Source of the DNA: Komagataeibacter melaceti
GTDB taxonomy: Bacteria > Pseudomonadota > Alphaproteobacteria > Acetobacterales > Acetobacteraceae
Assembly: GCF_003403295.1 (NCBI RefSeq)
Contig: NZ_QUWV01000084.1
Span: 1-51,074, forward strand
Length of the DNA: 51,074 nucleotides
Reading direction: 5' to 3'
Shown here: piece after piece, positions 1 to 51,074 of the stretch
How the letters are laid out: every line of letters starts with the position of its first letter
Numbering within the stretch: position 1 is the stretch's first letter
Position numbers and translations under genes: made by a program
Notes under the pieces: generated by a model
Told to the model about the DNA's origin: nothing
Seen by the model: only the letters and a program-made list of their open reading frames with translations
Database searches by the model: none

Positions 1-1371
1 GTGGGGGACCTTGCAGGTATCCTGTCCGGCATGGGGGGCGGTGAAGACAGGCTGCTGGTGGTGGCCGACCCGGATTTTCGCGGCGCGCGGCTGGCTTCCG
101 TGCTGCATGCGGCGCAGGAAAGCGGCACGCAGGTCCGCTGCATGCCCGACCTGTCCGCCATGGCCGGGCGGGCCTCGACACCCCTGCCACCGGTAAGCCT
201 GACCGACCTGCTCAATCGCCCCGCCATGATACAGGACGGCCATGGCGTGGCGGAAATGCTGCGCGGCAGGCGGGTGCTGGTTACCGGGGCCGGTGGCTCG
301 ATCGGGAGTGAACTGGCCCGGCAGATCGCGGGCCATGCCCCGGCGGAGATGGTGCTGCTGGACAGCGGGGAGTTCCCGCTATGGCAGGTGGACCTCAACC
401 TTGGGGAACAGACAGGGCAGGGCAGGCGGCATCTGGTGCTGGCCGATATACGCGATGCCGGGCGCATGGAGCAGGTTTTTGCCCATTTCCGCCCCGAACT
501 GGTCTTTCACGCCGCCGCCCTGAAACATGTGCCGATGGTTGAGGATAATCCCTGCGAGGGGCTGCTGACCAACGCCATTGGCACCCGCATCGTGGCCGAA
601 AGCGCAGCGCGCTATGGCGCGCGGGCGATGGTGCTGATCTCGACGGACAAGGCGGTCAACCCCGCCAGCATCATGGGCGCTTCCAAGCGGGTGGCGGAAA
701 TATACTGCCAGGCGCTGGACGCGCAGGCCCATGGGGCGGGGGATGAGACCGCCATGCGGTGCGTGAGCGTGCGGTTTGGCAACGTGATGGGCTCGACCGG
801 CTCGGTCATTCCCCTGTTCCGCCACCAGCTTGAACGCGGCGGGCCGCTGACTGTTACCGATTCGCGCATGCAGCGTTATTTCATGACCGTGTCCGAGGCG
901 GTGGGTCTGGTCCTGCAGGCCAGCGCCTGTGGCACCGGGGCGAGGGCGGACAGGCTGGCTCCCCTGCTGCGCAGTGGCGGGATATTCGTGCTGGATATGG
1001 GAACGCCGGTGCGTATCCTCGACCTGGCGCGCCAGATGATCATTCTGGCGGGACTGCGGCCCGGGCGGGATGTGGAGATACGCTTCACCGGCCCGCGCCC
1101 GGGCGAAAAGCTGGAGGAAGACCTGTTCTACCGGCAGGAAGCCCTGCAGCCCACCGGCTGTCCCGGTTTGCGGATGGCAATACCGCGTACGGTGGACCTT
1201 GCGCAGGTGAGCAATATCATGGATGCACTGGGTGTGGCATGCCGTAATGGTGATAGCGTGCTGGCGCTTGACCTGGTGCGCAGGCTCGTGCCCGAGTTCG
1301 TGCATAACCCGCATGGCAGGGTGACAGCGGCCCCGGGCGGGCCGCCCGATGTGGAAAGGAATGCATCATGA
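1..1371 (+). CDS. WbpM/CapD/FlaA1-type nucleotide-sugar 4,6-dehydratase, 5' end outside window
   Basis: Extended short-chain dehydrogenase domain typical of UDP-GlcNAc/UDP-HexNAc 4,6-dehydratases, which make keto-deoxy sugars for surface polysaccharides or glycans. The NAD-binding glycine motif TGAGGSIGSELARQI lies near residue 95, and the catalytic region reads STDKAVNPASIMGASK, with Met in place of the usual SDR Tyr, which is normal for this subfamily. The family's usual length is about 600 residues with N-terminal membrane helices; the visible 456 residues start at a GTG at base 1 with no membrane segment, so the gene almost certainly begins upstream of the window. Its stop overlaps the next start (ATGA), which indicates translational coupling with an aminotransferase that would act on the keto-sugar product. 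Confidence 0.85.
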   Translation: MGDLAGILSGMGGGEDRLLVVADPDFRGARLASVLHAAQESGTQVRCMPDLSAMAGRASTPLPPVSLTDLLNRPAMIQDGHGVAEMLRGRRVLVTGAGGSIGSELARQIAGHAPAEMVLLDSGEFPLWQVDLNLGEQTGQGRRHLVLADIRDAGRMEQVFAHFRPELVFHAAALKHVPMVEDNPCEGLLTNAIGTRIVAESAARYGARAMVLISTDKAVNPASIMGASKRVAEIYCQALDAQAHGAGDETAMRCVSVRFGNVMGSTGSVIPLFRHQLERGGPLTVTDSRMQRYFMTVSEAVGLVLQASACGTGARADRLAPLLRSGGIFVLDMGTPVRILDLARQMIILAGLRPGRDVEIRFTGPRPGEKLEEDLFYRQEALQPTGCPGLRMAIPRTVDLAQVSNIMDALGVACRNGDSVLALDLVRRLVPEFVHNPHGRVTAAPGGPPDVERNAS

Positions 1372-2519
1372 ACGCTCCGCTGGAAGCTCCCATAGGCTTT
1401 CTGAACCTGCCCCAGCAGCAGAGCCTGATCGGCCCGCAGATCAGGCAGCGTGTCGATGCGGTCATGAAGCACTGCCGCTTTGTCATGGGCCCGGAAGTCA
1501 TGGAGCTTGAGGGGCGGCTGGCCAGCTACAGCGGGGCGGCGGAATGCGTGGGTGTCTCGTCCGGCACGGATGCGATCCAGATCGTGCTCATGGCGGAGGG
1601 AATCGGCGCGGGTGACGCGGTGTTCCTGCCCGCCTTCACCTATACCGCTACGGCGGAGGTGCCGCTGGTGCTGGGTGCGACCCCGGTTTTTGTGGATGTG
1701 GACCCCGGCACCTTCCAGATCGACCCCGCCAGCCTGCGCCAGCGCATTGCCGATGTGCGCCGCGCGGGCCGCCTGCGCCCGCGCGCGGTGATCGGGGTGG
1801 ACCTGTTCGGTCAGCCCGCACCGTGGCCGGAACTGCGCGCGATCGCGCAGGAGGAGGACCTGTTCCTCATGGCCGACTGTGCGCAGGCATTCGGCGCCAG
1901 CCTGTCGGGCCGCAGGCTGGGGCGTGAGGCGGTGGCCACCACACTGTCATTCTTTCCCTCCAAGCCGCTTGGCGCGTATGGCGATGCGGGCGGCATCCTG
2001 ACCGATGACCCGGCGCGGGCGGAACTGTACCGCTCGCTGCGCACGCATGGCGAAGGCAAGACCCGTTACGAGGTCCTGCGCACCGGCATGAACGCGCGCC
2101 TTGATACGATCCAGGCCGCCATCCTGCTGGCCAAGCTGGACCTGTTCGACATGGAGCTTGACCGCAGGCGGGCCATTGCCGCCGCCTATGATGGTGGCGT
2201 GGTGGGCCGCGTCCGCCCGCCCGTGCGCGTGCCGGACAGCCAGCCGTCATGGGCCATCTATTCCGTCCTGACCGGGGGGGCCGCGGAACGCACGGCCATC
2301 CAGCAGTCCATGCAGGCGCGTGGCATCGCGTCCGCCATCTATTACCCGCGCCCGCTGCACCAGCAGCCCGCCTATATGGCGGCGCATGATGGTGTGTCCC
2401 TGCCCGTGGCGGAGGACCTGTCCCAGCGTATTCTGGCGCTGCCGCTGCACCCGGAACTGACGGATCATGATGTTGGCCGGATTATCGCGGCCGTGTGTGC
2501 CCAAGGAGATCAAACCTAA
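1368..2519 (+). CDS. DegT/DnrJ/EryC1/StrS (WbpE-like) sugar aminotransferase
   Basis: PLP-dependent aminotransferase of 383 residues that converts a keto nucleotide sugar to an amino sugar. Family hallmarks are visible: SSGTDAIQIVL near residue 65, PAFTYTATAEV near 90, the ADCAQAFGA stretch near 170, and SFFPSKPLGAYGDAG near 190, in which the Lys forms the PLP Schiff base. The SFFPSK form resembles WbpE-type enzymes. It overlaps the preceding dehydratase gene by 4 bases, so the pair probably acts in sequence in surface glycan synthesis. The exact sugar substrate cannot be told from the sequence. Confidence 0.85.
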   Translation: MNAPLEAPIGFLNLPQQQSLIGPQIRQRVDAVMKHCRFVMGPEVMELEGRLASYSGAAECVGVSSGTDAIQIVLMAEGIGAGDAVFLPAFTYTATAEVPLVLGATPVFVDVDPGTFQIDPASLRQRIADVRRAGRLRPRAVIGVDLFGQPAPWPELRAIAQEEDLFLMADCAQAFGASLSGRRLGREAVATTLSFFPSKPLGAYGDAGGILTDDPARAELYRSLRTHGEGKTRYEVLRTGMNARLDTIQAAILLAKLDLFDMELDRRRAIAAAYDGGVVGRVRPPVRVPDSQPSWAIYSVLTGGAAERTAIQQSMQARGIASAIYYPRPLHQQPAYMAAHDGVSLPVAEDLSQRILALPLHPELTDHDVGRIIAAVCAQGDQT

Positions 2520-3011
2520 ATGAAACGCGAGACAGCCCTGCTGATCGGGTTCCTGTTCATCACGGTCGGTACGGCAACGGGGCTGTGGTTCATGGCCATG
2601 CCCAATTTCCGGCCCCTGAGCTTTCCCACCGTGGAATCCGGCACCATTGCCGTCGGCCCCATGCGAAAGGAACGCAGCCTGACCGCAGCCCAGATCCATA
2701 CCCTTAATGACTGGCTGCAGGCCCATACCGCAGGGTGGGGGCCGCTGGGCCAGACGCCGCCTTCCAGCGGGGATGCGGTGCTGGAACTGCAGGTGCATGC
2801 CGATGGCGCGCAGCATGATGCTGCCACACCGGGCGAACCCTACCGCATTACGCTGTGGACCGGCATCAGCGCGGCGGACTGGAACAATACCGTGTTTGTG
2901 GAATCGAAGCCCGGCGCGGTCATCCGCTTCCATCATTTCAAGGACAAGGATTTCAGCACGCTGCGTGAACTGGTCAACGAATACGACTATCCCCGGTCCG
3001 CCTTTCCATGA
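2520..3011 (+). CDS. Hypothetical protein with one N-terminal membrane helix
   Basis: A 163-residue protein that I do not recognise. Residues 7-29 form a hydrophobic helix (LLIGFLFITVGTATGLWFM) that could be a signal anchor, followed by a soluble, probably periplasmic, domain with no Cys and no recognisable motif. It starts directly after the stop of the aminotransferase gene and its stop overlaps the start of the next gene by 4 bases, so it is part of the same transcript. A link to surface glycan assembly is inferred from position only. Confidence 0.65.
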   Translation: MKRETALLIGFLFITVGTATGLWFMAMPNFRPLSFPTVESGTIAVGPMRKERSLTAAQIHTLNDWLQAHTAGWGPLGQTPPSSGDAVLELQVHADGAQHDAATPGEPYRITLWTGISAADWNNTVFVESKPGAVIRFHHFKDKDFSTLRELVNEYDYPRSAFP

Positions 3012-3592
3012 GCCTTGTGTCGGAAGGCACGGCGGGGCTGATCTTTGACTGTGACGGCACGCTGGTCGATAGCCTGCCCCTGTACCGCGAGGGCTGGATC
3101 ACCGCCCTTGAGGACGAGATCCGCCAGAGCGTGCCGCTGGAGTGGTTCCACGGCCATGGCGGTATTTCGGAACAGATGGTGCTGGACATTGTCGAGCAGC
3201 GTCTGGGCCGCAGCGTGTCGCGTGACCTGATCATTGCCCGTGCGCGTGAAATGATGCTCCGCCAGCTTCATGTGCTGGAGGAGATTACGGTCGTGGCGGA
3301 TATCGCGCGCCAGTACCATGGCCGGTTGCCCATGGCTGTCGCCTCCAACGGGTCACGCCAGATCGTGTCGGCCTGCCTGCGGCATCTGGGGCTTGAGCGG
3401 CTGTTTGACGCCATCATCACCATAGATGACGTGGAAAATCCCAAGCCCGCGCCCGATATGTTCCTGCTGGCGGCGGGCAGGCTGGAAGTCGATCCCGCAT
3501 CATGCCTTGTGTTCGAGGACAGTCGGGAGGGCATGCAGGCCGCGACCCGTGCGGGCATGCGGCATGTCGATGTCAACACGCTGCTGCCCTGA
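3008..3592 (+). CDS. HAD-superfamily hydrolase, beta-phosphoglucomutase-like
   Basis: A 194-residue haloacid dehalogenase phosphatase. Motif I is FDCDGTLVDS (nucleophile and acid Asp near residues 14-16), motif II is the Ser in VASNGS near 113, motif III the Lys in NPKPAPDMF near 143, and motif IV FEDS near 168. The helical cap between motifs I and II is of the class found in beta-phosphoglucomutase and sugar-phosphate phosphatases. It ends the polysaccharide-linked operon by a 4-base overlap with the membrane protein gene, which suggests a sugar phosphate substrate. It converges on the MFS gene with only 14 bases between them. Confidence 0.8.
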   Translation: MSLVSEGTAGLIFDCDGTLVDSLPLYREGWITALEDEIRQSVPLEWFHGHGGISEQMVLDIVEQRLGRSVSRDLIIARAREMMLRQLHVLEEITVVADIARQYHGRLPMAVASNGSRQIVSACLRHLGLERLFDAIITIDDVENPKPAPDMFLLAAGRLEVDPASCLVFEDSREGMQAATRAGMRHVDVNTLLP

Positions 3593-3606
3593 ATCACTTC
3601 ACGCGG

Positions 3607-5052
3607 TCAGTCATTGCCAAGCGTGCGGTGCAGCGCCACCACCCGTCGGCTGACCAGGATGCACAGGGCGGGAATGACCGCAAACAGCGCGAATACCCAG
3701 AAGGCGGCATGCTCCGCTCCGCCAACGCCCCCCGGCTGCGCAAGTCCTGCGGCATTGGCGATCGTTCCCGCCACGGCGGACGCGACGGCGGTGGTGTAAA
3801 GCTGCACGGTGGTGAGCGAGGCCGAGGCCAGCCCCTGCTCGGCAGGCGGTGTCAGGCGCAGGATACCGCCCAGCAGGTGCGGCCATGCCATGCCAACCCC
3901 GGTGCCCACGGCGGCGAACGCCACGCCGATCGGGATGATGTCCATCAGTGACCCATCAGCAGGGCGCGGCATCCACCATGCCAGGAAAAGGATCGCCCCC
4001 AGCCCCAGGACCGGCGCCATGGCCAGCGCGCGCCGTGCCTTATGTGGCGTGGCCCCGGCACTGGTAAAGGACCCCGTTGACCACTCGGCTGCCATCAGGG
4101 CGGACAGGTAACCGGCCACTACCGGGCGCTGGTGGTGCAGGACCTGAAGGAAGAGGGGGGCGAAAATTTCAATCACCTCCACACTCAGCGCCAGCCCGCC
4201 CAGCAGGCAGTAGAACGGCAGCAGCGTGGAGCGCAGGCCCAGCGTCCCACGCGGCAGTAGCCGGGTGTCCCGGTTATGCTCACAATGGGCGAACCACGCG
4301 AACAGGCCCAGCGCAATGGCCAGCCCCACCAGATTCTGCTGGAAATGAAGTGCTGCGCTGGTCACGGACAGCACGAGCACCGACACCACCAGCGCCATGA
4401 GCTGCCGCCACGCCACGGCAGATGCCGGCATGCCGGATCGGGCCGGGATGGCGGGCAGGACCCGCACCGCGAACAGGGCAAAAACCAGCGAACCCGCGCA
4501 CAGTATCCAGAAGGCCATGCGCCATGCCCCCATCTCGGCAAACACGCCGCCCATGGCCGGGCCGATCAGGGTGGCGATCCCCCACATGGAGGAGAGCATA
4601 CCCATGGCGCGGGTCCATAACGGCTCGGCAAAGACCAGCCGGATCACCGTATAGGCCAGTGAAACCAGCATGCCCGCCCCAAGCCCCTGAAAGCTCCGGC
4701 CCCACAGCATGGCCCCCATGGTGGGGGCAACGGCGCACAGCAATGCCCCCAGCGCGAACACGCCCGACGCCATGGCGTAGGCCCGCCGTGGCCCCATCGC
4801 GCCAAGGACGTGGATGGACACGGATGACCCGATGATGGAGGCGACGATGAAAAGCGTTTCGTTCCACGCATAGTACCGCAGGCCGCCAATATCATTCACG
4901 GCGGAGGGCAGCAGGGTCAGGATCATGTACAGGTTGATGGCATGCAGCGCGACACCCGCGGCCAGAACGCAAGACTTCGCCCCGTTCGGGCCGGAAAACA
5001 GGAGCCGCCATGTCGGGGTGGATGCGCTGTTCGTGTCTGGTGTAGCGTTCAT
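3607..5052 (-). CDS. MFS multidrug-type exporter, SoxR-controlled
   Basis: Major facilitator superfamily permease of about 481 residues with many membrane helices and the motif GRSFQGLGAGMLVSLAYTV typical of drug:H+ antiporters. I place the start at the ATG of MNATPDTNS, 95 bases from the soxR start. The longer reading frame running to 5148 would overlap the soxR coding sequence and the SoxR operator. A SoxR-type promoter (5118-5148) points directly into this gene, so it is probably induced by redox-cycling compounds and exports them or their products. The substrate is unknown. Confidence 0.85.
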   Translation of the reverse strand: MNATPDTNSASTPTWRLLFSGPNGAKSCVLAAGVALHAINLYMILTLLPSAVNDIGGLRYYAWNETLFIVASIIGSSVSIHVLGAMGPRRAYAMASGVFALGALLCAVAPTMGAMLWGRSFQGLGAGMLVSLAYTVIRLVFAEPLWTRAMGMLSSMWGIATLIGPAMGGVFAEMGAWRMAFWILCAGSLVFALFAVRVLPAIPARSGMPASAVAWRQLMALVVSVLVLSVTSAALHFQQNLVGLAIALGLFAWFAHCEHNRDTRLLPRGTLGLRSTLLPFYCLLGGLALSVEVIEIFAPLFLQVLHHQRPVVAGYLSALMAAEWSTGSFTSAGATPHKARRALAMAPVLGLGAILFLAWWMPRPADGSLMDIIPIGVAFAAVGTGVGMAWPHLLGGILRLTPPAEQGLASASLTTVQLYTTAVASAVAGTIANAAGLAQPGGVGGAEHAAFWVFALFAVIPALCILVSRRVVALHRTLGND

Positions 5053-5117
5053 CGAATGACCTCGGGGTGCCGCGACCGGACGCTGGTCGTGGGGCCTGCC
5101 CTGGCATGCCGATGTTG

Positions 5118-5148
5118 TTGATAGAACCCCAAGCATGGTTGAGGTCAA
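5118..5148 (-). promoter_or_regulatory. SoxR-regulated promoter and SoxR box for the MFS exporter
   Basis: Read on the minus strand there is a -35 TTGACC (5143-5148), a 19-base spacer and a -10 TATCAA (5118-5123). The over-long 19-base spacer is the hallmark of MerR-family activated promoters. Within the spacer lies the imperfect palindrome CCCCAAGCATGGTTGAGG (5127-5144, plus strand), which matches the known SoxR box pattern CCTCAAG-TTAA-CTTGAGG at most positions. The element also abuts the soxR start codon (5148), so SoxR bound here may restrain its own synthesis. Confidence 0.8.
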
Positions 5149-5612
5149 TGGCCCAGAAAACGAAATCTGCCGCCCTGCCGCGCGAACTGACCGTAGGTGA
5201 TGTCGCCCGGCGTGCGGGGGTGCGTGTCTCGACCCTGCATTATTACGAATCCAAGGGGCTTATCACCTCCGGGCGCAACGGGGGCAACCAGCGCCGCTAC
5301 CCTCGCGCGGTGCTGCGGCGTGTTGCGGTCATCCGCATTGCCCAGCGCGCCGGGCTGTCACTTTCCGAAATCAGGCAGGCCCTTGAATCCCTGCCCGATG
5401 GCCGCCAGCCCAACCGGCGCGACTGGCGGCGGCTGTCATCGGCGTGGCGGCAGTCCCTTCAGGACCGGATCGAAAACCTCGTCAAACTGCGTGACCAGCT
5501 CGAATCCTGCATGGGGTGCGGCTGTGTCTGCTTTCGGGACTGCCCGCTGCATGCCCCCGATGACGCACTGCCCGCTCCCGGGCGACTGGCGGGGGAACAT
5601 GGGCCAGGTTAG
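5148..5612 (+). CDS. soxR: Redox-sensing transcriptional activator SoxR
   Basis: MerR-family regulator of 154 residues, the same length as E. coli SoxR. The N-terminal winged helix (LTVGDVARRAGVRVSTLHYY, residues 15-34) is followed by SKGLITSGRNGGNQRRY and a dimerisation helix. The C-terminal [2Fe-2S] cluster motif is intact: Cys121, Cys124, Cys126 and Cys132 in CMGCGCVCFRDC, with one additional Cys at 128. The ATG at 5148 was chosen because it gives the family length; upstream in-frame starts would run through the operator. Its TAG stop overlaps the TAA of the convergent gene (5609-5612). There is no soxS nearby, so it probably acts directly on the neighbouring exporter gene. Confidence 0.92.
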   Translation: MAQKTKSAALPRELTVGDVARRAGVRVSTLHYYESKGLITSGRNGGNQRRYPRAVLRRVAVIRIAQRAGLSLSEIRQALESLPDGRQPNRRDWRRLSSAWRQSLQDRIENLVKLRDQLESCMGCGCVCFRDCPLHAPDDALPAPGRLAGEHGPG

Positions 5613-6727
5613 ACGCGTTCGTCATCCTTCAGCTTGGGCATGGCGCGGTCCGCCGTGGCCAGCAGGGCGGCGGTGAGGGGGGAGGCAAGGATAAGCCCCG
5701 GCACGCCAAGGATGGTGCCAAAGATCGTCTGTGACAGGATGGTCAGCCCCGGCGGCATCTGCACCGCGTGGCGCTGGATCAGGGGGGCCATGACATTGCC
5801 CTCGAAAAACTGGATGGCGGTGTAGAGGCCCATCACCATGAACCCCTCCCGCGTGCCCTGGGAGAGGGCGATCAGCACGGCGGGCACCGCCCCCACGAAC
5901 GCGCCGATATAAGGGATGAAATTCGCCAGCCCCGCCACGACGCCCAGTGCGAGCGCCAGCGGCACGCCAATGCACCACAGCCCGATGAAGGACAGCAGCC
6001 CCACCACGGTCATGTCCAGCGCCTGTCCCGCAGTCCATGCCCACAGGGTGCGCCCTGCCGTCAGCAGCAGGTCGCGCGCTGTCCTGCGGTATTCATGCGG
6101 GACGATCCGCAGCATGCCGTTGACGTAGAGTTCGGGCGATATGGCAAAATAGAGCCCCGCGATCAGGATCACCGCCAGCGTGCCCGCCGCGCCGAAGGCG
6201 GAGGAGACGAAACCCGTCATCGACCCCGCAAGCGAGCCGAACCCGCCCCCGCCGGATGAGGGCTGGTTCCCGCCAAGGGTGGAAGGCAGGTTATCAAGGA
6301 TCATGCGCCCGGTGGAGGAATGGCCCATGCTTTCCCGCAGGCTGTGGGCCTGCGTGGTCAGCGCCGTGCGCAGTTTCACGGCCTGTTCCGATATTTCGGG
6401 GCCGCTGCTCCAGATCAGGCCGGTCAGCGCGGCGATCAGCACGGTGACCACCGCCGTCAGCGCCAGCCAGTAGGGCATGCGTGTGCGCCGCTCCACGATC
6501 CCGGCCAGGTTGTGCAGGATGACGGCCACAAGGGTGGAGGCGAAGATGACCATCAGGACATCCCCCACCACCCAGATCAGCATGACCACCACGGTAATGA
6601 TTACCGTCAGCCGCAGCAGGGCGTAGATGCGCGCAAGCTGGGTGGCGCGGGGGTCGGTATCGGGCGGTGTGTCCTGTCGGTGTGCTGCGCGGGGGGCAGG
6701 GGATGCCGGTGGGGGTGTGGCTGTCAT
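5609..6727 (-). CDS. AI-2E/PerM-family membrane protein
   Basis: A 372-residue integral membrane protein of the PerM/AI-2E exporter family. There are paired N-terminal helices (TVVVMLIWVVGDVLMVIF region), a soluble middle portion with a Gly-rich stretch near residues 150-165, and a conserved C-terminal block including IGVPLALALGVVAGLANFIPYIGAFVGAVPAVLIAL, described here in outline only. Family members include TqsA and various transporters of uncertain substrate. The start chosen is the ATG giving MTATPPPASP; an in-frame ATG 54 bases upstream (6781) is possible. In many alphaproteobacteria a perM homologue lies beside purM/hdaA, and here it is about 5 kb from them. Confidence 0.8.
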   Translation of the reverse strand: MTATPPPASPAPRAAHRQDTPPDTDPRATQLARIYALLRLTVIITVVVMLIWVVGDVLMVIFASTLVAVILHNLAGIVERRTRMPYWLALTAVVTVLIAALTGLIWSSGPEISEQAVKLRTALTTQAHSLRESMGHSSTGRMILDNLPSTLGGNQPSSGGGGFGSLAGSMTGFVSSAFGAAGTLAVILIAGLYFAISPELYVNGMLRIVPHEYRRTARDLLLTAGRTLWAWTAGQALDMTVVGLLSFIGLWCIGVPLALALGVVAGLANFIPYIGAFVGAVPAVLIALSQGTREGFMVMGLYTAIQFFEGNVMAPLIQRHAVQMPPGLTILSQTIFGTILGVPGLILASPLTAALLATADRAMPKLKDDERV

Positions 6728-6944
6728 CGAAATGTCCGTCTGGTATGCGGCGGGGCGGGCTGGGTGGAACGTGAACACCACAGGGGGTGAAGACCCGATA
6801 ACGTATCGGAAGGCGGGCAGGCTGGACCGGAGCGGATTTCCATAAGGTTAATGCCGGGCCCGGCCCATTGCGCGCAACCGGACCGATACGGCATTGATTA
6901 CCTGAGGCGTAAGCCATTCTCATCTGTCGGGAAAGGGCAGAGAT

Positions 6945-8144
6945 GTGACCAACCCCAACATTTTTCCCGCCAGCCGGGGCCGCGCCAGTACGGCCGAGCT
7001 GGCGCTGGCGGTCAGTACGTTTGCCATCGGCACCGGGGAGTTCACGCTCATGGGCGTGCTGCCCGATCTTGCGCGGGCACTCGGGGTCAGCGTGCCGCAG
7101 GCGGGTCATGTCATCAGCGCCTATGCGCTGGGGGTTGTGGTGGGCGCGCCGCTTATCGCCACCATTGGCGCGCGCATGGACCGGCGCAGGCTGCTGCTGG
7201 TGCTCATGGCGGTGTTTGTAGCGGGGAATCTGGCATCCGCCCTTTCACCGGGATACGGCGCGCTGTTCTGCATGCGCTTCGTGACGGGGCTGCCACATGG
7301 GGCATTTTATGGTGTCGCGGCACTGGTCATGGCGGCCATGGCCGACCCGGTGCGCCGGGGCCGGGCGGTGGGCAGCGTGTTCGTGGGGCTGACCGTGGCC
7401 CATGTGGTGGGGGTGCCACTGACCACATGGGGCGGGCAGGTGCTGGGGTGGCGCGCGATGTACGGGGTGATCGCACTCATGGGCCTGCTTGGTCTTGTCC
7501 TGATTGCGCGTAACGTGCCCGACATGGCGGCAGGCCCCGCCAGTTCGCCGCTGCGCGAACTGGGCGTGCTCAGGCGCCCGCAGGTATGGTTCACGCTTGC
7601 CACCGGGGCCATCGGATTTGGCGGCATGTTCTGCGTGGGCACCTACATGACCGAGGTGCTGCTTACGGTCACCCATGCGCCCGGTCCCGTGGTGCCGCTG
7701 GCCCAGTCGCTGTGGGGCATGGGCATGGTGGCGGGCAATATCGCGGGCAGCAGGCTGGTTGATGTCAGCCCCGCGCGGGCGATTGTCGTGACACTGGCGG
7801 GCAGCACGCTCATGTCCTGCCTGTTCGCGCTGTGCGCGGGCGCAATGGTTCCGGTGCTGCTGGTCATAAGCCTTATGGGTGGTGTCATCGCGCTGCTGCC
7901 CGCCCTGCAGACACGGCTTATGGATGTCACGCCGGATGCGCAGGTGCTGGCCGCCACCCTCAACCATTCCGCCGTCAATATCGCCAATGCCTTTGGCGCG
8001 TGGCTGGGCGGGGCGGTGATCGCCGCGGGTTATGGCGCGCAGTCCGTGGGCTGGGCGGGGGCGGCCCTGTCCGGCGCGGGGCTGGTGGTGTTCAGCGTGG
8101 GCCTGCTGGCGCAGCATATGGGGGGCCGCCGCGTCCCGGCCTGA
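6945..8144 (+). CDS. MFS transporter, AraJ/DHA1-type exporter
   Basis: A 399-residue major facilitator permease with about 12 membrane helices. The N-terminus ELALAVSTFAIGTGEFTLMG and the loop GARMDRRRLLL are typical of the AraJ/YdhP group of sugar and drug efflux proteins. The start is a GTG preceded by a purine-rich GGGAAAGGGCAG ribosome binding site. It is divergent from the PerM-like gene and converges on the ABC-F gene with 12 bases between stops. The substrate cannot be told from the sequence. Confidence 0.82.
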   Translation: MTNPNIFPASRGRASTAELALAVSTFAIGTGEFTLMGVLPDLARALGVSVPQAGHVISAYALGVVVGAPLIATIGARMDRRRLLLVLMAVFVAGNLASALSPGYGALFCMRFVTGLPHGAFYGVAALVMAAMADPVRRGRAVGSVFVGLTVAHVVGVPLTTWGGQVLGWRAMYGVIALMGLLGLVLIARNVPDMAAGPASSPLRELGVLRRPQVWFTLATGAIGFGGMFCVGTYMTEVLLTVTHAPGPVVPLAQSLWGMGMVAGNIAGSRLVDVSPARAIVVTLAGSTLMSCLFALCAGAMVPVLLVISLMGGVIALLPALQTRLMDVTPDAQVLAATLNHSAVNIANAFGAWLGGAVIAAGYGAQSVGWAGAALSGAGLVVFSVGLLAQHMGGRRVPA

Positions 8145-8156
8145 TGTGGGGGCGCG

Positions 8157-10043
8157 TCAGTCCGCGCTGGCGGCTTCCAGTTCCGTTTCGGCTTCCAGCC
8201 AGTCTTCCTCCGCCCGGTCGTGCTCGCGTGCGATGGCGGCGAGGCGGGTGTTGAGCGCGGTGACTTCCTCCGCCTTGCCGCTTTCATACAGTTTCGGGTC
8301 GGCCAGCCTTGCCTCCAGCTTCGTGCGTTCGGCCACGAGGCGCGCCATGAGCTGTTCGGCATCGCGGATGCGCCTGCGCAGCGGGGCCACGGCCTTGCGG
8401 GCCTCGGCGCGTTCGCGGCGGTCATCGCGTTTCGGGGTGGCCGTGGGGCGGGTGGCGTCATTGGCTGTTGCGGCACGCGCGCGCTCACCCAGCCATGTGC
8501 GGTATTCCGCCATGTCCCCGTCAAAGGTGCGGACCGTGCCATCCCCCACCAGCCACAGCCGGTCCGCCACCAGTTCAACCAGGTGCGGGTCATGGCTGAT
8601 CAGCAGGACCGCGCCCTCAAAAGCCGCCAGCGCGCGGATCAGCGCATCACGGGCATCAAGGTCAAGGTGGTTGGTCGGTTCATCAAGGATCAGCAGGTGC
8701 GGGGCGTCGCGCGTGGCCAGCGCCAGCAGCAGGCGGGCCTTCTCCCCGCCGGACAGGTCGCGCGTGACCGTTTCTGCCCGTTCCGCGTCCAGCCCGAAAC
8801 GGGCAAGCTGTGCGCGCACGGCGGGCGGCGTGGCGTCAGGCAGGGCGCGGGCCATGTGGTCCACGGGGGATTCGTCGGGGCGCAGTTCCTCGGCCTGATG
8901 CTGGGCGAAATACCCGACCTTCAGCTTCGGGCTGTGCTGGATGGTGCCCGACTGTGGCGCGAGCCTGCCCGCCACCAGCTTGGCGAAGGTGGATTTGCCA
9001 TTGCCGTTGGCGCCCAGCAGGGCGATCCGGTCTTCCATGTCGATGCGCAGCGACAGGTTGGACAGGATGGTGCGCGAGCCATACCCGGCCGAAACCCGCT
9101 CCATGGTCAGCATGGGTGGCGGCAGGGCGGAGGGTTCGGGGAAAGAGAACTGGCTGGGCGCGTCTTCCACCACGCTTTCAATCTGGGGCAGTTTTTCCAG
9201 CGCCTTCAGTCGGGCCTGCGCCTGACGGGCCTTTGTGGCCTTGGCGCGGAAACGGTCCACAAAGGACTGCATGTGCGCCCGGCGGGCATTGATGCGCTCG
9301 GTCATGCGGGCCTGCTGCAGGGCCTGCTCGGTGCGGATGCGCACGAATTCCTCATACCCGCCGGGCGTCAGGGTCAGCTTGCCCCGGTCCAGATGGGCGA
9401 TGGCGTCCACCGCGCGGTCCAGCAGGCCGCGGTCATGGCTGACGATCAGCGCAGCACCCGAAAAGCGCGCCAGCCAGTTTTCCAGCCAGATGGTGGCTTC
9501 CAGGTCCAGGTGGTTGGTGGGCTCATCCAGCAAAAGCAGGTCGGGGTTGAGGAACAGTGCGGTGGCCAGCGCCACGCGCATCCGCCACCCGCCCGAAAAG
9601 TCGGAGACGGGGCGCGCCTGTGCAGCGGCGTCGAACCCCAGCCCGGACAGGATGGCGGCGGCACGCGCGGGTGCGCTGTGGGCATCTATGGCCAGCAGGC
9701 GTTCGTGGATATCGGCCACGCGGGCAGGGTCGGTGCAGGTTTCGGATTCGGCCAGCAGGGCCGTGCGCTCGACATCGCCCGCCAGCACGGTATCAAGCAG
9801 GGAGCCATACCCGGTGGGCGCTTCCTGCCGGATGCGGGCCATGCGCGCGCGGGCGGAGAGGTGGATGCTACCGCCATCGGGTGCGATATCCCCCGCGATT
9901 GCGGCCAGCAGCGTCGATTTGCCTGCTCCGTTGCGGCCGACAAGGCCGATCTTGCGGCCCGGGTCAACACTCAGGCTGGCCCCGTCAAGCAGGGTGCGGC
10001 CTGCAATGCGCAGGGTCAGATCAGATATGACAAGCAGGCTCAC
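8157..10043 (-). CDS. ABC-F family ATPase (Uup/YheS-type ribosome-associated factor)
   Basis: A 628-residue protein with two ABC domains and no membrane segment. Domain 1 has Walker [10 protein letters not shown] near residue 36, signature FSGGWRMRV near 149 and Walker [18 protein letters not shown]. Domain 2 has Walker [10 protein letters not shown] near 340, signature LSGGEKARL near 427 and Walker [17 protein letters not shown] charged linker rich in Arg, Lys and Gln (near residues 240-290) separates them, and the C-terminus is a predicted coiled coil rich in Glu and Ala. ABC-F proteins act on the ribosome in translation or antibiotic protection rather than in transport. Which subfamily it belongs to needs a tree. 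Confidence 0.88.
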
Positions 10044-10204
10044 GGGCGGAAAACTCCGGCAATATGGGGGACATGGCTGGTTTCGTGCGGGTTGTACCTA
10101 CCAGTCCGTGGCGATATGCTCTAGATGGCCCTTGTAAGGTGATGTCGGCCTGTAACCAATGCCGGGCCGACAGATTTCCGAACCTGTTTGAAAGGATCTG
10201 TCCC

Positions 10205-10627
10205 ATGGCAGTTGAACGTACCCTCTCCATCCTGAAGCCCGACGCGACCCGCCGCAACCTGACCGGCAAGATCAATGCCGTGTTTGAAGAGCATGGCCTG
10301 CGCATCGTGGCGCAGAAGCGCATCCAGCTGACCCCGGCCACTGCCGGTGCGTTCTATGCGGTGCACAAGGAACGCCCGTTCTACAACGATCTGGTGTCCT
10401 TCATGATCTCCGGCCCGGTTGTGGTGCAGGTGCTCGAAGGCGAGAACGCCGTGGCGAAGAACCGCGACGTGATGGGTGCCACCGACCCGAAGAAGGCCGA
10501 AGCCCACACCATCCGCGCGAAGTTTGCCGAAAGCATCGAGGCGAATTCCGTCCATGGCTCCGACAGCCTGGAAAACGCGAAGAACGAAATCGCGTTCTTC
10601 TTCGCCGGCACCGAAATCCTGCCCTGA
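10205..10627 (+). CDS. ndk: Nucleoside diphosphate kinase
   Basis: A 140-residue enzyme that transfers the gamma phosphate of ATP to nucleoside diphosphates through a phospho-histidine. The N-terminus [20 protein letters not shown] and the active site NSVHGSDS (catalytic His117) match the family closely, and the length is standard. The ATG at 10205 follows the GAAAGGA sequence a few bases upstream. The gene is monocistronic: it is divergent from the ABC-F gene and is closed by the strong hairpin at 10673-10703. Confidence 0.96.
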
Positions 10628-10672
10628 TCCGGGTGGAACGGTAGCGGGGTGGGGCGTCTGTCCCACTCCCAT

Positions 10673-10703
10673 AAAAAAAGCTGGCTTCGTGCCAGCTTTT
10701 TTT
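10673..10703. terminator. Bidirectional rho-independent terminator between ndk and purN
   Basis: A perfect inverted repeat, AAAAAAAGCTGGC - TTCGT - GCCAGCTTTTTTT, giving a GC-rich 6-bp core with an A-tract on one side and a T-tract on the other. It can end transcription of ndk from the left and of the purM-purN operon from the right. Confidence 0.93.
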
Positions 10704-10756
10704 ATGCCCAAAATGGCATGTGCCCCGTCATGTCAGGCCAGCGGGGCAAGGTATTT

Positions 10757-11377
10757 TCATACAGACAGCAGGCAGTCCGTTTCATGCGGTTCCGGCGCGG
10801 TGCGGGGGGCCAGCACGTGATGCAGGGCGGCGGGGTAGAGCCTGTGTTCCTGCCGCAATACACGCGCGGCCAGCGTATCGGGCGTATCACCCGCCAGCAC
10901 GGGCACGGCGGCCTGCCCCAGTATCGGGCCTTCGTCCATGCCTTCGGTAACAAGGTGCACGGTGCAGCCATGGATGCGCACCCGGCTTTCCAGCGCACGC
11001 TCATGCGTGTGCAGCCCCGCGAAGGCAGGCAGCAGGCTGGGATGGATATTGAGCATCCGCCCCGCCCATGCCGTGGTCAGGAACGGCGTGAGCAGGCGCA
11101 TGTAACCGGCAAGGCAGACATACTCCACCCCCGCCGCGCGCAGGGCGGCGTCCAGCGCGCGTTCATGGGCCTCACGGTCACGGCGGTAGGGACGGTGGTC
11201 AATGGCATGTGCTTCCAGCCCCGCCGCGCGCGCGACCTCCAGCCCCGGCGCGTCGGGGTTGTTGCTCAGCACAAGGGCGATCCGGGCCGGATAGTCGGGC
11301 CGGGCGCACGAATCGATCAGGGCGCGCATGTTGCTGCCGCGCCCGCTGATCAGGATCGCGATCGGTGTCTTTTTCAT
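10757..11377 (-). CDS. purN: Phosphoribosylglycinamide formyltransferase (GART)
   Basis: A 206-residue enzyme of de novo purine synthesis that transfers a formyl group from 10-formyl-THF to GAR to make FGAR. The N-terminus IAILISGRGSNMRALI binds the phosphoribosyl substrate. The catalytic region includes NIHPSLLPAFAGLHTHERAL, containing the conserved Asn-x-His pair, and there is a VTEGMDEGPILGQ motif. The ATG at 11377 is preferred over an in-frame TTG nine bases upstream. It lies 11 bases after purM on the same strand and is the second gene of that operon. Confidence 0.94.
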   Translation of the reverse strand: MKKTPIAILISGRGSNMRALIDSCARPDYPARIALVLSNNPDAPGLEVARAAGLEAHAIDHRPYRRDREAHERALDAALRAAGVEYVCLAGYMRLLTPFLTTAWAGRMLNIHPSLLPAFAGLHTHERALESRVRIHGCTVHLVTEGMDEGPILGQAAVPVLAGDTPDTLAARVLRQEHRLYPAALHHVLAPRTAPEPHETDCLLSV

Positions 11378-11388
11378 CGGGCTCAAGG

Positions 11389-12489
11389 TCAGTCGCGCAG
11401 GGCGGGCAGGCCATCAAAGGCCAGCGTGGCCGGGCTGTCGGGTGTTTCGGCCTGCGTGATCGTGCCGATGACAAAGGCCTGCTGACCGCGCTGCGCCAGG
11501 TGCGCAAGTGCCGCCGCGCTGTCGCGCACCACCAGCACCATGCCGATGCCGCAGTTGAACACGCGCAGCATTTCCTCGGTCGTGACATTGCCCATGCTGG
11601 CCAGCCACTGGAACACGGGCGGGATCGGCCAGCTTGCCCCGTCCACCACGGCGCGCACGCCCTTTGGCAGCACGCGCGGCAGGTTGCCCGGCAGGCCGCC
11701 GCCGGTAATGTGTGCAGCCCCCATGAGCAGCCCGGCCCGGTGCAGGTCAAGGACGGGGTGAACGTAGAGCGTGGTGGGCGTCATCAGCGTCTGGCCCAGT
11801 GTCTGGCCATCCGCGAACGGGCAGGGCGCGTCCCATGCCAGCCCGCTGCGCGTGACGATGTTGCGCACAAGCGAGAAGCCGTTGGAATGGACCCCGGCCG
11901 AAGGCAGGCCGATCAGCGTATCACCGGGCTGGATCGCGCCGGGCAGCAGCGCCGTGCGCTCCGCCGCGCCAACCGAGAATCCGGCCAGGTCATAATGGCC
12001 GGGTGCGTACATGCCCGGCATTTCCGCCGTCTCGCCCCCCACCAGCGCGCAGCCTGATTCCGCGCAGCCTTTGGCTATACCGCGCACCACCTTGGCCGCG
12101 TCCTCGATGGAAAGCTTGCCGGTGGCGAAATAGTCCAGGAAGAACAGCGGGGTGGCGCCCTGTACCACCAGGTCGTTCACGCACATGGCGACAAGGTCGA
12201 TGCCCACCGTCTCGTGCAGCCCGCTTTCAATGGCGATCATGAGCTTGGTGCCCACGCCATCGGTGCAGGAAACGAGGATGGGGTCGGAAAAACCGGCGGC
12301 CTTCAGGTCAAACAGCGCGCCGAACCCGCCAAGCCCGCCCATGGTGCCGGGGCGGTCCGTTGCCTTCGCCGCGGGCTTGATGACCTCGACAAGGGCGTCA
12401 CCTGCGGCAATGTCCACCCCGGCGTCACGGTAGGTGGCGCCTGGCGCGGTGGCGGAGAGAGCGGTGGGCTGGCTGGGGGTGGACGTCAT
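11389..12489 (-). CDS. purM: Phosphoribosylformylglycinamidine cyclo-ligase (AIR synthetase)
   Basis: A 366-residue ATP-dependent enzyme closing the imidazole ring (FGAM to AIR) in purine synthesis. Typical motifs are [16 protein letters not shown] near the N-terminus, [13 protein letters not shown] near residue 88, the ATP-grasp-like [11 protein letters not shown] near 158, and [16 protein letters not shown] near 260. It is the first gene of the purMN operon and is divergent from hdaA, an arrangement common in alphaproteobacteria. Length and ends agree with the family. Confidence 0.96.
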
Positions 12490-12647
12490 GCGGCGGGCCT
12501 TTGTGTAATCAAACTATCACTTTCCCGGACTCCCGCGGGCAGGCTATGGAAACCACAGCACGGGACCGGGATCGAACGGACTTCCGGCTTTCTTTACGTC
12601 AAGGCGGGGCAACGCACAAAGCGGTGGTTGGGTGCACGAAGCTGAAA

Positions 12648-13382
12648 ATGAATGAAAACACGGTTGCCGGCGCGATCGGGCAGCTTGTGTTGCCGTTTGC
12701 CCACACGCCCCGGTTCGCTGCCCATGACTTTGTCTTTTCACCCGCAAGTGCGGCGGCCCGTAGCTGGCTGCTCGGTCCCACGCCGTGGCCTGAACGCAGG
12801 CTGGCGCTGTGGGGGGCGGCTGGCACCGGCAAGACCCATTTGCTGGAAATGTGGGCCAGCCGGCACGATGCGCTGATGCTGCAGGGGCGTCGGCTGTCGC
12901 ATGCGCATGTCGCGGCACTGTTCACCGCCGGGGCGGGGGGGAATCCCGTCATGGCGCTGGCGCTGGACGGGGCGGATGACTGTCGGGACGAGCGCGCCCT
13001 GCTGCACCTGCTCAACACCACGCGGGAGCAGGGGATTGCCCTGCTCATGGGTGGCCGGGCGGCCCCGGCGCGCTGGCCCGTGGCGCTGCCCGACCTGGCC
13101 AGCAGGCTGCGGGCGACCATGGCGGTGGCCATAGGCCAGCCGGGTGATGGCGTATTGCGCGTGCTGCTGCTGCGGCTGCTGGCCGAGCGGCAGATCGTCG
13201 TCTCACAGCCGGTGGTGGAGTGGCTGCTGCGCCGCCTGCCGCGCACCGCGCTGGCCATGCAGGAAGCCGCGCGCAGGCTGGACCATGCCGCCATGGCGGC
13301 GGGCACGCCCGTCACCCGCGCCCTTGCGGCCCGGGCGCTGGCCGACATGCTGGTGGCGGACGGCATCAGACCCGAAACCTGA
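12648..13382 (+). CDS. hdaA: DnaA-related regulator of initiation (HdaA)
   Basis: A 244-residue AAA+ protein related to the ATPase domain of DnaA. The N-terminal QLVLPF (residues 12-17) is the clamp-binding motif by which Hda proteins bind the DnaN sliding clamp to stimulate DnaA-ATP hydrolysis (RIDA). Walker A is GAAGTGKT (56-63); the Walker B region LALDGADDC is divergent. The C-terminal DnaA DNA-binding domain is absent, as expected. The ATG at 12648 was chosen because the clamp motif in this family sits close to the N-terminus; an open frame continues upstream to 12501 but has no family similarity. It is followed by ppk, as in many alphaproteobacteria. Confidence 0.88.
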   Translation: MNENTVAGAIGQLVLPFAHTPRFAAHDFVFSPASAAARSWLLGPTPWPERRLALWGAAGTGKTHLLEMWASRHDALMLQGRRLSHAHVAALFTAGAGGNPVMALALDGADDCRDERALLHLLNTTREQGIALLMGGRAAPARWPVALPDLASRLRATMAVAIGQPGDGVLRVLLLRLLAERQIVVSQPVVEWLLRRLPRTALAMQEAARRLDHAAMAAGTPVTRALAARALADMLVADGIRPET

Positions 13383-13472
13383 ACATCCATGCCCGCAAGC
13401 TCTGGCCAAGGGCGCTGCCGGTGGCCTAGAGTCGCGTAAACAAGAATACCACCCCGAACGGGAGATGATCCA

Positions 13473-15731
13473 TTGGCCAGAACGCCACGCACCCCCTCCA
13501 CCGCACCACGGGCGCCGCGCCCCCGCAGGCGCGCCGTAAGCGGGCGGCAGGTCGCGTTGCGTGAACCGGCGGAGCCATTGCCCGACGCCACATCGCCCGC
13601 GCGGTTCATCAACCGCGAACTGTCATGGCTCGATTTCAACCAGCGTGTGGTGGAGGAGGCCGACAACCCCCGCAATCCGCTGCTGGAACGGGTGCGTTTC
13701 CTGTCGATCAGCGCCAGCAACCTTGATGAATTCTATTCCGTGCGCATCGCCGGGCTGGTGGGGCAGGTGCGTGAGGGATTGGTCCGTACCTCGCCCGACG
13801 GGCTGACCCCCCAGCAGCAGCTTGCCGCCGTGCGCGAACGCACGGGGCGGCTGCTGCAGGAACAGCAGCGGATCTGGCGCGACCTCCAGCGCGAGCTGGA
13901 GGGGGCGGGCATCGTGGTGTGTGATGAGGTCTCCTTCACCCCCGAGGAACAGGCCTGGCTGGAAAACTGCTTCATGGAGCGCGTGTTCCCCGTGCTCACG
14001 CCGCTAGCCATAGACCCCGCCCACCCGCTGCCCTTCATCCCCAACATGGGCATCGCGCAGGCGCTGCGGCTCATGAATGCCGAAACCGGGCATTTCGTGA
14101 TGGAGGCGCTGATCCTGCTGCCCGCGCGGATCGAACGCTTCATCCGGCTGCCCGCGGCCCTGTCGCCGCCGGGGGTGACGCGCTTCATCCTGCTTGAGCG
14201 GCTGATCGTCATGTGCATCGACCGCCTGTTCCCCGGCCTTGTGGCGGGGGAATGGGGTGTGATGCGCGTGGTGCGCGATACGGATGTGGAATTCGAGGAT
14301 GAGGCCGAGGACCTGGTCCGCTCCTACGAATCGGCCCTCAAGCGGCGCAGGCGTGGCGTGGTGATCCATCTGGACATCGAATCCCGCATGCCAGAGGACC
14401 TCGCCCGCTCCATGGCGACCGACCTGGCGCCCCCGCCTGATGAGGTCTTTGTCCAGTCCGGGCTGATCGGGGTGGTCGATCTCAAGCAGCTTATCGTCGA
14501 TGACCGGCCCGACCTGCTGTTTCCCGCCTATACCCCGCGCTTTCCCGAACGGATCGTTGATTGCGGCGGGGACTGCTTCGCCGCAATCCGCGCGCGTGAC
14601 ATGATCGTCCACCACCCGTTTGAAAGTTTTGATGTGGTGGTGCAGTTCCTGCGGCAGGCGGCCATTGACCCCGCCGTGGTGGCGATCAAGCAGACGCTGT
14701 ACCGCACATCGCGCGACAGCCCCATCGTCAAGGCCCTGATCGAAGCGGCGGAGGCGGGCAAGGCCGTGACCGCCATGGTCGAACTGCGCGCCCGCTTTGA
14801 TGAGGAGGCGAACATCCGCCTTGCCCGCGTGCTGGAAGCGGCCGGGGTGCAGGTGGTCTTCGGTTTTTCGGACCTGAAGACGCACGCCAAGCTCAGCCTC
14901 GTGGTGCGGCGCGAGGGGGGGAGCCTGCGCTCCTACGCCCATTTCGGCACGGGCAACTACCACCCCATCACCGCGCGAATTTACACGGACCTGTCGTTTT
15001 TCACCTGCAACCCGGAACTGGTGCGCGATTCGGCACGGCTGTTCAACTACATGACCGGCTACGCCATGCCCGCGCGGATGGAGGCGATTGCGTTCTCCCC
15101 CGTCACCATCCGCCGCACGCTTGAGGAACTGATCGCGGGCGAGATCGCGCATGCGCAGGCGGGACGGCCCGCGCAGATATGGCTCAAGATGAACTCGCTG
15201 GTTGATCCCGACCTGATCGACCGGCTTTATGCCGCGTCGTGCGCCGGGGTGCGGATTACGGCGGTGGTGCGTGGCATCTGCTGCCTGCGGCCCGGTGTTC
15301 CGGGCCTGTCGGAGCATATCAAGGTCAAGTCGATTGTCGGGCGCTTTCTGGAACATGCGCGCATCTACGCCTTTGGCGACGGGCACCGCCTTCCGTCAAA
15401 GCAGGCGAAGCTGTACATCTCCTCGGCGGACTGGATGCAGCGCAACATGGACTGGCGGGTGGAAAGCATGGTGCCCATGCTCGACCCGCAGGTGCATGCC
15501 CGTGTGCTGGAACAGATCATGATGATTGACCTCAAGGACAACCTTCAGTCATGGGTTCTACAGCGTAATGGTGTCTGGCGGCGACTGGAGCCGGGGCGGC
15601 GGCCGTTTTCGTCGCATGAATATTTCATGGAGCATCCCGGCCATCCGGGGCGCGGCACGGGGGGCGGGGATGCGCCCATCCGGGTCAGTGCCTCCCAGCC
15701 CTGGCATGCGGAACCGATCATTGAGGACTGA
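13473..15731 (+). CDS. ppk: Polyphosphate kinase 1
   Basis: A 752-residue enzyme that reversibly makes inorganic polyphosphate from ATP. The N domain begins with the conserved [20 protein letters not shown] near residue 45. The catalytic phospholipase-D-like domains contain the autophosphorylated His471 in THAKLSLV, followed by [19 protein letters not shown]. The region [17 protein letters not shown] lies in the C2 domain. The start is an unusual TTG at 13473 with a good GGGAGA ribosome binding site eight bases upstream. The gene is paired with an exopolyphosphatase downstream, so synthesis and degradation of polyphosphate are encoded together. Confidence 0.95.
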
Positions 15732-15776
15732 GGATTACGGCATGGATGCGGTCATGGCAGCGCGGACGGGCAACAT

Positions 15777-17273
15777 ATGGGGCCGGATGTGAAAGTTTCT
15801 GGCGGGTTTCGCCGCTCGGCGGTGATAGATCTGGGCTCCAATTCTGTCCGGCTCGTGGTGTTTGACGGTATTTCGCGCAACCCGATGCCCATCTTCAACG
15901 AGAAGGTGGTGCTGCGTCTGGGCCGTGGCCTGAACGCGACGGGTCACCTGAACGAGGAAGCCGTGCCGCTGGCCATGGAGGTCATGGCCCGTTTCAACGC
16001 CATTGCGCGCGGGATGGAGGCAAGCCCCTTCGAGGTGCTGGCCACCGCCGCCGTGCGTGACGCCACCAACGGCCCCGAATTCGTGGCGGGCCTGAAATCG
16101 CGCCTGCCCGGCGTGCCGATCCGCATACTGAGCGGGGAGGAGGAAGCCGATTATTCCGCCACCGGCGTGCTGTGCGGCATACCGGACGCCAACGGGCTGG
16201 TCGCGGATATTGGCGGTGGCTCGCTGGAGCTGATCCGGCTGGAAAACGGGCGCAAGCTCAATGCCTGCACCCTGCCGCTGGGCGTGATCCGGCTTAATGA
16301 GCGCGCGGGCGGCGATCTGGCTCGTGCGCGCGCGCTGACCGATGCCGATCTGGCCGGGGTTGGCTGGCTGGATGATGTGCGCGGGCAGGACCTCTACCTT
16401 GTGGGCGGGGCGTTCCGGGCGCTGGCGCGCATGCAGATCGTGCGTACGTCCTATCCGCTCAATATCGTGCATCTGTATCATCTCAATCCTGATACGGCGC
16501 GCGAGATGGCAGACTGGATCGTTGGCGCGGGCAAGCGCTCGCTCGAACGCCTGCCCGGCGTGCCCCGCAAGCGGCTGGAAGATGCGCCATACGCCGCCAC
16601 CGTGCTGCGCAGGCTCATGCGGCGCACGCAGTCGGCGGGGCTGGTCTTCTGTGTCGATGGCCTGCGCGAAGGGTGGTACATGCGCAATGTCGCCGCCAGC
16701 GTTGCGGGCAATGACGCGCAGGAGGCGGTCGCGCGCGAGATGTGCGGCATGCTGGGCCGCAGCATGACCCTGCCGGTAAGGCTGGCGGACTGGACCGCGC
16801 CGCTCTTCCCCGATGAGGGGCAGGTGGCCCGGCAACTGCGCAGCGTGGCGTGCTGGCTGTCGGATGTCGGTGCGCATGACCACCCCGAATACAGGGCGGA
16901 GCAGACCTATCTGCGCATCCTGCGCATGCAGGGGGTGGGCTTTACCCATCAGGCGCGGGCCTTCCTGTCGCTTACGCTTGCGGTGCGTTACGGGGCCGAC
17001 CTGTCGGTGCCCTATCTCCAGCCCTCGCGGCAACTGCTGGATCAGGTGCAGTTCGCACGCGCCGTGGCGCTGGGGCAGGCCCTGCGGCTGGCCTATACCG
17101 TCAGTGGCGGGACCGAGGCGCTGCTGGACGGCACGCGACTGGAATGTGATGGGGGCACGCTCTCGCTGCATTTTGCGCCGGGGCGTGACGTTGTACAGGG
17201 TGAAAGCGTGCGCCGCAGGCTGGAACGTCTGGGTGGTGCGCTGGGCATGTCCGTCAGGATTCGTGATCACTGA
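15777..17273 (+). CDS. ppx: Exopolyphosphatase / Ppx-GppA phosphatase
   Basis: A 498-residue actin-fold phosphatase that removes terminal phosphate from polyphosphate and/or pppGpp. The phosphate-1 motif VIDLGSNSVRLVVFDG lies at residues 16-31, and ADIGGGSLELIRLE (phosphate-2) near 143. The C-terminal part is helical and HD-like, as in long Ppx proteins. The gene lies 45 bases after ppk. The start of the next gene (17323) falls 50 bases after its stop on the same strand, so they may be co-transcribed. Confidence 0.92.
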   Translation: MGPDVKVSGGFRRSAVIDLGSNSVRLVVFDGISRNPMPIFNEKVVLRLGRGLNATGHLNEEAVPLAMEVMARFNAIARGMEASPFEVLATAAVRDATNGPEFVAGLKSRLPGVPIRILSGEEEADYSATGVLCGIPDANGLVADIGGGSLELIRLENGRKLNACTLPLGVIRLNERAGGDLARARALTDADLAGVGWLDDVRGQDLYLVGGAFRALARMQIVRTSYPLNIVHLYHLNPDTAREMADWIVGAGKRSLERLPGVPRKRLEDAPYAATVLRRLMRRTQSAGLVFCVDGLREGWYMRNVAASVAGNDAQEAVAREMCGMLGRSMTLPVRLADWTAPLFPDEGQVARQLRSVACWLSDVGAHDHPEYRAEQTYLRILRMQGVGFTHQARAFLSLTLAVRYGADLSVPYLQPSRQLLDQVQFARAVALGQALRLAYTVSGGTEALLDGTRLECDGGTLSLHFAPGRDVVQGESVRRRLERLGGALGMSVRIRDH

Positions 17274-17322
17274 ACGGGCGGGGCCTGACAGTGATGATGA
17301 CCAACCGGGGCGGACATGGCAG

Positions 17323-18693
17323 ATGGGCATACGGCATGGACATACGCGCGACCTGCTGCTGATTCGTGGCGGTACCGTTGTTACGGGTCAGGCCAGCCTG
17401 TGCGTGGATGTGCTGTGTGGCGGCGTAGGTGAGATACTGGCCGTCGGGCCTGACCTTGAGGTGCCTATAGGCTGTCAGGTCATTGATGCCGGTGGCCTGC
17501 TGGTCATGCCCGGTGGCGTGGACTCGCTGACCGGTATCGGGGCGGATGCCGCAGGCTTTGCCCGCACGGTCGAGGCGCTGGCAGGCGGCACGACTACCAT
17601 TCTTGATGTCATGCGGCCCACGGGCGATCTGGCCACGGCGTGGCGGGACTGGCGGCACGCCGCGCGGCAGGCCTGTACGGATGTGGGGCTGCACATGCTG
17701 CTGCCCGATGATTCGGCCCCGGTCATGCAGGCCATGGACGGGCTGGTGGCGCGGCACGGTGTCAATTCCTTCCGCCTGTCCATGGCGGAGGGGATGGAGG
17801 ATGGCGCGGTCATGCGGCTTGCCGGCCATGCCGCGGGCCTAGGTGCCTTGTGCATGATCGAGGCCCAGAACGCCCAGGCCATGGCCTGCCTGCGCGCGGA
17901 GCTGGATGCGGCGGGGATTACGGGGGGCGAGGCTTGCCTGTTCGCCGCCCCTCCGCCCGTGGAGGTGGAGGCGACGAACCGCGCCATCATGCTGGCGGGG
18001 CTGAAGGGCGCGCCGGTGCAGGTGGGGCCGGTTTCCACCGCTGGCGCGGTTGCCGCCCTTGCCGCCGCCCGCTTGCGTGGGCAGCGGGTGGACGGGCTTG
18101 TACTCGCCGCGCATCTGGTGCTGGATGAAACCGTGTATGACCCGGATGGTCAGGCGGAGCATGACCCCTACATCACGCTGCCGCCCTTTCGTGACGGCAG
18201 CCACCGCCATGCGCTGTGGGGGGCGCTGGTTTCGGGCAGTCCGGGCATGGTCGCCAGCGGTTTTTCCCCGGCCGGACAGGGTTCGGGGGCGGGCCTTGCG
18301 GAACGCATGCGTGTGCTCTGGCAGCATGGCGTGCGTTCAGGGCTGCTGAGTGCCGAGGAATTCGTCTGCCTTACATCAGAGGCAGCGGCCCGCGCCTTCA
18401 ACATCTATCCGCGCAAGGGGGCGATCATGCCCGGCGCGGATGCCGATATCGTCCTGTGGGACCCTGATGCCGAGGAAACCCGCCCCGCCGATACGGGTTG
18501 CCTGTACGCGGGCGTTACGCTGGGGGGCAGGGCGGTGCATGTCCTGCGTGGTGGCGTGACGGTGTGGAAGGATGATGCGCCATGCGTGGCGGGTGGCCAT
18601 GGGGCCTATGTGCCGCGCCCGGCCTTTCGCCCCGCCCTGTCGGCGCGGATGCGGCATGCCGCGCGGCTGTCGCTGCGGGCGGGGCGTTCATAG
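17323..18693 (+). CDS. Dihydropyrimidinase-fold protein lacking all metal ligands (probable pseudoenzyme)
   Basis: A 456-residue protein clearly related over its whole length to dihydropyrimidinases/hydantoinases: VMPGGVDS, TTTILD, EATNRAIMLA, YITLPPFRD, AFNIYPRKGAIMPGADADIVLWDP. Every position that binds the two metals in active family members is changed: the HxH after PGG-D is Leu69/Gly71, the carboxylated Lys is Arg151, the next His positions are Glu180 and Gly235, and the catalytic Asp is Gly313. It should therefore not hydrolyse cyclic amides by the usual mechanism. The ATG at 17323 lies just ahead of the family's conserved N-terminal strand. It sits between ppx and xdhA, so a role in purine catabolism is suggested only by position. 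The reading frame is intact, so this is not a decaying pseudogene. Confidence 0.8.
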   Translation: MGIRHGHTRDLLLIRGGTVVTGQASLCVDVLCGGVGEILAVGPDLEVPIGCQVIDAGGLLVMPGGVDSLTGIGADAAGFARTVEALAGGTTTILDVMRPTGDLATAWRDWRHAARQACTDVGLHMLLPDDSAPVMQAMDGLVARHGVNSFRLSMAEGMEDGAVMRLAGHAAGLGALCMIEAQNAQAMACLRAELDAAGITGGEACLFAAPPPVEVEATNRAIMLAGLKGAPVQVGPVSTAGAVAALAAARLRGQRVDGLVLAAHLVLDETVYDPDGQAEHDPYITLPPFRDGSHRHALWGALVSGSPGMVASGFSPAGQGSGAGLAERMRVLWQHGVRSGLLSAEEFVCLTSEAAARAFNIYPRKGAIMPGADADIVLWDPDAEETRPADTGCLYAGVTLGGRAVHVLRGGVTVWKDDAPCVAGGHGAYVPRPAFRPALSARMRHAARLSLRAGRS

Positions 18694-18728
18694 GGGATCG
18701 TTTCGGTTCTGACTTCCTTTTGTACGGG

Positions 18729-18758
18729 ATGACAATGTAAGATCGCGTCCCATATATT
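18729..18758 (+). promoter_or_regulatory. Predicted sigma-70-type promoter for xdhABC
   Basis: A -35 ATGACA (18729-18734) and a -10 TATATT (18753-18758), each 5 of 6 to the consensus, are separated by 18 bases. Transcription would start near 18765, leaving a leader of about 75 bases before xdhA. The 148-base gap between the pseudo-dihydropyrimidinase and xdhA is AT-richer than its surroundings, which supports its being a control region. Confidence 0.5.
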
Positions 18759-18841
18759 ACGGACCAACACAAAATGGCTGTTCCGGCTGTCTGCCTTGAG
18801 GGGGGTGAGGCGGTCCAGTAGCCACGATAGAGGGAACAGAT

Positions 18842-20341
18842 TTGACGGGGATCAGACACGACATCCGTTTCTATGTCGGAAACGAATGTCATACGCTGGC
18901 GGATGTGTCGCCAACGCGCACACTGCTTGACTGGCTGCGCGAGGATCGCGGCCTGACCGGTACCAAGGAAGGCTGTAACGAGGGCGACTGCGGCGCCTGC
19001 ACCGTGCTGGTGGTCCGGCTGGAGGGCGAGCGGCTGGTCTGGCGCGCGGTCAATGCCTGCATCCAGTTCGTTTCCATGCTGGATGGCGCGCAGGTCCTGA
19101 CGATCGAGGACATTCGCGCCCCCGATGGCACGCTGCACCCCGTGCAGCAGGCCATGGTTGACCAGCATGGCTCGCAATGCGGCTTCTGCACGCCGGGCTT
19201 TGTCATGTCCATGGTCGCGGGCCGCAAGGCCGATGGTCTGGCGCAGGACGAACGCCATATTGATGACATGCTGGCGGGCAACCTGTGCCGCTGCACGGGG
19301 TATGCGCCCATCGTGCGCGCCATGCGGCAGGCCATGCAGGCAGGGCCTGACCATTTCGATGCCATGGCGCAGGACATGGCCGAACGGCTGCGCGGGCTGC
19401 GCGACGGGGCCGATGTTGAGATCAGCGGGCCTGCAGGCCGCCTGACAATCCCGGCCACGGCGGATGCGCTGGCCCGCATACTGGTCGAGAACCCCGATGC
19501 CCGCATCGTGGCGGGGGCGACCGATGTGGGGCTGTGGGTCACCAAGGGGCTGCGCGTCCTGCCGCATCTCGTCCCGATTGGCCAGATCGCGGAACTGCGC
19601 CGCATCACGCGCGGGCAGGACGCCCTTTATATCGGTGCCGCCGTGACATGGCAGGAAGCACGCGCCGCGCTGGCGGAAATCCTGCCCCAGCCCGATGCGG
19701 AGGTGATCCGTCGCATCGGTTCGGTGCAGGTGCGCAACGCGGGGACGGTGTGCGGCAACATCGCCAACGGATCACCCATTGGCGACGGGCCGCCAATGCT
19801 GATCGCGGCGGGGGCCATGCTGCACCTGCGCCGTGGCGACGTGCGCCGCACCATCGCGCTGGAAGATTTCTTTGTTGATTACGGCAAGCAGGATCGCGCG
19901 CCCGGTGAGTTCGTGGAGGGTGTCAGCATCCCGCTGCCCGACCCGCAGACCGTGATCCGCGCATGGAAAATCTCCAAGCGGTTCGATCAGGACATTTCCG
20001 CCGTTCTGGGGGCATTCTCGCTTACCCTTGCGCCCGATGGCACCATTACCCGCGCGCGGGTGGCCTTTGGCGGCATGGCGGCCACGCCGCGCCGCGCATC
20101 GCGCACCGAAGCCGCGCTGGAAGGCCATAAATGGGATGAAACCACGCTGGAGGCCGCCCGCCAGGCAATAATGGAGGATTTTGCCCCCATTACCGACATG
20201 CGGGCGAGTGACTGGTACCGTCGTACCGTCGCCGCCAATCTGCTGACCCGGCTTTACGCCGATTGCGGGCCGGAGGGTGCGCGCGCGCCGATCAGCGTCA
20301 ATTCCGCCTGCACAGCCGCCGGAGAACATGCCCATGGCTGA
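18842..20341 (+). CDS. xdhA: Xanthine dehydrogenase small subunit (2Fe-2S and FAD domains)
   Basis: A 499-residue iron-sulphur flavoprotein subunit. The first plant-type 2Fe-2S cluster is bound by Cys45, Cys50, Cys53 (GCNEGDCGAC) and Cys73; the second by Cys113, Cys116, Cys149 and Cys151 (CGFCTPG and CRC). The C-terminal half, from about residue 200, is the FAD domain of molybdopterin dehydrogenases (VAGATDVGLW, NAGTVCGNIANGSPIGD). It passes electrons from the molybdenum subunit to NAD+. The start is a TTG preceded by AGGGAACAGA. The next gene, xdhB, overlaps its 3' end by 8 bases. Confidence 0.93.
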   Translation: MTGIRHDIRFYVGNECHTLADVSPTRTLLDWLREDRGLTGTKEGCNEGDCGACTVLVVRLEGERLVWRAVNACIQFVSMLDGAQVLTIEDIRAPDGTLHPVQQAMVDQHGSQCGFCTPGFVMSMVAGRKADGLAQDERHIDDMLAGNLCRCTGYAPIVRAMRQAMQAGPDHFDAMAQDMAERLRGLRDGADVEISGPAGRLTIPATADALARILVENPDARIVAGATDVGLWVTKGLRVLPHLVPIGQIAELRRITRGQDALYIGAAVTWQEARAALAEILPQPDAEVIRRIGSVQVRNAGTVCGNIANGSPIGDGPPMLIAAGAMLHLRRGDVRRTIALEDFFVDYGKQDRAPGEFVEGVSIPLPDPQTVIRAWKISKRFDQDISAVLGAFSLTLAPDGTITRARVAFGGMAATPRRASRTEAALEGHKWDETTLEAARQAIMEDFAPITDMRASDWYRRTVAANLLTRLYADCGPEGARAPISVNSACTAAGEHAHG

Positions 20342-22700
20342 TGGAAACACTTTCCCCGCCGCCGCCCCTACGGCGGAAAACGGTATCGTCGCGGGCGGGG
20401 CCACGCGCAGCCTGCGCCATGAAAGTGCGGCCATGCATGTGCAGGGCAGCGCCAGCTATATCGACGACCTGCCCGAGCCGCGCGGCACCCTGCACCTGGT
20501 GCCGGGGCTGAGCGCGCGCGCCCATGCCCGCGTCCTGTCCATGGATCTGGATGCCGTGCGGGAGGCGGAGGGCGTGGTTGGCGTCTATACGGCCGCCGAC
20601 ATTCCCGGCGAAAACCAGATCAGCCCGGTGGGCAAGGGTGATGAGCCGCTGCTGGCGTCGGATCTGGTCTCCTTTTACGGCCAGCCGCTGTTTGTTGTCG
20701 CCGCCACCACGCGGGGTGCTGCACGGCGCGCCGCGCGTCTGGCGCGGGTGGAGTATGAGGACCTGCCCGCCATCCTGAACGTGGCGCAGTCGCGTGAGGC
20801 GGGCAGCCCCATGGTATGGCGCCCGATGGAAATGAAGCGCGGCGATGCCGTGGGCGCGCTGGAACATGCCCCGCGCCGGCTTTCGGGCCGGATTACGGTG
20901 GGCGGGCAGGAGCATTTCTACCTCGAGGGACAGGTCGCCTTCGCCCGGCCGGGGGAGGAGGGGGAGGTTCATGTCATTTCCTCCACCCAGCACCCGACCG
21001 AAACCCAGCACATGATTGCCCATGTGCTTGACCGCCCGGCCAACCTTGTCACGACCGAGATACGGCGCATGGGCGGCGGCTTTGGCGGCAAGGAAACGCA
21101 GGCCAATACCTGCGCCTGCCTTGCGGCACTGGTGGCCGACCTGACCGGGCGGCCCGCCAAGATGCGCCTTGACCGCGATGACGACATGACCATGACCGGC
21201 AAGCGGCATGACTTCGTGATTGATTACGATGTCGGCTATACCGATGAAGGCCGGATTGTCGCGGTGGACATGGTGCTGGCCGCGCGCTGCGGCTGGTCGG
21301 CCGACCTGTCCGGGCCGGTGATCGACCGCGCCCTGTTCCATGCCGATAACGCCTATTTCTATCCTGACGTGCGCCTGCGCTCCGAACCGCTGCGCACCAA
21401 CACGCAGTCCAATACCGCCTATCGCGGCTTTGGTGGCCCGCAGGGCGTTGTCGCGGCCGAGCGCGTGATCGAGGAAATCGCGTTTGCCACCGGCCTTGAC
21501 CCGCTGGAAGTACGCCTGCGCAACGTGTACGGCACGCATGACCGTAACGTCACACCCTACAACATGGTGGTCGAGGATTCGATCAGCGCCGAGCTGGTGC
21601 CCCAGTTGGCCCGGCGCTGCGATTACGCCCGTCGGCGCGAAGCCGCCCGTGCGTTCAACGCCACCAGCCCGTACCTGCGCCGGGGCATTGCGCTGACCCC
21701 GGTCAAATTCGGCATCTCCTTTACCGCCACCCACTTCAATCAGGCTGGCGCGCTGGTTCATGTCTATACCGATGGCTCGGTGCAGGTGAACCATGGCGGC
21801 ACCGAAATGGGGCAGGGCCTGCATACCAAGATGGTGCAGGTGGCCATGCGCGAATTCGGGCTGGGCAGCGACCAGGTGCGCATTACCGCCACCACGACCG
21901 GCAAGGTGCCCAATACTTCGGCTACCGCTGCTTCCTCCGGGGCGGACCTGAACGGCATGGCCGTGCAGGACGCGGTGCGCCGCATCAAGCGCAGGCTGGT
22001 CGCCTTTGCCGCTGCCCACTGGAACGTGGCGGAAGACGCGGTGCGATTCCTACCTGACGGGGTACATCTGGGGGAGAAGGTCATTCCCTTCTCGCACCTG
22101 ACACGGCAGGCCTATTTCGCGCGCGTGTCCCTGTCGGCCAACGGGTTCTACAAGACCCCGAAAATCTCGTGGAACGGGGAGACCGGGCAGGGACGTCCCT
22201 TTTACTACTTCGCCTATGGTGCGGCCTGTTCGGAGGTGGTGATCGACCTGCTGACGGGTGAGACAAAGATTGAGCGTGTCGATATCCTGCATGACGCGGG
22301 CGAGTCGCTTAACCCGGCGCTGGACATCGGCCAGGTGGAAGGGGGCTTCGTGCAGGGGGCTGGCTGGCTGACCTGTGAGGAACTGGTGTGGGACAAGGCG
22401 GGCCGCCTGCGCACGCACGCGCCCAGCACCTATAAAATCCCCGCCTGTTCGGACCGGCCCCGCATCTTCAACGTGGAACTGTTGCAGAACGCGCCGAACC
22501 GGGAACAGACCATCTTCCGGTCCAAGGCCGTGGGGGAGCCGCCCTTCGTGCACGGGGTGTCGGTCTTCATGGCCATATCGGATGCGCTGGCCAGTCTGGA
22601 TGACTACCGCACATGCCCACGGCTCGATGCGCCCGCAACACCGGAGATGATCCTGCGCACGGTGGCGCGCATGCGCCACGGCGACGTAACCGCCGCCTGA
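20334..22700 (+). CDS. xdhB: Xanthine dehydrogenase molybdopterin-binding large subunit
   Basis: A 788-residue molybdenum cofactor subunit that hydroxylates hypoxanthine and xanthine to urate. Cofactor-binding motifs are RRMGGGFGGKETQ near residue 245 and GGTEMGQGLHTK near 490. TAYRGFGGPQG carries the substrate-binding Arg of xanthine dehydrogenases, and the catalytic Glu is Glu735 in VGEPPF. The ATG at 20334 has a GGAGA nine bases upstream and overlaps the end of xdhA; an ATG at 20328 is too close to that site. Retention of the purine-specific Arg supports a true xanthine dehydrogenase rather than an aldehyde oxidase. Confidence 0.93.
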   Translation: MADGNTFPAAAPTAENGIVAGGATRSLRHESAAMHVQGSASYIDDLPEPRGTLHLVPGLSARAHARVLSMDLDAVREAEGVVGVYTAADIPGENQISPVGKGDEPLLASDLVSFYGQPLFVVAATTRGAARRAARLARVEYEDLPAILNVAQSREAGSPMVWRPMEMKRGDAVGALEHAPRRLSGRITVGGQEHFYLEGQVAFARPGEEGEVHVISSTQHPTETQHMIAHVLDRPANLVTTEIRRMGGGFGGKETQANTCACLAALVADLTGRPAKMRLDRDDDMTMTGKRHDFVIDYDVGYTDEGRIVAVDMVLAARCGWSADLSGPVIDRALFHADNAYFYPDVRLRSEPLRTNTQSNTAYRGFGGPQGVVAAERVIEEIAFATGLDPLEVRLRNVYGTHDRNVTPYNMVVEDSISAELVPQLARRCDYARRREAARAFNATSPYLRRGIALTPVKFGISFTATHFNQAGALVHVYTDGSVQVNHGGTEMGQGLHTKMVQVAMREFGLGSDQVRITATTTGKVPNTSATAASSGADLNGMAVQDAVRRIKRRLVAFAAAHWNVAEDAVRFLPDGVHLGEKVIPFSHLTRQAYFARVSLSANGFYKTPKISWNGETGQGRPFYYFAYGAACSEVVIDLLTGETKIERVDILHDAGESLNPALDIGQVEGGFVQGAGWLTCEELVWDKAGRLRTHAPSTYKIPACSDRPRIFNVELLQNAPNREQTIFRSKAVGEPPFVHGVSVFMAISDALASLDDYRTCPRLDAPATPEMILRTVARMRHGDVTAA

Positions 22701-22704
22701 AACC

Positions 22705-23562
22705 ATGAGCATGACAATGCGCGCGGACCTGGAGCGATGGCGGCATGAAGGCCAGCTCATCGCCCGGATCAGCGTGTCCGCCGCGCGCGGCTCCACCCCG
22801 CGGGAGGCGGGCACGTTCATGCTGGTCACGCCCACGGCCCTGACCGGCACGATTGGCGGGGGGGAACTGGAATGGAACGGCATCCACCGCGCCCGTGAAC
22901 TGCTGGCCGGTGGCGGGCAGGCGGTTGACCTGCGCATAAGTCTGGGCGGCAATTCCGGGCAGTGCTGCGGTGGTGAGATCATGCTGACGCTGGACCTGCC
23001 CGACGCGGCGGAACTGGACCGGATCATGGCCGGGCTGGAACGTCAGCGCATGGAGGAACCGCTGCTGCTGCTGTTTGGTGCGGGGCATGTGGGCCGTGCG
23101 CTGGCCCATGTGCTCGCGCCCCTGCCGCTGCGGCTGGCATGGTGCGATTCGCGGCCGGAGGAATTCGGCCCCGTCATTCCCCCCGGCGTCATGGTGCATG
23201 ATGACGGGAACTGGGAAAGGCTGGTGGCCAGCGCCCCGGCGGGATCGGGCGCGCTGGTCCTGACCCAGAGCCATGCACTTGACAGCCTGATTGTTGCGTC
23301 CATCCTCGAACGCGGTGACTTTGGTTATGTCGGGCTGATCGGCTCACGGACCAAGCGCCGCCGGTTCGAGGCGGGCTTCCGCCAGATCGGCCTGCCGGAG
23401 GAACGTATCGCCACCATGACCTGCCCGATAGGGGACAGGGGGGTCCGTGACAAGCGCCCCCCCGTGATCGCGGCCCTGGTGGCGGCGGAAATCGTCACGC
23501 ATTTCCTGCACCATGCGCAGGCTGATGGTGATGCAGATGAGGTGACAGGACCTGATGAGTGA
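22705..23562 (+). CDS. xdhC: Xanthine dehydrogenase maturation factor XdhC
   Basis: A 285-residue protein of the XdhC/CoxI family, which binds molybdenum cofactor, promotes its sulphuration and inserts it into XdhB. The N-terminal domain has ARGSTPREAGTFMLV and GTIGGGELEW, with the CCGG stretch (GQCCGGEIMLTLD) near residue 95. The C-terminal Rossmann-type domain has FGAGHVGRALAHVL near 125 and GLIGSRTKRRRFE. It starts 4 bases after xdhB and overlaps the lysR-type gene, so xdhABC and the regulator form one transcription unit. Confidence 0.92.
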   Translation: MSMTMRADLERWRHEGQLIARISVSAARGSTPREAGTFMLVTPTALTGTIGGGELEWNGIHRARELLAGGGQAVDLRISLGGNSGQCCGGEIMLTLDLPDAAELDRIMAGLERQRMEEPLLLLFGAGHVGRALAHVLAPLPLRLAWCDSRPEEFGPVIPPGVMVHDDGNWERLVASAPAGSGALVLTQSHALDSLIVASILERGDFGYVGLIGSRTKRRRFEAGFRQIGLPEERIATMTCPIGDRGVRDKRPPVIAALVAAEIVTHFLHHAQADGDADEVTGPDE

Positions 23563-24514
23563 TCCGCTGGCCCGCACGCCACGCATGATGCGCCTGCATG
23601 CGCGTGGCATTTCCTATTTCAATGCCGTGCGGGAATGTCGTTCCATCCGCGAGGCGGCGCGGCGGCTCAATGTCACGCCTTCGGCCCTGACGCGCCAGCT
23701 TGCGCAGATGGAGGCCGAAATCGGCGCGCCACTGTTCGACCGCCTGCCCGATGGCATGGTCCTGACGGAGGTGGGCAACATCATGGCCCGCCATATCGTG
23801 ACCGTCATGCAGGACGCCGCGCGGACGGAGGAACAGATCAACGCACTCTCCGGCCGGCATGACGGGCGGCTGCGCATCATGGCGGTGGAAGGGATCGCGG
23901 GCCAGCTCCTGCCCGCGCTGCTGGGGCGGATCATCGCGGCCTTCCCCTCGGTTGAACTGCATGTGGAAGTGGGGGCGCCCAAGACCATCGTTTCAGCCTT
24001 GCAGGACGGGCGGGTCGATCTGGGCATCGCGTTCTCGCTGGCCCTCCACCCCGAACTGCGGCGGGTGGCGGTGGCGCATTTTCCCGTGGGGGCGGTGGTA
24101 CGCACCGATCACCCGCTGGCGGGGCTGCGCACCGTCACGATAGAGGAATGTATCGCCTACCGGCTGATCCTGCCCACGCGCACCCTGTCACTGTACCGGG
24201 TGATGGAACCCATGCTGCGCCCGTGGCAGGACCAGCTTAACGTGGTGCTGCATACCGGGTCGATCGAACTGACCAACCGCATGGTGCAGGCCGGGGTGGG
24301 GCTGGCGTTCCAGTCCCCGCTGGCCATAGGCGTGCAGCCGGGGCAGGAGGAACTGCTGCGGCACGTGCCGCTGCGCGATACCCGCGCGGTGACCGATCTG
24401 GGCGCCTATGTGCGTGAATCCCGCTGGCTGCCGCCATTGCTGGAGACGGTGATCGAGGAACTGCGCCTTGAACTGCGCCGGATACAGGGCGTGGGCGACG
24501 AGCGTGTTGTCTGA
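23555..24514 (+). CDS. LysR-family transcriptional regulator
   Basis: A 319-residue LysR-type regulator. The winged helix-turn-helix is at about residues 19-75 (SIREAARRLNVTPSALTRQLAQ and the GAPLFDRLPDG turn), followed by a periplasmic-binding-protein-like effector domain. It is translationally coupled to xdhC by an 8-base overlap and lies directly before the allantoin/oxalurate gene cluster, so it probably controls purine catabolism. Its ligand is unknown; urate or an early intermediate is an inference. A T-N11-A motif with TGAT/ATCA arms lies downstream at 24579-24597. Confidence 0.88.
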   Translation: MSDPLARTPRMMRLHARGISYFNAVRECRSIREAARRLNVTPSALTRQLAQMEAEIGAPLFDRLPDGMVLTEVGNIMARHIVTVMQDAARTEEQINALSGRHDGRLRIMAVEGIAGQLLPALLGRIIAAFPSVELHVEVGAPKTIVSALQDGRVDLGIAFSLALHPELRRVAVAHFPVGAVVRTDHPLAGLRTVTIEECIAYRLILPTRTLSLYRVMEPMLRPWQDQLNVVLHTGSIELTNRMVQAGVGLAFQSPLAIGVQPGQEELLRHVPLRDTRAVTDLGAYVRESRWLPPLLETVIEELRLELRRIQGVGDERVV

Positions 24515-24552
24515 TGCGCGTTGCGTTTTAGGCAACGGAACGGTCAAATCAT

Positions 24553-24597
24553 TATACTAGACGAAACACCCCCCCACCTGATTAGATTTACACATCA
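24553..24597 (+). promoter_or_regulatory. Candidate promoter -10 element and LysR-type T-N11-A motif
   Basis: A -10-like TATACT lies at 24553-24558 without a clear -35 at the right distance, which would fit an activator-dependent promoter. Downstream, TGAT - 11 bases - ATCA (24579-24597) matches the generic T-N11-A pattern bound by LysR-type regulators. Its position downstream of the -10 would suit repression rather than activation. The call rests on pattern only. Confidence 0.3.
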
Positions 24598-24619
24598 TGG
24601 TGCGGTTGGGGGAAAATCC

Positions 24620-24643
24620 GCATGGCGTCGGGGGACGCCATGC
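24620..24643 (+). promoter_or_regulatory. Perfect hairpin in the leader of the urate-to-oxalate operon
   Basis: GCATGGCGTC - GGGG - GACGCCATGC forms a 10-bp perfect stem with a four-base loop, 42 bases ahead of the start codon of the flavoprotein gene. There is no T-tract after it, so it is not an intrinsic terminator. It could be an mRNA stabiliser, part of a leader regulatory element or an operator palindrome. Confidence 0.5.
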
Positions 24644-24685
24644 AGGACTGCATCAGTAACACATAAATAAGACGGGGATCCGCAG

Positions 24686-26134
24686 ATGGACACCACTACG
24701 CAGGCAACTGCCGGCGGGCTCGCAGCACTGGATGCGGCAGTGCGCCGTGACCTGGACATTATCCGTTATCCCCGCAAGGAATGGACGCCGCAGCTTGAGC
24801 ACAAGGGCCAGCGCGTTCTGGACGTCGCCATTATCGGCGCGGGACAGGGCGGGCTTGCCACCGCATTCGCGCTCAAGCGCACCAATATAACGAACGTGCG
24901 TATTTTCGACCGCGCCGCCAAGGGGGGCGAGGGGCCGTGGATCACGTTCTCACGCATGATCACCCTGCGCACGCCCAAATACGTGACCGGCCCGGACCTG
25001 GGCGTGCCCTCCCTTACGCCGCGCTCATGGTACGAAGCCCGTTATGGCGCCGAAGCATGGGAAAAGCTGGACAAGATCCCGCGCGAGGAATGGCAGGACT
25101 ACCTTGACTGGTACCGCGACATCCTCGACCTGCCGGTCGCCAACGACCACGAATTTACCGGTGTGACGTGGGAAGACGGCCTGCTGCGCCTGAGCTTCCG
25201 CCGCCCCGATGGCTCGACCCATGTGCATTATGCCCGCAAGCTGGTGCTGGCCACCGGCATCGAAGGCTGCGGCACATGGTACGTGCCGGAGTTCATCCGC
25301 GATAGCCTGCCGCGTGATCGCTATGCCCACACCTCGGAAAACATTGATTTCGCGGCGCTGAAGGGCAAGCGGATCGGTGTTCTGGGGGCTGGTGCCTCGG
25401 CGTTCGATAACGCGGCCACGGCGCTGGAAGCCGGTGCGGGCAGTGTCACGTTGTGCCTGCGCCGTAAGGAAATTCCGTCCATCAACCCGTATCGCTGGAT
25501 GGAAAACACCGGGTTCCTGGCCTACTACCCGGCCCTGTCGGATGACCTGCGCTGGGGCTTCATGCGCCGGATTTTCGAGCTGAACCAGCCGCCGCCGCAG
25601 GACACGTTCTGGCGCTGCCGCCGGCATGAGACCTTCTCCTTCCGCACCGGCTGCCCGTGGACGGGCACGCGGATGGATGGCGATGAGATCGTGGTTGATT
25701 CGCCCGATGGTGAAATGCGCTTTGACTTCGTCATCATCGGCACGGGTTTTGCGACCGACCTGTCGCTGCGTCCGGAAACGGCGTCCTTCGCCCCGTCCGT
25801 CGCCCTGTGGGGCGAGCGTTACACACCCCCGGCGGAGTGTGACAGCGCGGTGCTGAAGACCTATCCGTACCTGGGTGATTCCTACCAGTTCCTGCCGCGC
25901 CGTGCGGATGACCCGCTGGCGCCGATGCTGGCGAACATCCACAACTTCACGTTCTCGGCCACGCCGAGCATGGGCCTCTCCGGGGCGTCCATCAGCGGCA
26001 TGCGCTTTGGCGTGGAACGTCTGGCGCGCGGCCTTGGCCGTGACCTGTACGTGGCCGATGGCAAGCAGCACCTTGAAAGTCTGCTGTCCTATGACGTGCC
26101 GGAACTGGTCAGTCTCGATCCGCCTGTTGCATGA
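24686..26134 (+). CDS. FMO-like flavoprotein monooxygenase, candidate urate hydroxylase
   Basis: A 482-residue protein with two Rossmann motifs: FAD-binding IIGAGQGGLA (residues 49-58) and NAD(P)H-binding VLGAGASAFDNAA (from 232), plus a late IIGTGFATD. The segment GEGPWITFSRMITLRTPKYV (81-100) is characteristic of a family of FAD/NAD(P)-binding oxidoreductases of uncertain substrate. It heads the operon containing hydroxyisourate hydrolase and OHCU decarboxylase, which need 5-hydroxyisourate. No Uox, PuuD or HpxO-type protein is present in the window, so this is the likely urate-oxidising step. A flavoprotein urate hydroxylase unrelated to HpxO, named HpyO, has been described in Xanthomonas; whether this is its orthologue cannot be decided by eye. 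Confidence 0.75.
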   Translation: MDTTTQATAGGLAALDAAVRRDLDIIRYPRKEWTPQLEHKGQRVLDVAIIGAGQGGLATAFALKRTNITNVRIFDRAAKGGEGPWITFSRMITLRTPKYVTGPDLGVPSLTPRSWYEARYGAEAWEKLDKIPREEWQDYLDWYRDILDLPVANDHEFTGVTWEDGLLRLSFRRPDGSTHVHYARKLVLATGIEGCGTWYVPEFIRDSLPRDRYAHTSENIDFAALKGKRIGVLGAGASAFDNAATALEAGAGSVTLCLRRKEIPSINPYRWMENTGFLAYYPALSDDLRWGFMRRIFELNQPPPQDTFWRCRRHETFSFRTGCPWTGTRMDGDEIVVDSPDGEMRFDFVIIGTGFATDLSLRPETASFAPSVALWGERYTPPAECDSAVLKTYPYLGDSYQFLPRRADDPLAPMLANIHNFTFSATPSMGLSGASISGMRFGVERLARGLGRDLYVADGKQHLESLLSYDVPELVSLDPPVA

Positions 26135-26175
26135 TGCCCCCCGGCTAGATCCATAATTCGGGAGGAAATGAACAG

Positions 26176-26412
26176 ATGAGCAGCGCAGAACGCGTATCTC
26201 CTTCCACGCCGGGTAATTCCGGCGTGGCGGGGGACGATGACCACAAGGTTCCCCCAGTAGCCGAGATGGCGCGGCTGATCGGCCTGTCCATCCCGGCGGC
26301 CTGCATGCCCGATGTGCTAAAAAACACGGCGCTGCTGCAGGGTTATGCCGACCTGCTGGGCGGGTTTGCGCTGCCCGATGACTGTGAACCAGCCTATGAG
26401 TACGAACCATGA
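26176..26412 (+). CDS. DUF4089 / AtzG-like small subunit of an amidase (HpxX-like)
   Basis: A 78-residue protein. The C-terminal 45 residues (MARLIGLSIPAACMPDVLKN onward to LLGGFALPDD) match the small helical subunits that pair with AtzE-type amidases: AtzG in cyanuric acid catabolism and HpxX in purine catabolism. It has a GGGAGGAAA-type ribosome binding site upstream and overlaps the following amidase gene by 4 bases, which fits a two-protein complex made in equal amounts. The N-terminal 30 residues are low complexity and not conserved. Confidence 0.8.
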   Translation: MSSAERVSPSTPGNSGVAGDDDHKVPPVAEMARLIGLSIPAACMPDVLKNTALLQGYADLLGGFALPDDCEPAYEYEP

Positions 26413-27788
26413 CCGAACCCCGGAGCCCTCTGGCCGGGGCGCTGGCCCTGGCGGCCGAGATACGTGCGGGCCGCCGGAGCGCGGTATCGGTCGTGACCGG
26501 TGCGATCGCGGATATCGAGGTCCGTGATACGCGCTTCAACAGCGTAACCCGCATTCTGGGCGCCGCCGCCGTGGCCCAGGCGGAGGAAGTGGACCGCGCC
26601 ATCGCGGCAGGCCGGGACCCCGGCCCGCTGGCGGGCGTGCCCTTTGGCGTGAAAGACCTGTTCGACGTGCAGGGCGAGGTCACCACGGCAGGCTCGCTGG
26701 TGCTGCGTGACAACCCGCCCGCCGCACGGGACGCAACGGTTGTGGCCCGGCTGCGCGCGGCGGGCGCCGTGCCGCTCGCCACGCTGAACATGGACGAGTT
26801 CGCCTATGGCTTCTCGACCGAAAACACCCATAACGGCACCACCCGCAACCCGCATGATCCCGAACGGCTGGCCGGTGGCTCATCCGGCGGGTCGGCGGCT
26901 TCCGTTGCGGCGGGGATGCTGCCGTTTACGCTGGGGTCGGACACCAATGGCTCCATCCGCGTGCCGTCCTCGCTCTGCGGTGTATGGGGGCTGAAGCCAA
27001 CCTACGGGCAGATGCCGCTGCAGGGTGTCTATCCGTTCGTGGCGAGCCTTGACGTGGTTGGCCCCATGGCCAGCACGGTCGAGGACCTGCAGGCGGTGTA
27101 CGGCATCATGGCCGATGCGCCGCTTGTGTCGCTGCCTGTGGTGGAAGATGTGCGCGTGGCCCGTCTTGGCGGGTGGTTCGCCAGCAATATCAGCACGGAA
27201 CTGACTGCGGCCCTTGATGCGGTCATGACCCATCTGGGCCATGACAGGGTGATCGAACTGCCGGAAGTGGCGCGTGCGCGGGCCTCGGCCTTCCTGATCA
27301 GCGCGGCAGAGGGCGGCAACCTGCACCTGCCGCGCCTGCGGCGGCGCGCCATGCAGTACGATCCCGCAACGCGCGGCCGCCTGATGGCGGGGGCCATGCT
27401 GCCCGCCGCCACCTTCGTGCAGGCACACAGGTTCCGCCGCTGGTTCCGCGCGCAGGTCCATGCCGCGCTGGCGCAGGCGGACGTGCTGGTGGCGCCGACC
27501 ACGGTGGGCATCGCGCCGCGCATTGACCAGCCTTCCATCATCGTGGACGGCAAGACCGTTTCGGCCCGGGCCAACCTGGGCATCTTCACCCAGCCGATCA
27601 GCCTGACGGGGCTGCCGGTTCTGGCCGCGCCGCTGGCGGTGGAGGGGATGCCGCTGGGCATCCAGCTTATCGGCGCGCCGGGCAGCGAGGCCCGCCTGTT
27701 TGCCGTAGCCCGTGAACTCGAGAGCGCGGGCCTTGCACGCTGCACGCCACTGGCTGCAGGATTTGCCGCGAAGGACAGCCCATGCTGA
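26409..27788 (+). CDS. AtzE-family amidase (HpxY-like), probable oxalurate hydrolase subunit
   Basis: A 459-residue amidase-signature enzyme. The Ser-cisSer-Lys triad is complete: Lys82 (FGVKDLFDV), Ser158 (GGSSGGS) and nucleophile Ser182 (GSDTNGSIR), with spacing like that in other family members. With the DUF4089 partner encoded just upstream, it resembles 1-carboxybiuret hydrolase AtzEG and the HpxXY pair. In the ureidoglycine-oxalurate-oxamate pathway described for Klebsiella, the neighbours fit cleavage of oxalurate to oxamate. That substrate assignment is inference. It overlaps the next gene by 7 bases. Confidence 0.82.
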   Translation: MTEPRSPLAGALALAAEIRAGRRSAVSVVTGAIADIEVRDTRFNSVTRILGAAAVAQAEEVDRAIAAGRDPGPLAGVPFGVKDLFDVQGEVTTAGSLVLRDNPPAARDATVVARLRAAGAVPLATLNMDEFAYGFSTENTHNGTTRNPHDPERLAGGSSGGSAASVAAGMLPFTLGSDTNGSIRVPSSLCGVWGLKPTYGQMPLQGVYPFVASLDVVGPMASTVEDLQAVYGIMADAPLVSLPVVEDVRVARLGGWFASNISTELTAALDAVMTHLGHDRVIELPEVARARASAFLISAAEGGNLHLPRLRRRAMQYDPATRGRLMAGAMLPAATFVQAHRFRRWFRAQVHAALAQADVLVAPTTVGIAPRIDQPSIIVDGKTVSARANLGIFTQPISLTGLPVLAAPLAVEGMPLGIQLIGAPGSEARLFAVARELESAGLARCTPLAAGFAAKDSPC

Positions 27789-29374
27789 ATACGCCGCGCT
27801 CATGCAGGGGGATGGTCACATCCCCCCACCATCTGGCCAGCCAGGCCGGTCTGGACGTGCTCAAGGCAGGCGGGACCGCGCTGGAGGCCGCCGTGGCCAC
27901 GGCGGCGGCGCTGGCGGTTGTCTATCCGCACATGACAGGGATCGGCGGGGATGCGTTCTGGCTGACCATGTGGCCTGACGGGCGTGTCGAAACCATAGAT
28001 GCCTGCGGGGCCGCCGCGGCAAAGGCTGATGCCGGGTTCTATCGCGCCGCCGGTCTGGACGCCATTCCGTGGCGTGGCCCGCTTGCGGCCAACACGGTGG
28101 CGGGTACTGTGTCGGGCTGGGACATGGCGCTGTCATGGAGCCATGCGCTGGCCCCCGGCCTGCCGCTGGGCCGCGTGCTGCGTGATGCGCTGTACTATGC
28201 CGAACAGGGCGTGCCCGTAACCGCCAGCGCGGCTGAAATCACCCGTGAAAAGGCGGATGAACTCAGCGATGTGCCCGGTTTCCGTGACCAGTTCATGCCC
28301 GGCGGCCGCCTGCCGCGCGCGGGTGACATCCTGCATAACCCCCGGCTGGCCAACACGCTGCGGCAACTGGCGGATGAGGGGCTGTCCAGCTTCTACCACG
28401 GCGCGGTGGCGCGTGAACTCGCCGCCGACCTGCATGACCTTGGCAGCCCGCTCACGCTGGCGGACCTTCAGGCCCACAAGGCCACGCACCAGCCCGCGCT
28501 GCATGCCCGTATTCACGGGGCCGACCTGTACAACATGGCCCCGCCCACCCAAGGCGTGGCGTCGCTGCTGATTCTGGCGCTGTTCGACCGGCTGAAGGCC
28601 GACCATGCGGATGATTTCGATTACCTGCACGGCCTGGTCGAGGCGACCAAGCAGGCTTTCCGCTACCGTGATACCCATGTGGGCGATCCCGCCTACATGA
28701 CCGTGCAGGCGCAGGACATTCTGGATGACGCCAAGGCGCTCGACCGCATGGCCAGCGCCATCGACCCCCGCAAGGCCGCGCCGTGGCCGTGGCCATCACA
28801 GGCGGGGGATACGGTCTGGCTTGGCGTGGTTGATTCCGACGGGCTGGCCGTCAGCATGATCCAGAGCCTGTATTTTGAATACGGTTCCGGCATCGTCCTG
28901 CCGCGCACCGGTGTCGTGTGGCAGAACCGGGGCACCAGCTTCGGCCTTGACCCGCAGGGCTGGAATGGCCTGCGTCCGGGCCGCAAGCCGTTCCATACGC
29001 TCAACCCCGCAGGCGCCCGCTTTGCCGATGGGCGGACCATGGTCTATGGCACCATGGGTGGCGAGGGCCAGCCACAGACGCAGGCCGCCATTTTCAGCCG
29101 CTATGCCCGTTACGGCGTGCCGTTGCAGCAGGCCGTCACCGCGCCGCGCTGGCTGCTGGGCCGCACATGGGGCGAGACAAGCGTGAGCCTGAAATATGAA
29201 GACCGTTTTGACCCTGCCGTCATAGAGCGCATGCGCGCGGCGGGGCACCAGATGGAACGTGTGGAACCGTTCTCCTCCAAGATGGGGCATGCGGGGGCAT
29301 TGGTGCGTCATGAATCCGGCCTGCTGGAAGGGGCGAGCGACCCGCGCAGCGATGGATGCGTGGCCGCATGGTAA
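27782..29374 (+). CDS. hpxW: Gamma-glutamyltransferase-fold Ntn hydrolase, probable oxamate amidohydrolase
   Basis: A 530-residue Ntn hydrolase related to gamma-glutamyltranspeptidase. The predicted autoprocessing site is before Thr344 in AGDTVWLGVVDSDG, which would give chains of about 343 and 187 residues with Thr344 as nucleophile. HpxW of Klebsiella, a member of this family, hydrolyses oxamate to oxalate and ammonia, and the gene context (allantoate amidohydrolase, ureidoglycine aminotransferase, HpxXY-like pair) is the same. No signal peptide is seen, unlike periplasmic glutathione-degrading enzymes, which supports a cytoplasmic catabolic role. Confidence 0.82.
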   Translation: MLNTPRSCRGMVTSPHHLASQAGLDVLKAGGTALEAAVATAAALAVVYPHMTGIGGDAFWLTMWPDGRVETIDACGAAAAKADAGFYRAAGLDAIPWRGPLAANTVAGTVSGWDMALSWSHALAPGLPLGRVLRDALYYAEQGVPVTASAAEITREKADELSDVPGFRDQFMPGGRLPRAGDILHNPRLANTLRQLADEGLSSFYHGAVARELAADLHDLGSPLTLADLQAHKATHQPALHARIHGADLYNMAPPTQGVASLLILALFDRLKADHADDFDYLHGLVEATKQAFRYRDTHVGDPAYMTVQAQDILDDAKALDRMASAIDPRKAAPWPWPSQAGDTVWLGVVDSDGLAVSMIQSLYFEYGSGIVLPRTGVVWQNRGTSFGLDPQGWNGLRPGRKPFHTLNPAGARFADGRTMVYGTMGGEGQPQTQAAIFSRYARYGVPLQQAVTAPRWLLGRTWGETSVSLKYEDRFDPAVIERMRAAGHQMERVEPFSSKMGHAGALVRHESGLLEGASDPRSDGCVAAW

Positions 29375-29388
29375 GGGAGGAAGGCTAT

Positions 29389-30639
29389 ATGGACCGGCCA
29401 TCGGGCCACCGCGCGGTGGCACGTTGCGCCCTGCTGGGGGCAGCACCGTATTCCGAGATGGAAGGCGGGCTGTTCCGCCCCTATCTGGGTTCCTCCTACC
29501 GCGCGACATGCGACCTGCTGGCCACGTGGATGGTCGAAGCGGGCATGAACACGCGCATGGATGCGGCGGGGAACCTGATCGGCCGTTACGAGGGGCTGAC
29601 CCCCGATGCCCCGGTGCTGCTGATCGGATCGCATATCGACAGCGTGCGCGATGGCGGTTTTTTTGACGGCATGCTGGGTGTCATCCTCGGGATCGAGGCG
29701 GTGGCCCATTTCGCGCAGGCGGGAAAGCGCTTTCCCTTCGCGCTGGAAGTCATCGGCTTCGGGGATGAGGAAGGCTCGCGCTTCCCCTCGGGCATGCTGA
29801 CATCGCATGCCGTGGCAGGCGTGCTGGAAGCACCTGACCCGGATATGGCCGACTGGGCGGAAACCGCCACGCTGGCTACCGCATTGCAGGAATTCGGGCT
29901 GGATGCCGGGCGGATGCACATGGCGTCGCGCAAGGGCGATCCAGTTCTGGCCTATGTCGAGGCCCATATCGAACAGGGGCCGGTGCTGGAATCGGAAGGC
30001 CGTGCCCTGGGCGTGGTCAGCGCCATTGCCGCGCAGCACCGCTACCGTGTGACGTACCGCGGCATGGCGGGCCATGCCGGAACCGTGGCGATGCCCCTGC
30101 GGCGTGACGCGCTGGCCGGTGCGGCCGAGGTCATCCTCGCCGCCGAACGCATTGCCCGCGCGGGCACGGACGGACTTGTGGCCACGGTGGGCTCGCTGCA
30201 TGTTACGCCGGGTGCGGCGAATGTCGTACCGGGCGAGGTGGTGTTCACCGTTGATGTCCGTGCCGGAACCAACGCCGTGCGCGACCGTGCGGCGCATGAC
30301 ATCCTTGCCGCGATCCGGCAGGTCGCGGCAGCGCGTGAGCTGGAAGTTGACATCTCCCTGCAGCAGGATCTCGACGCCACGCCGTGCGATCCCGTGCTGA
30401 CCGAACTCATGGAACAGGCCGTGAGTGATGTCAGCGGCGCGCCCGCGCGGCTGCTGGTCAGCGGGGCGGGGCATGACGCCATGATCATGGCGCATCTGGC
30501 CCCGGTTTCCATGCTGTTCATACGCTGCGCGGGGGGGATCAGCCATAACCCCGCCGAATCCGTAACGGATGCGGATACAGAGCAGGCCCTGCGGGCCATG
30601 ACGACCTTCATCGGACTTTTTGAAAGACGTTTCGGATGA
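29389..30639 (+). CDS. allC: Allantoate amidohydrolase (M20 family)
   Basis: A 416-residue metal-dependent hydrolase of the M20/amidase-hydantoinase-carbamoylase group, converting allantoate to ureidoglycine, CO2 and ammonia. Two-metal site residues are visible: His82 in GSHIDSV, Asp93 in GGFFDGMLG, Glu127/Glu128 in GFGDEEGSRF, the later EAHIEQGPVLE, and a C-terminal His in GGISHNPAE. The ATG at 29389 has a strong GGGAGG site ten bases upstream; an earlier in-frame ATG (29356) lacks one and overlaps the previous gene. A ureidoglycolate or N-carbamoyl amino acid substrate is the main alternative, made less likely by the neighbours. Confidence 0.87.
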   Translation: MDRPSGHRAVARCALLGAAPYSEMEGGLFRPYLGSSYRATCDLLATWMVEAGMNTRMDAAGNLIGRYEGLTPDAPVLLIGSHIDSVRDGGFFDGMLGVILGIEAVAHFAQAGKRFPFALEVIGFGDEEGSRFPSGMLTSHAVAGVLEAPDPDMADWAETATLATALQEFGLDAGRMHMASRKGDPVLAYVEAHIEQGPVLESEGRALGVVSAIAAQHRYRVTYRGMAGHAGTVAMPLRRDALAGAAEVILAAERIARAGTDGLVATVGSLHVTPGAANVVPGEVVFTVDVRAGTNAVRDRAAHDILAAIRQVAAARELEVDISLQQDLDATPCDPVLTELMEQAVSDVSGAPARLLVSGAGHDAMIMAHLAPVSMLFIRCAGGISHNPAESVTDADTEQALRAMTTFIGLFERRFG

Positions 30640-31865
30640 CCCAGACATTTTTTGGCCAGATCAACCCTCCCGCCCGGCTGCTGATGGGGCCCGGGCCGGT
30701 CAACGCGCACCCGCGCGTGCTGCGGGCCATGGCGGCCGACATGCTTGGGCAGTTTGACCCGGAAATGACCACCTACATGAACCAGACGATGGAACTCTAC
30801 CGTCAGGTGTTCATGACCGATAACCGCTGGACCTTTCTGGTGGACGGCACGGCGCGCGCCGGGATCGAGGCTGCACTCGTCTCGCTGGTCGAGCCGGGGA
30901 TGAAGCTGCTGATCGTGCGTGCGGGCCGTTTCGGGCTGCTGCTGTCCGAAATCGCAACGCGGATCGGTGCGGATATCGCGACGGTGGACATCCCGTGGGG
31001 CGAGGTCGCGACACTGGAGCAGATCGAGGAGGCGATCGTGACCCATCGCCCCCGCGTGCTGGCCTGCATCCATGGTGATACCTCCACCACCATGGCGCAG
31101 CCGCTCGATGGCGTGGGCGCGCTGTGTCGCAAATACGATGTGCTGTCCTATGTCGATGCGACGGCCACACTGGGTGGCATGGCGGTTGCAACAGACCGCT
31201 GGGGCGTGGACGTGGTCAGCGGTGGCCTGCAGAAGTGCATGGGCGGCCCGCCGGGCTCCGCGCCCATCACCATTTCCGACCGTGCGGCCGAGCACATCAT
31301 GGCGCGCCGCCATGTCGAGGCCGGTATTCGTGGCAGCGACACGACCGATGGCGTGCGGGCGCGCATTCCGTCCAACTATTTCGATCTGGCCATGATCATG
31401 GATTACTGGTCCGAAAAGCGCCTCAACCACCATACCGAGGCCACCAGCATGCTCTACGCCGCGCGTGAGGCTGCGCGCGTGATGGTGGAAGAGGGGCTGG
31501 AAGCCCGCTTCGCCCGCCATGCCAGCGCATCCCGCGCCATGTGCGCCGGGCTGCGCGCCATGGGGCTGGAACTGTTTGGCAGTGATGAACACCGCATGAC
31601 CAACGTGACCGGCGTGTACATTCCCGAAAGTGTTGATGGCGAGCGCGTGCGTAACCGCATGCGTGAGGATTTCGAAATCGAGATCGGCAGCGCATTCGGC
31701 CCGCTGCAGGGCAAGATCTGGCGCATTGGCGCGATGGGCTACAATGCCGAGAAGCACAAGGTCCTGCTCACGCTCGGGGCGCTGGAAGCTGTGCTGCGGC
31801 ATGAGGGGCATAGCTTTGCCGCCGGCAGCGGCGTGGACGCCGCCCTTGCCGCCTATAACGCATAA
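30636..31865 (+). CDS. pucG: (S)-ureidoglycine aminotransferase (PucG/HpxJ-like)
   Basis: A 409-residue class V PLP aminotransferase of the alanine-glyoxylate aminotransferase family. The N-terminus PPARLLMGPGPVNAHPRVL is typical, and the PLP lysine is Lys200 in SGGLQKCMGGPPG. PucG of Bacillus and HpxJ of Klebsiella transfer the amino group from unstable ureidoglycine to a keto acid, giving oxalurate. The 4-base overlap with the allantoate amidohydrolase gene that supplies ureidoglycine supports this substrate. The amino acceptor cannot be told from the sequence. Confidence 0.85.
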   Translation: MTQTFFGQINPPARLLMGPGPVNAHPRVLRAMAADMLGQFDPEMTTYMNQTMELYRQVFMTDNRWTFLVDGTARAGIEAALVSLVEPGMKLLIVRAGRFGLLLSEIATRIGADIATVDIPWGEVATLEQIEEAIVTHRPRVLACIHGDTSTTMAQPLDGVGALCRKYDVLSYVDATATLGGMAVATDRWGVDVVSGGLQKCMGGPPGSAPITISDRAAEHIMARRHVEAGIRGSDTTDGVRARIPSNYFDLAMIMDYWSEKRLNHHTEATSMLYAAREAARVMVEEGLEARFARHASASRAMCAGLRAMGLELFGSDEHRMTNVTGVYIPESVDGERVRNRMREDFEIEIGSAFGPLQGKIWRIGAMGYNAEKHKVLLTLGALEAVLRHEGHSFAAGSGVDAALAAYNA

Positions 31866-31885
31866 GAACGGGAGATCATGCCGTC

Positions 31886-32797
31886 ATGTCTGATGCAGGT
31901 GTCTATCCGCGCGATCTTGTAGGCTATGCGGGCAACCCGCCGGATGCGAAATGGCCCGGCGGCGCGCGGATTGCCGTGCAGTTCGTCATCAATTACGAGG
32001 AGGGGGCCGAGAATTCGGTTCTGCATGGGGATCGCGGGTCGGAAGCCTTCCTGTCGGAAATGATCGGCGCGCAGTCCATTCCCGGTGCGCGCGCGATTGC
32101 GATGGAAAGCCTGTATGAATACGGCTCACGCGCCGGGTTCTGGCGCCTGCACCGTATCTTTACCGCGCGTTCGCAGCCGCTTACGGTTTTCGGGGTGGCC
32201 GCCGCCATGGCGCGCAACCCGGCGGCTGTCGCGGCGATGAAGGAAGCCGGATGGGAGATCGCCTCCCACGGGCTGCGCTGGATTGATTATCAGCATGTGC
32301 CTGAAGCGGTGGAGCGCGCCCATATTCAGGAATGTATCGCGCTGCATACGGAACTGACCGGATCGCGCCCGCTTGGCTGGTACCAGGGGCGCACCAGCCC
32401 CAACACCGCCCGGCTGATCGCGGAGGAAGGCGGCTTTGTCTATGACGCCGATTCCTATGCCGATGACCTGCCCTATTACGACCGCAGCAATGGCCGCGCG
32501 CAACTGATCGTGCCGTACACGCTGGACGTGAACGACATGCGCTTTGTCGCCCTGAACGGCTTTACCGAAGGGGAGCAGTTCTTCAACTACCTGCGCGATA
32601 CCTTCGACACATTGTATGAGGAAGGGGCGGAAAAGCCGCGCATGATGTCGGTTGGCCTGCACTGCCGCGTGGCGGGCCGTCCGGGCCGTGCGCGGGCGGT
32701 GGCGCGTTTCCTTGACTATATTGCCGGGCGTGAAAAGGTCTGGGTTGCGACAAGGCTGGATATCGCGCGCCACTGGCTGGAGGTGCATCCGGCATGA
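31886..32797 (+). CDS. puuE: Allantoinase PuuE (polysaccharide deacetylase fold)
   Basis: A 303-residue protein of the metal-independent PuuE allantoinase family, unrelated to the dihydropyrimidinase-like allantoinases. The N-terminal YPRDLVGYAGNPPDAKWPGG and VINYEEGAENS, and later GWYQGRTSPNTARL, are strongly characteristic. It opens the allantoin ring to allantoate. The start follows the GGGAGATCA sequence. The gene overlaps uraD by 4 bases, so the two successive steps OHCU to allantoin to allantoate are translationally coupled. Confidence 0.93.
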   Translation: MSDAGVYPRDLVGYAGNPPDAKWPGGARIAVQFVINYEEGAENSVLHGDRGSEAFLSEMIGAQSIPGARAIAMESLYEYGSRAGFWRLHRIFTARSQPLTVFGVAAAMARNPAAVAAMKEAGWEIASHGLRWIDYQHVPEAVERAHIQECIALHTELTGSRPLGWYQGRTSPNTARLIAEEGGFVYDADSYADDLPYYDRSNGRAQLIVPYTLDVNDMRFVALNGFTEGEQFFNYLRDTFDTLYEEGAEKPRMMSVGLHCRVAGRPGRARAVARFLDYIAGREKVWVATRLDIARHWLEVHPA

Positions 32798-33321
32798 GTG
32801 ATGTGATCGGGCGCGTCAACACGCTCTCCCCCGTGCGGTTTGTCGAACTGTTTGGCTCACTGTACGAGCACTCCCCATGGGTGGCGCAGCGCGCGCATGC
32901 CCATGGCCCCTTTGCCGATGAGCAGGCCATGCTCGCGGCCATGCGCCATGAGCTTGAGCAGGCGGAGGACGCGGAGAAGCTGGCGCTGATCCGTGCCCAC
33001 CCGGAACTTGCTCAGCGCATGGGGGTGGACCCGACACTGACATCGGCTTCTGCCGCCGAGCAGGCCTCTGCCGGGCTGGACCGGCTTACCCCGGATGAGT
33101 TCGCCCGCTTCCGCGCCCTGAATGATGCCTATGCCGCCAAATTCGGCATTCCGTTCATCATCTGCGTGCGGCGTTCCGACAAGGACGGCATCCTGAACGG
33201 GATGCGGACCCGGCTGGAAAACACGCCCGAGGCAGAGCAGCAGGCCGCCCTGGCTGAAATCAACAAGATCGCGGCACTCCGCCTGATGGATGTGCTCGAG
33301 CGGATGGAGCAAGAGCCATGA
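32794..33321 (+). CDS. uraD: OHCU decarboxylase
   Basis: A 175-residue enzyme converting 2-oxo-4-hydroxy-4-carboxy-5-ureidoimidazoline to S-allantoin. The catalytic His69 is in LIRAHPELAQ, followed by SAAEQASAGLDRL and YAAKFGIPFIICVR, all signatures of the family; the length is standard. It overlaps puuE upstream and uraH downstream by 4 bases each. Confidence 0.94.
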   Translation: MSDVIGRVNTLSPVRFVELFGSLYEHSPWVAQRAHAHGPFADEQAMLAAMRHELEQAEDAEKLALIRAHPELAQRMGVDPTLTSASAAEQASAGLDRLTPDEFARFRALNDAYAAKFGIPFIICVRRSDKDGILNGMRTRLENTPEAEQQAALAEINKIAALRLMDVLERMEQEP

Positions 33322-33674
33322 GTACCCTGTCCACCCATGTCCTTGACCTCGTATCGGGCAAGCCTGCGGTAGGCATGGCCATAAGCCTGTGGCAGGGGCA
33401 GGAGAGCCTGTTCCGTGGCGTAACCAACGTCGATGGCCGCTGCCCGGAACTCAGCCAGCATATGGGGGAGATGCAGCCGGGGGCCTACCGGCTGGAATTC
33501 GCGGTGGCGGACTATTTCCGTGCGCGTGACGTGGCCCTGTCCGACCCGCCGTTTCTGGACATCGTGCCGATCGCCTTCGGCGTGGCGCAGGCCGGTGCGG
33601 ACGGGAAGGGGGGGCATTACCATGTGCCGCTTCTGGTCTCGCCCTACGGGTTTTCCACCTATCGGGGAAGCTGA
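33318..33674 (+). CDS. uraH: 5-hydroxyisourate hydrolase (transthyretin-like)
   Basis: A 118-residue transthyretin-fold enzyme that hydrolyses 5-hydroxyisourate to OHCU. It starts with the family motif STHVLDLVSGKPA (His7) and ends with the diagnostic C-terminal YRGS, with HYHVPLLVSPYGFSTY just before it. It is the last gene of the purine operon and is followed 20 bases on by a strong terminator. Its presence implies that 5-hydroxyisourate is made by an enzyme in the cell, most likely the flavoprotein encoded at the head of the operon. Confidence 0.95.
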   Translation: MSTLSTHVLDLVSGKPAVGMAISLWQGQESLFRGVTNVDGRCPELSQHMGEMQPGAYRLEFAVADYFRARDVALSDPPFLDIVPIAFGVAQAGADGKGGHYHVPLLVSPYGFSTYRGS

Positions 33675-33694
33675 GGCGGGTTTACCGCTGCAAT

Positions 33695-33734
33695 AAAAAA
33701 GGGCCGTGGCACAAAATGCCACGGCCCTTTTTTT
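33695..33734. terminator. Bidirectional rho-independent terminator after the purine operon
   Basis: AAAAAAGGGCCGTGGC - ACAAAAT - GCCACGGCCCTTTTTTT: a perfect 10-bp GC-rich stem flanked by an A-tract and a T-tract. It closes the purine operon from the left and the isocitrate dehydrogenase gene from the right. Confidence 0.95.
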
Positions 33735-33777
33735 GTCTCCCCCGCGGCGGGCTGGCCGCCAGCGGGGGAAGACCGGA

Positions 33778-34806
33778 TCAGACCAGCGCCTGCTTGAGCG
33801 CTGCCGTCAGGTCGGTCGTGCTGGCCTTGCCGCCCAGATCGCCCGTGCGCACGGCGCCCGAGGTGATGACCTTCTCGATGGCGCTGTCGATGCGGGTGGC
33901 CAGATCCTGACGGCCCACATGCTTCAGCATCATGTTCGCCGCCAGCAGCAGGGCGGTCGGGTTGGCCTTGTTCTGGCCCGCAATGTCGGGGGCGGAACCA
34001 TGCACGGCTTCGAACACGGCTGCCTTTTCACCAATATTGGCACCCGGCGCCAGACCAAGACCGCCAACCAGGCCCGCCGTCAGGTCGGACAGGATGTCAC
34101 CAAACAGGTTGGTGGTGACAATGCAGTCGAACTGCCAGGGGTTGGTCACGAGCTGCATGGCGCAGGCATCGACAATGCGCTCGTTCATTTCCACGCGGCC
34201 TTCGTATTCCTTGGCGACCTTGCGGCCTTCTTCCAGGAACAGGCCGGTCAGCAGCTTCAGGATGTTGGCCTTGTGCACCAGCGTTACGCGCTTGCGGTTG
34301 TTCTTGACCGCGTATTCAAAGGCATAGCGCACGATGCGGTTACATTCCGCGCGGGAGGTGTAGCCCGCACCCATGGCGATGCCCTTGGGGTCTTCACCAA
34401 CCGCGATGTAGTTTTCCATCGCCGCGTAGTACCCTTCCAGGTTCTCGCGGAAGATGACGAGGTCGATGTTCTCGAACCGGCCACCGGGCACGACGGTCTT
34501 GGTGGGGCGCACATTTGCGAACAGGCCGAACTCCTGACGCAGTGTGACGTTGATGGACTTGAAGCCACCGCCCACGGGGGTGGTCAGCGGGCCTTTCAGC
34601 GCAAGACCGGTGCGACGGATGCTGTCGATCGTTTCCTTGGGCAGCGGGCTGCCCGTGGCATCGAGCGCCGAGACACCACCAAGTGCCTTTTCCCATTTGA
34701 AGGGAGCACCGACCGTATCCAGGATTTCAACAACGGACTGGACAATTTCAGGCCCGATTCCATCACCGGGAATCAGGGTAGCGGGAATTGTTTTTTCTGC
34801 AGACAT
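33778..34806 (-). CDS. NAD+-dependent isocitrate dehydrogenase
   Basis: A 342-residue member of the isocitrate/isopropylmalate dehydrogenase family. The N-terminal TLIPGDGIGPEIVQSV, the GGGFKSINVTLRQEFGLFANVRP substrate region, RENLEGYY near residue 119, and the C-terminal EAVHGSAPDIAGQ cofactor loop are clear. The short form and these motifs resemble NAD-type IDH of mitochondria and of acetic acid bacteria rather than the E. coli NADP enzyme. It would supply NADH in the TCA cycle. The gene is monocistronic, with a structured leader of about 170 bases. Homoisocitrate or isopropylmalate dehydrogenase is a less likely alternative. Confidence 0.85.
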   Translation of the reverse strand: MSAEKTIPATLIPGDGIGPEIVQSVVEILDTVGAPFKWEKALGGVSALDATGSPLPKETIDSIRRTGLALKGPLTTPVGGGFKSINVTLRQEFGLFANVRPTKTVVPGGRFENIDLVIFRENLEGYYAAMENYIAVGEDPKGIAMGAGYTSRAECNRIVRYAFEYAVKNNRKRVTLVHKANILKLLTGLFLEEGRKVAKEYEGRVEMNERIVDACAMQLVTNPWQFDCIVTTNLFGDILSDLTAGLVGGLGLAPGANIGEKAAVFEAVHGSAPDIAGQNKANPTALLLAANMMLKHVGRQDLATRIDSAIEKVITSGAVRTGDLGGKASTTDLTAALKQALV

Positions 34807-34807
34807 T

Positions 34808-34905
34808 CTCGAACGTCTCCCTTTGTGCTTGCTACTGAAAAGCGTTTCAGCATGCCCACCGGCTTGGCTTACCCGGTTCGTTGCCGGGTGCCCCGTCGGA
34901 ACTGG
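34808..34905 (-). promoter_or_regulatory. Structured leader of the isocitrate dehydrogenase gene
   Basis: Read on the minus strand, the leader contains GGC-ACCCGG-CAACGAA-CCGGGT-AA-GCC, a hairpin with an outer 3-bp and an inner 6-bp stem, then a second hairpin CTGAAA-CGCT-TTTCAG, then GGGAGA as ribosome binding site ten bases before the ATG. No known riboswitch class could be recognised by eye. The two hairpins could be post-transcriptional control elements or chance. Confidence 0.35.
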
Positions 34906-34978
34906 TTAAAAGTCCTAGGCCCCGGAAGCACATGTGACAATCGGGCCACCGGGGTGCGGTCATTGTTTTGCAGTCACA

Positions 34979-36751
34979 TTATCCGGCGTGCAATGGCGCA
35001 CAGGCCGCCCTGAGCCATATCCGCGCCGGTGTATCCAGATGTGGCGCAATCCGTTCAAAAACCCGTGCATGGTAGCTGTCCAGCCATGCGGTCTCGCCGG
35101 CCTCCATCCGGGCCGGGTCAATCAGCCGCCTGTCAAACGGGGCGAGGGTCAGTACCTCGAATTCCAGGAACTGCCGCCCGGCCTCCCCGATGGTGGAAGG
35201 TTGGACCAGATGCAGGTTCTCCAGCCGGATGCCAAAGGCGCCGGGGCGGTAATAGCCCGGCTCATTGGACAGGATCATGCCGGGCATGAGCGGCACGGGG
35301 CGGAACACGGGGGAAATGGTGGCCGGGCCTTCATGCACGGACAGGTAGCTGCCAATGCCGTGGCCGGTGCCGTGGTCATAGTTCAGCCCGCCCTCCCACA
35401 GGGCATGGCGGGCGAGGGCATCAAGCGCGTGGCCGGTCACCCCTTCGGGAAAGCGGGCGCGGGCCAGCGCGATATGCCCGCGCAGCACACGGGTGAAGGC
35501 ATCGCGCACGTCATCACCGGGCTGGCCCGGGCCGGTCCAGATGGTGCGGGTGATGTCTGTGGTGCCAAAGGGATACTGGCCACCGCTGTCGATCAGATAG
35601 ACCTCGTCAGGCTGGAGCGCGCGGTCGGTTTCGGGGATGACGCGGTAGTGGATGATGGCCCCGTTCGGCCCCGCGCCTGAAATGGCCGGGAAACTCTCCC
35701 CCCGGTAGTCGGGGCTGGCCGCGCGGAACTGGTCGAGCCGGGTGGCGGCCTCAAGCTCCGCCGTGCGGGTGGCGTTTTCATCCAGCCAGTGCAGGAAGCG
35801 GCATATGGCCACGCCATCAAGCAGGTGGGCGCGGCGGCTGCCTTCCTGCTCGGTCGGGTTCTTGATCGCCTTGGGCAGCAGGCAGGGATCGCCCTTGCGT
35901 ATGACGGTCGCCCCCGCATCTTCCAGTATCTGGATGAACCACAGGGCGTTGCTGGCCGGGTCCACCCGCACGCGGGCGGGGGCCAGTGCGCGCAGGGCGT
36001 CCTCCAGCGCTTCTGGTGGCTGGATGGTCGTGTCCTGTCCCAGCCAGTCACGCGTTTCCCCGCTCACCTTGTCGGGTGCGATCAGCAGGGTGACACGGGC
36101 ATTGTCATGCACGATGGCGAAGCACAGGCTGAGCGGGGTGTAGGGCACGTCCTGCCCGCGGATGTTCAGCAGCCATGCGATGGAGGCCGGATCGCTCAGC
36201 ACCACGGCGGCCTCGCCAGCATTGCGCAGGTCTTCGGCAATGTGCGCGCGCTTGGCGTGACTGTCCTGCCCGGCCCATTGCACCGGCTGCGGCACGCAGG
36301 GCGTGCACGGCGGCGCGGGGCGGTCGGTCCAGATCCGGTCCACCGGGTTGGCGGGCAGGGCGTGCAGGTCCAGCCCGGCATCGACAAAGGGGCGTAGCGC
36401 GCTTTCACTGATCAGGCGCGGGTCGTAGCCGATTCGCATGGTGGCGCCATGCGTGGCCAGCCATGTGGGCGGCGGGGTCTCGCGCAGGTGCAGGCGTTCC
36501 CATGCCGCCGCATCTACCTGCTGGTCCATCTGGGTGATGTAGCGCCCGTCGGAAAAGACGGCGGCGTGGTCGGGCAGCACCGCCGCCATGCCCGCGCTGC
36601 CGGTAAAGCCGGTCAGCCACGCCAGACGCTCCGCACAGGGGGCGACATATTCCCCCAGATGCTCATCCCCGCGCGGCAGGATGAAGCCATCCACCCCCAT
36701 CTGCTTCAGGGTTGCGCGCAGTGCGTCAAGGCGGTTCGAGGCCTGGGACAT
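34979..36751 (-). CDS. Aminopeptidase P family protein (M24B Xaa-Pro aminopeptidase)
   Basis: A 590-residue three-domain aminopeptidase P: two creatinase-type N-terminal domains and a C-terminal pita-bread peptidase. The dinuclear metal ligands can be seen: two Asp in LIDSGGQYPFGTTDITRTIW, His in GTGHGIGSYLSVHEGP, Glu in ILSNEPGYYRPGAFGIRLEN, and Glu in FLEFEVLTLAPF. It removes N-terminal residues preceding proline. No signal peptide is visible, so it is cytoplasmic. It is the last gene of the minus-strand operon uvrD-prmA-GNAT-pepP, 30 bases after the GNAT gene. Confidence 0.9.
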   Translation of the reverse strand: MSQASNRLDALRATLKQMGVDGFILPRGDEHLGEYVAPCAERLAWLTGFTGSAGMAAVLPDHAAVFSDGRYITQMDQQVDAAAWERLHLRETPPPTWLATHGATMRIGYDPRLISESALRPFVDAGLDLHALPANPVDRIWTDRPAPPCTPCVPQPVQWAGQDSHAKRAHIAEDLRNAGEAAVVLSDPASIAWLLNIRGQDVPYTPLSLCFAIVHDNARVTLLIAPDKVSGETRDWLGQDTTIQPPEALEDALRALAPARVRVDPASNALWFIQILEDAGATVIRKGDPCLLPKAIKNPTEQEGSRRAHLLDGVAICRFLHWLDENATRTAELEAATRLDQFRAASPDYRGESFPAISGAGPNGAIIHYRVIPETDRALQPDEVYLIDSGGQYPFGTTDITRTIWTGPGQPGDDVRDAFTRVLRGHIALARARFPEGVTGHALDALARHALWEGGLNYDHGTGHGIGSYLSVHEGPATISPVFRPVPLMPGMILSNEPGYYRPGAFGIRLENLHLVQPSTIGEAGRQFLEFEVLTLAPFDRRLIDPARMEAGETAWLDSYHARVFERIAPHLDTPARIWLRAACAPLHAG

Positions 36752-36781
36752 GGTGCTTCCTTTGTCGGGGGGAGGGGGAAA

Positions 36782-37300
36782 TCAGGTGTGCGATATGATG
36801 CGGTACAGGAACAGGAGGTCCATCCACCGGCCGAATTTGATGCCGCATTCGGGTATCAGCCCGCCATGCTGGAAACCGAAGCGTTCATGCAGCAGGCGCG
36901 AGGCGACATTGGTGGAGGTAATGCCCGCCACCATTACATGCACATGCTCCGCCTTGGCCCGGTCGCACAGGGCCTGAAGCAGCGCGCTGCCAATGCCCTG
37001 CCGCTTGTAGGCCGGGGCGATATAGACGGAGTGTTCGACCGTGTGGATATAGCCAGAAAACGGGCGGAACATTTTCCAGCTACAGTATCCCGCCACGCTG
37101 CCATCGGGCATTTCCGCCACCATGACCGGGTAGCCGCTGGCCTGACTGCTGTGCAGCCAGTCCAGCCGTACGGCCACGGTGGTCTCGTGCGTTTCCCACA
37201 TGGAGGTGCTGTTGCGGATGGCGTGATTGACGATCTCGACAATGGCCGGAATATCGGCGTCGGTCGCGTCACGTATCAGCAGCGCAGGGCGTTCAGCCAT
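36782..37300 (-). CDS. GNAT acetyltransferase, phosphinothricin acetyltransferase-like
   Basis: A 172-residue GNAT-fold N-acetyltransferase. The acetyl-CoA-binding motif A is VYIAPAYKRQGIGSALLQAL near residue 90; the N-terminal IRDATDADIPAIVEIVNHAI and ETHETTVAVRLDWL match the phosphinothricin/methionine sulfoximine acetyltransferase subgroup. It overlaps the end of prmA by 8 bases. The likely substrates are amino acid analogues; the true one is unknown. Confidence 0.83.
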   Translation of the reverse strand: MAERPALLIRDATDADIPAIVEIVNHAIRNSTSMWETHETTVAVRLDWLHSSQASGYPVMVAEMPDGSVAGYCSWKMFRPFSGYIHTVEHSVYIAPAYKRQGIGSALLQALCDRAKAEHVHVMVAGITSTNVASRLLHERFGFQHGGLIPECGIKFGRWMDLLFLYRIISHT

Positions 37301-38195
37301 GGGGCTTGCGCAGGATCAGCGTCGCCCAGTCCCCTTCACGCAGGTGGCGTTCCAGCACGAGCCCATGTGGCCTGTGGGCGGCAAGCACCATGCGGACCTG
37401 CGTGTTCAGCAGCCCCGCAAGGATGGCGGTGCCGCCGGGCATGAGGTTGCGCGCCAGATCGACCGCCATGCCACATAGCGGGCGGGCAAGGATGTTGGCG
37501 AATACAAGGTCATAGGGCGCGTGGTGGCGGATGGCGGGTGTGGCCCAGCCATTGCCGAGGTGACAGTCCACCAGCGTGGACAGGCCGTTCATGGCGGCGT
37601 TGCGCCGGGTCACGCGCACCGACCACGGGTCGATATCGGTCGCCAGCACGGGCGTATGCAGCAGGGCGGCGGCGGCCATGGCCAGGATGCCCGAGCCACA
37701 GCCCAGGTCAAGGATACGGCGGGGCTTGCGATAGGCGATCATTTCCAGCGCGCGCAGGCAGCCGCGCGTGGACCCGTGCTCGCCTGAGCCGAAGGCCACG
37801 CCCGCATCCAGCGTGATGGTGATGCGCTGCGGGCGGCGCTCATGTTCCAGATGCGTGCCACGGATGGCGAAGCGCCGGCCCGCAAGCTGTTCGGGAAAGG
37901 ATTCATAGGTGCGGGCCAGCCACCCTTCGGATTCCGTGTGGCTGCGTTCAAGTTCGGCATCCACGCCGCTGGTCAGCGCCGCAAGGATCAGGGCCGCGCG
38001 CAGTTCGTCCTCGCCGCTGCCGGTGTCCTTCACCCCTTCCACGCGCCACAGCGTCTGGCTGTCATCCACCTCGAAAATGCCGATGGTGGTGCAGACGGTG
38101 GACAGGGCGGATTCATAGGGCTCGACCGCATCAGGCGGGACAGTGACCGATATGGTTTCCAGTTCTGTGGCGTGACGCCGGGGGGAAAGGCTCAT
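37293..38195 (-). CDS. prmA: Ribosomal protein L11 methyltransferase
   Basis: A 300-residue SAM-dependent methyltransferase. The SAM-binding motif is ILDLGCGSGILAMAAAAL near residue 161, preceded by the PrmA-specific GVAFGSGEHGSTRGCLRAL and followed by VFANILARPL. The N-terminal ferredoxin-like domain recognises L11. It starts directly after the stop of the upstream helicase gene and overlaps the following GNAT gene. Confidence 0.92.
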   Translation of the reverse strand: MSLSPRRHATELETISVTVPPDAVEPYESALSTVCTTIGIFEVDDSQTLWRVEGVKDTGSGEDELRAALILAALTSGVDAELERSHTESEGWLARTYESFPEQLAGRRFAIRGTHLEHERRPQRITITLDAGVAFGSGEHGSTRGCLRALEMIAYRKPRRILDLGCGSGILAMAAAALLHTPVLATDIDPWSVRVTRRNAAMNGLSTLVDCHLGNGWATPAIRHHAPYDLVFANILARPLCGMAVDLARNLMPGGTAILAGLLNTQVRMVLAAHRPHGLVLERHLREGDWATLILRKPHG

Positions 38196-40412
38196 TTATA
38201 CCTGCTCAACAAATGTATCGATCACCCGCTTGGGGCCTGCTTTTTCAAACGCGATTTCCAGCCGGTTGCCCTCGACCGCGGTAATGGTGCCGTAGCCGAA
38301 TTTCTGGTGGAATACACGTACCCCCACCTTCATGCCCGGTGTGGTTGCCGCAGGCGGCGTGACATCATGCACCCGGCGGCTGGCGACAAGCGGGAAGGGT
38401 GTCGCGCCAAATACGGAGGGACGACCAAGGAAACTGCGGCGGCTGTTCGAGGTATCGCCCATGGTCTCGATATGCTCGGCGGGCAGTTCCTCAATAAAGC
38501 GGCTGGGAATGGCGGACTGCCAGCTTCCGTAAATAAGCCGGTTGCCCGCATGGCTTATGATGGCCCTGCGGCGCGCGCGCGTAATGCCGACATAGGCAAG
38601 GCGGCGTTCCTCCTCCAGCCCTTTCAGCCCGCCTTCGTCAAGCGTGCGCTGGGAGGGGAAGACCCCTTCCTCCCATCCGGGCAGGAACACGGTGTCGAAT
38701 TCCAGCCCCTTCGCGCCGTGCAGCGTCATGATGCTCAGACTGTCCTGACCGGCCTTGTCTTCCGTATCCATGACAAGAGCGACATGCTCAAGGAACCCGC
38801 CGAGGTTTTCATAATCCGCAAGCGAGCGGACCAGTTCCTTCAGGTTTTCCAGCCTGCCCGGCGCATCGGGGGATTTGTCGGCCTTCCACATCGCGATATA
38901 GCCGGACTCTTCAAGCAACTGGTCAATGGCGACGACATGCCCCTCGCGCCCCAGCATCGCGCGCGTGGCGGCTAGTGTCTGCATGAGCGCGGCCAGTTGC
39001 TCCTTCGCCCGGCCCCTGATCTCACCCGTTGCCAGCAGGTCCAGCACGGCGGCGGTCAGCGGGATTTCGCGCGCGCGGGCGTGGACATGTATCTTTTGCA
39101 GCCCCGTGGTGCCCACGCCCCGGCGCGGCACGTTGATGATCCGTTCAAAGGCCAGATCGTCCGATGGCTGGTTGACCACGCGCATATACGCAATGGCGTC
39201 CCGTATTTCGGCGCGTTCGTAAAAGCGCAGGCCGCCCACCACGCGGTAGGGCAGGCCGAGGGTGATCAGGCGTTCCTCGAACGCGCGGGTCTGGAAGCCC
39301 GCGCGCACCAGTATCGCGATCTCGGACATGGCATGGCCGTCACCGCGCAGGCGCTCGATCTCGGCGCCGACCATGCGGGCTTCATCATCCGAATCCTGCA
39401 CGGAAATGACGCGTACCTTCTCGCCCTCGGCATCCTCGCGGCCGGGGTGCAGCGTCTTGCCCAGCCGCCCCTCGTTATGCGCGATCAGGCCGGAGGCAGC
39501 GCCCAGTATCTGCCGGGTGGAGCGGTAATTGCGTTCCAGCCGCACCACATGCGCGCCGGGAAAATCACGCTCGAAGCGCAGGATGTTTTCCACCTCCGCC
39601 CCGCGCCATGAATAGATCGACTGGTCATCATCCCCCACGCAGCAGATATTGGCGGGCTGTCCCTGCCGGTGGGCCAGCAGCCGCAGCCACAGGTACTGGA
39701 TGGTGTTGGTGTCCTGATATTCGTCCACCAGGATGTAGCGGAAGAAACGGTGATACTGTGCCAGCACATCCGGGTGGCGGCGCATGATTTCCGTCATGTG
39801 CAGCATGAGGTCGCCAAAATCACAGGCATTTATCTGCTTCAGGCGCGACTGGTAGTCGGCATAGATTTCCGCGCAGCGCCCGTTGGCGAAGTCCGTGTCC
39901 TCGGCGGCGGTGATGGAATCGGGCATGAGGCCCCGATCCTTCCAGCGCTGGATCACCCCCAGGATCGCCTGCGGCGGCCAGCGCTTGGTGTCGATGCGGT
40001 AGGGTTCAAGCACCTGCTTGAGCAGGCGGAGCTGGTCATCGGTATCAAGGATGGTGAAGCCGCTGGTCAGCCCGACATATTCCGCGTGGCGGCGCAGCAT
40101 GCGCGCGCACAGGGCGTGGAACGTGCCCAGCCACAGCCCTTCTGCCGGTTCGCCCAGCAGCGCGCCGACACGTTCACGCATTTCGCGCGCGGCCTTGTTG
40201 GTAAAGGTCACGGCAAGTATCTGGTTCGGGCGCGCGCGGCCTGACAGCAGGATATGGGCGAACCGCGTGGTCAGGACCCGTGTCTTGCCGGTGCCCGCAC
40301 CGGCCAGGACCAGCAGCGGGCCATCCGTGGTCTCGATGGCGGCCCGCTGTTCGGGATTGAGGCGATTGAGGTAGTCCGGCTCCGGGCCGGTGGGGATAAG
40401 GCTGTCCATCAC
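38196..40412 (-). CDS. uvrD: UvrD/PcrA-type DNA helicase
   Basis: A 738-residue superfamily 1A 3'-5' helicase for repair and replication restart. Visible motifs: Walker A LAGAGTGKTRVLTTRF near residue 36, motif II DEYQDTN near 231, motif III GDDDQSIYSWRGA near 257, motif V TLHGAKGLEFDTVFLPGWEEG near 565 and motif VI RRLAYVGITRARRR near 605. The C-terminus HQKFGYGTITAVEGNRLEIAF is the Tudor-like domain that in PcrA/UvrD contacts RNA polymerase. It is the first gene of the uvrD-prmA operon and divergent from a radC-type gene. Confidence 0.94.
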   Translation of the reverse strand: MMDSLIPTGPEPDYLNRLNPEQRAAIETTDGPLLVLAGAGTGKTRVLTTRFAHILLSGRARPNQILAVTFTNKAAREMRERVGALLGEPAEGLWLGTFHALCARMLRRHAEYVGLTSGFTILDTDDQLRLLKQVLEPYRIDTKRWPPQAILGVIQRWKDRGLMPDSITAAEDTDFANGRCAEIYADYQSRLKQINACDFGDLMLHMTEIMRRHPDVLAQYHRFFRYILVDEYQDTNTIQYLWLRLLAHRQGQPANICCVGDDDQSIYSWRGAEVENILRFERDFPGAHVVRLERNYRSTRQILGAASGLIAHNEGRLGKTLHPGREDAEGEKVRVISVQDSDDEARMVGAEIERLRGDGHAMSEIAILVRAGFQTRAFEERLITLGLPYRVVGGLRFYERAEIRDAIAYMRVVNQPSDDLAFERIINVPRRGVGTTGLQKIHVHARAREIPLTAAVLDLLATGEIRGRAKEQLAALMQTLAATRAMLGREGHVVAIDQLLEESGYIAMWKADKSPDAPGRLENLKELVRSLADYENLGGFLEHVALVMDTEDKAGQDSLSIMTLHGAKGLEFDTVFLPGWEEGVFPSQRTLDEGGLKGLEEERRLAYVGITRARRRAIISHAGNRLIYGSWQSAIPSRFIEELPAEHIETMGDTSNSRRSFLGRPSVFGATPFPLVASRRVHDVTPPAATTPGMKVGVRVFHQKFGYGTITAVEGNRLEIAFEKAGPKRVIDTFVEQV

Positions 40413-40510
40413 GCTACCTTCTATACCAGTCCCACCGCGTGGGAACCAATGCTATCACTTGTGGCCATGACGGGGGCGGGAGAAAACATGCGGCATGACG
40501 GGCAACAGGC

Positions 40511-41188
40511 ATGAAAACTGCGGCAGCAACCGGTCCGGGCGGACATCGCGCGCGCATGCGCAGGCGCATCCGCATGGCGGGCGCGCACTCCCTGGCCGAT
40601 TACGAACTGCTGGAGGTACTGCTGTTCGCCGCCGTGCCACGGCGGGACACCAAGCCCCAGGCCAAGGCGCTGCTGGCGCATTTCGGCAGTCTGGAAGCCG
40701 TGCTGGATGCCCCGCCTGCGGCCCTGCGGGCGGCAGGGCTGGGACCGCGCGGAGTGGCAGTGCTGTTCTGCCCGGCCCGCGTCGCGTCACGGCTGAGCCA
40801 TGCCGACCCACGGGGGCAGGTAATCGTTACGGATGTTGCGGCGCTGCTGGCCCATTGTGATGGCGCGCCCTGTCCCGACCGGGACGGGGTGCGGGTCTTC
40901 TATCTCGATTCCGCGCGCCATATGCTGGCCGATGAAATGGTCCCGGCCGGTCCGGCAGCAGAAATGTGCCGCACCGTGCTGGCGCGCGCGCTGGAACTGC
41001 ATGCCGTCTCCCTTATCGCCGTGCGGGACATGGGCGCGCAGCCACCACCGGCGCAGGGCTGCGTGGGCGACCTGCGTTTCCTGCGCATGCTGCACGCCCA
41101 TGCCCGGCTGCTGGGGCTGGCCCTGCAGGATTGCCTTGTGCGTGGCGGGGGCACGACGGTCAGCATGCGCGCCGTGATTACGGCATAG
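40511..41188 (+). CDS. RadC-like protein with degenerate JAMM site
   Basis: A 225-residue RadC-family protein. The N-terminal helix-hairpin-helix region is preserved (LADYELLEVLLFAAVPRRDTK, residues 28-48, and ALLAHFGSLEAVL). The C-terminal metalloprotease-like domain is recognisable (GVRVFYLDSARHML, ARALELHAVSLIAV), but the JAMM signature HxHP...D of RadC is replaced: Val171 and Asp173 stand where the two His should be, and Cys184 where the Asp should be. It therefore probably lacks the zinc site. A paralogue with an intact site lies 0.9 kb downstream (42055-42726). RadC's true role is not settled. Confidence 0.75.
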   Translation: MKTAAATGPGGHRARMRRRIRMAGAHSLADYELLEVLLFAAVPRRDTKPQAKALLAHFGSLEAVLDAPPAALRAAGLGPRGVAVLFCPARVASRLSHADPRGQVIVTDVAALLAHCDGAPCPDRDGVRVFYLDSARHMLADEMVPAGPAAEMCRTVLARALELHAVSLIAVRDMGAQPPPAQGCVGDLRFLRMLHAHARLLGLALQDCLVRGGGTTVSMRAVITA

Positions 41189-41278
41189 GGGACTGAAAAT
41201 AACAGAAACTCTCGGTGCCCCCTTTTTTCAGGAAGACGGCATTATCAGGAGTTTCCGTATGGTTTTTTCAGGTCGTCC

Positions 41279-41971
41279 TTAGCGGTGGGGATGGGCGTCG
41301 GCGGCAGCGAACTGCTGGCGGATGGCCTCAAGCAGTTCGGAGGGTTGGCTGACCAGTGCATCGGCGCCCGCCTCGACCAGTTCCTCACGCGAGCCATAGC
41401 CCCACAGCACGCCCAGCGCGCGGACGTGGTTGGCATGCGCGCCGCTTATGTCATGTCGGCGGTCCCCGATCATGAGCGCGTCTTCACGGCGGATGTTGTG
41501 TTCACGCAGCAGGGCGGCGATCAGTTCCGGTTTTTCCGCGCCGCTGTCATCCGCGCGCGCGCCGGACAGGCCATCGAAAAAATGGACCAGATCGCGCAGG
41601 TGCAGGATCTTGCGTGCAAGGTGCCGGGGCTTGGATGTGGCCACGAACAGGCGCACCCCCTCGGCTGACAGGGTTTCGATCACGTGGCGTATATGATCGA
41701 ATACCGGGGTCTTGTGCATGCCCGCCGATTCGTAGTGCTTGCGGTAAAGCGCCATGGCTTCCTGCACCCGGTCATCGCCATAATGGGCCAGCACATGGCC
41801 GATCAGTTCTTCCAGCGGCGGCCCGACCACCCATGTCAGGTCTATCGACATATCAGGTTCATGCCCGAGATCACGCAGCAGGGCATGGATGGAGTCCACA
41901 ATGCCATCGCGCGAACGAACGATGGTTCCGTCCAGATCAAAGAGTACGGTATGGGATTTCTGAAACAGCAT
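41279..41971 (-). CDS. HAD-superfamily phosphatase (Gph-like)
   Basis: A 230-residue haloacid dehalogenase hydrolase. Motif I is LFDLDGTIVRSRDGI at residues 10-24, motif II the Thr in VATSKPRH near 112, motif III Lys in GAEKPELIAALL near 148 and motif IV MIGDRRHDISGA near 170. The IRHVIETLSAEGVRLFVATS context resembles 5'-nucleotidase/phosphoglycolate phosphatase types. It lies on the opposite strand between the two RadC genes and divergent from the second one. Confidence 0.8.
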   Translation of the reverse strand: MLFQKSHTVLFDLDGTIVRSRDGIVDSIHALLRDLGHEPDMSIDLTWVVGPPLEELIGHVLAHYGDDRVQEAMALYRKHYESAGMHKTPVFDHIRHVIETLSAEGVRLFVATSKPRHLARKILHLRDLVHFFDGLSGARADDSGAEKPELIAALLREHNIRREDALMIGDRRHDISGAHANHVRALGVLWGYGSREELVEAGADALVSQPSELLEAIRQQFAAADAHPHR

Positions 41972-42054
41972 GCAGGTTCATAAGCTCCTAGTCCTGCCGC
42001 CATCATGCACCATCAGGGCGGATTTTGTGCTGAAATTGTTGGGAAGTCTTCATT

Positions 42055-42726
42055 TTGCCCGATAAAGGGACGCACTCAGGCCCATCCGCGTCCGCCGCTC
42101 CCGGCCCGAGCCATGCCGATGACCTCGCCTTCCTGCGCGACATGATCCTCACGCTCGATACCACCCATCCCGCGCCGGATCGCCTTGCGGCCAGCCTGCT
42201 GGCGCGATTTGGCTCAGCAGGTATGGCCCTGTCGGCGCATGTGGGGAGTGTGGACGAGGTGGCCGGAGGGGAGACCATGCTGCCCCCCATGCTGGCCGTT
42301 GTGCGCGAGGCGGCGTTGCGGCTGTACCGTAGCCGGGTGCGGCGCACGGATGTGCTGTCCGGGCGGGCGGGGCTTATGGCCTATCTGCAGGCCAGCATGG
42401 GCCATGAGGTGGTCGAGCAGTTCCGCGTGCTGTTCGTGGATGGCGCGTTCCGCCTTCTGGCCGATGACCTGATGGGCACCGGCACGGTCAACCATTCACC
42501 CGTCTATCCGCGCGAGATCATGCGCCGTGCGCTGGCGCTCGGGGCCAGCGGGCTGGTGCTGGCCCATAACCACCCGGCGGGGCGGCCCGAGCCATCAGGC
42601 GCTGATATCGAGATGACCATGCGCATCGTCCAGCTTGGTACGCTCATGCACGTCGCGGTGCATGACCATATCATCGTGGGCAATGGCCGGACGTGCAGCT
42701 TCCGCGATATGGGGCTGATTACCTAG
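42055..42726 (+). CDS. RadC family protein with intact JAMM motif
   Basis: A 223-residue RadC-family protein. The JAMM signature is complete: His171, His173 and Asp184 in HNHPAGRPEPSGAD, with HDHIIVGNG following. The N-terminal helical region is shorter and more divergent than usual. The start is set at TTG 42055 after GGGAAG; an internal ATG start is possible. Its stop overlaps the end of the convergent purK gene by 8 bases. It shares a family with the gene at 40511-41188 but is quite diverged from it. Confidence 0.85.
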   Translation: MPDKGTHSGPSASAAPGPSHADDLAFLRDMILTLDTTHPAPDRLAASLLARFGSAGMALSAHVGSVDEVAGGETMLPPMLAVVREAALRLYRSRVRRTDVLSGRAGLMAYLQASMGHEVVEQFRVLFVDGAFRLLADDLMGTGTVNHSPVYPREIMRRALALGASGLVLAHNHPAGRPEPSGADIEMTMRIVQLGTLMHVAVHDHIIVGNGRTCSFRDMGLIT

Positions 42727-43852
42727 TCCCGCCCAGCGGGCCAAGGGCGGCCTCGACCCCGAATTCGCCCGGCAGGCCACCTTGCGGGAACAGCACGTTC
42801 ACATGGCCCATCTTGCGGCCGGGCCGGGCTTCCGCCTTGCCATAATGGTGGGCCAGCAGGCGCGGTGTGGCCATGATCCGTGGCCACAGCGCCATGTCAT
42901 CCGGCCCGATCAGGTTCTTCATCACCGCATCACTGTGGCGGATGGCGGGCGGCAGGGGCAGGCCGGTCACGGCGCGCACATGCATCTCGAACTGGTCAAC
43001 CGGGCAGGCATTCATGGTCCAGTGGCCGGAATTATGGGGGCGGGGGGCAATTTCGTTTACCCGCAGGCTCCCGTCACGGTCCACGAACATCTCGACACCC
43101 AGTATCCCGATCAGGTCGAGCGCCACCGCAATGCGCCGGGCCAGATCACGCGCCTGCGCGGCAAGGTCGGGCGGGATGCGGGCGGGGGCGAAGCTTATGT
43201 CCAGAATCCCGTTGCTGTGGCGGTTTTCCGTCACGTCAAAGGTGCTGACATCCCCCTGCGCGTTGCGTGCGACCATCACGCTGATTTCACAGGCGAAATG
43301 CACCATCCCCTCGGCCACCAGCGGGTGGGGGCGCAGGGTGTCAAAGGCGGCGGCCAGACCGTCAGCATCATGGATGCGGGCCTGACCCTTGCCATCATAG
43401 CCAAGGCGCGTGGTCTTGAGGATGAAAGGATAGCCCAGCGCTTCGGCCGCCCGGTCCAGATCGGCGCGCTCATGCACCGCCAGCCATGGGGCGACCGGGA
43501 TGCCCGCCTCCGCCATGAAGGTTTTTTCTGCAATGCGGTCCTGGCTTATGCGCAGGATACGCCCGGCGGGGTGGACGGGCCGGATGCTGGAGAGCAGGTC
43601 CAGCCCATCGGCGCTGATATTTTCGAATTCGAAGGTAATGACATCCACCGCATCGGCAAACCGGCGCAGGGCGTCATGGTCGTCATAGCGGCCAAGGGTG
43701 AGGGCATGCGCCACCTGCGCCGCCGGGCCATCGGCATCCTGTGTCAGGATATGGGCGCGATAGCCCAGACGCGCTGCGGCAATGGCGGACATGCGGCCAA
43801 GCTGCCCACCCCCGACAATACCCAGCACCGCGCCGGGGGCCAGTGCGCTCAT
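42719..43852 (-). CDS. purK: N5-carboxyaminoimidazole ribonucleotide synthase
   Basis: A 377-residue ATP-grasp enzyme that carboxylates AIR to N5-CAIR in purine synthesis. Visible are [21 protein letters not shown] at the N-terminus, [15 protein letters not shown] near residue 145 in the ATP-binding region, and [17 protein letters not shown] near 265. It begins within the end of purE (4-base overlap, ATGA), so the two successive steps are coupled. Confidence 0.95.
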
Positions 43853-44364
43853 CGGGTCGGTTCCTGCGCTACCGATGCGCTCTGGCGTTCACGCCATGCT
43901 GCCAGCCGTGCGCCCAGCGCGGGGTCGGACAGGGCCAGGATGGATGCCGCCAGCAGGGCCGCGTTGGTGGCCCCCGCCTTGCCAATGGCCAGCGTGCCGA
44001 CCGGGATGCCGCCGGGCATCTGCACGATCGACAGCAGGCTGTCCATGCCCTTGAGTGCATGGGATTCCACCGGCACGCCCAGTACCGGCAGCGCGGTCCA
44101 TGCCGCGCACATGCCCGGCAGGTGCGCGGCCCCGCCAGCGCCCGCGATGATGACCGACAGCCCGCGCCCCTGCGCGGTCTTGGCATATTCCGCCAGCCGG
44201 TCCGGCGTGCGGTGGGCCGAGACGATGCGGATTTCATGCGCGATATCCAGCGCCTCCAGCACGGCGGCGGCGTGGCGCATGGTTTCCCAGTCGGACTGGC
44301 TGCCCATGATCATCCCGACACGCGGGGCCTGCGTGCCGGTGGGCGGAACGGGGGGGTGGCTCAC
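43849..44364 (-). CDS. purE: N5-CAIR mutase
   Basis: A 171-residue class I PurE that converts N5-CAIR to [24 protein letters not shown] lies near the N-terminus, followed by [31 protein letters not shown] and the [10 protein letters not shown] motif. The class I form fits the presence of purK. The short N-terminal extension [14 protein letters not shown] precedes the conserved strand. Confidence 0.95.
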
Positions 44365-44387
44365 GGTAACGTACTCTCGTCAGGTAT

Positions 44388-44588
44388 TCAGGCGATGCTG
44401 TCCGGGATCAGGCGGCTTTCCAGCCATGTGATCTCGTCCTTCAGCAGGAGCTTGCGCTTTTTCAGCCGTTGCAGTTGCAACTGGTCCGTTATCTGCAACG
44501 CCATGCGGTTGATGACCGTATCAAGGTCACGATGTTCGCTGCGCAGTTCGTGCAGCTTGCGAAGGAGGGTATCCCGATCTGTCAGCAT
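44388..44588 (-). CDS. DUF465 / YdcH-family small protein
   Basis: A 66-residue, wholly helical, charged protein with the YdcH/DUF465 pattern: LHELRSEHRDLDTVINRM, then QLQRLKKRKLLLKDEITWLE. The function of the family is not known. It ends 23 bases upstream of the purE start on the same strand, and a second DUF465 gene lies divergently at 44749-44919. Confidence 0.8.
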   Translation of the reverse strand: MLTDRDTLLRKLHELRSEHRDLDTVINRMALQITDQLQLQRLKKRKLLLKDEITWLESRLIPDSIA

Positions 44589-44748
44589 GGCGGCTCATCT
44601 GTTAGGTGGGCGTTCGCTATCCTAAGCATATCCGCCGCAAAAGACGAGACGCCCGGCACGAACCCCATGGCCTGCAATTTTAGCATGGAATTCGCCGGGC
44701 GGTCTGGTCTAGCCTGTCTGGGTCGTAACAGAGACGCTGGAGGGTTCC

Positions 44749-44919
44749 ATGTCTTATGAAGCGCGTATCAACAGCCTGAAAAATCGCCATGCACGGCTCG
44801 ACGCCCGCATTTTTGATGAAGACCGCCGCCCCATGCCGGACGAAGTCACCATCCGCAGGCTCAAGCTTGAAAAACTCCGCCTGAAGGAGGAGATCGAGCG
44901 CCTCGCCAGACTGGGCTGA
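44749..44919 (+). CDS. Second DUF465 / YdcH-like small protein
   Basis: A 56-residue protein starting MSYEARINSLKNRHARLDAR and continuing with RRLKLEKLRLKEEIERLAR, the same two-helix charged layout as YdcH proteins. It has a good ribosome binding site (GGAGGG five bases before the ATG). It is divergent from the related gene at 44388-44588, with a 160-base spacer. The function is unknown. Confidence 0.75.
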   Translation: MSYEARINSLKNRHARLDARIFDEDRRPMPDEVTIRRLKLEKLRLKEEIERLARLG

Positions 44920-44971
44920 CGGGCCTGCGCGCCGCCCGGCATGACTGCCGGGCTGGCCAGCTACAGGCTGA

Positions 44972-45559
44972 TCAGATGCCGTTCTCGCTGTCGTCATCCA
45001 GTTCCAGCGGCGGCGGGACGGCCTGCCCCTCACGCGCCAGGCGCTCATTGGCGGCGGCCACCATGGCGTTCAGGTCGGTCTGGCTGCACAGGCCCAGCGT
45101 GACGGGATCACGCGGCTTGATGTTCGGGCTGTTCCAGTGCTGCTTGGTGCGGACCTTCTCGATGGTGTCCTTGGTCGTGCCCAGCAGCTTGCTGATCTGC
45201 TGCTCGGACAACTGCGGGAAGTTGCGCAGGATAAAGGCGATCGCATCCGGGCGGTCATTGCGCTTGGCCACTGGCGTATAGCGCGCGCCCTTCGAGCGGC
45301 GGTTGATCGGGTTGGCCGGCGGCAGGATCTTGAGACGGCTCTCGGGATCCTTTTCGCAGCGGTCGATCTCGGTCTGCGTAAGCTGGTGGTTGGCAATCGG
45401 GTCGTAACCCACGATTCCCTGCGCGACTTCCCCATCGGCAATGGCCTGGACTTCCAGGGGGTGCATTCCACAGAACTCGGCGATCTGGGTAAAGGTCAGC
45501 GCCGTTTTTTCAATAAGCCACACGGCGGTTGCCTTGGGCATCAGGGGCAGGGCGGTCAT
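44972..45559 (-). CDS. trcR: Cell-cycle transcriptional regulator TrcR (DUF1013)
   Basis: A 195-residue DUF1013 protein; the N-terminus ALPLMPKATAVWLIEKTALT is nearly invariant in alphaproteobacterial TrcR. It carries a predicted helix-turn-helix (FTQIAEFCGMHPLEVQAIAD) and a second one in LSEQQISKLLGTTKDTIEKV. TrcR is an RNA polymerase-associated regulator linked to cell-cycle control in Caulobacter. The ATG at 45559 with AGGACC upstream is preferred over the GTG two codons earlier. An 18-bp perfect palindrome lies 19 bases upstream of this start. Confidence 0.88.
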   Translation of the reverse strand: MTALPLMPKATAVWLIEKTALTFTQIAEFCGMHPLEVQAIADGEVAQGIVGYDPIANHQLTQTEIDRCEKDPESRLKILPPANPINRRSKGARYTPVAKRNDRPDAIAFILRNFPQLSEQQISKLLGTTKDTIEKVRTKQHWNSPNIKPRDPVTLGLCSQTDLNAMVAAANERLAREGQAVPPPLELDDDSENGI

Positions 45560-45577
45560 TATCACTCAGGTCCTACA

Positions 45578-45595
45578 GCGTGTGGCGCCACACGC
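45578..45595. promoter_or_regulatory. 18-bp perfect palindrome upstream of trcR
   Basis: GCGTGTGGC immediately followed by its reverse complement GCCACACGC, without spacer. It lies between the trcR start codon and whatever promoter serves it, and would suit binding of a dimeric regulator. A further inverted repeat, CGGTTCC ... GGAACCG, lies at 45620-45644. The factor is unknown. Confidence 0.45.
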
Positions 45596-45756
45596 AGGCA
45601 CCTGAAATGGTGTTTGAACCGGTTCCTTTCCAGAGCGGGAACCGTGCGTACCTGCTGGCGCGCCAGAAACAGAAAACACTCGTGGAAGTGATATGAAGGT
45701 TGCGGGTGGTAAAGGTCAAGACTTCAATCCACCCGTCAGGGATGTTTCACCGCAAT

Positions 45757-45790
45757 AAAAAACGGGGGCGGACCACTGGCCCACCCCCGC
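45757..45790 (-). terminator. Rho-independent terminator of hsp20
   Basis: On the minus strand, a GC-rich hairpin of about 12 pairs (CGGGGGTGGGCC - AGT - GGTCCGCCCCCG, including two G-U pairs) is followed directly by TTTTTT. The G-U pairs exist only on the minus-strand transcript, which fixes the orientation. It lies 25 bases after the hsp20 stop. Confidence 0.88.
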
Positions 45791-45815
45791 TGTAAAATAT
45801 TGGCCGTTACGGCGC

Positions 45816-46361
45816 TCAGGCCGCGGGCTGCGCTGTGGTCCCCGCTGCCGCCAGGCTTGCGGCGGCAAGCTGGCCGGGCAGGGTATTACCGGTGGCTTCG
45901 TCTCCGGTCGTTTCACGCATCTCGTTATCCACCGGGAGCGCCTGCCCCGAGGAGATGGGAATGCGTCGTGGCTTGAGCGCCTCGGGCACGATCTGCCGTA
46001 CGGCGATGCGCAGCAGGCCGTTGGTCAGGTCCGCCTTTTCCACCACCACGTGGTCAGCCAGCACGAAGCGGCGTTCGAACGCACGCGTTGCAATGCCGCG
46101 ATAGAGCATTTCCCTGCCCTGTGTGGCGTCACCCACGCGACCGGCGACGATCAGCGTATTGTCCTGCACGGTCAGTTCGATGTCATCAGGGCCGAAACCC
46201 GCCACCGCCATGGTCAGGGCGTACTCGCTGTCGGTCAGTTTTTCGATGTTGTAGGGGGGATAGGACGGGCTGACCGGGTTCTGGGCCGCCGTATCGACAA
46301 GCTGGGCCAGACGGTCAAAGCCGATTGCGCTGCGGAACAGCGGCGCGAAATCATAAGCCAT
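45816..46361 (-). CDS. Small heat-shock protein Hsp20 (IbpA-type)
   Basis: A 181-residue alpha-crystallin-type chaperone that holds unfolded proteins. The N-terminal MAYDFAPLFRSAIGFDRLAQ and YPPYNIEKL, then the crystallin domain (TMAVAGFGPDDIELTVQDNT to ERRFVLADHVVVEKADLTNGLLRI) are clear. The C-terminal IxI-like motif is IPI near residue 136, followed by an Ala/Thr-rich tail of about 45 residues, longer than usual. The ATG at 46361 with GGAGG upstream is chosen over an in-frame ATG at 46382, which lies upstream of that site. Confidence 0.93.
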   Translation of the reverse strand: MAYDFAPLFRSAIGFDRLAQLVDTAAQNPVSPSYPPYNIEKLTDSEYALTMAVAGFGPDDIELTVQDNTLIVAGRVGDATQGREMLYRGIATRAFERRFVLADHVVVEKADLTNGLLRIAVRQIVPEALKPRRIPISSGQALPVDNEMRETTGDEATGNTLPGQLAAASLAAAGTTAQPAA

Positions 46362-46364
46362 GTT

Positions 46365-46420
46365 GAAACCTCCATGAAGCAAGGTCTGTTATTGTGCGGT
46401 CCCTCAATCGAGCGGACCGG
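46365..46420 (-). promoter_or_regulatory. ROSE-like RNA thermometer over the hsp20 ribosome binding site
   Basis: On the minus-strand transcript, CCUUGCUUCAUGGAGG (46369-46384) can fold back so that CCUU pairs with the GGAGG ribosome binding site. A UUGCU segment lies opposite the Shine-Dalgarno, as in ROSE thermometers of alphaproteobacterial hsp20 genes, including the G opposite G position. A second hairpin, CGGTCC ... GGACCG (46397-46419), lies just upstream, again as in ROSE elements. This is a pattern match by eye. Confidence 0.6.
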
Positions 46421-46467
46421 GATGTCAGGGTAATGCACGAACCCGCAGGGGCATCCGTGCAGTCCAG

Positions 46468-46496
46468 ACATGGGAATGCCCGGCCCCCTGTTCAAG
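46468..46496 (-). promoter_or_regulatory. Predicted heat-shock (RpoH, sigma-32) promoter of hsp20
   Basis: On the minus strand, CTTGAA (46491-46496) and CCCATGT (46468-46474) are separated by 16 bases, matching the sigma-32 pattern of CTTGAAA and CCCATNT. Transcription would start near 46460, leaving a leader of about 100 bases that contains the ROSE-like element. Confidence 0.6.
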
Positions 46497-46510
46497 AGGA
46501 CCGGGCATTC
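46474..46510. repeat. Inverted repeat overlapping the hsp20 promoter
   Basis: GAATGCCCGG and CCGGGCATTC are perfect 10-bp inverted arms around a 17-base centre that contains the -35 of the predicted heat-shock promoter, with extra pairing possible inside. It lies between rpmE and hsp20. No T-tract follows on either strand, so a simple intrinsic terminator for rpmE is unlikely; an operator or a structured RNA is possible. Confidence 0.6.
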
Positions 46511-46552
46511 ACGCCAACAACAGTCTGTAACTGATGGAGGTAGGGCGGGTGA

Positions 46553-46783
46553 TCAGCCCTTCTTGCGCTGACCCAGCGCGCCGAACTTCTTGTTGAACTT
46601 CGCGACCTGGCCCCCGGTGTCCATCATGCGCTGCACGCCGGTCCATGCCGGATGGGACTTCGGGTCAATGTCCAGGCGCAGGGTGTCGCCGGGCTTACCG
46701 TAGCACGAGCGCGTGGTGTACTCGGTGCCGTCGGTCATGACGATGTTGATTTCGTGGTAGTCGGGGTGGATGCCGGATTTCAT
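46553..46783 (-). CDS. rpmE: 50S ribosomal protein L31
   Basis: A 76-residue ribosomal protein. [20 protein letters not shown] and [21 protein letters not shown] match L31. The zinc-binding CxxC pairs of the C+ form are missing (one Cys only), so it is the zinc-independent form. The ATG at 46783 is used; a TTG two codons upstream is less likely. Confidence 0.93.
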
Positions 46784-47039
46784 TTTCAACTGACTTTCGC
46801 GCTGGGCCCACCGATGCCGACCGGGGGCGTTCTTTCGGCAGGCCTATAGACGACAAGCGGCGGCAAGATCAACACCCGATACAAAAAAAGCCGGTTTTCC
46901 GGGTTCACGACCACAGGTGTTACCGCGTTGCATCATGGTAGGGGAATGGAAAGGTGGGTAGGCGATATTCAGTCGTCATGGTCTCGTGACATTGCTAGAC
47001 CTGAATGGTCTTCTATGAAAAAGCAAAGGATTGGTAAGA

Positions 47040-47552
47040 ATGGCGAAATTGCCGGAACACGTGCCTGAACTGCACGTCAGGGATATTCATGTGCCGGGAT
47101 GGCTGGGGGAATTCCGCGCATTTCTCATGCGCGGCAACGTGGTGGACCTGGCCGTTGGTGTCATCGTGGGTGCCGCGTTCACCGCAATCGTGAACAGCCT
47201 GGTCAAGGACGTGTTTACGCCGGTACTGGGGCTGCTGATTGGCGGCATCGACTTTACCAACCTGTTCATCACCCTGCGTGGCCCGCACCTTGCCACCCTG
47301 GCCGATGCCCAGAAGGCGGGCGCGGTCACGATCAATATCGGGCTGTTCCTCAATGCCGTGATCCAGTTCGTGATCATCGGTTTCGTGATTTTCTGGGTGG
47401 TGAAGGCCATCAACCGCCTGACGGTGAAAAAAGAGGCCGAAAAGCCCGCAACTCCGCCCGCGCCGCCGCGTAGTGAGATTCTGCTTCAGGATATTCTCGA
47501 CGTGCTGAAGGCCGAGGCCGCGCAGAAGCCGGAAGGTGCCCCAAAGGCCTGA
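47040..47552 (+). CDS. mscL: Large-conductance mechanosensitive channel
   Basis: A 170-residue MscL. The first membrane helix starts in FLMRGNVVDLAVGVIVGAAF (from residue 30), a periplasmic loop follows, and the second helix is in FLNAVIQFVIIGFVIFWVVK, with a C-terminal amphipathic helix (ILLQDILDVLKAEAA). It opens on hypo-osmotic shock to release solutes. A 25-residue N-terminal extension is longer than in E. coli. The ATG at 47040 with AAGGA upstream is preferred over a TTG at 47031. It is closed by the hairpin at 47576-47607. Confidence 0.93.
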   Translation: MAKLPEHVPELHVRDIHVPGWLGEFRAFLMRGNVVDLAVGVIVGAAFTAIVNSLVKDVFTPVLGLLIGGIDFTNLFITLRGPHLATLADAQKAGAVTINIGLFLNAVIQFVIIGFVIFWVVKAINRLTVKKEAEKPATPPAPPRSEILLQDILDVLKAEAAQKPEGAPKA

Positions 47553-47575
47553 TTCCTGCCATTCCTCCTTCTGTA

Positions 47576-47607
47576 TGGGCGCCCGGTTTTCGGGCGCCCA
47601 TTTTTTT
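47576..47607 (+). terminator. Rho-independent terminator of mscL
   Basis: TGGGCGCCCG - GTTTT - CGGGCGCCCA followed by seven T residues: a perfect 10-bp stem 24 bases after the mscL stop. Confidence 0.93.
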
Positions 47608-47785
47608 GCCCCATATGCGTGCCCTTGTGCCGCAGGATATGACCGCCCAATATCCAGCGCCAAAACACTGTTTCAGAAGCTTCATTCCGATGTCCGGCCA
47701 GACAGGCCGGTCGTGGCCTGACGGATCACCTCCCGTATGGCACCGGAAGTTTTGAACCCGTCTCTACGTTCAGGGTACGCACCAG

Positions 47786-48244
47786 ATGACCGATTTCACA
47801 CGTTTTGTTCCCCGCAGCCTTCTGGTGCTGGCCGCCACCGGCTTCCTTGCCGCCTGCCATGGCGAGACACGGCCAACCCTGTCCAGCCTGCCGCCAGCGG
47901 CGCAGGATTACCTGCTGATTTCTTCGTATTTCATGGCTGAAGGGGGGCTGGTCAGCCGCCTGCAGGATGGGGGGCTGTCGGGGCAGCAGGTCTATGACAT
48001 GGCGCTTTCGCTCAAATACGGCAAGCGCATGCTCATGGCGTCACTGGTCAAGCCATCGCACAAGGCACGTCATAATGTGGAACTGGCGGTGGCGCTGATG
48101 GTGGCCTGCACGGACCAGCCCGACCCGGCCCTGCTGGGCGGCAGGGCGCCCCAGCGCTGCATCCCCGAAGGGCCGGTCGCGCCTGGTGAGAATGTTGCGC
48201 AGGCCCCGCAGCAGGCGGCCCCCACACCCGCCGCCGGAAAGTAG
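47786..48244 (+). CDS. Putative lipoprotein of unknown function
   Basis: A 152-residue protein with a lipoprotein signal peptide: a basic N-terminus, the hydrophobic segment SLLVLAATGFLAA, and the lipobox LAAC with Cys24 as the lipidation site. The mature part contains a helical region (DYLLISSYFMAEGGLVSRLQ) and two further Cys near residues 108 and 125, and ends in a Pro/Ala-rich tail. I do not recognise the family. It converges on secF, with 48 bases between stops. Confidence 0.7.
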   Translation: MTDFTRFVPRSLLVLAATGFLAACHGETRPTLSSLPPAAQDYLLISSYFMAEGGLVSRLQDGGLSGQQVYDMALSLKYGKRMLMASLVKPSHKARHNVELAVALMVACTDQPDPALLGGRAPQRCIPEGPVAPGENVAQAPQQAAPTPAAGK

Positions 48245-48292
48245 GTGGGGAAACACGCGCCCTGCTGGCGGGGCGCGTGATGGAGTCCGGTG

Positions 48293-49246
48293 TTACTTGC
48301 GCACGGGGGGGCGGGCATCCCGACGCAGGCGTTTTTCCCCCATCAGCAGCAGCAGGGGCGCTGCGATGAAAATGGAGGAAGACGTCCCCACCACAATCCC
48401 GAACAGCATGACCCATGCAAAGCCCGACAGGCTGGCCCCGCCAAAAAGCGCAAGCGGCAGGGCGGCCAGGAACACCGTGGAGGACGTGCCCAGCGTGCGG
48501 CTGAGTGTTTCGTTAATGGACAGGTCGATCAGTTCGGCCAGCGGCATCGTGCGGTATTTGCGCAGGTTCTCGCGCACCCGGTCATACACCACCACCTTGT
48601 CATTGGTGGAATAGCCCAGAATGGTCAGGATGGCGGCCACCATCACCAGGTCGAATTCGAAATGCGTGATGACAAGGAACCCGATGGCCTTGGTCAGGTC
48701 CAGCACCAGCGTCACCACGGCGCTGACCGCGAACTCCCATTCAAAGCGGAACCAGATATAGGCCAGGATCATGAACAGGCTGATGCCAAGGGCAAGCATG
48801 CCGTTGCGGAACAGCTCCTTCGAGACCGAGGCCCCCACCGCATCCGCCCGCAGCACCTGCGCGCCCGGCAGGGTGGCGATGGCGTGGCGCACGGAATCGA
48901 CCAGCGCCTGCGTGCGGGCTTCATGGTCGGGTTCGCTGGCGGGTGGGGTGTCGAGGCGGATCAGCACGTCATCCGGCCCGCCAAAGGACTGCACGCCGGC
49001 AGCACTGACATGCTGCGCGGCAAGGGCTGCGCGGATGGCGTTGAAATCTGCCGCACCCTGCGTGCGGGCCTCCACAACGATACCACCACGGAAGTCCAGC
49101 CCCAGCGTCAGGCCGGGGTGGAAGAACAGGATGAGCGAGGCGACGGACAGCACGGCCGATGTCGCAAGGCCGATGAAGCGGCCCCGCATGAAGTTGATTT
49201 TCGTGCCACGCGGCACGAACCGCAGAAGGGGACGGTCAAACATCAT
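48293..49246 (-). CDS. secF: Protein translocase subunit SecF
   Basis: A 317-residue RND-type membrane protein that works with SecD to pull translocated proteins using the proton gradient. LTLGLDFRGGIVVEA follows the first helix; the later helices include GYSTNDKVVVYDRVRENLR and SINETLSRTLGTSSTVFLAAL, the SecF signatures. The first of two adjacent ATG codons (49246) is taken because GAGG lies eight bases upstream. It follows secD by 10 bases. Confidence 0.95.
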   Translation of the reverse strand: MMFDRPLLRFVPRGTKINFMRGRFIGLATSAVLSVASLILFFHPGLTLGLDFRGGIVVEARTQGAADFNAIRAALAAQHVSAAGVQSFGGPDDVLIRLDTPPASEPDHEARTQALVDSVRHAIATLPGAQVLRADAVGASVSKELFRNGMLALGISLFMILAYIWFRFEWEFAVSAVVTLVLDLTKAIGFLVITHFEFDLVMVAAILTILGYSTNDKVVVYDRVRENLRKYRTMPLAELIDLSINETLSRTLGTSSTVFLAALPLALFGGASLSGFAWVMLFGIVVGTSSSIFIAAPLLLLMGEKRLRRDARPPVRK

Positions 49247-49256
49247 TCGGCGCGCC

Positions 49257-50807
49257 TCAGACCGGCAGGGTGCTGGGGCGTACGCGGGCATACCAGCGCA
49301 CCATCAGCATCCGTGAAAGGAGAAGGGTGGTGAAAAGGGTCGTCACGATCCCGATCGTGATCGTCAGCGCGAATCCGCGCACCGGCCCGGTCCCGAATAC
49401 GAACAGCATCACATGCGCCAGCAGCGCCGTGGCGTTACTGTCCACGATGGTACCGGTCGCGCGCTCAAACCCGGCCTGCATGGCCTGCAGTGCGGTGCGG
49501 CCACGGGCCACTTCCTCACGGATGCGCTCGTTGATCAGGATGTTCGCATCCACCGCCATGCCCAGGGTCAGGAGCATGCCCGCCATGCCTGGCAGCGTCA
49601 GCGTCGCTTCGAACAGGGAGAGGATGGCCGTCATCAGCACCAGGTTGGCCACCAGCGCAATGTTCGCGTACCAGCCGAAGCGGCCATAGAACAGCGCCAT
49701 GAAGGCGATGACCAGCACGAAACCGGCCGCAAGGCTGTAGCCGCCCGCCCGGATCGAATCCGCACCCAGTGACGGGCCGATGGAACGCTGCTCGATCACG
49801 TTCAGCGGGGCGGGCAGTGCGCCCGCGCGCAGCAGCAGTGCCATGTCGGTGGCCTGCTGGGCGCTGAAGCCGCCGGTAATCTGGCCGCTGCCGCCGGTAA
49901 TGGCGGTGCGGATGACCGGGGCCTCGATCACCTTGTTATCCAGCACAATGGCGAAGCGCTTGCCCACATTGGCGCGGGTCACGTTGCCGAATTCCTGCGC
50001 GCCGGTTGAATCGAAGGTGAAGTTCACCGCCCATTCGCCGCTCTGCTGGTCAATGGAGGCGCTGGCGTTGGTCAGGTCCGCGCCATCCACATCCACGTGC
50101 GAATAGACCGGCAGCGGGTTCTGCCCGTCGGCCATGGGCAGCATCTGCACCCCCGGCGGCGGAACGGCCGAGCCGATGGCGGAATCCGCGACAAGATGGA
50201 AGGTCATCTTGGCGGTGGTGCCCAGCAGTTTCTTCACGCGCTCGGGGTCGCTGATGCCGGGCAGTTCCACGATGATGCGGTCTTCGCCCTGCCGGGTGAT
50301 TTCCGGGTCGATCGCGCCGGTCGCGTCAATGCGGCGGCGGACGATCTCGATGGACTGGGTCACGGCGTCATAGGCGCGCTGGCGGGCGGCATCAGCCGAC
50401 AGCGCCAGCGTGATCTGGCCAGTTTCATCCTGGCTGACCGTGAATTCGTCCGGCACGTTCATGGGCATGGCGCGCAGGGCCTTGAGGTCCGGCTTGCCCT
50501 CCTCCGGCGTGCGGGGGGTAAAGGTCACGCCATGGGCAGTGGTGGCGAGGTTGCGGTAGCCCAGCCCGGCATGGAGCAGGGTCTGGCGCGTTTCGTCCTG
50601 CAGGCCACGCAGCCTGTCGGCGGCGACGCTGTTCATGTCCACCTGCAGCAGCAGGTAGGAACCGCCCCGCAGGTCAAGGCCCAGATGGATCTGGCGCCAT
50701 GGCAGCGAGGGGAAAGGCTGGCGGATGGCATTGGGCAGGCACAGCGCCAGCCCGATCAGACATACACCAATGACCGAGGCCATTCTGAGCCGACTGTAAT
50801 ACATCAT
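49257..50807 (-). CDS. secD: Protein translocase subunit SecD
   Basis: A 516-residue membrane subunit of the SecDF complex. The N-terminal helix is followed by HLGLDLRGGSYLLLQVD, the periplasmic domain by IVRRRIDATGAIDPEITRQG and RIIVELPGI, and the membrane half by GMAVDANILINERIREE and TLLLSRML. The order secD-secF is standard. The usual upstream partner yajC is not visible in the 267 bases left before the window edge. Confidence 0.95.
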   Translation of the reverse strand: MMYYSRLRMASVIGVCLIGLALCLPNAIRQPFPSLPWRQIHLGLDLRGGSYLLLQVDMNSVAADRLRGLQDETRQTLLHAGLGYRNLATTAHGVTFTPRTPEEGKPDLKALRAMPMNVPDEFTVSQDETGQITLALSADAARQRAYDAVTQSIEIVRRRIDATGAIDPEITRQGEDRIIVELPGISDPERVKKLLGTTAKMTFHLVADSAIGSAVPPPGVQMLPMADGQNPLPVYSHVDVDGADLTNASASIDQQSGEWAVNFTFDSTGAQEFGNVTRANVGKRFAIVLDNKVIEAPVIRTAITGGSGQITGGFSAQQATDMALLLRAGALPAPLNVIEQRSIGPSLGADSIRAGGYSLAAGFVLVIAFMALFYGRFGWYANIALVANLVLMTAILSLFEATLTLPGMAGMLLTLGMAVDANILINERIREEVARGRTALQAMQAGFERATGTIVDSNATALLAHVMLFVFGTGPVRGFALTITIGIVTTLFTTLLLSRMLMVRWYARVRPSTLPV

Positions 50808-51074
50808 GACTTGATGGAGAGCTCCCTGCGCCCGGCGGAACCGGTTTCCTTTTCCGGCATGGTCAGTGTGTCCCGTGTATGGAATTCAGTGCGGGAACAT
50901 GCCGGTCCACGCCCGATGATGCAACCGCTGATGCACCGGCCCCGCGCGCGCCGTTGCCGTTTTGCCGCATTCAGGGCACCTGCGCGGCGGCAGGGGGTGG
51001 GCGATCGGGGTGGTGGCTGCTAATCGGGCAGGGAAAGATATATTCAAGGCGGGAGGCAGGGCATGGCGCAGGCA

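What the first reader, a model, noticed from the sequence alone, without database searches (positions are those of the whole stretch)
24686..26134. Non-classical urate-oxidising flavoprotein heading a complete urate-to-oxalate operon
Seen: xdhABC, uraH, uraD, puuE, allantoate amidohydrolase, a PucG-like transaminase, an AtzG/AtzE-like pair and an HpxW-like Ntn hydrolase lie on one strand, covering every step but urate to 5-hydroxyisourate. Known: bacteria use Uox, PuuD, HpxO or HpyO for that step; none of the first three is present. Inference: the FMO-like 482-residue flavoprotein at the head of the operon fills the gap, either as an HpyO relative or as a further independent type.
Basis: partly seen in the sequence, partly recalled or inferred. 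Interest (0 to 1): 0.72.

Follow-up and report, generated by a model that had tools for sequence, protein, structure and literature searches.

The report
Flavoprotein filling the missing urate-oxidation step
A flavin enzyme in a vinegar-bacterium genome sits next to the rest of the uric-acid breakdown genes, while three known uric-acid-oxidising enzymes were not found in that genome, so it is very probably the enzyme that starts uric-acid breakdown there; it is not the well-known flavin type, and whether it is the lesser-known one could not be settled.

Summary
A 482-aa FMO-like flavoprotein (24686-26134) heads an operon with AtzG/AtzE, a GGT-fold hydrolase, allantoate amidohydrolase, a class-V transaminase, PuuE, UraD and UraH, downstream of xdhABC and lysR. 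The window's draft genome shows no Uox, PuuD or HpxO. In a 398-genome phylum draw 141 carry UraD: 117 have PuuD, 8 others Uox, 13 others HpxO; the 3 left are this genome, a family member with the same flavoprotein, and one unexplained genome. UraD/UraH lie in 68 of 80 Acetobacteraceae loci around the gene; 10 of 12 misses are contig-truncated. Gluconobacter loci keep only flavoprotein-PuuE-UraD-UraH. Most other relatives read are not urate-linked. Two motifs mark the urate-linked clade. The predicted fold is that of class B monooxygenases and related reductases. Best reading: NAD(P)H- and FAD-dependent urate 5-hydroxylase. Unresolved: orthology with Xanthomonas HpyO, whose sequence I could not obtain. 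No activity is shown.

The parts
24686..26134 (+). FMO-like flavoprotein P0001, proposed urate 5-hydroxylase (482 aa)
24830..24868 (+). first dinucleotide-binding (FAD) motif IIGAGQGGLATAF, residues 49-61
   Evidence: GAGQGG at residue 51; sequence
25385..25402 (+). second (NAD(P)H, inferred) dinucleotide motif GAGASA, residues 234-239
25484..25504 (+). clade signature NPYRWME, residues 267-273
25583..25594 (+). clade signature NQPP, residues 300-303
18842..20341 (+). xanthine dehydrogenase FeS/FAD subunit (ORF; true start not determined)
20277..22700 (+). xanthine dehydrogenase molybdopterin subunit (TIGR02965); true start probably downstream of the ORF start
22705..23562 (+). XdhC maturation factor (TIGR02964)
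23555..24514 (+). LysR-type regulator
26176..26412 (+). AtzG-like small subunit (PF13318)
26409..27788 (+). AtzE-family amidohydrolase (NF006631)
27782..29374 (+). gamma-glutamyltranspeptidase-fold Ntn hydrolase, HpxW-like by context
29356..30639 (+). allantoate amidohydrolase (NF006775)
30636..31865 (+). class-V aminotransferase, ureidoglycine transaminase by context
31886..32797 (+). allantoinase PuuE (TIGR03212)
32794..33321 (+). OHCU decarboxylase UraD (TIGR03164, PF09349)
33318..33674 (+). 5-hydroxyisourate hydrolase UraH (PF00576)

Best explanation
The 24686-26134 product is the urate-oxidising enzyme of this organism: a soluble, FAD- and NAD(P)H-dependent class B-type flavoprotein monooxygenase that hydroxylates C5 of urate to 5-hydroxyisourate, which UraH and UraD then turn into S-allantoin and the remaining operon enzymes carry towards oxalate. 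Proposed chemistry (inferred): NAD(P)H bound at the second Rossmann domain reduces FAD, O2 gives a C4a-hydroperoxyflavin, and its distal oxygen is transferred to the electron-rich C5 of the urate anion, with water as by-product. It takes the place of HpxO in an otherwise Klebsiella Hpx-like gene set (that comparison recalled, in part seen in L145). Shown here: sequence, motifs, predicted fold, operon, absence of three other urate oxidases from the draft genome, conserved association. Inferred: substrate, cofactor use, mechanism. Not decided: orthology with Xanthomonas HpyO.
For: No Uox, PuuD or HpxO found in G000. Of 141 UraD-bearing genomes in a 398-genome phylum draw, 117 have a strong PuuD match, E<1e-90; of the other 24, 8 have Uox and 13 HpxO over its cut-off; the 3 left are G000 and G513, both of one family and both with this flavoprotein (100% and 64% identity), and G508. 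UraD/UraH present in 68 of 80 Acetobacteraceae loci; 18 of 18 Gluconobacter loci show flavoprotein, PuuE, UraD, UraH and a LysR gene, and no other of the window's pathway proteins in the held stretch. The flavoprotein lies within 1.4 kb of UraD and/or UraH in Niveispirillum (L015), G035 (L026, UraH only), Sphingobium V4 (L024), Novosphingobium PP1Y (L161/L163), G721 (L133), Priestia p5 (L018) and G513 (L142, UraH only). All 22 urate-linked rows fall in one 30-row branch of a 52-row tree, 98/94 support; NPxRxME plus NQPP is in 22 of 22 of them and in 3 of 30 others, two of which are Acetobacteraceae. The predicted fold matches N-hydroxylating and FMO-type monooxygenases.
Against: No assay. The wider family is large and mostly not urate-linked: in the class draw, 11 of 13 further copies read had no UraD/UraH in the stretch; of 11 flavoprotein loci that I opened among 345 plasmid records, 7 had none; of 15 UraD-bearing genomes with a family member besides G000 and G513, 11 were read and none had UraD/UraH beside it. 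L095 and L100 (Acetobacter) carry the gene with 10 kb on both sides and no UraD/UraH there. In G513 UraD is on another contig. The fold is shared with reductases: the highest Z, 25.7, is to bacillithiol disulfide reductase. Class B enzymes usually oxidise N, S or ketones (recalled), so a ring C-hydroxylation would be unusual. FMO and BVMO fingerprints (patterns recalled) are absent, 0 of 118 sequences. The signature was picked from the same sequences it is counted on.
Confidence: 0.86

Rival explanations
1. Same function, but not a new type (this overlaps with the best explanation): the protein is an orthologue of HpyO, the FAD-dependent urate hydroxylase described from Xanthomonas campestris, simply unannotated in acetic acid bacteria.
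For: HpyO is a FAD and NAD(P)H urate hydroxylase not homologous to HpxO (PMC4562309). That paper left 12 of 1689 species unexplained, most put down to errors of gene identification, which would fit acetic acid bacteria having been counted as hpyO (inference). P0001 passes the Pfam cut-off of PF13454 (29.9 against 21.8 bits), the domain that I recall InterPro naming after HpyO/CreE.
Against: P0001 matches PF13434 (50 bits) and PF13738 (46 bits) better than PF13454. No Xanthomonas record is among the rows listed for 345 plasmid records (40 and 60, overlapping) or among the 80 best of 512 genome relatives, but these lists are cut and prove nothing.
Confidence: 0.45
2. The flavoprotein hydroxylates a substituted urate (for example methylurates from caffeine or theobromine) rather than urate itself, feeding the same UraH/UraD steps or analogues.
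For: A class A flavoprotein of the HpxO type, TmuM, does this in caffeine degradation (recalled). The gene lies on plasmids in several hosts.
Against: The window's genome would then have UraH, UraD and PuuE without a found enzyme making their substrate from urate; xdhABC lie beside the gene in the window and in many Komagataeibacter, Gluconacetobacter and Acetobacter loci.
Confidence: 0.06
3. The flavoprotein has another role in purine use (redox partner, xanthine or 8-oxoguanine oxidation), and an unrecognised gene elsewhere oxidises urate.
For: Related proteins sit beside xdh-like genes (L016) and beside an 8-oxoguanine deaminase (L020). One UraD-bearing genome (G508) shows none of PuuD, Uox, HpxO over cut-off or this protein, so further oxidases may exist.
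Against: The conserved partners in distant lineages are UraH and UraD; no xdh gene was found in the held stretches of Priestia L018, Niveispirillum L015 or the 18 Gluconobacter loci; among the window's pathway genes it is the only redox enzyme in those sets.
Confidence: 0.06

Closest known systems
HpyO, FAD-dependent urate hydroxylase of Xanthomonas campestris (Michiel et al. 2012, known here only through PMC4562309 and recall; the paper itself was not seen)
   Same: Proposed reaction, FAD and NAD(P)H use, not homologous to HpxO
   Different: Sequence relation could not be tested here
HpxO, FAD urate hydroxylase of Klebsiella/Acinetobacter (NF033623)
   Same: Proposed reaction; similar downstream gene set in G539 (L145), whose HpxO is on another contig
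   Different: No NF033623 match in G000 at E<=1e-10; two Rossmann motifs and a class B-like predicted fold instead of the PHBH-type class A fold (recalled for HpxO)
PuuD, membrane cytochrome c urate oxidase (PF06181)
   Same: Position in pathway
   [quoted passage not shown] P0001 matches neither domain; no PF06181 match in G000 or G513
Uox, cofactor-free urate oxidase (PF01014)
   Same: Position in pathway
   Different: No PF01014 match in G000 or G513
Class B N-hydroxylating and FMO-type monooxygenases (PvdA, KtzI, DfoA, Stenotrophomonas maltophilia FMO; SidA less closely)
   Different: 15-19% identity; FMO and BVMO fingerprints absent; different proposed substrate; reductases such as YpdA fit the model as well

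Membership tests
HpxO (NF033623) | Match above curated cut-off of 500 bits | tested here: not met
   G000 has 0 matches at E<=1e-10, while 13 of 24 genomes in the same search pass the cut-off; P0001 has no HpxO match in NCBIfam
HpxO (NF033623) | PHBH-type class A fold (recalled) | tested here: inconclusive
   Listed structural matches are class B monooxygenase and reductase folds; absence from those lists is not proof
HpyO | Sequence orthology with X. campestris HpyO | not testable with these tools
HpyO | PF13454 domain (its link to HpyO recalled from InterPro) | tested here: inconclusive
   29.9 bits over a 21.8-bit cut-off, residues 48-145, but weaker than PF13434 and PF13738
Uox | Uricase domain PF01014 | tested here: not met
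PuuD | Urate_ox_N PF06181 plus cytochrome c | tested here: not met
Class B flavoprotein monooxygenase | Two Rossmann dinucleotide motifs | tested here: met
   GAGQGG at 51 and GAGASA at 234
Class B flavoprotein monooxygenase | Overall fold (shared with some reductases, so not exclusive) | tested here: met
Class B flavoprotein monooxygenase | FMO or BVMO fingerprint (patterns recalled) | tested here: not met
   0 of 118 sequences
Urate hydroxylase (function) | Conversion of urate to 5-hydroxyisourate with NAD(P)H and O2 | not testable with these tools
   Needs an assay; genomic context only

The most novel reading that the evidence does not exclude
A fifth, independently evolved family of urate oxidases: a class B-type flavin monooxygenase, recognisable by NPxRxME and NQPP, that performs a ring C-hydroxylation, is the usual urate oxidase of many acetic acid bacteria, and has travelled to sphingomonad plasmids and to a plasmid of the Gram-positive Priestia.
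Probability: 0.42. Interest if true: 0.65.

Novelty: new variant of a known kind. Interest (0 to 1): 0.52.

Why it matters
Doniselli et al. 2015 held that finding PuuD completes the repertoire of Uox, HpxO, HpyO and PuuD, with 12 of 1689 species left unexplained (PMC4562309). This names a concrete gene for the acetic acid bacteria; absence of Uox, PuuD and HpxO was tested genome-wide in two of them (G000 and G513). It comes with a sequence signature and a compact operon in Gluconobacter, so the assignment can be tested directly. A soluble urate hydroxylase that makes water instead of hydrogen peroxide would also be of practical interest for urate-lowering enzymes and probiotics (inference).

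Tried and rejected
PF16181 was a wrong accession for PuuD (another family); redone with PF06181. I tried to reach Xanthomonas HpyO by residual analysis: a class draw around G539 (369 genomes, 30 with UraD, 32 places), neighbourhoods of 24 of those 32 places (seven of the other eight were in genomes already covered by the phylum draw, one partial match was not read), the order of G721 (only 2 genomes), UraD-bearing plasmids (60 of 236 records listed, five opened) and literature. None gave an identifiable HpyO. Paper searches on acetic acid bacteria and urate: one search returned none; two searches returned 128 and 738 papers, of which I saw 15 listed each, none on this enzyme by title or abstract start. 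This covers only the open-licence library. The order-wide search (299 genomes) scored only two candidates per genome, so I use it only to note that the best match is the flavoprotein in some genera and PuuD in others, not as a co-occurrence count. A promoter and terminator scan upstream of the gene was at chance level. Solved structures by sequence: only distant flavoproteins. One search used a query file that held four proteins, so its L133 and L163 rows were PuuE; corrected. No class A match appears in the listed rows, which does not exclude one.

Full report
OBSERVATION. The ORF at 24686-26134 (+) encodes 482 residues. Pfam and NCBIfam place it only at the level of two-dinucleotide-binding flavoproteins; no NCBIfam model reaches its cut-off. 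Around it lie xdh subunits, xdhC and lysR upstream, and AtzG, AtzE, a GGT-fold hydrolase, allantoate amidohydrolase, a class-V transaminase, PuuE, UraD and UraH downstream, all on +. The closest named relatives of the flavoprotein are in Komagataeibacter, 87-91% identical.

OTHER URATE OXIDASES. The genome behind the window (G000, 3.49 Mb, 248 contigs) shows no uricase, no PuuD and no HpxO match at E<=1e-10. P0001 is the only match to itself there. The genome is a draft, so a gene in a gap is possible.

RESIDUAL ANALYSIS. In a phylum draw of 398 genomes, 141 have UraD. 118 have a strong PuuD match (E<1e-90; one, in G421, is cut by a contig end), 117 of them among the UraD-bearing ones. The weak partial PF06181 matches of other genomes (166 genomes in all at E<=1e-10) were not counted as PuuD. 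I searched the remaining 24 for Uox (8 positive) and HpxO (13 over cut-off). The last three are G000 and G513, which are one family and both carry this flavoprotein, and G508, which stays unexplained. For P0001 I searched 80 of the 141 (the 24 plus 56 with PuuD): 17 of 80 have a family member at E<=1e-10. Apart from G000 and G513, I read one copy's neighbourhood in 11 of those 15 genomes (not G217, G549, G542, G458; second copies in four genomes were not read; the G283 stretch covers one side only): none has UraD or UraH in the stretch. In the earlier class draw 12 of 190 genomes had a match at E<=1e-20; of the 13 copies outside G000, all read, two (L025, L026) have UraD and/or UraH and 11 do not. 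Of 11 flavoprotein loci opened among 345 plasmid records, chosen by rank and interest, four have them and seven do not. So the family is broad and only part of it is tied to urate.

CONSERVED CONTEXT. A scan of named genomes returned the best 80 of 512 relatives, all Acetobacteraceae by their titles. UraD or UraH lies in the held DNA in 68 of 80; of the 12 misses, 10 are cut by a contig end and two (L095, L100) are not. Komagataeibacter and Gluconacetobacter keep the window's order as far as the contigs reach; many Acetobacter loci split it; 18 of 18 Gluconobacter loci keep flavoprotein-PuuE-UraD-UraH beside a LysR gene, with none of the other window enzymes found in the held stretch. Outside the family, the gene lies next to UraD and/or UraH in Niveispirillum cyanobacteriorum (L015; G175 is evidently the same record, by its length), G035 (UraH), Sphingobium sp. 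V4, Novosphingobium sp. PP1Y, G721 and Priestia filamentosa plasmid p5. In L015, L024, L026, L133 and L161/L163 the nearest tblastn matches of flavoprotein and UraD or UraH overlap or are under 40 bases apart. In the Priestia plasmid the set is permease-uraD-uraH-flavoprotein.

TREE AND SIGNATURE. In a 52-row tree all 22 urate-linked sequences fall in a 30-row branch (98/94); the label needs 6 changes against a shuffled mean of 17.0, 0 of 500 shuffles as low, though near-copies help such clustering. The other rows inside it are L100 and L117 (Acetobacteraceae), L020, L016, L017, L030, L034 and L153. Motifs NPxRxME and NQPP are both present in 22 of 22 urate-linked rows and 80 of 80 Acetobacteraceae rows (sets overlap), and in 3 of 30 other rows: L100, L117 and L020. 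L020 lies beside a PuuE-like gene and an 8-oxoguanine deaminase. The motifs were chosen on these same sequences, so this is a description, not an independent test.

HPYO. PMC4562309 (parts 1-3 of 6 and passages) says HpyO is a FAD and NAD(P)H urate hydroxylase from Xanthomonas, not homologous to HpxO, and that 12 of 1689 species with UraH and UraD remained unexplained, most by errors of gene identification. Its supplement was not available to me and the HpyO paper was not seen. Passages of PMC10117892, PMC12507026, PMC5270733 and PMC5138847 and the abstract of PMC4016543 gave no sequence or family for HpyO. I cannot say whether acetic acid bacteria were counted as hpyO carriers in 2015. I give orthology about 0.45.

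VERDICT. Function as urate hydroxylase: 0.86. Not HpxO by profile, not Uox, not PuuD: tested. Either an unannotated branch of HpyO or a fifth family. The gene is common in acetic acid bacteria, and I saw no statement of its role in the listings and passages of the papers searched.

Noticed in passing
L141 (G508:C2:140001-160000): UraH, PuuE and UraD are present, but this genome shows no PuuD, Uox, HpxO over cut-off or P0001 relative at E<=1e-10: its urate oxidase is unknown.
   Followed up: partly
L018 7722-11404 (Priestia filamentosa plasmid p5): A compact permease-uraD-uraH-flavoprotein set on a 98-kb Gram-positive plasmid, with a recombinase and a Tn3 transposase a few kb away; looks like a mobile urate module.
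   Followed up: partly
L020 (Rhizobium sp. ACO-34A plasmid): Flavoprotein with the clade signature beside PuuE-like, amidase-like and 8-oxoguanine deaminase genes but no UraD/UraH found: possibly a related purine pathway.
   Followed up: partly
   Followed up: no
L159 (Roseateles sp. XES5 plasmid): A uraD gene embedded among ABC transporter genes, with no uraH annotated in the 18-kb stretch.
   Followed up: no
window 13473-18693: Polyphosphate kinase, Ppx/GppA phosphatase and an amidohydrolase (possibly guanine deaminase) directly upstream of the xdh genes.
   Followed up: no
phylum draw, family code f166: Many small genomes carry short partial PF06181 matches, perhaps the short DUF989 variants that PMC4562309 mentions.
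   Followed up: no
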